Assembly (NCBI GenBank): GCA_016212295.1
Contig: JACRGO010000158.1
Location: 1-24,672, forward strand
From: Nitrospinota bacterium
Lineage (GTDB): Bacteria > Nitrospinota > Nitrospinia > JACRGO01
Length of the DNA stretch: 24,672 bases
Reading direction: 5' to 3'
A model generated the notes under the pieces. The model had not been told where the DNA came from and did no database searches. It saw nothing but the letters and a program-made list of their open reading frames with translations. Numbering within the stretch: the stretch's first letter is position 1; the number at the start of each line of letters is the position of its first letter. Below, one piece after another: positions 1 to 24,672 of the stretch. A program made the translations under genes and the position numbers.

Positions 1-187
1 GCGCCTTATTCATTAATGCCCTCATCACTTATAAATTCCCCTCTTGAGAGGGGTGGCCGAAGGCCGGGGTGTGTCAGCGGGTTTTTTATACCAATCGCAT
101 GTTTGCCCTTCTGGGCAAACTTTTTTTTCAAGACAGCTTCTAAGATTGGGGATTTAAATCCCAAATCCGCAATTTTAAATATATTCA
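1..187. repeat. Intergenic repeat-rich stretch with two palindromes
   Basis: No gene is supported here. Positions 38-53 form a near-perfect palindrome (seven-base arms CCCCTCT and AGAGGGG around TG), followed at once by GGCCGAAGGCC. This resembles boilerplate intergenic repeats I recall from many environmental genomes. The open frames across it are translations of the repeat and have no ribosome binding site. Confidence 0.5.
101..129 (+). terminator. Probable intrinsic terminator
   Basis: An eight-base perfect stem (GTTTGCCC and GGGCAAAC, loop TTCT, 101-120) is followed directly by a run of T on the plus strand. This is the form of a rho-independent terminator for a plus-strand gene lying left of the window. 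On the minus strand no U-tract follows the hairpin, so it is less suited to ending the thi transcript. It could instead be part of the surrounding dispersed repeat. Confidence 0.45.
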
Positions 188-391
188 TCATCCTCCGGCA
201 ATGGCGCGGATTATTTCCACACTGTCGCCTTCCTTAAGGACAGTGTAGCCGAACAACTCACGTTCTAAAAATTCGTTGTTGTATTCCACTATAACGGACC
301 TGGGAGGAAGATTCAGGTCCTCGATAAGCATGACTATGGTGGTCCCTTCATTTTTTTCCTTGGGCTCGCCGTTAAGGTGGAATTTGAGCAT
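188..391 (-). CDS. thiS: Sulfur carrier protein ThiS
   Basis: Small ubiquitin-fold sulfur carrier of thiazole synthesis. Its C-terminal glycine is adenylated (by ThiF-type enzymes) and thiocarboxylated, and ThiG takes the sulfur from it. The protein is about 67 residues, the usual ThiS size. It begins MLKFHLNGEPKE, has the internal VIVEYNNEFLERE and GDSVEIIRAIAGG segments of the family, and ends in the required Gly-Gly. I chose the ATG at 391 because it gives the standard N-terminus; an in-frame TTG at 403 would add four residues. Neither start has a clear Shine-Dalgarno sequence. thiS is last in the thi cluster and is separated from thiH by about 415 bp of repeats, so it may be distally co-transcribed or have its own promoter. 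No thiF, thiE or thiD is visible in this window. Confidence 0.9.
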   Translation of the reverse strand: MLKFHLNGEPKEKNEGTTIVMLIEDLNLPPRSVIVEYNNEFLERELFGYTVLKEGDSVEIIRAIAGG

Positions 392-403
392 TGTGTATAT
401 CAA

Positions 404-806
404 TAAGCGTTAACCACAGATTACATGGCGCGGCATAGCCGCAACCAAAGGGAAAACAAAATCCCAAATCCCAAATGACAAATGACAAATGACAAATAGC
501 AAATTGCAAATAAATTACAAATTACAAGTACTGAATGTCCAAAACAACTACATTTCCTTGTTTGTCATTTGTAATTTTGGTTATTGAGATTTATTTGTTA
601 TTTGACAATTGAGATTTGGAGTTTCATAAAACTTTGTTTTTTTAGCAAAGTTTTATGTATTTGTTGTACAGATTTTTTTTCAGTTCTCGCAAAGGCCGCA
701 AAGATTTTTTATATCAATTTACTTCTTTTTCTTTGCGCACTTAGCGGGCTCCGCGAGAAAAATCTTTTTAGCTTTGATTGCGGCAAAGCCGCGCACGGTC
801 CCTGTT
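404..806. repeat. Gene-free thiS-thiH gap made of hairpin repeats
   Basis: No gene is seen. Three elements are visible. First, 454-625 is a dispersed hairpin repeat, listed separately. Second, 626-636 (ATAAAACTTTG) and 646-656 form a perfect 11-base inverted repeat around a T-rich loop. Third, at about 682-765 there is a long imperfect inverted repeat whose outer arms are TTCTCGC and GCGAGAA, with CAAAG and CTTTG inside. The gap interrupts an otherwise compact minus-strand thi locus. Confidence 0.6.
454..625. repeat. Dispersed hairpin repeat, copy A
   Basis: The left half is a run of AAATCCC and AAATGAC units (three tandem AAATGAC units from 473). The right half, read on the other strand, gives a similar CAAATCTC...CAAATAAC...CAAATGAC run, so the element folds as a long imperfect hairpin. 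The centre reads TACTGAATGTCCAAAA. A closely similar copy lies at 11384-11499 and a short fragment at 4203-4240. It has no coding capacity and resembles a non-autonomous or MITE-like intergenic element. Confidence 0.65.
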
Positions 807-1919
807 TCAAACCAAAACAGCCTCCCAATCCTTCCAAACGGGATCATATCCGTTGGAGACCAGCATTTCCACAACCTCAGCGGGTGACCTGCCGTCCTCA
901 ACGTGGAACTGCTCCTTCCGCTGGTCAGGATCCAGGTATCCGCCAGGCTCCGTCCTGGACCCCGCGCTCAGGTGAGTCACGCCCAACCGGACCGCGCCGT
1001 CCCGCAGCCTGGGCTCTTCCCTGGTGGAAAGGACAATTCCAACGTCCGGGAAGGCTATTCTGAAGGCGCAGATTATCCTGGCGAAGGCTCGGTCATCCAC
1101 TGGATTCAGCGGCTTGATTGACCCGCTGGCTTGGCGCATCCTGGGAAAGCTGATTGTAAGCCTGGTTTTCCAGTGGCGTTTCAACATGAATGAAGTGTGC
1201 AGGAACAGGGCGACGGCCTCTTCCATTGGATTTCCCAACCCAAGCAGCGCCCCAATGCCCACGCGGTGAAATCCGGCCAAGGCGACACGCTCCGGGGTCT
1301 CCAGCCTCCACGCGTAGTCCCGTTTCTTCCCTTCGGGATGCAGTCTTTTGTAAAGCTCCCTGTTATATGTTTCCTGGTAAATGACAACTCCTTCCGCACC
1401 TGCCTTCCTCAACTCGATATAATTTTCCTGGGACTGCGGCCCTATCTCCAATGAAACAGATGGAAGAAATTCGTGTATGCTTGATATCGCCTCGCGAAGA
1501 TATTCAAGGCCGCACGTTTCCGGATCATCCCCGGCCACCAGGAGAATGCTCCGGAAACCTTGATCGAAAAGGAATCTGGCCTCCTTAACGATGGCGTCAG
1601 GCGGCAGGATCTTTCTCTCCATTGGATTGTCCTTGCGGAACCCGCAATAGAGGCAGTTGTTCAGGCAATAATTAGATAAATACAGGGGGGAGTAGAGTTG
1701 AATCACCCGCCCGAACCGTGAAAGGGTGATGGACCTCGCCCTTTGGGCCAGGGTCTCCAGCATATCGGAGGCCGCCGGCGAAAGAAGACAGAGGAACTCC
1801 CGAAGTCCTACGTGGCTGCTGGAAAGCGCCGCTTTTACGTTTGCGGTTGAAAAGGCCGAGGCGGAACCGGCCAGGGCCTTGATGTCGTGTTTCTCTAATT
1901 CCTCGAGGAAGGAGTTCAT
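807..1919 (-). CDS. thiH: 2-iminoacetate synthase ThiH (radical SAM)
   Basis: Radical SAM tyrosine lyase that cleaves L-tyrosine to dehydroglycine and p-cresol; the glycine imine is a substrate of ThiG in anaerobic-type thiazole synthesis. The 370-residue length is typical. The [4Fe-4S] motif CxxxCxxC is visible as [11 protein letters not shown] with cysteines at about 85, 89 and 92. The downstream [30 protein letters not shown] segment and the C-terminal [12 protein letters not shown] are family hallmarks. The ATG overlaps the thiG stop by four bases (1916-1919), so the two are translationally coupled, which fits their shared complex. Presence of ThiH rather than the glycine oxidase ThiO suggests anaerobic or facultative ancestry. 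Confidence 0.95.
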
Positions 1920-2692
1920 CTGAGAAATCCGGTCAACGGACTGGACGCCTCGGCCTCGAACCTTACAGAGCCAAGGCCGCTCAGCCTTCCCTTGCGGCCC
2001 GCCTCCACTCCAAGTTTGAAGGCCCTGGCCATTTCCACAGGGTCCTCGGCCACGGCGATGGCGGTATTAACAAGCGTCGCAGCGGCCCCCATCTCCATGG
2101 CCTCCGCGGCATGGGAAGGCGCCCCAAGTCCGGCGTCCACAACAACCGGAACCCTCGCCTGTTCGATTATGATTTCTAGGTTCCCCTTGGTTATAAGGCC
2201 CCTGTTGGTGCCTATGGGGGCGGCAAGGGGCATCACCGTTACTGTGCCTATGTCGGCCAGTTTCAAGGCCAAAACAGGGTCGGCGTTGATGTAGGGAAGA
2301 ACCACAAAGCCTTCGTCCACGAGGATCTTCGCCGCCTCAAGGGTCCCGACCGGATCAGGGAGCAGAAAGCGTGGATCAGGAATGACCTCAAGCTTTATCC
2401 ATTCCGAAAGTCCTGCGGCGCGGGCCAGCCTTGCCAGCCGCACCGCCTCTTCGGCGGTCCTTGCCCCGGAGGTGTTCGGGAGCAGGTGGTATTTTTTTCT
2501 GTCTATGAAATCAAGGATGTCCTTGCCTGGGGCGGTGAGGTCCACGCGCCTCAAGGCGACGGTTACGATCTCGCACCCGGAGGCCTCGAGCGCGGCGGCC
2601 ATGGTCTCATGGGAGGGAAATTTGCCGGTTCCCATCATGAGCCTTGATTTGAATTCCTTCCCTGCGATAATCAAAGGATCGTTGTTGTTCAT
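1916..2692 (-). CDS. thiG: Thiazole synthase ThiG
   Basis: Builds the thiazole phosphate moiety of thiamin from deoxyxylulose 5-phosphate, dehydroglycine and ThiS thiocarboxylate. The 258-residue protein is a standard-length TIM barrel. The MMGTGKF motif lies at 19-25 and [20 protein letters not shown] at about 71-90. The Schiff-base lysine is K100 in EWIKLEVI. The phosphate-binding [20 protein letters not shown] and [10 protein letters not shown] segments are present. It starts 180 bp after the thiC stop and overlaps thiH by four bases, so it belongs to the riboswitch-controlled unit unless the repeat-bearing gap holds a terminator or promoter. Confidence 0.96.
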
Positions 2693-2871
2693 GAATTAAG
2701 TGGCTAAAGCCATGAAAATAATTTTAGATTTTAGATTTCAGATTTCAGATTTGAGGCGGCTATTTTTTAATTTTTTTAATTTTCAATTTGAAATCTGAAA
2801 TATCTTTTGACAGCCCTTTGCCAACCGTTAACTGTCAACTGCCCCCTGACGCCTGATGCCTGCCCCCTTTT
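2693..2871. repeat. thiC-thiG gap with short inverted repeat
   Basis: An AT-rich stretch with GATTTCAGATTTCAGATTTG at about 2733-2752 and its inverted counterpart CAATTTGAAATCTGAAAT at about 2785-2802, forming a hairpin. It is followed by CTGACGCCTGATGCCTG-type sequence. Composition and style match the other dispersed intergenic repeats in this window. No gene is seen. Confidence 0.5.
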
Positions 2872-4179
2872 TCATCTTCCCGTCACCTTCCTTGAAATGT
2901 TCATGGCACAGAATTTAGGCCCGCACATGGAACAGTAATCCGCGGTTTTAAATTCCTGCCCGGCCAGGGTCTCATCATGGTATTCGCGGGCGCGGTCCGG
3001 GTCCAGGGCAAGCTCGAATTGCCTTTCCCAGTCAAAGCCGTACCTTGCCCTGGCCATTGCGTCGTCCCTGTCCCTTGCCCCTTTCCGGTGCCTGGCGACG
3101 TCAGCCGCATGGGCTGCTATTTTATACGCCAGCAGGCCGGAGCGGACGTCCTCCGCGTTTGGAAGTCCGAGGTGCTCCTTTGGAGTCACGTAGCAAAGCA
3201 TGGCCGCCCCGGCCTGGGCCGCCATTGCCGCTCCTATGGCGGAGGAGATGTGGTCATATCCCGCCGCTATGTCAGTAACGATTGGGCCCAGCACATAAAA
3301 AGGCGCGTCGTGGCATAGCGCCATCTGTCTTTCAACGTTCATGGCGATCTGGTCCATGGGAATATGGCCCGGACCCTCGATCATCACTTGCGCGCCCCTA
3401 TCCCACGCCGTTTTTGTCAGATCGCCTAAAATCTTCAGCTCCCCGAACTGGGCCTCGTCGCTCGCGTCCGCAAGGCATCCGGGCCTCAGTCCGTCGCCCA
3501 GGCTGAGGGACACATCGTACCTCAGGCAGACGTCGAGGATCTTGCCGAAATCCGTGTACAGGAAATTTTCCGTTTCGTGATGCTCCATCCACTGGGCCAT
3601 GATCGCGCCGCCGCGGCTGACGATTCCAGTGACCCTCCTTCGCGCAAGGGGCACAAGCTCGCGCAGAAGGCCGCAATGGATGGTCATGAAGTCCACTCCC
3701 TGCCGGGCCTGGTATTCAATGACTTTCAAAACCCCCTCAATTGACAGGTCCTCAACCTTCTCGACTTCCTGCAGGGCCTGGTAAATCGGGACCGTGCCTA
3801 TGGGGATCGGGCTATGGGTAATTAAAGATTCCCGTATGCCGTTGATGTCGCTCCCGGTGGAGAGGTCCATCAATGTGTCCGCTCCGTATTTCAGGGAAAG
3901 GCGTAATTTTTCAAGCTCGCATTCCAGGCCGGAGCCAAGGGGGGAATTGCCTATGTTGACGTTCACCTTGCAACGCGCGGCCTTGCCTATGGCCATCGGT
4001 TCGAGTCCGTTATGCCTGATGTTGGCCGGGATGATGAGTCTTCCCGCCGCGATCTCGGCGCGGATGAATTCGGGGTCCAGACCCTCCCTCTCCGCCACGA
4101 AGCGCATCTCGCCTGAGACGTCTCCCCTTCGCGCAATGATGAATTGGGTGTTATTTTCCGTTGTATTGCGGTTTTTCAA
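2872..4179 (-). CDS. thiC: Phosphomethylpyrimidine synthase ThiC
   Basis: Radical SAM enzyme that rearranges 5-aminoimidazole ribotide into the hydroxymethylpyrimidine phosphate of thiamin. The 435-residue length matches the short bacterial form without the long N-terminal extension of proteobacterial ThiC. The C-terminal non-canonical cluster motif CxxCxxxxC is [13 protein letters not shown] with cysteines at 416, 419 and 424. Core motifs include [47 protein letters not shown] and [15 protein letters not shown]. The start is a TTG at 4179, preceded by AGGG about eight bases upstream on the minus strand. It is the first gene after the TPP riboswitch, about 270 bases into the leader. Confidence 0.97.
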
Positions 4180-4202
4180 TTAGTAGTCCCTTATCTGTAA
4201 GA

Positions 4203-4240
4203 AAAACAAAATCCCAAATAACAATTGCTGAATGTTCGTC
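4203..4240. repeat. Dispersed hairpin repeat, fragment (copy C)
   Basis: The stretch AAAACAAAATCCCAAATAAC followed by AATTGCTGAATGTTC matches the left half and centre of the repeat at 454-625. The right arm is absent. It lies in the thiC leader. Confidence 0.45.
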
Positions 4241-4259
4241 TCATATATTTGAAAGAATG

Positions 4260-4323
4260 TCTCACACAAAGCCACGAAGGCGCTAAGATTTTTTCTTTGT
4301 GATCTTTGTGCCTTTGTGTGAGA
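4260..4323. repeat. Inverted repeat in the thiC leader
   Basis: The arms TCTCACACAAAGCCAC (4260-4275) and TTGTGCCTTTGTGTGAGA (4306-4323) are near-complementary and would form a long stem. Sequence of the style CACAAAGGCACGAAGGCGC is again a common intergenic repeat. It sits between the TPP aptamer and thiC and so would lie in the 5' leader RNA, where it could affect transcription or start-site access. Confidence 0.55.
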
Positions 4324-4451
4324 TTATCTCTAAAATGAATTTAGGCTCACTAGCACAGAGGACACCTCACATTTTTGTGGCTAAATACCAGATGCGGATT
4401 TTAAAAGGGGGCGAGAAAGGCAGGAAAAAAGGAGCAAAAGATTCCATCATT

Positions 4452-4532
4452 GCCTTCCCTACGCCGGCATTATCCGGATCAGGTTCAGTGGGTATACTCT
4501 CAGGCCCTTATCGGGCCACCCCTGGCGAAGTA
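4452..4532 (-). promoter_or_regulatory. TPP riboswitch (THI element) upstream of thiC
   Basis: On the minus strand the sequence reads AGGGGTGGCCC, then the conserved CTGAGA (4503-4498), then ACCC, then GAACCTGATCCGGATAATG and CCGGCGTAGGGAAG. This is the conserved core of the thiamin pyrophosphate aptamer, in the right order and spacing (P3 with CUGAGA, P4/P5 with GAUCCGGAUAAUGCC). TPP binding is expected to lower expression of thiC and the genes behind it. No obvious terminator follows directly. About 270 bases of leader separate the aptamer from the thiC start, so the expression platform is unclear. Confidence 0.95.
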
Positions 4533-4636
4533 TGTTAAGTTACAAGTGACTAAAGTTTAAAGTGAGCTAAAGTTGAGGTGAAAAGCATCTGCGCGCATCA
4601 CGCATGACGCCGTACACATGACACATTTACAATGAA

Positions 4637-4664
4637 ATTAACACAGTCTTCCGGGAGTTGTCAA
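4637..4664 (-). promoter_or_regulatory. Candidate sigma70-type promoter for the thi locus
   Basis: A perfect TTGACA lies at 4664-4659 on the minus strand, overlapping the rimP stop codon. After a 16-base spacer comes GTTAAT (4642-4637), a four-of-six match to the -10 consensus. Transcription would begin about 100 bases before the TPP aptamer. The position fits, but the -10 is weak. Confidence 0.4.
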
Positions 4665-5125
4665 AACTCAAACTCCAGGTTCCCCTTGGCTATGTCCCTA
4701 AGGGGAATGGCCACCTTTTGGTCCTCGGCCTCGATATGAAGGAGGACGCTTTCTCCCTCCACTCCCAGAATTCTCCCCAAATACTTTTTCCTCCCGCCCA
4801 ATGGGGCGAAGGTGTTGATCCTGGCAAGTTTGCCCTGGAACCTTTGGTAATCGGAGAGTTTTTTCAGGGGCCGGTCCAGGCCGGGCGAGGAGACTTCCAG
4901 CGTGTAATGGTGAGGGATAAGGTCTTCAACGTCAAGGATCGGGCCTGCCTCCCGGCTGATCAGGGAACAATCTTCTATGGTGATTCCCCCTTCCTTGTCT
5001 ATGAAGATCCGGATGACCCAGCCCCGCCCCTCCCTTCTATACTCCACCTCCACGAGTTCCATGCCCTCGGACTCCACCACCGGGGCCAGGATATCTCTTA
5101 ATTTTTCCGTTACTGACTGGCTCAT
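4661..5125 (-). CDS. rimP: Ribosome maturation factor RimP
   Basis: Cytoplasmic factor needed for 30S subunit maturation. The 154-residue protein has the usual two-domain layout. The N-terminal domain contains GMELVEVEYRREGRGWVIRIFIDKEGGITIEDCSLISRE and the signature HHYTLEVSSPGLDRPL (about 92-107); the C-terminal SH3-like domain ends in AKGNLEFEF. The ATG at 5125 has AAAGGAA a few bases upstream. In most bacteria rimP leads the nusA-infB operon; here it is followed by the thi promoter and riboswitch, so it is detached from that context. Confidence 0.95.
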   Translation of the reverse strand: MSQSVTEKLRDILAPVVESEGMELVEVEYRREGRGWVIRIFIDKEGGITIEDCSLISREAGPILDVEDLIPHHYTLEVSSPGLDRPLKKLSDYQRFQGKLARINTFAPLGGRKKYLGRILGVEGESVLLHIEAEDQKVAIPLRDIAKGNLEFEF

Positions 5126-5350
5126 AAAATTCCTTTAATACTTTGATTCATAAGCGATAAAAATGGAAATACCTATGCTATTTAATTATAATAAGTCCGG
5201 CATTGGTTCTTATATGCGAGGGGAAAACTCCATGTCTAAAGTTTATCCGCGATAAAGGAGAGAGTCAATCAGCGGCCTTGAGAGTTTGAATGGATTGCCG
5301 CGTTCGAGCCAGACTATATTGGCTTTCATTTTATTTTAGGAGGCTTTGCC
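5126..5350. other. Divergent intergenic region
   Basis: It separates rimP (minus) from the secreted orphan (plus) and must hold both promoters. On the minus strand TATAAT occurs near 5182, without a good -35. On the plus strand TATATT near 5317 is a possible -10, again without a good -35. AGGAGG at 5339-5344 is the ribosome binding site of the plus-strand gene. Confidence 0.35.
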
Positions 5351-5842
5351 ATGAATGAAACGTTGCGGCGGAGGGTATGGCGGACTGAGTTCCTTTTCTT
5401 TTTTCTATGCCTTGCGCTCTTGATTAAAGGGACAGTCGCGCCGCGCGCCGCCTTCGGCGAAGACGCTATTCTTGAAGATTACTCCATTGGATGGGGCGGG
5501 ACCTCTGCTTCCGGCTCGGCCGGGGTGGCCGCCACGCTCGACGACAAATATTTCGGAGGCGGGACCGCTGAGGCGTCTATAAAACTTGCCATGAAAAATG
5601 AAGGGGGCGACCTTACTCTCAAGGTATGGAGAAACGTGGCCCCTGGAGAAATCGCCTTTGCCCTTTTGGTCTTTAGGGTGGAAGTCGTTGGATATAGCTA
5701 TTCCGGCGCGCGGGTTTATTCGAAAAAGCTTGGCGGGTTCACCTTCGGGGACAGCAAATCAGGGACATGGTCTAAGAAGTTGAAGGGCATTCCGTCGAAC
5801 GCCAGAAAGATAAACATGATTTTTTACGGCAACTATGAATAA
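5351..5842 (+). CDS. Small secreted protein of unknown function
   Basis: I do not recognise this 163-residue protein. Residues 1 to about 37 look like a signal peptide: basic MNETLRRRVWR, hydrophobic FLFFFLCLALLI, then an Ala-rich region ending AAFGED. The mature part is Gly- and Lys-rich with alternating hydrophobic residues (YFGGGTAEASIKLAMKN, FALLVFRVEVVGYSYSGARV), suggesting a beta-sandwich, and has no cysteine. A strong ribosome binding site (AGGAGG, six bases before the ATG) supports expression. It stands alone and converges with the ilvA operon 80 bp downstream. A periplasmic or surface protein is the most that can be said. Confidence 0.75.
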   Translation: MNETLRRRVWRTEFLFFFLCLALLIKGTVAPRAAFGEDAILEDYSIGWGGTSASGSAGVAATLDDKYFGGGTAEASIKLAMKNEGGDLTLKVWRNVAPGEIAFALLVFRVEVVGYSYSGARVYSKKLGGFTFGDSKSGTWSKKLKGIPSNARKINMIFYGNYE

Positions 5843-5922
5843 AACCTTGGGGCATTCACCAGCGAACATGAAAATTATTCTTCCTGTTCATCTATTTCAT
5901 TGTGAGTAATAAGATAAAGCCG

Positions 5923-7143
5923 CTAAACCGCCACAGAAATTTTATATCCCACGCGCTTCAAATCTTTTATGATTTCCTGATTGTGCCCGTCCCCGTGGGT
6001 CTCAAGTGTCACGCTTATCCCTGTATGCCCGATATCCGTCCGGACCGACATCCTGTCATGGGAAATCTCAAGGATATTCGCCCTTATCCCTCCTAAAAGG
6101 TCCGCCAATTTCCCCAAGGCGCCGGGCGTGTCCGGGACTTCCGTCCTTAGCCGCAGTATTCTTCCGGTCTTCATGAGGCCCTTTTCAATTATACGCTCCA
6201 AGAGGTTCACGTCAATATTGCCTCCGGTGAGTACAAGCGCGGCCTTCCTTCCTGGTTTGCGTATTTTTTTTGACAGCAAGGCCGCCAGGGGAACCGCGCC
6301 TGCTCCCTCCACTATTATTTTTTTGCGCTCCATCAAGAGCAGAATGGAGAAGGCGATTTCATCATCCGAAACGGTGAAAATATCATCAACCACCTCTCGT
6401 ATAATGGGGAAGGTAATGCTGCCTGGCTTTCTTATGGCAATACCGTCAGCAATGGTCTTTTCCGGTTTGGTCTCAATTATCCTGCCTTGCAAAAAAGATT
6501 GGCGTGCTGATTGGACATGCTCCGATTGAACCCCTATAACCCTAACCTTGGGATTAAGCGCCTTAAGGGCGATCCCTATCCCGGAAATCAATCCTCCGCC
6601 ACCGATGGGAACAATGGCTGTTTCAACGCCGGGCAGGGCTTCGGCTATTTCCAGCCCGATGGTCCCTTGCCCGGCTATGAGGGTTTCATCATTAAAGGTT
6701 TCTATCAGGGTGGCCCCGCGTTCCCTTGCGATCTCCGACGCCTTTTTGTAGGCGTCCTCGAAGGTAACTCCTTCCAGGACCATCTTCGCCCCGTAACCTA
6801 TAACCGCGCTCTGCTTGGAAAGAGGGGCGTGGACGGGCATTACAACAGTGGCCGGAATGCCGAATTTATTGGCCGCCAGGGCGACCCCCTGGGCGTGGTT
6901 TCCGGCGGAGGCAGCAACCACGCCTCTTTGTCTGGTCCGTTTATCCAGGGAGGATATTTTGTTATAGGCCCCCCGGATTTTAAATGATCCGCCGCGCTGG
7001 AGATTCTCTAATTTAAGGTAAACCTCCACGCCCGACATTTGGGAAAAGGTCCTGGAGCGTATCAGCGGGGTATTATGCACCTCCCCCTGTAGCCTTTCCC
7101 GGGCCTTAAGGATATCTTCTATTCCAACCCTCGGATTTTTCAT
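5923..7143 (-). CDS. ilvA: Threonine ammonia-lyase with ACT domain
   Basis: PLP-dependent deamination of L-threonine to 2-oxobutyrate, either biosynthetic (isoleucine) or catabolic. The protein has 406 residues. The PLP lysine is K55 in GGSFKIRGAY, the phosphate-binding glycine loop is IVPIGGGGLISGIG, and SAGNHAQGVALAA is the conserved Asn loop. Residues about 329-406 form a single ACT domain (LRLRTEVPDTPGALGKLADLL), giving the roughly 400-residue form rather than the 500-residue IlvA with its longer regulatory domain. The ATG overlaps the upstream gene's stop by four bases. The symbol is approximate, since catabolic TdcB-like enzymes with ACT have the same layout. Confidence 0.92.
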   Translation of the reverse strand: MKNPRVGIEDILKARERLQGEVHNTPLIRSRTFSQMSGVEVYLKLENLQRGGSFKIRGAYNKISSLDKRTRQRGVVAASAGNHAQGVALAANKFGIPATVVMPVHAPLSKQSAVIGYGAKMVLEGVTFEDAYKKASEIARERGATLIETFNDETLIAGQGTIGLEIAEALPGVETAIVPIGGGGLISGIGIALKALNPKVRVIGVQSEHVQSARQSFLQGRIIETKPEKTIADGIAIRKPGSITFPIIREVVDDIFTVSDDEIAFSILLLMERKKIIVEGAGAVPLAALLSKKIRKPGRKAALVLTGGNIDVNLLERIIEKGLMKTGRILRLRTEVPDTPGALGKLADLLGGIRANILEISHDRMSVRTDIGHTGISVTLETHGDGHNQEIIKDLKRVGYKISVAV

Positions 7144-7949
7144 GGCCGTTTCCCCGCCGCGCCGGTCTTTTTTTTCAGAAACACAAAGTCCCCCTCTTTA
7201 AGATTGAAAGCATCCGCTCCACTGCCGTTTTTCACGAAGAGTTCAATATAACCTGAGCTGTTTACAAGCCCGGAAAGTTCCCCTTCCTTAGCAGCCGCGT
7301 AATGGGTCACCAGGGGGATATGCTTCTTGTTGACGGTCTTCAGCCGGTAATCTAGCGCGTTTTCGCCAGGCGCGGGGCGAAGATCAGTCGCCATGTTCCC
7401 GAATCTGTCCCTGAAAACCATGGTTCCTTGGGTCTCCCCATTTTCCAAAAACTCCGGCTCCGGCAAATCCAGCAAGACAGGCCTATCCAGGTTCTTACCA
7501 AAGGATGCCGGATATTTTCCAAGCGATAGATGGGCCGCCACGGGCGCGAAAACATCTCGTCCATGAAAAGTCGAGCTTACGGGGCGGATGAAATAATCAG
7601 CGTTCATCGCCTCCACAGCAAAGTCAAAGCCCATGTTTTTCATGGCCATGGTGAGAACGCCGTTATCGGGCGCCACCAAATATGTTTCCCCTGTTTTCAC
7701 TATGATTTTTTTCCTGTTCGACCCCACGCCGGGATCAACCACCACGACATGTATGGAGTTTTTGGGGAAGAATGGAAGGGCGGAATCCAGACAATAACAA
7801 GCGCGGACGATATTGCCAGGCTCGATCTCGTGGCATAGGTCCACGATCAAGGCTTGGGGATTAATACGGAGGATTACCCCTTTCATTATCCCCACGAACG
7901 GGTCTCTTTGCCCGAAGTCCGTGGTCAGGGTTATAACCCTTTTATTCAT
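7140..7949 (-). CDS. SAM hydroxide adenosyltransferase (DUF62 family)
   Basis: Family related to the fluorinase and chlorinase enzymes that hydrolyses S-adenosylmethionine to adenosine and methionine, using water or hydroxide as nucleophile. The 269-residue length is typical. Conserved blocks are ITLTTDFGQRDPFVGIMKGV at 6-25, DLCHEIEPGNIVRACYCL, VVVVDPGVGSNRKKI, LVAPDNGVL and FHGRDVFAPVAAHLSLG, which also mark the two-domain fold. It starts five bases after the receiver gene's stop and overlaps ilvA by four bases. The operon could link SAM or methionine turnover with 2-oxobutyrate supply, but that is inference. Confidence 0.92.
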   Translation of the reverse strand: MNKRVITLTTDFGQRDPFVGIMKGVILRINPQALIVDLCHEIEPGNIVRACYCLDSALPFFPKNSIHVVVVDPGVGSNRKKIIVKTGETYLVAPDNGVLTMAMKNMGFDFAVEAMNADYFIRPVSSTFHGRDVFAPVAAHLSLGKYPASFGKNLDRPVLLDLPEPEFLENGETQGTMVFRDRFGNMATDLRPAPGENALDYRLKTVNKKHIPLVTHYAAAKEGELSGLVNSSGYIELFVKNGSGADAFNLKEGDFVFLKKKTGAAGKRP

Positions 7950-7954
7950 GTGCG

Positions 7955-8416
7955 TTAATTTAAGTCAGCTTTTTCTTGCAAATTCAAAAGCTTGCAAATT
8001 TTTTCAAGCAGGATTTTCTTGTCAACCGGTTTCACCACATAATCCTGGGCGCCGGCCTTGATCGATTGGACCAGTGATTTCTGGTCAGTCATAGCCGAAA
8101 CCACTACCAGGGGGATTTTGGCGTATTCCCCCTGCTTTCTTATGATATTAATAAGTTGAATACCGTTAATCTGTGGCATGTTGATATCTATCAGCGCCAG
8201 ATCAATCTCCGGGTGGCGCGATAATTTTGCCAGGGCGTCCCTACCGGTGTCCGCTTCCACGAAATCGAAATTGGCCTCCCTCAGCATCATTTTCAGCATT
8301 TTCCTTGTGCCGGGATCGTCCTCCACCAACAGTATAACCTTTTGTTTTAAAAGGCGGTAAAGGGGGAGATGGTCCTGGGATTTGTCTTTGGGGGGCTTTT
8401 TGCCTGTATCCATCAT
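7955..8416 (-). CDS. Single-domain CheY-like response regulator
   Basis: A 153-residue stand-alone receiver with a 25-residue basic N-terminal extension and no output domain. All key residues are present: acidic pair D33-D34 (LLVEDDPGT), phosphoacceptor D77 (ALIDINMP), S107 (VVVSAMTD) and K129 (YVVKPVD). AGGAGG lies about seven bases before the first ATG, and a second ATG follows immediately. It leads the operon with the SAM hydrolase and threonine ammonia-lyase, an unusual pairing with metabolic genes. The cognate kinase is not obvious; the only kinase nearby (9254-10006) lacks its ATPase domain. Confidence 0.93.
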   Translation of the reverse strand: MMDTGKKPPKDKSQDHLPLYRLLKQKVILLVEDDPGTRKMLKMMLREANFDFVEADTGRDALAKLSRHPEIDLALIDINMPQINGIQLINIIRKQGEYAKIPLVVVSAMTDQKSLVQSIKAGAQDYVVKPVDKKILLEKICKLLNLQEKADLN

Positions 8417-9118
8417 AACCGGTCCTCCTTGTGTTAATTTGAACAGATAGATTACATGTCATAATCTTGACTGCAAATTCCACAGCAAAATTTATTCCAA
8501 AATATAGAAACATTCAAAACCGTCTTTTCCATAGAGAGCAGAAAAATATGATAATTCCTCAGCTTCACGCCCAGAAAGGGGAGTGCAAATACTCCCTTCC
8601 ACCAAGATCGCTGCGAAATAGGCAGCTCTATGACTTGGCTGGCAATATGGCCTGCCCCGTTTAAAATCGTCATCCCAATCACCAGGAACCACATATCCTC
8701 ACAGATAGCCAACAATAAAAAAAGGATTAATACTATGAAGATATCACTATATAACTACTGATTTTTAGAGATATTTAATAGCGACATAATAATTGGCAAT
8801 ATTTATATATGCACCACGGCACCCTATTCTAACTGCAATAAAGCAGACCTGTTATTAAGCGCAATTTTTATGTTGTCTAAGTTGTCTATAGCCATCCTGA
8901 CCATTAATGGGCTTACCAAAAGACCCTGCATGAAAAAACCTGAAGAAAAAGCGGACCTTTTATTTTTAAAAGGAGAAAAAAGCCGCATGAAGGCGGAACT
9001 GCGAACAAAATATAATTAAGAAAGCAGGGTTTTCGTTAAGGCTCTAATTAAAGGAATTGCTTTTCACGGTATGGACGGGTGGATTTAACGCCTATGACAT
9101 ATTATTATAAAAGATATT
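8417..9118. other. 700-bp stretch without a convincing gene
   Basis: This AT-rich region separates the receiver operon from the two-component remnants. It holds a weak minus-strand frame (8452-8694, listed separately) and a 29-codon plus-strand frame starting near 8929 (MKKPEEKADLLFLKGEKS), which lacks a ribosome binding site. I see no tRNA, CRISPR or clear terminator. Decayed coding DNA is likely, given what follows. Confidence 0.4.
8452..8694 (-). CDS. Doubtful small hydrophobic ORF
   Basis: An 80-residue frame (MWFLVIGMTILNGAGHIASQ...) with a hydrophobic start and aromatic-rich middle. I do not recognise it with confidence; the NGAGH segment recalls HXXEE-type membrane proteins only faintly. 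GAGG lies just two bases before the ATG, which is too close to be a good ribosome binding site. It could be the end of a degraded membrane gene or a chance frame. An upstream TTG at 8715 would lengthen it by seven residues. Confidence 0.15.
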   Translation of the reverse strand: MWFLVIGMTILNGAGHIASQVIELPISQRSWWKGVFALPFLGVKLRNYHIFLLSMEKTVLNVSIFWNKFCCGICSQDYDM

Positions 9119-9280
9119 ATGAGAATTTTAATCGTGGATGACGATTTTTTCAGCCGGGTGCTCCTGTCTATAATACTGGCGACTTAAAGAGGCATTCATG
9201 AAGGGTTGCTCCGCCTACATAGTGAAGCCCATAGAAAAGAATAAGCTCCTCAATTGAACTCAGAAAACTTGGAATTATCA
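9119..9280 (+). pseudogene. Response regulator remnant with its centre deleted
   Basis: The frame from 9119 encodes MRILIVDDDFFSRVLLSIIL, a textbook receiver N-terminus with its acidic residues, and hits a stop at 9185-9187. Directly after it, in another frame, 9189-9254 encodes EAFMKGCSAYIVKPIEKNKL, the C-terminal end of a CheY-like domain with its conserved Lys-Pro. In a third frame from about 9260 RKLGIIR follows, the usual tail of this subfamily. The middle with the phosphoacceptor Asp and Thr/Ser is absent. The gene has therefore lost perhaps half its length and carries at least two frameshifts. It cannot make a working receiver. Boundaries are approximate. Confidence 0.75.
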
Positions 9281-10006
9281 GGGGAGCAAGAGAACACAGT
9301 CACCGGACGGTGGCTTTATATCCAGGACAGGGTAATACCTTGGGTGGACGGGCGGACTGTCCGCTTGTCCGTGATTACCGACATCACCCAACGCAAAATG
9401 GTGGAGAAAGAATTGAACGGCGCCAAGGAAAGGGCCGAGGAGGCCACAAGACTCAAGGACAAATTCCTTTCCCTGGTGGCCCACGACCTTCGTTCCCCAT
9501 TTGTCTGGATCATGGGCTTTTTGAAAAAAATGATCAATGACCAGGCCCATCCCCTTCATGAAACACACAGGGGCCTGGTCAGGAGAATCCTTGACGGGGG
9601 GGAGAGCATGGTCAATATGATCGACAGCCTCCTTAAAATCAGCAGGCTCCAGTCAGGAAAGATCGCCTTGGCCCTTCAGTTCATGGAGATGAACATGCCA
9701 ATCCGCTCCGTCTTGCACAATTTTCTTCCATTGGCCGAGAAAAAAGGCGTTGTCCTGGCTGCCATTGAAAAGGCCACGCCCCACCTGATAATCACCGATC
9801 TCTTCATGCCTGTCATGGACGGCTTTGAGCTCATGAGGCGCGTCCATCGGAATCCAAGGACCAAATCGATTCCGATAATTGTGATTACCAGCGACGCGGA
9901 AATGGAGACAAGGGAAAAGGCGGTGCGTTTGGGGGCGGATGATTTTATCCTTAAGACCGCCGGCGTGGAGGAATTCCTCCCAAGGGTCCTGAAATTCGTG
10001 GCGTAA
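9254..10006 (+). pseudogene. Hybrid histidine kinase remnant lacking the ATPase domain
   Basis: The 250-residue frame (TTG start; no ribosome binding site seen) reads through pieces of a hybrid kinase. Residues about 15-50 are the end of a PAS/PAC domain (VDGRTVRLSVITDITQRK). Residues 65-150 are a HisKA dimerisation domain with phosphoacceptor H77 in LVAHDLRSPF. Near residue 169 the frame jumps to the late part of a receiver (D182 in IITDLFMPVMDGFEL, S213, K234 in DDFILKTAG). The whole HATPase domain with its N, G1 and G2 boxes and the receiver's first strand with its acidic pair are missing. The internal join is in frame, so a protein could be made, but it could not autophosphorylate. Its start overlaps the preceding remnant. 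It converges with the zinc-finger gene, six bases apart. Confidence 0.75.
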
Positions 10007-10012
10007 CACAAT

Positions 10013-10195
10013 CTACATCTCGGTCCCGGCAAAGTCATCTTCGTCCCTGTCATCAAAGGGACTTCTTTTCCCCAGGCAATAGTCGCACTTCAAGGTTTCC
10101 TCTTCCATTTCGTAATGGGCTGCGCAGACCTCGGAGCCGCAGACCTCGCATCTGAATTCCCCGCCTGCCTCGACCCTGCAAACCACGCACTTCAT
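10013..10195 (-). CDS. 60-residue cysteine-rich zinc-finger-like protein
   Basis: The protein has eight potential zinc ligands: C3-x2-C6-x9-C16-x2-C19-x4-C24-x2-H27-x9-C37-x2-C40. The first six have the spacing and the FRCEVCGSEVCAAHY style of AN1- or B-box-like treble-clef fingers; the last pair would complete a second site. The tail is strongly acidic (SPFDDRDEDDFAGTEM). It starts six bases after the stop of the RodZ-like gene and is probably co-transcribed with it. The ligand pattern is too regular for a chance frame. The function is unknown; a protein- or nucleic-acid-binding adaptor is possible. Confidence 0.75.
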   Translation of the reverse strand: MKCVVCRVEAGGEFRCEVCGSEVCAAHYEMEEETLKCDYCLGKRSPFDDRDEDDFAGTEM

Positions 10196-10201
10196 TAATC
10201 A

Positions 10202-11122
10202 TTATTCCTTGGGCTTTAAAATGATGAAATCATGAATGACCACTTCCTTGCTAGGCCAGGATATTTCTTTCCCGTTTAAAGACAGCTTTACACCTTTGGA
10301 ATTGCCTGTTGAAATGGAAAAATCCTTCGTGGCCTTGAAAGTGGCGGTATCCCCGGCCCTGAGGATGAGGTTCCTCTTCATGGTTTCTCCGTCTATCTTC
10401 ACTGATAACCAGGAATCGGTGCTGGCCGCCAATTTAAGCAGTAGTTCCCCTGCCACTGGAACTTCCAAGGGGTTCTTTGGAGGCAGTGGTACAGAATCCT
10501 CGGCGGCAGGCTTTTTCCCTGCGCTGGCATCGACCAGTTCCTCTTTTTTATCAGGCTTCCCGGGCGCTACGCCAGCGGACGCTGCTTCGTCTTTTGCCTC
10601 ACCTTCTTCTATCACCGCTTTTTGGGCCGGTCTCTCGGAAAGAACTACTGGTCCGCTTTCTTTTAAATCCGGGGTTTCAGTGGAGTCAGGCGCGGAAATA
10701 GGCATACCCTCACCTTGCTCCTGGTGGACATTGCGGCTTCGCTTGGAGTATTCGCTGAAATAATAACTCACCCCTACCACCACCAGGAATGCCACGAACG
10801 CCAGCCAGAATTTATTGGGCTTCACGCCTGATTCAACCGGGATGGCTTCATACTTTATTTCGGTCTCAGCGACCTTTTCCGGCTCCTTTTTCTCGAAGCG
10901 GTCATGATAAGTTTCAAGAACCTCCGTTGGATCCAGGCCAATGTACTGGGCATAGGTCTTTATGAACCCCTTCACAAAAATCTCACCAGGGAGTTTTTTA
11001 AAATCCTCATGCTCTATGGCCAGCAGAAAACGCTTGTTGATATGCGTGGCTTTGGCGATCTCTTCCAGGGTGGCGCCCTTGGCCTCCCGGTTTGTTTTTA
11101 AATATTGTCCGATGGATTCCAT
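10202..11122 (-). CDS. RodZ-like helix-turn-helix membrane protein
   Basis: The 306-residue protein resembles RodZ, the membrane protein that links MreB to the cell-wall elongation machinery. Residues 1 to about 72 are the HTH_25 domain (MESIGQYLKTNREAKGATLE, then IAKATHINKRFLLAIEHEDF and GEIFVKGFIKTYAQYIGLDP). A transmembrane helix lies at 105-122 (FWLAFVAFLVVVGVSYYF). A low-complexity Pro/Glu/Lys/Ser periplasmic linker follows (about 130-225). A C-terminal DUF4115-like beta domain (LLLKLAASTDSWLSVKIDGE...LSLNGKEI) completes it. AGGG lies just before the ATG. The zinc-finger gene follows six bases downstream. No mreB or cell-shape genes are adjacent, so the symbol is withheld. Confidence 0.88.
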   Translation of the reverse strand: MESIGQYLKTNREAKGATLEEIAKATHINKRFLLAIEHEDFKKLPGEIFVKGFIKTYAQYIGLDPTEVLETYHDRFEKKEPEKVAETEIKYEAIPVESGVKPNKFWLAFVAFLVVVGVSYYFSEYSKRSRNVHQEQGEGMPISAPDSTETPDLKESGPVVLSERPAQKAVIEEGEAKDEAASAGVAPGKPDKKEELVDASAGKKPAAEDSVPLPPKNPLEVPVAGELLLKLAASTDSWLSVKIDGETMKRNLILRAGDTATFKATKDFSISTGNSKGVKLSLNGKEISWPSKEVVIHDFIILKPKE

Positions 11123-11526
11123 ATCCCTGCTTTTTATAAGATTTTTAGTTTTTCACAACAAGAAACACGGCAGGCTGAAAAAATTTTCCCTATGCGATTT
11201 GCGAGGAAAGCTCCGTCCAAGGCGTGAAGTTATATAGTTAATTTATCCTAAACAGGCATTAAATAGCAATATAGCATAGGAAATCCCATTTTAAATTTTT
11301 AAAAATCAAATAGATATCTGAAAGTTGATTGTTTTAATGGAACATAGCTTCGCAAATTGATTAATGAAAAACCTGGAACCACGAATTAACAAATTACAAT
11401 TACTGAATGTCCAAAAACAATTCCATTTTCTTTTGTGTTCTTTGTAATTTTGGTTATTGGGATTTATTTGTTATTTGACAATTGAGATTTGAAATTTTAT
11501 CCGCGCTAATCCGCGTTATCCGCGTT
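11123..11526. other. Intergenic region with repeat
   Basis: No gene is seen. It carries the promoter region of the RodZ-like gene at its left end, AT-rich sequence in the middle, the dispersed repeat copy B at 11384-11499, and a triple ATCCGCG(C/T)TAATCCGCGTT-type direct repeat at 11499-11526 that runs up to the stop of the next gene. Confidence 0.5.
11384..11499. repeat. Dispersed hairpin repeat, copy B
   Basis: From AATTACAATTACTGAATGTCC to GACAATTGAGATTTGAAATT this copy follows copy A (about 512-622) almost base for base, with a few substitutions and small indels in the loop. The left AAATGAC tandem part of copy A is missing. Two near-identical copies 11 kb apart show a mobile or recently amplified intergenic element. 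Confidence 0.7.
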
Positions 11527-12870
11527 CTATTTTTTCAGCTCGCCGAAGGCGATAAGTTCCGGCCTGCTCCCAAGCACATCCATTGCCCTTGCCGCCAGGG
11601 CGATGGCCATGAGAGGGGCGACCTGGAGCAGCGAACGCTGGACGGTCATGCTGTTGGCCAGGAATTCAAAATTCACGGTAAAGGCGTAAACGGCCAAAAC
11701 CATTGCGAGGCATCCCCAGGCCAGGGGCCAAAGGGACTTCGAGGCTTCGCCGCTGGTCCTCCAAAAAATCAGCGGGACCGCTAAAATCCACAGCATGCCG
11801 AATCCGCTGAAGGAAAAAAACTCGGCTGGAAACATGGCGAATGCCTCAGGATGAAACTCCAATATCCTATCAGCGGGGTTGGGGTTGAGCCCAAGTCCCG
11901 TCCCTGCCTTGAATATAAACCACGGGGAGAGAGGGAGAAAAACCCCAATTGAAAAAATTGCCAAGGGCCGCGCCGCCCTTGCCCAAAAAATCGTTGCCAA
12001 AAAAAGGACTGGCAAATAGAGCGCCAGGGGATCATTCTTTGACCACGCGGCTGCCGCCATCATGAACCCGCTCAGCGCAAGGCTTTTCTCGTCCTCCCGA
12101 ACCCTCCATCGCTCCCAAAACAGGACCGACAGCGCAAGGAAAACCGCCACTGTCAAATCCCCCAATCCGGCGGAGAGATGAATCCCCACCAAGGGGAGAG
12201 AGGCTGTCAGATACACGGCAATGGCCGCGCCTGAGCGTCCGCAAGCCCGTTTCATGAACCGGTAAACCAGGGCGATGAAAGAGATAAAATTAATTAAGTC
12301 CACACCCAGGGCCCAGGGGTCTTTCCATTCGCCCGCGATACGGCACAAAAGCGCCTTGAGCAGGGGAAGGTGCAAGGGATAGTGTATCTTTTCGCCACCC
12401 AGAGTCCACGCGGCCTCGTCTCCAAATCCAAGCGTCCCCTCAACGAAAAAATATCTTGCCCTGAGATGCCAGAAGTGAAAGGAATCCCAATATTGAGTTG
12501 GAAGCCAAAGCACACAGCCAAGGGCATAAACAAGTTGAAATGCTATGAGTATCCATACCAGGGCCATGAACCCTTTTGACTGCAAGGAACCATTGTAGTA
12601 TGGCGCATCAGATCCTTCGCTGGCTGATTCCAAGGGAGAGGAGGACTTTAAAAATCGGCCGCCCGCCCAGAAAAATATGCCCATTGCCAGCGCAAGCGCA
12701 ATGGACCAGCCCCCCAGCCATCCCCACCAAAACAGGGAGAAGGTCACAAGGACGCTCCCTATCAGCCAGCCGAGAGCAGCCGACTCCAATGGCTCCATTT
12801 TCAATCCTATGAGCCTTAGGACTCCGTAACCAAGGGCGGTCATGGCTATTAATCCCAGCCAGGGGCTCAT
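11527..12870 (-). CDS. Polytopic membrane protein, GT-C glycosyltransferase-like
   Basis: A 447-residue protein with about ten hydrophobic segments. The layout resembles GT-C (PMT/ArnT-like) glycosyltransferases that use polyprenyl-phosphate sugars. After the first helices comes an aromatic-rich loop YWDSFHFWHLRARYF with a candidate catalytic Asp at 129, then HYPLHLPLLKALL, a helix pair, and AAAWSKNDPLALYLPV, which fits the GT-C core. A long soluble C-terminal domain is absent. Its ATG overlaps the stop of the upstream gene by four bases, so the two probably act together, perhaps in cell-surface polysaccharide or glycan assembly. The family call rests on topology and weak motifs. Confidence 0.7.
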   Translation of the reverse strand: MSPWLGLIAMTALGYGVLRLIGLKMEPLESAALGWLIGSVLVTFSLFWWGWLGGWSIALALAMGIFFWAGGRFLKSSSPLESASEGSDAPYYNGSLQSKGFMALVWILIAFQLVYALGCVLWLPTQYWDSFHFWHLRARYFFVEGTLGFGDEAAWTLGGEKIHYPLHLPLLKALLCRIAGEWKDPWALGVDLINFISFIALVYRFMKRACGRSGAAIAVYLTASLPLVGIHLSAGLGDLTVAVFLALSVLFWERWRVREDEKSLALSGFMMAAAAWSKNDPLALYLPVLFLATIFWARAARPLAIFSIGVFLPLSPWFIFKAGTGLGLNPNPADRILEFHPEAFAMFPAEFFSFSGFGMLWILAVPLIFWRTSGEASKSLWPLAWGCLAMVLAVYAFTVNFEFLANSMTVQRSLLQVAPLMAIALAARAMDVLGSRPELIAFGELKK

Positions 12871-13943
12871 GGCGGGTCTCCTGAATAGACGGCGAAGAGG
12901 TCCGTGCCTTCCAACTCCGCAGGACTTTTTAAAATAACACGGCCACCAATGGTGAGCAGGTCTTTACTTATCATGGGATCGAGCCCCCTTTCGCAAATAA
13001 CTATCCGTTCCGGCGACGATTCGGGCTCCAGCCGCGCTGGAAGCATGGCAAAACGCAGGTATGCGCTATTCTCTCCGCTCCCCAAAAAGTTTAAGCGCTT
13101 TACGCCATTCTTTTTTAAAATGGCGGACAAGGCCCTGGCGTCACTTTCCAAAAATCCCAGGGCGTCGGAAAAATGTCCGTTCATGGCCCTAACTCTCTCA
13201 AGCGTCCCCCATGCGGCCCATTTTTGAGAAAGGTCGATTGTTATCCAGAGCGCAAGCGACCAGATAACAACAGCCTTCGCCAGTCTTTGCCGGTCCTTAT
13301 AGCGCGGTAATAATAAAAGGACAAAAAATCCTGCCAGCCATAAGGCCGCAAGGGCAATAGTGGTTGGGATGTCTGAAAATTCCGGCCAGCGGAACAGGTT
13401 TGTCACAAGTCCCTTCAACTGGACCGGCCTGATCCAATTTTCAGCGAAGATGGCCAGCCGCGTGGAAAGGGTGGACGATTCCAGCGTAAGGCGTGGCGGG
13501 ACCGCTTGCGCCTGCTTGCCGATCAATTTAAGCTCCACGTTTTTTCCTACGCCGTTCCAGGAGGCTTTGTTCGTGAAATCGAACCGGACCCTTTGGAGCC
13601 CTTTTCCTGGAGAAAGGGTGGCGAACTCAATTACCTTTTCGCTCCTGTTTTGGAAAAAACACTCCACCTCGATCTTGAGAAGAAAGACCCCCTCTAATTC
13701 AGGAAAAAGGATGGATGCCGTCTTGTTTTTATGGAGATCCAGAAAAACCGAACGGCTGGTGAAAACCGCCGCCTTGTCGAAATAGACGCGGTTTCCCTCA
13801 AGCCTCTGGCCGGGCAGACCTCCGATTTCCCATTGGCCGGGCAATATTTCCGTGGCCGCGAAGGCATGAAAAGGAAAAAAAAGCATGGCGCCTGAAAGGA
13901 GACGCAATATCCATTTCCTGATGGTTCGAGATAGACAAAACAC
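12867..13943 (-). CDS. Exported membrane-anchored protein of unknown function
   Basis: The 358-residue protein begins with a clear signal peptide (basic RTIRKW, hydrophobic ILRLLSGAMLFFPF, cleavage after HAFA at about 29). Residues 30-170 look like a beta-sandwich with carbohydrate-binding flavour (SVFLDLHKNKTASILFPEL, KVIEFATLSPGKGLQRVRFDF). Two transmembrane helices follow at about 192-212 and 223-240, then an alpha/beta C-terminal domain of about 115 residues (ALSAILKKNGVKRLNFLGSGENSAYLRF). I do not recognise the family. It is translationally coupled to the GT-C-like gene, suggesting a joint role in surface glycan or lipid-linked sugar handling. Confidence 0.75.
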   Translation of the reverse strand: MFCLSRTIRKWILRLLSGAMLFFPFHAFAATEILPGQWEIGGLPGQRLEGNRVYFDKAAVFTSRSVFLDLHKNKTASILFPELEGVFLLKIEVECFFQNRSEKVIEFATLSPGKGLQRVRFDFTNKASWNGVGKNVELKLIGKQAQAVPPRLTLESSTLSTRLAIFAENWIRPVQLKGLVTNLFRWPEFSDIPTTIALAALWLAGFFVLLLLPRYKDRQRLAKAVVIWSLALWITIDLSQKWAAWGTLERVRAMNGHFSDALGFLESDARALSAILKKNGVKRLNFLGSGENSAYLRFAMLPARLEPESSPERIVICERGLDPMISKDLLTIGGRVILKSPAELEGTDLFAVYSGDPP

Positions 13944-13998
13944 AGAAATCCTCTTAACAATTAATCAGGTAATTCCCGGTAGCTTGCTGCTGGAAGCT

Positions 13999-14304
13999 TC
14001 ATTCCACAAAAAAAGTCTTTAACCTCAGGGCCTTGGCTATTTGATCCTGTTTTTTATCGGATGTAAGAAAAGAAAGGTCAAAACGGGAATGTTCCTTGAA
14101 TATAAGGGCGGAAGCGATATGGAGCGCGTCCATGGCGCGGGCATTGGAATGAAGGGCGATGTCTTCGCCCCGTTGGAGGACCTCCTCGTTTAATGTGACT
14201 ATCTCCATATGCATGAGCCGGTCTTCCTCTGTTTCCTTTTTCGCGGACACGGGCTTGATGACGGCAACGGGATTTCCCCTGTCGGTCAGGATCACCTCGT
14301 GGCC
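13999..14304 (-). pseudogene. VapB-VapC remnant fused by deletion
   Basis: On the minus strand the frame reads GHEVILTDRGNPVAVIKP, the conserved centre of a VapB/Phd-type antitoxin, followed by EETEEDRLMHMEIV. It then continues as the C-terminal half of a PIN-domain toxin (LNEEVLQRGEDIALHSNARAMDALHIASAL, then DLSFLTSDKKQ). The antitoxin N-terminus, its toxin-binding tail and the N-terminal half of the PIN domain, including the first catalytic Asp, are absent. A GTG at 14295 could start a 98-residue product, but it would lack PIN nuclease activity. The likely history is a deletion that joined an adjacent vapB and vapC in frame, plus loss of the vapB start. A selected small fusion protein is less likely. 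Confidence 0.7.
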
Positions 14305-14311
14305 TTTATAT

Positions 14312-14334
14312 TGACATATTAAGTCACTATGTCA
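14312..14334. promoter_or_regulatory. Inverted repeat upstream of the vapBC remnant
   Basis: TGACATA (14312-14318) and TATGTCA (14328-14334) are perfect inverted repeats around a nine-base spacer, just upstream of the vapB remnant on the minus strand. The position fits the autoregulatory operator usual for VapBC systems, left behind after the genes decayed. Confidence 0.35.
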
Positions 14335-14400
14335 CGACATTAAAGCACATGCATAAACCCATATCAATTTTATTGGCTCTATATTATTACGTTCAGAAAT

Positions 14401-14452
14401 TTGCGTTGTCCGCCTGCCTGTGCGTCGCACGCGGACAGGCGCAAGTTTTTTA
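14401..14452 (+). repeat. Nested GC-rich hairpin followed by T-run
   Basis: The arms TTGCG/CGCAA (14401-14405 and 14440-14444), GTCCGC/GCGGAC (14408-14413 and 14431-14436) and GTGC/GCAC (14420-14430) nest into one long hairpin followed by GTTTTTT. It is terminator-like on the plus strand, but no intact plus-strand gene ends before it. The CCTGCCTGTGCG style matches a widespread dispersed repeat. Confidence 0.45.
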
Positions 14453-14690
14453 AGCCAGTCGCATGGCAACAGCATCAATAAAAAGAAACGGAAGTGACCT
14501 TGAACAGGGCTTCTGACTGTGTAAATGCCGCAAGAGAATATTTATCGCCGTCCAAATCAGGAGAGGGACGGATTTAATTTTGCGAAACATTCACCAGGCT
14601 TGTTTAACCTTGGAAACTATTCTAAAATGCGCGGATAATTTTAAGGGCGTAAGTCAAAGGCTGCCATGGACACGAATTTTCCTTGGTTAA

Positions 14691-16441
14691 ATGCAAAAAA
14701 AAATGACAATAAGCGAGGCCCAAACCAGAAGAGAAATCATTGATAAGCGGCTTAAAGTTGCCGGTTGGGATGTCAGGGACCCGTCTCAGGTAACCCAGGA
14801 ACTTGATATTTGGGTTGGTTTGCCTCAAGAGATCAGAGAACTGCAAACGCCTTATCAGGGGCATCTTTTCGCGGACTACGCCCTTCTTTCAAAAAACGGC
14901 AAACCCATTGCCGTTGTGGAAGCCAAGAAGACGTCCGTTGACGCGGAAATAGGAAAGGAACAGGCGCGCAACTACGCCGAAAATATCCAAAAAATGAACG
15001 GCGGATTTATTGCGCCACCTATCCCGCCATGCTCAACCTGATTCAGCAGGAGGATTGTCCCCTCAATCCCCATTACTTTGATATGATCGTGGCCGATGAA
15101 AGCCACCGGTCCATTTATAATGTGTACAAAAATATCTTTGAATATTTCGATGCCATACAATTGGGACTCACCGCAACGCCCACGGATGTGATAGACCACA
15201 ACACCTTTCAACTCTTTAACTGCGAAGACGGCCTGCCCACCTTTGCTTATTCCTACGAGGAAGCGATTACCAACACCCCTCCCTATCTATCCGACTTTGA
15301 AGTCCTCCAGTTACGAACAAGATTCCAGCAGGAAGGAATCAACAGTGAAACCATAGCCGAAGCGGAGAAAAACAGGCTGCGCCAGGATGGAGAAGACCCG
15401 GATGAGATAAACTTTGAGGGGACGGAACTGGAAAAGAAAGTTACCAACAAGGGAACTAACGCCCTCATTGTGCGAGAGTTCATGGAAGAATGCATTAAGG
15501 ATCCAAACGGCGTTGTGCCTGGGAAAGCCGTTTTCTTCGCCATTTCTAAAAAACACGCCTACCGGTTATGCGAAATCTTTAATGCCCTGTATCCCGAATA
15601 TAAGGGCCGTCTCGCGGAGGTCATTATTTCGGACGTTAAAGGCGTTCATGGAAAAGGGGGAATCCTTGACCGTTTCAAAACCATGGATATGCCGAGAATC
15701 GCCATCAGCGTGGATATGCTGGGCACAGGAATTGACGTGCGGGAAATCGTCAATCTGGTCTTTGCCAAGCCGGTCTTTTCCTACACGAAATTCTGGCAGA
15801 TGATCGGTCGCGGCACCCGCGTGCTGGACCCCGACAACATTAAACCATGGTGTCCAGAAAAGGAGAAGTTTTTGATCATGGACTGCTGGGAGAATTTTGA
15901 ATTTTTTAAAATGAAGCCCAGGGGCAAGGAACCCAAGGGGGTTCGCCCGCTTCCGGTTAGGCTGTTTGAAGCCCGGATTGATAAACTCCATGTGGCGCAA
16001 GGAAAAAAAGACGAGGCGATTCAAAAGAAAACCATCACAGCCATCAGAAAGGACATCGCCTCCCTGCCTCAAAATTCCGTGGTTATCCTGGATAATCAGG
16101 AGTGCATGGCAAAGACATCGGATGACAACTTTTGGATAAGTGTAACGGAAGAAAAGTTGGATTACCTGAGAATGCAGGTTGCTCCACTCATGCGCGTATT
16201 TTCCAATTCGGATTTTAAGGCCATGCGTTTTGAACTGGACGGCATCGAGGCCCAAACCGCCCGGCTGTCCGGCGATGAGGAACGATATGTGGCTCTCAAG
16301 GAAAGCATGGTGGAAAAGAAGGACCTGATCCATCCCCCCTTTACCCAACTTCACCCGGAAGGCGTTCGCGGCATCTTCCCGCCTCATGAAATAGAGGAAA
16401 TCCTCGGTTTGGTTCAAGAAATAGGGGTACAAGATAGTTAA
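14691..16441 (+). pseudogene. hsdR: Type I restriction subunit HsdR, internally deleted and frameshifted
   Basis: HsdR is the ATP-dependent translocase and nuclease of type I restriction enzymes. The N-terminal frame (14691-15008) keeps the PD-(D/E)xK nuclease core: D62 in FADYAL, E77 and K79 in VVEAKKT. It runs to NIQKMNGGF. At about 15005-15008 the sequence jumps, in another frame, to IYCATYPAMLNLIQ, which in intact relatives lies after the Walker A region. The second frame (to 16441) has motif II (VADESH), LGLTATP, the second RecA domain with ISVDMLGTGIDVREI, and QMIGRGTRV (motif VI). The ATP-binding motif I and surroundings, probably some 200 residues, are missing and the join is out of frame. 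The gene is thus a pseudogene unless the join is an assembly error. A separate protein from the ATG at 15029 could not hydrolyse ATP. Confidence 0.9.
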
Positions 16442-16495
16442 ATCGGGTAATATTTTGTTGACATTACCCGATTTAGATGCTACCTTACCCGAATA
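16440..16495 (+). promoter_or_regulatory. Promoter with inverted-repeat operator upstream of fic
   Basis: AAATCGGGTAAT (16440-16451) and ATTACCCGATTT (16463-16474) are perfect 12-base inverted repeats with an 11-base spacer. A third half-site TTACCCGA follows at 16486-16493. A perfect -35 TTGACA (16458-16463) lies across the spacer and right arm; 17 bases later TACCTT (16481-16486) is a weak -10 touching the third half-site. A protein bound here would block the promoter. The winged-helix C-terminus of the Fic protein itself is a candidate repressor, which is inference. Confidence 0.6.
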
Positions 16496-16512
16496 ATCAT
16501 GAAGAGGATTCC

Positions 16513-17559
16513 GTGCATTCTTTAACCCTTCCATATATAAAAAAACTGGCCTTCGACGCCGAGGCCGTTTCCGCCCTAAAGTCCATCGGGGAGTGCAAAG
16601 GGAAACAGACCCTCTTTTTCACTCAAACCCCGGAGATATTGAACACCCTCAAAAAGGTCTCCATCGTGGAGTCCATCGAATCTTCCAACCGCCTGGAAGG
16701 GATCACCGCCCCCCACAAACGGATCGAAGGGATCGTTTTAAAGTCCACCCAGCCCCGAAACCGGTCGGAGCAGGAAATCGCCGGATACCGCGACGCCCTG
16801 AACCTCATCCATGAATCCGCCGAACACATGCCCTTTTCCGAAAATGTCATACTACAACTTCATTCCATGATATACCGCTATCTGCCCTCCGAGGGAGGTT
16901 TCTGGAAAAAAACGGACAACAGGATCGTGGATAAGAACCCCGACGGGAGCATCAAACGGGTCCGCTTCGAACCCACCTCCGCCTTGGCCACGCCGGGGCA
17001 GATGGCGAAACTGCTGGAGTATTATCATTCGGCCCGGGATCATGAGAATAGGGAGCCATTGGTGGTCATTCCCCTCGCCGTTCTGGATTTTTTGTGCATC
17101 CATCCCTTTACCGACGGCAATGGCCGCGTGGCCCGGCTTTTGACCCTCCTTTTGCTCTATCATTCGGGCTACGAGGTGGGGAGGTTTATCAGCCTGGAGC
17201 GCATCTTCGAGGAATCGCGGGAGACGTATTACGAGAGCCTGGAGAAGAGTTCCGTGGGCTGGCATGAGGCCGGGCACGACGTCACGCCCTGGATGGCCTA
17301 TTTCTGGGGCGTGCTCCTCAGGGCCTATAAGGAATTTGAAGATCGCGTCGGGAATATCCGCGCGAGCAAGGGGTCCAAGACCGAGCAGATTCGAAAGGCC
17401 GTGGAGCGGAAGACAGGGCTGTTTTCCATCTCCGACATCGAACGGGAATGTCCCGGAACCAGCAGGGACATGGTAAGGCACATCCTCCGGCAACTCCGCG
17501 ATGAAGGCGCCATTTTCAGTACCGGCCAGGGCCGGAACGCGAAATGGCAAAGGAGATAA
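16513..17559 (+). CDS. Fic-family AMP-transferase (class II) with C-terminal winged helix
   Basis: Fic enzymes transfer AMP from ATP to Ser, Thr or Tyr of target proteins. The active-site motif HPFTDGNGRVAR is complete (residues 197-208). The autoinhibitory motif SxxxE(G) occurs N-terminally (SNRLEG, S58 to G63), which makes this a class II Fic whose activity is held off by its own helix. The last 65 residues (SKTEQIRKAVERK...TSRDMVRHILRQLRDEGAIF) form a winged helix. I chose the GTG at 16513, which has GAGG at 16504-16507, over an in-frame ATG at 16477 that lies within the operator and upstream of the likely transcript start. It lies between hsdR and hsdM, a placement I recall for Fic genes in other type I loci. 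Confidence 0.9.
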   Translation: MHSLTLPYIKKLAFDAEAVSALKSIGECKGKQTLFFTQTPEILNTLKKVSIVESIESSNRLEGITAPHKRIEGIVLKSTQPRNRSEQEIAGYRDALNLIHESAEHMPFSENVILQLHSMIYRYLPSEGGFWKKTDNRIVDKNPDGSIKRVRFEPTSALATPGQMAKLLEYYHSARDHENREPLVVIPLAVLDFLCIHPFTDGNGRVARLLTLLLLYHSGYEVGRFISLERIFEESRETYYESLEKSSVGWHEAGHDVTPWMAYFWGVLLRAYKEFEDRVGNIRASKGSKTEQIRKAVERKTGLFSISDIERECPGTSRDMVRHILRQLRDEGAIFSTGQGRNAKWQRR

Positions 17560-17572
17560 AGATAGAATTTTG

Positions 17573-17619
17573 ACAGGATGAACAAGATAAACAGGATAAA
17601 GAAATCTTGTCCATCCTGT
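17573..17619. repeat. Hairpin repeat between fic and hsdM
   Basis: ACAGGATGAACAAGAT (17573-17588) and ATCTTGTCCATCCTGT (17604-17619) are near-perfect inverted repeats, with an extra internal ACAGGAT. The ACAGGATnnACAGGAT style is a common intergenic repeat in environmental genomes. It may also uncouple fic from hsdM transcription. Confidence 0.6.
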
Positions 17620-17662
17620 AATCCCGCCAAAAAATTCTTCTTAAAATAAAAAGGACTAAATC

Positions 17663-19216
17663 ATGCTAAGCCCCAAAATGAAATCCCTCATCAACCGGCT
17701 CTGGGACAATTTCTGGAGCGGGGGGATCGCCAATCCCCTCACGGCTATTGAACAGCTCTCCTACCTCCTCTTCATGCGCCGCCTTGATGAAATGGATATG
17801 AAACTCCAAAAAGACGCCGAATGGACGAGTGAGACATACGCCTCCATTTTTAAAGGCGCCTTCACCTTGCCCGGCACGGGGGAAAAAATCGACAAAAAGA
17901 CCCTTCGCTGGAGCCATTTCAAGCAGTTGGAAGGGGGAGAAATGCTTACCCACGTTCAAACCAGAGTCTTCCCCTTCATAAAACAGATCAACCACAAAAA
18001 CAGCGCCTTTACCCAATACATGGCGGACGCGGTCTTTATCATTCCCAAACCCTCTCTCCTGGTGGAGGCGGTGAGCATTATCGACGCCCTGTACGCGGAG
18101 ATTGAAAAAGAGACCCAGGCGGGACAGAACTTTCACGATACCCAGGGGGATATGTACGAATTCCTGCTTTCCGAGATATCCACCTCCGGGAAGAACGGAC
18201 AGTTCCGCACGCCGCGCCATGTCATCAAGTTGATGTGCGAACTGGTCAGCCCGAAACTTGGCGAGACCATCGGGGACCCTGCCTGCGGCACGGGCGGATT
18301 CCTCCTCGGGGCCTATCACCATATCCTGGCCGCCCATACCAGCAAGAACCATAGAACCGTGGATGAGGACGGGTTTGAACATGGGTTCGGGGACAAGCTC
18401 ACGGACAAGCGTTTATGGGCCGCGCTTCGGGAAAACACCTTTTTCGGGTATGACTTCGACACCACCATGGTGCGGATCGGACTCATGAACCTCCTCCTTC
18501 ACGGGATCACTCAACCCAACATCCGGCGAAACGACACCCTGTCCAAGAAATATAATGAAGACGATCACTATGACGTTATCCTCGCCAATCCACCTTTTAA
18601 AGGAAGCATCGATAAAGGGGACATCAACGAAAACCTTTCGCTCAAGACCACCAAGACCGAGCTTCTCTTTGTAAACCGCCTGATGAATTCCCTGAAGATC
18701 GGCGGACGCGCCGCCGTCATCGTGCCGGACGGCGTCCTCTTCGGTTCCTCCAACGCGCATAAGGACTTAAGAAAGATGCTCCTGGAAAGGTGCGAACTCC
18801 AGGGCGTGGTCTCCATGCCGTCGGGAGTGTTCAAGCCCTACGCGGGGGTAAGCACGGCCATTCTGGTCTTCGTCAAAGGAGGCGAAACCAAACGGGTCTG
18901 GTTTTACGACATGCAGGCGGACGGGCGTTCCCTGGACGATAAGCGGAAGAGGATCGAGGCAAATGACCTGCCGGATATTGTAAAAACGTGGAATAGTAGG
19001 GGCGATTTGAAAGCCGCTCAAAATGACAGGAAGAAGAAAAATTTCTTTGTCCCGGTCCAGGAAATCATTGATAATAATTATGACCTCAGCATTAATCGCT
19101 ATAAGGAGATTGATTATGCGCCTCAAAAATACGATAAGCCGGAGGTGATTTTGGGGAGGATTGAGGGGTTGGAGAAAGAGATTATAGCAAGCATAAAAAC
19201 TTTGAGGATGAAATGA
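17663..19216 (+). CDS. hsdM: Type I DNA methyltransferase subunit HsdM
   Basis: N6-adenine methyltransferase that, with HsdS, modifies the host recognition sequence. The 517-residue length is typical. The N-terminal helical domain (FWSGGIANPLTAIEQLSYLL) is followed by the catalytic domain with SAM motif I DPACGTGGF (about 205-213) and catalytic motif IV NPPF (309-312), then the C-terminal tail that contacts HsdS. AAGGA lies seven bases before the ATG. Local GC is high (40 of 60 bases at 18241-18300), unlike the genes that follow. The stop overlaps the hsdS start by four bases. The gene looks intact although hsdR is not. Confidence 0.96.
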   Translation: MLSPKMKSLINRLWDNFWSGGIANPLTAIEQLSYLLFMRRLDEMDMKLQKDAEWTSETYASIFKGAFTLPGTGEKIDKKTLRWSHFKQLEGGEMLTHVQTRVFPFIKQINHKNSAFTQYMADAVFIIPKPSLLVEAVSIIDALYAEIEKETQAGQNFHDTQGDMYEFLLSEISTSGKNGQFRTPRHVIKLMCELVSPKLGETIGDPACGTGGFLLGAYHHILAAHTSKNHRTVDEDGFEHGFGDKLTDKRLWAALRENTFFGYDFDTTMVRIGLMNLLLHGITQPNIRRNDTLSKKYNEDDHYDVILANPPFKGSIDKGDINENLSLKTTKTELLFVNRLMNSLKIGGRAAVIVPDGVLFGSSNAHKDLRKMLLERCELQGVVSMPSGVFKPYAGVSTAILVFVKGGETKRVWFYDMQADGRSLDDKRKRIEANDLPDIVKTWNSRGDLKAAQNDRKKKNFFVPVQEIIDNNYDLSINRYKEIDYAPQKYDKPEVILGRIEGLEKEIIASIKTLRMK

Positions 19217-20370
19217 AGTTAAAAGAAGTCTGTAAAATAATCGGAGGGAATCCTGCTCCAAAAGAGGGCTTTAGTTCTTCTGCGGAAGCCTTGCCATTCG
19301 TGAAAATGAAGGATTTAGGCAAAGCGCATTTAACAAATAATTTGGTGGAAATTGAAACAAGAATCGATCCTAATTTTGGAAGAAAAAAAAATATGAGGAT
19401 CATAAAAAAAGGTTCAGTGTTATTACCAAGAAGCGGTTCAGTTGCATTAAATCATAGAGCAATTCTTGGTCAAGACTCTTTTATGGTAAGTCATATTTGT
19501 GCATTAGAAGTGATATCAAAAGAATTGTTTAATGAGTATTTATATTATTTTCTTTGTACAAAGCGGTTAGATAATATCACTAAAAAAACTACTGGCTTAG
19601 ATGCTATCACTTTTGAAGATATTGGAAATATAAAGATAAACTTTCCATCTTTATCTGAGCAAAAAAAAATAGTCCAAATCCTCGACACCGCCGACAGCCT
19701 TCGCCAAAAACGCAAGGAACAACTCAAACTCATTGACGACTACCTCAAATCCGTCTTCCTCGAAATGTTCGGCGATCCGGTGAGGAATGAAAAGGGGTGG
19801 AAGGTGTTTAAGATGTTAGATATTTGTTCGAAAGTTACGGATGGCACACATGATAAACCTAAAAGATTAGATTCTGGAGTGAAATTTATTACAGGAAAAC
19901 ACATAAAACCTTTTAAGATTGATTATGAAAACTCTGATTATGTTAGTCGAAGTGATCATGAAGAAATTTATCGAAGATGCAATCCAGAGAAAGGAGATGT
20001 TCTGTATACCAATATAGGTGTAAATGTGGGAACAGCAGCGCTAAATACCGCGGAATATCCCTTTAGCATGAAAAACGTTGCTTTGCTGAAATTAACAAAA
20101 GAAAAGGTTGCTCCACGATATATAGAGTCATTCCTTAATTATGAATTTGTGAGGAACGATGTACTTAGAAAAATATCTTTGGGTGGAGCACAACAATTTA
20201 TTGGGCTTCAGGATATAAAAAAAATAGATATTCCCATACCCTCTTTAGATATACAAAACAAATTCGTTTCCATTGTCGAACAAGTCGAACAAACAAAACA
20301 AAAAATGCGCGCATCCTTAGCCGAAATGGACAATCACTTTAATGCCCTAATGCAAAGGTATTTCGGATGA
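19213..20370 (+). CDS. hsdS: Type I specificity subunit HsdS
   Basis: The DNA-recognition subunit, 385 residues in the usual TRD1 - conserved helix - TRD2 - conserved helix layout. TRD1 spans about 1-150. The central helix (SEQKKIVQILDTADSLRQKR through LIDDYLKSVFLEMFGDP) spans about 150-190. TRD2 begins with WKVFKMLDICSKVTDGTHDK and runs to about 350. The closing helix is KFVSIVEQVEQTKQKMRASL. Base composition is mosaic: 13 of 60 GC at 19501-19560 in TRD1, but 32 of 60 at 19681-19740 in the central helix, a sign of TRD exchange. It overlaps both hsdM and the SIR2 gene by four bases. The protein appears intact, so modification is probably active. Confidence 0.94.
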   Translation: MKLKEVCKIIGGNPAPKEGFSSSAEALPFVKMKDLGKAHLTNNLVEIETRIDPNFGRKKNMRIIKKGSVLLPRSGSVALNHRAILGQDSFMVSHICALEVISKELFNEYLYYFLCTKRLDNITKKTTGLDAITFEDIGNIKINFPSLSEQKKIVQILDTADSLRQKRKEQLKLIDDYLKSVFLEMFGDPVRNEKGWKVFKMLDICSKVTDGTHDKPKRLDSGVKFITGKHIKPFKIDYENSDYVSRSDHEEIYRRCNPEKGDVLYTNIGVNVGTAALNTAEYPFSMKNVALLKLTKEKVAPRYIESFLNYEFVRNDVLRKISLGGAQQFIGLQDIKKIDIPIPSLDIQNKFVSIVEQVEQTKQKMRASLAEMDNHFNALMQRYFG

Positions 20371-21287
20371 ACATTAATTTAGTTCCTGATATTTATCATT
20401 ATCCACATATCTTTAATAGTCATAAAGATGAAAAATTGGTCGTTTTTATTGGAGCCGGTGTGCCTGCTCTTTGGGGGTGTAGTTTGTGGAAAAATATGGC
20501 TTCTGCTTTAGTCCATAGGTGTTATGAGCATGGTTTTCTCGATTATTGGGCTACCAACAAATTGTTGCATAAATATGCAGATTCACCTCGAAAGCTTATA
20601 ACCATTACAAAAAACATTTTAGACAGTAAGTATTTGCCGGAGTTAGAAAAAACATTGGGAGTTTTAGAGGACAGGAAGAAAAAAATGCCCAATATTTTTA
20701 GAAACTTATTTTCGTTAAACGCAGTTTTTATAACGACCAATATTGATTCCAATTTTGATGAATTGTTTGACAAAAATAAAATTCATACAGATCCAAATAA
20801 ATTTTTTCAGAGCGATTTCCAAGTCAAGAACCTTTTTCACTTACATGGGGTTTTGAGCGAGCCTAAGAGCCTTGTGTTAACCATGAATGAATATGTTGAT
20901 CGTTACCAAAATACTAACTTTACCCGATTCTTAGAAAACATATTTTTTGATGAAAAATACTGTATTTTATTTATCGGCTATGGTGTGGATGAGCTGGAAA
21001 TTATTGATTTTATGGCTGAAAAATATAGCAAAGGAGAAAAATCTTTAACAAAATATTTAAATCGATTTTACATTCTTTTGCCTTTTTTTAAAAATGAAGA
21101 AACTTTGTTTAAATATGAAAGGTTATATTTCAGTCAGATAAATATGACTCCTATCCCATATGCCATTGATGAAAAAGGATACGATCAACTCTATTATGTA
21201 TTAGATGTTTGGAAAGATAAATTGACTAAGCCTGAGCAAGGCGACCCTTTTTATAACTTTAATCAAATTATTGATAATAACCTATGA
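20367..21287 (+). CDS. SIR2-like NADase-type defence effector
   Basis: The 306-residue protein has a SIR2-like Rossmann fold of the kind used by antiphage systems (DSR, Thoeris ThsA, SIR2-HerA, SIR2-pAgo) to destroy NAD+. Visible are the nucleotide loop VVFIGAGVPALWGCSLW (25-41), TTNID with N125 and D127, the catalytic HLHG with H160, and the late glycine motif LFIGYGVDE (201-209). The Ser usual after GAGV is Pro33 here. No zinc-binding cysteine pairs are present, so deacetylase function is unlikely. It overlaps hsdS and the 1084-residue gene by four bases each. GC is low (18 of 60 at 20641-20700), indicating different ancestry from hsdM. The NADase role is inferred from the family. Confidence 0.85.
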   Translation: MNINLVPDIYHYPHIFNSHKDEKLVVFIGAGVPALWGCSLWKNMASALVHRCYEHGFLDYWATNKLLHKYADSPRKLITITKNILDSKYLPELEKTLGVLEDRKKKMPNIFRNLFSLNAVFITTNIDSNFDELFDKNKIHTDPNKFFQSDFQVKNLFHLHGVLSEPKSLVLTMNEYVDRYQNTNFTRFLENIFFDEKYCILFIGYGVDELEIIDFMAEKYSKGEKSLTKYLNRFYILLPFFKNEETLFKYERLYFSQINMTPIPYAIDEKGYDQLYYVLDVWKDKLTKPEQGDPFYNFNQIIDNNL

Positions 21288-24200
21288 GTGTATTCACCCC
21301 AGAACAACAACAAGTATTGTACCTGATAAAATCAGATAATGATCATGCACGATATTTTTGGAGTAGAGCAAAAAATTTAAAATGGTTTTATTCACTGAGA
21401 GATAATGACTACTTTTGCCCAAAGCAAATTGAACCCGATAAAAACGGCAACGCTCAATTTTGGAACGTCCTTGACTATCTCGAACGAGTATCCGAACAGG
21501 TTAAAGATTACCAAGAATACGGCAAAGAATTGCTATATATTATAAATGATACCGTCAGCTATTCGAACCAACTATTGAGTGATGGGAAAAAAGGAATAAA
21601 CAACTACCATATATGGTGGTATTTTGTAAAAATCATCCACAACCTTCCACCTGAAGTCATCACTGAAGATTTGCCCATTGACGACTGGAATAAAAACGGT
21701 AAAATTCACCATGGCTTTCGCTCCCTGCTCCTGGCCATGATGGACCCATCCTTGGGGAGCAATTGGAATGTCACGGATATCACCAGAAAACTTTTGCCCA
21801 AATTTCTTGAGGATGCCTACACCGCCGAATACGCGGAAACCATCATTGACGTGATTACCCGGATTAAGGAAGGCACAACAGAAACTTCTCTTTCAGGCCG
21901 AGAGGAGGTTGTGCTTTTATGGAAACCATATTGGATATTGGATGCCTTTGAAAGGAACCATGAAAAAATCGCTAAGAGATGTTCTTCAAAAATTATTTTC
22001 AATATCGCGGACAAGTTAAAAAATGCCTTGTCTTATAAACAGCAATGCTATGCCGTGCCCATTGAAATAGATAATCATAGGTATCAAATAAAAGTCCTTA
22101 GAGTCCCTATTAAAGAAAAGGACGCGGAGACAACCTTTAAGGAAGAGGAGTATCAGTGCATTATTGGGCAATTCACGGCGGATCAAATTGAAAACACTGA
22201 TAACGAAAAGGAACCTTTTTCCTTGCACTATACGGATGCCGCAATTATTCTCGGAGATTTTAAATTTTCCGCGGACAGTAGGAATGCTTTCATCTCTGAG
22301 ATAAAAGATAAGTTGCCTCCAGAGTTAAACCTGGCCGGGACAGAAGTTATTAATAAAAGAATCAACAATTTATATGATGAGTTGAATTCCGATTATTGCT
22401 ACATATGGCTCAAATCCTTGGCTGACGGCGGGAGAAAACACCTCAGCCGGGCCGAGGAAGTCTTGATCATAATTTTGCGGGATGTCTTATTGTCCAAATG
22501 CAAATTGGATTCAGCGGCGGGAAAGGAGATATTAGAAAAATTCCTGACAGGGCAATATCCCTTTCCTACCTTCAGGCGATTTGTTTTGTTGTGCATGGAT
22601 AAATTTTGGAATGAATATAAAAGTTTGTTGACAAAATTCATTAAAGTCGTTCCCAAGGCCCTGGATGAATCGGACTATAAAGTGGAACTCTTTGACCTTT
22701 TAAAAAATCATCATCAGGATTTTGAGCCTTCCATTATTGAAAAGCTGAAAGAACTCATTTATAACGTCCCCCGGTATTATCAGGAAAAAGGTGAAAGAAT
22801 GATCGCTTACTGGAAATATCAGTGGCTCGCCGCACTCAAAGACCATGCCTATTTTAAAGACGCCTATGAAGAGGCCAGGGAAAAGGTGGAGCCTATGGAT
22901 GGAAAAGATTATGCGCCGGACCGGGAAACCATTAAAGGGGGGGTGGTTACCCATTATTCTCCCATATCCAAGGAAGAGTTGCTCAAAAAACCCATTCCTG
23001 AAATAGTAAGGTATTTAAAGGAATTCAAAGGGGCGGATTTCTGGGAAAGGAGTTTTGAGGGGAAACCCAGTAAAGAAGGGCTGGCGGAAACCTTGCAAAG
23101 CGCGGTGAAGGAAGATCCCCAAAAATTTGCGGATGAATTAAAAGCGTTTCTTGATACAAGCCCCTATTATTTACACCGTATTTTTAGGGCCTTTAAGGAT
23201 GCGTGGAATGAAGGCAAAGAGATTGATTGGGAAAAAATATTTGATTTCTGCGTCACCTATTTTGACCAGGATAAGGAAAAACTCCTCAATGAATCCTTAA
23301 AAGCGCAGGGAGAAGACAGCGGTGAAGGAAAATATATCTGGATTGTGGAAGATATTGTTGACCTGATCGCCGACGGCTCCAAAGATGACAAGCGAGCCTT
23401 TGAACCGGAATATTTTCCTAAAGCCGAGAAAATATTTGAACTTGTTTATCTTTTGCTTAAAGGAGAACACCATCCCGATACCCAACGAGACGCCCTGAAT
23501 TACGCGTTAAATACAACCCTTGGCCGGACGGTGATGTCCTATGTCTCCTTTTCCTTAAGGGTGGCCAGGGCAACCGGGAAAAAAGAACCGGATTGGGGCA
23601 AGAACAAGTTTGAACGCTTCTTTGAAAAAGGGATTGAAACCACCATCTGGTTAGGTAGTTATTTGCCGCAAATAAATTATTTGGATGAAAGCTATGCCCG
23701 GGAAAAAATCAATGCCTTTGCAGATAAAACAACGGATGATTTTGAGTGGCGGATGTTCATGGAAGGATATCTCTTTGGGGGGGCAATATACGAGAACATC
23801 TATCACTTAATGAGGGGAAACTATGAAAAAGCACTTGAAAGCTCCGGTTTTGAGGATCGCGAAGATGAAAGGCTGGCCGGGCATATTTCCTTCGGGCACC
23901 TCTATTATGGAGAGGCTTTGGAAGCAACCAATGCGGATGGGAAACCCAGCCTCTTCCGGAAAATGCTGAATGAGGCAAAATCGGTCAACAGGCGGAACCG
24001 ATGGACCAACGTGGTTATTTTTTTCTGGAAGAAGTCGGGAAGAAAGAGCGATACCGAAAAGGAAGAGGAGCGGCTGAAGGAGGTAAAAGAGAAAGCGCTT
24101 GCCTTTTGGCAATGGACGTATGAAGAGCAAGAATTTGTACAGGACCAGTTAGGAGATCAATATCTTGATTTTCTCGGAGAACTTTCAAGATTAACGGTTT

Positions 24201-24538
24201 TTCCGGATAAAATTGGTGAAAAAGAGGCGAATTGGCTTTTGTTGTGCGCCCCTCACATTGACAGGCACCATAACTCGGATTTTTTTATTGAGTATCTGGC
24301 AATGTTTACGGATGAAGAGAGCGTCAAACGGACGGGAAAAATATTTCTGAAAGCCCTGGAAGGCTGTACCCCTGCCTTCAGACAGGAAGAGATTCAACTC
24401 TTGATGGACCGGATATATAAACTCGCCGGAAAAAATTCCGACGCGGAACTGAAAAAGGACGCCGATGAAATTTGCAACACTTACGGCCGCAGGGGCGTGC
24501 ATTTTCTGAAGGAGCTGTTTCACAGGTATAATTTATAG
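21284..24538 (+). CDS. 1084-residue helical protein, probable SIR2 partner or sensor
   Basis: I do not recognise a named family with confidence. The protein is predicted mostly alpha-helical throughout, rich in Lys, Glu, Trp and Tyr, with no signal peptide, no membrane segment, no Walker A motif and no obvious nuclease motif. Residues about 17-75 (ARYFWSRAKNLKWFYSLRDN, CPKQIEPD, FWNVLDYLERVSEQ) recall a segment in large STAND-type and SIR2-linked defence proteins. The C-terminal FFWKKSGRKSD and KALAFWQWTYEE region recalls their helical-repeat sensor ends; a DUF4020-like relation is possible, from memory. It is coupled to the SIR2 gene by an ATGA overlap, so it is the likely activator or target sensor. 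GC rises along it, from 19 of 60 at 21361-21420 to 31 of 60 at 24061-24120. Confidence 0.8.
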   Translation: MSVFTPEQQQVLYLIKSDNDHARYFWSRAKNLKWFYSLRDNDYFCPKQIEPDKNGNAQFWNVLDYLERVSEQVKDYQEYGKELLYIINDTVSYSNQLLSDGKKGINNYHIWWYFVKIIHNLPPEVITEDLPIDDWNKNGKIHHGFRSLLLAMMDPSLGSNWNVTDITRKLLPKFLEDAYTAEYAETIIDVITRIKEGTTETSLSGREEVVLLWKPYWILDAFERNHEKIAKRCSSKIIFNIADKLKNALSYKQQCYAVPIEIDNHRYQIKVLRVPIKEKDAETTFKEEEYQCIIGQFTADQIENTDNEKEPFSLHYTDAAIILGDFKFSADSRNAFISEIKDKLPPELNLAGTEVINKRINNLYDELNSDYCYIWLKSLADGGRKHLSRAEEVLIIILRDVLLSKCKLDSAAGKEILEKFLTGQYPFPTFRRFVLLCMDKFWNEYKSLLTKFIKVVPKALDESDYKVELFDLLKNHHQDFEPSIIEKLKELIYNVPRYYQEKGERMIAYWKYQWLAALKDHAYFKDAYEEAREKVEPMDGKDYAPDRETIKGGVVTHYSPISKEELLKKPIPEIVRYLKEFKGADFWERSFEGKPSKEGLAETLQSAVKEDPQKFADELKAFLDTSPYYLHRIFRAFKDAWNEGKEIDWEKIFDFCVTYFDQDKEKLLNESLKAQGEDSGEGKYIWIVEDIVDLIADGSKDDKRAFEPEYFPKAEKIFELVYLLLKGEHHPDTQRDALNYALNTTLGRTVMSYVSFSLRVARATGKKEPDWGKNKFERFFEKGIETTIWLGSYLPQINYLDESYAREKINAFADKTTDDFEWRMFMEGYLFGGAIYENIYHLMRGNYEKALESSGFEDREDERLAGHISFGHLYYGEALEATNADGKPSLFRKMLNEAKSVNRRNRWTNVVIFFWKKSGRKSDTEKEEERLKEVKEKALAFWQWTYEEQEFVQDQLGDQYLDFLGELSRLTVFPDKIGEKEANWLLLCAPHIDRHHNSDFFIEYLAMFTDEESVKRTGKIFLKALEGCTPAFRQEEIQLLMDRIYKLAGKNSDAELKKDADEICNTYGRRGVHFLKELFHRYNL

Positions 24539-24616
24539 AGCCTACGCATAAATTAAAAAACAACAAATCAATTTTAAAAAACCCAACAAAATCAATGAGT
24601 TAGGATTTTAGGGTCT

Positions 24617-24672
24617 ATGGGTAAATTGAAAACCAGTAAATATAAACTTGTCAATTTTGAAGCAGTCCCATA
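24617..24672 (+). CDS. Possible start of a further gene, cut by the window end
   Basis: An ATG at 24617 opens a frame (MGKLKTSKYKLVNFEAVP) that stays open to the window end. AGGG lies three bases before it, rather close for a ribosome binding site. It lies 78 bp after the large helical protein on the same strand, so it could be another gene of the island, but 18 codons cannot establish that. Confidence 0.3.
   Translation, partial: MGKLKTSKYKLVNFEAVP

Follow-up and report, generated by a model that had tools for sequence, protein, structure and literature searches.

A putative split Dsr1-type SIR2 module attached to the hsdM-hsdS operon of a Nitrospinota bacterium

Directly behind hsdM and hsdS of a type I operon in a Nitrospinota bacterium lie a SIR2 gene and a gene for a large protein, here called LARGE, which raises the question of what these two genes encode and why they stand in a modification operon. 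The window, i.e. the whole stretch of 24,672 nucleotides that was analysed, contains the features listed in Table 1. Of the type I subunits, HsdM, with the motifs DPACGTG and NPPF preserved, and HsdS are intact; HsdR is not.

Table 1. Features of the operon and its upstream flank in the window
Feature	Position	Strand	Length (aa)	Description
hsdR pseudogene, 5′ fragment	14691..15041	+		N-terminal nuclease region, then frameshifted tail; 86% identity to L078 HsdR residues 1-104
hsdR pseudogene, 3′ fragment	15029..16441	+		DEAH-box helicase part; 82% identity to L078 HsdR 261-690, then residue 894 onward
fic	16477-17559	+		Between hsdR remnant and hsdM; Pfam Fic E 8e-16, PADLOC SoFic E 3e-41
hsdM	17663-19216	+	517	Type I N6-adenine methyltransferase subunit; N6_Mtase E 5e-64, HsdM_N (Pfam)
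hsdS	19213-20370	+	385	Specificity subunit, two target-recognition domains; Methylase_S in two stretches, E 2e-29
SIR2	20367-21287	+	306	SIR2_2 E 1e-15; predicted NADase effector, split N-terminal half of Dsr1-type system
LARGE	21284-24538	+	1084	Dsr1-type C-terminal protein, alpha-solenoid (HEAT-like); probable sensor/regulator of the SIR2 protein

The junctions hsdM/hsdS, hsdS/SIR2 and SIR2/LARGE overlap by four bases each, at 19213-19216, 20367-20370 and 21284-21287. An earlier sequence-only reading had reported overlaps of exactly four bases and concluded that the genes form one translationally coupled unit. Coordinates and forward strand were confirmed from the open reading frames, and co-transcription stands, whereas coupled translation is only probable from the overlaps. 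The four-base ATGA overlap is a frequent operon junction in bacteria; by itself, it is evidence of co-transcription only and probably leads to coupled translation. The overlaps are nevertheless informative because they recur in relatives: that of SIR2/LARGE is also found at the loci L003, L034, L035, L037, L040, L041 and L078, and that of hsdS/SIR2 at L040 and L078.

The identity of the pair was given by the PADLOC Dsr1 profile PDLC04166 (1227 positions), which the SIR2 protein matches at model positions 7-283 (E 1.3e-77) and LARGE at 515-1225 (E 2.5e-103). As this single profile spans both genes in order, SIR2 and LARGE together represent a Dsr1-type system split in two. All relatives tested also match PDLC04166, and the match ruled out LARGE as an orphan protein. 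In both Dsr1 and the window, a long helical part comes after a SIR2 NADase region; Dsr1 is one gene, whereas the window has two overlapping genes, located inside a type I operon and falling outside the NCBIfam family NF041818. The window lacks the one-polypeptide arrangement, SIR2 and LARGE being separate genes. The split was seen in at least ten relatives, and its recurrence in many loci ruled out a sequencing error, while L033 carries a single-gene SIR2-LARGE fusion. The profile match over both genes and this fusion support the earlier proposal of a split DSR-like protein, with LARGE as its detached sensor-type C-terminal portion.

The SIR2 protein is a predicted NADase effector with intact NADase residues. 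Its catalytic residues N125 and H160 are invariant among 13 sequences and align in the window with N133 and H171 of DSR2 from Bacillus subtilis; the GAGxS motif reads GAGVP in the window. Compared with solved structures, the SIR2 family profile found DSR2 as the top match (E 2e-22, DSR2 residues 28-310), with ThsA among the next. Against NF041818, the equivalog of validated DSR1, the SIR2 protein reached 17 bits (E 9e-4) for a cut-off of 1400, and LARGE gave no match. With a weak match to one half of the pair and none to the other, the trigger known for DSR proteins is not transferable to the window.

For LARGE, no Pfam family was found at or above its cut-off, a motif scan detected no Walker A motif, and no solved chain, DSR2 included, was matched by sequence. 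The AlphaFold2 model (mean pLDDT 83.8) is nearly all helix, in agreement with the earlier description of a mostly helical protein without a P-loop. That description had also suggested an Avs5-like architecture; an Avs5 or SIR2-STAND system was ruled out, since neither a STAND nor a P-loop NTPase is present (no NTPase family in Pfam, no Walker A motif). The matches listed by fold searches with the model were all generic solenoids of the HEAT/ARM type (PP2A subunit A, importins and CAND1), with a best match of Z 12.5 and an rmsd of 4.6 over 298 aligned residues, a similarity which may reflect a shared helical-repeat arrangement only. DSR2 was not among the matches listed, where its absence proves nothing. 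A HEAT-type helical sensor part, predicted in the case of LARGE, is common to DSR2 and the window, and the two differ in that the window genes are split and LARGE lacks sequence similarity to DSR2.

We consider it somewhat probable that SIR2 and LARGE form a split Dsr1-type anti-phage module, appended to the type I modification operon as a second layer of defence, in which LARGE senses and SIR2 depletes NAD+. Co-expressed with the modification operon, LARGE would directly sense a phage-derived trigger through its helical solenoid and activate its SIR2 partner, probably as a complex, and the latter would destroy NAD+ and thereby halt the infection. The Hsd methylase would mark host DNA and enable restriction where hsdR is intact, the SIR2 module acting against phages that evade modification or restriction. 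What was observed is the arrangement of the genes with their overlaps, the match of both halves to Dsr1, preserved NADase residues, the repeated occurrence of the module next to unrelated modification systems and its existence on its own; a SIR2-LARGE complex, loss of NAD+, the trigger and the layering with methylation are predictions. According to a review (PMC10952713), phage blocking by DSR1 is reportedly not accompanied by cell death, which makes the label 'abortive' uncertain for such a module.

The placement of the module in relatives strengthens its link with modification. An Omnitrophota genome carries a closely related operon in the intact order hsdR-hsdM-hsdS-SIR2-LARGE; this is the order at L078, whose HsdM is 83% identical to that of the window. 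The sequence-only reading had proposed counting how often homologues of LARGE have a SIR2 gene directly upstream and hsdM/hsdS before it. The first part held for nearly all close homologues; for the second, which held in part, type I genes were found at 8 of the 19 informative loci and other modification systems at 7 more, so that 15 of 19 have a DNA-modification system beside the module. The other neighbours are type III, DpnII, PLD-helicase/Eco57I and DISARM-like systems. In the Omnitrophota sample, the chance of a random gene lying at most 10 kb downstream of an hsdM is about 0.2%, and this position was seen in 5 of 9 cases. Within type I, the module is joined to at least four families, with HsdM 28-34% identical to that of the window; LARGE from L035, L005 and L003 is nevertheless 50-53% identical to its window counterpart. 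In the LARGE tree L078 and L003 are grouped (support 100/100), although the HsdM of L078 is 83% identical to that of the window and 33% to that of L003. These identities show that module and modification genes swap partners. The SIR2-LARGE copies L006 and L031 are free-standing and argue that the module can function without Hsd. No relatives were found in phages and viral contigs.

Defence genes cluster in any case, and adjacency alone is no proof of cooperation. SIR2-LARGE and the modification genes could then be independent modules sharing a transcription unit of a defence island, with co-expression as their sole link. The partner exchange and the GC contents (0.52 for hsdM, 0.31 for SIR2) agree with this, which we nevertheless judge quite improbable: the neighbours at 15 of 19 loci are modification systems, not a varied assortment, and the four-base coupling to hsdS repeats in the window, L078 and L040.

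A tighter link would exist if the Hsd complex kept SIR2-LARGE inactive and anti-restriction proteins or a disturbance of M-S released it, as a PrrC-like guard. EcoprrI/PrrC, in which a toxic effector gene is encoded within a type I operon (PMC3874165; PMC3506569), is an exact precedent, and as with PrrC the window effector is encoded within or downstream of hsdMS in a single operon; the R-M-S-SIR2-LARGE order of L078 likewise places an effector in the hsd operon. The repeated joining of the module to different modification systems and the four-base coupling directly behind hsdS point the same way. So does L064, where the same position downstream of hsdS is occupied by a helical-domain-LARGE fusion protein with a predicted fold nearest HEPN proteins, the PrrC nuclease domain itself being regarded as HEPN (PMC3506569). 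Guarding by Hsd is, however, rather unlikely in our view, given that the free-standing L006 and L031 have no Hsd to guard, that the partners (types I, II, III and DISARM-like) are too diverse for one conserved contact, and that the window retains the module beside a decayed hsdR.

This hsdR (14691-16441), upstream of fic and hsdM, has been reduced to a pseudogene by two deletions; hsdM, hsdS, SIR2 and LARGE remain open. Relative to the intact HsdR of L078 (931 aa), taken as reference, the first deletion removes residues 102-260, including the Walker A GTGKT at 189; the second removes 204 residues after the equivalent of 690, and the sequence rejoins at 894 to reach the authentic C terminus. 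The frame is broken and Walker A lost, and the two deletions ruled out a functional hsdR beside the operon. Neither the pseudogene nor the intervening fic figured in the sequence-only reading. The latter belongs to the SoFic-like AMPylases (PADLOC SoFic match), has no counterpart between hsdR and hsdM in L078 and is probably a bystander.

With hsdR dead and M, S, SIR2 and LARGE open, the M-S complex might itself find unmethylated foreign DNA and activate or recruit LARGE-SIR2, leading to NAD+ loss instead of cleavage. The other hsdR-like matches in the genome, which are partial or bear a stop, would fit this, but such a replacement is very unlikely: intact hsdR stands next to the module in L078, L005, L035 and L040, free-standing copies exist, and, the assembly being about 90% complete, an hsdR may act in trans.

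Beyond this operon, Dsr1-type solenoids might act as guards of DNA-modification defences in general. They would attach repeatedly to systems of type I, II and III and to PLD-helicase/Eco57I and DISARM-like ones, carry swappable SIR2, TIR and probable HEPN effectors, and respond to failure or inhibition of modification or restriction with NAD+ loss or a different form of shutdown. This broader view is speculative and more doubtful than not by a wide measure; if true, the window, with hsdR lost, would show guard and methylase persisting without restriction.

The earlier statement that no such system had been described proved too strong, although we found no paper on a SIR2 plus Dsr1-type partner in an hsd operon in the open-access literature. 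PrrC, long the textbook example of a suicide effector that forms part of a restriction system, combines an ABC NTPase with a nuclease acting on tRNA anticodons, whereas the window has SIR2 and a separate solenoid partner without NTPase; neither PrrC domain was detected there (Pfam: SIR2 only, nothing above cut-off on LARGE). DarTG2 is a toxin-antitoxin pair that modifies DNA, a different kind of toxin from the SIR2 NADase and its partner. In the RRDM island of EPEC it is located inside a type I operon, between hsdS and hsdR (PMC12255303), so that both loci place an ADP-ribose-chemistry toxin module within such an operon. Makarova et al. 2012 had already listed Sir2 domains among predicted toxins, i.e. 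suicide effectors, linked to type I systems (available passages of PMC3506569); those passages contain no Dsr1-type partner, split-Dsr1 reading or the other modification systems found here, and the window is a further form of that linkage.

The locus suggests that, besides PrrC, there is a second type of built-in effector, one based on NAD, which joined unrelated modification systems several times and whose effectors are swappable. It offers a small number of genes on which the old hypothesis of a coupling of immunity and suicide can be put to a direct test. Dsr1 genes in split form readily escape notice or receive the misleading names 'SIR2 family protein' and 'hypothetical protein', the annotations carried by such a pair on a Vibrio plasmid.

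In the window, hsdM, hsdS, SIR2 and the gene encoding a 1084-residue protein (LARGE, a name also used for its relatives) overlap by four bases at every junction; these coordinates, proposed by the sequence-only reading, held when checked on the sequence. The HsdM protein carries the methylase motifs DPACGTG and NPPF, HsdS two target-recognition domains. Pfam assigns a SIR2_2 domain to the product of the SIR2 gene. For LARGE, the Pfam search returned no family above cut-off and the motif search no Walker A. Four-base ATGA overlaps are ordinary at operon junctions and, taken singly, prove little; their evidential weight comes from recurrence in relatives.

The PADLOC Dsr1 profile PDLC04166 (1227 positions) matched both the SIR2 gene product (model 7-283, E 1.3e-77) and LARGE (model 515-1225, E 2.5e-103). 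Longer matches in other members (model 311-1213 in a Vibrio partner, 291-1225 in L040) show the whole of LARGE to correspond to the Dsr1 part following SIR2. Together with locus L033, where SIR2 and LARGE are fused in one gene, the matches in both genes identify the pair as the two parts of a split Dsr1-type protein, which bears out the split DSR-like architecture suggested earlier. In a profile test the window pair was not a member of the NCBIfam Dsr1 equivalog (NF041818), which makes it a distant Dsr1 branch. AlphaFold2 confidently predicts LARGE to be a solenoid of helices (mean pLDDT 83.8, pTM 0.50), for which structure searches returned HEAT/ARM solenoids, matches of no specific meaning. 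The sensor region of DSR2 is likewise of HEAT type (PMC11263360), but LARGE and DSR2 show no sequence match.

Searched against solved structures, the SIR2 family profile found DSR2 closest (E 2e-22), then FAM118B and ThsA. N125 and H160, invariant in 13 family members, align with their DSR2 counterparts N133 and H171. The GAGxS motif of most sirtuins reads GAGVP in the window, and L037 also has proline at that place.

LARGE-type proteins turned up at about 25 loci in scans of public genomes, a figure that leaves out the window and the archaeal L007; 19 loci, window included, had enough flanking sequence for a context count. Type I genes were present in 8/19 (the window and the seven gene orders in the table). 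A PLD-helicase with an Eco57I-type methylase, a recurrent companion, adjoined LARGE-type genes in four (L033, L037, L069, L070); a DpnII-type system (L068), a type III Mod-Res pair about 3 kb away (L036) and a DISARM-like gene set (L034) occurred once each. The members of L066, L068, L069 and L070 are distant, so that the core count leans on the closer loci. Such repeated pairing with modification systems would suit a PrrC-like guard, in which SIR2/LARGE watches over the Hsd system; yet four loci (L006, L031, L041, L066) have no modification system nearby, and free-standing SIR2-LARGE copies (L006, L031) show that Hsd proteins are not always required, leaving this reading possible but rather unlikely.

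Features of the window and of loci in other genomes (L handles), with type I gene orders (R, M, S: hsdR, hsdM, hsdS)
Locus	Feature	Coordinates	Strand
Window	hsdR pseudogene	14691-16441	
Window	SoFic-like fic gene, between hsdR remnant and hsdM	16477-17559	
Window	hsdM	17663-19216	+
Window	hsdS	19213-20370	+
Window	SIR2	20367-21287	+
Window	LARGE	21284-24538	+
L003	M-S-SIR2-LARGE		
L005	R-M-S-SIR2-LARGE		
L035	M-S-x-R-y-SIR2-LARGE		
L040	R..M-S-SIR2-LARGE		
L078 (Omnitrophota)	R-M-S-SIR2-LARGE		
L064	R-M-S-fused LARGE		
L004	R-fused LARGE (contig edge)		
L005 (Omnitrophota)	RadC-like gene directly 5' of operon	2784-3494	
L002 (Omnitrophota)	RadC-like gene directly 5' of operon	737-1432	
L034	Second SIR2-LARGE copy of the L005 genome, 3' of a DISARM-like set (SNF2 helicase, MZB-domain protein, large helicase)	5239-19698	
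L036	Type III Mod-Res pair; TIR-LARGE fusion about 3 kb downstream	359-5466 and 8565-11849	
L041	Another fic-like gene upstream		
L064	Opposite-strand 226-aa ORF inserted into hsdM	9229-11543	
L068	Small protein and LARGE-like pair, behind DpnII-type system	5736-11103	
L070	Small protein and LARGE-like pair, behind PLD-helicase/Eco57I methylase	311-10979	
L007	Haloarchaeal plasmid protein: N-terminal half AAA ATPase, C-terminal half weakly LARGE-like	5955-10046	
L032	LARGE relic, reads DADEICNTYGLRGEHFLKELFNRYN-stop	2785-2871	-
L079	LARGE relic	10557-10643	+

Among type I loci, HsdM identity was 26-35% for most pairs (51% for L003 and L040), and LARGE identity for the same pairs reached 50-71%; L035 and L005 share 71% in LARGE and 29% in HsdM. 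Conversely, the window and L078 share 83% in HsdM and 82-86% in HsdR but only 52% in LARGE, and the LARGE tree places L078 as sister to L003 (100/100), with the window outside the clade (99/99) to which both belong. This discordance indicates that module and restriction genes were combined several separate times. In an Omnitrophota sample (about 129 HsdM_N matches, 368 genomes), the chance of a random gene lying within 10 kb downstream of an HsdM_N match is 0.2%, calculated with an approximate mean genome size, and 5/9 were observed; at a 10% island-level chance, which is an assumption, 5/9 has a probability of 9e-4. Hitchhiking of SIR2/LARGE with modification genes appears improbable to us.

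The effector also varies. L036 has a TIR domain N-terminal to LARGE, and L064, L004 and L065 a helical N-terminal domain. Most top hits of its model (mean pLDDT 75.6) were HEPN or HEPN-like chains, at Z 7.0-7.5 over 111-127 aligned residues (rmsd 3.4-4.2), which is below the safe level for helical bundles; nor do the domains have a canonical Rx4-6H motif in common. "HEPN-like" is therefore a lead. In L064, whose type I system is 63-68% identical to the window's, the fused gene lies directly 3' of hsdS; the slot behind hsdS can accept different effectors.

Set against the HsdR of L078, which is intact and 931 residues long, the window hsdR has two deletions: residues 102-260, including Walker A GTGKT at 189, where the join also disrupts the frame, and residues 690-893. 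An assembly artefact is possible, though less likely since the deletions are two and separate. Remaining hsdR-like matches in the genome are either incomplete or interrupted by a stop; an hsdR in trans is possible, the assembly being about 90% complete. The downstream hsdM is intact and 83% identical to that of L078. M, SIR2 and LARGE keep a purifying-selection pattern against L078, with second codon positions 93%, 80% and 74% identical and third positions 42%, 44% and 36%. The window has probably lost restriction and retained methylation and the SIR2 module. That methylation guides SIR2/LARGE activation in place of HsdR seems very improbable. In the best supported reading, which we hold to be on balance probable, LARGE would sense a phage-derived trigger and then activate the SIR2 NADase as a second layer of defence that is expressed together with methylation; each step draws on sequence and predicted structure.

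PrrC and DarTG2 are established precedents. The guard concept is already established (PMC12707154), and a 2012 paper flags Sir2 genes within type I loci as predicted suicide genes (PMC3506569). New within the open-access literature, as far as shown, are the identification of the pair as a split Dsr1, its repeated attachment to differing modification systems, the exchange of effectors in one slot and a natural version minus hsdR.

The small proteins of L068 and L070 (183-188 aa, without family) are paired with distant LARGE-like proteins. The relics in L032 and L079 keep only the last ~29 codons of LARGE and are traces of lost copies; one of them comes from a genome in the same genus as the window.
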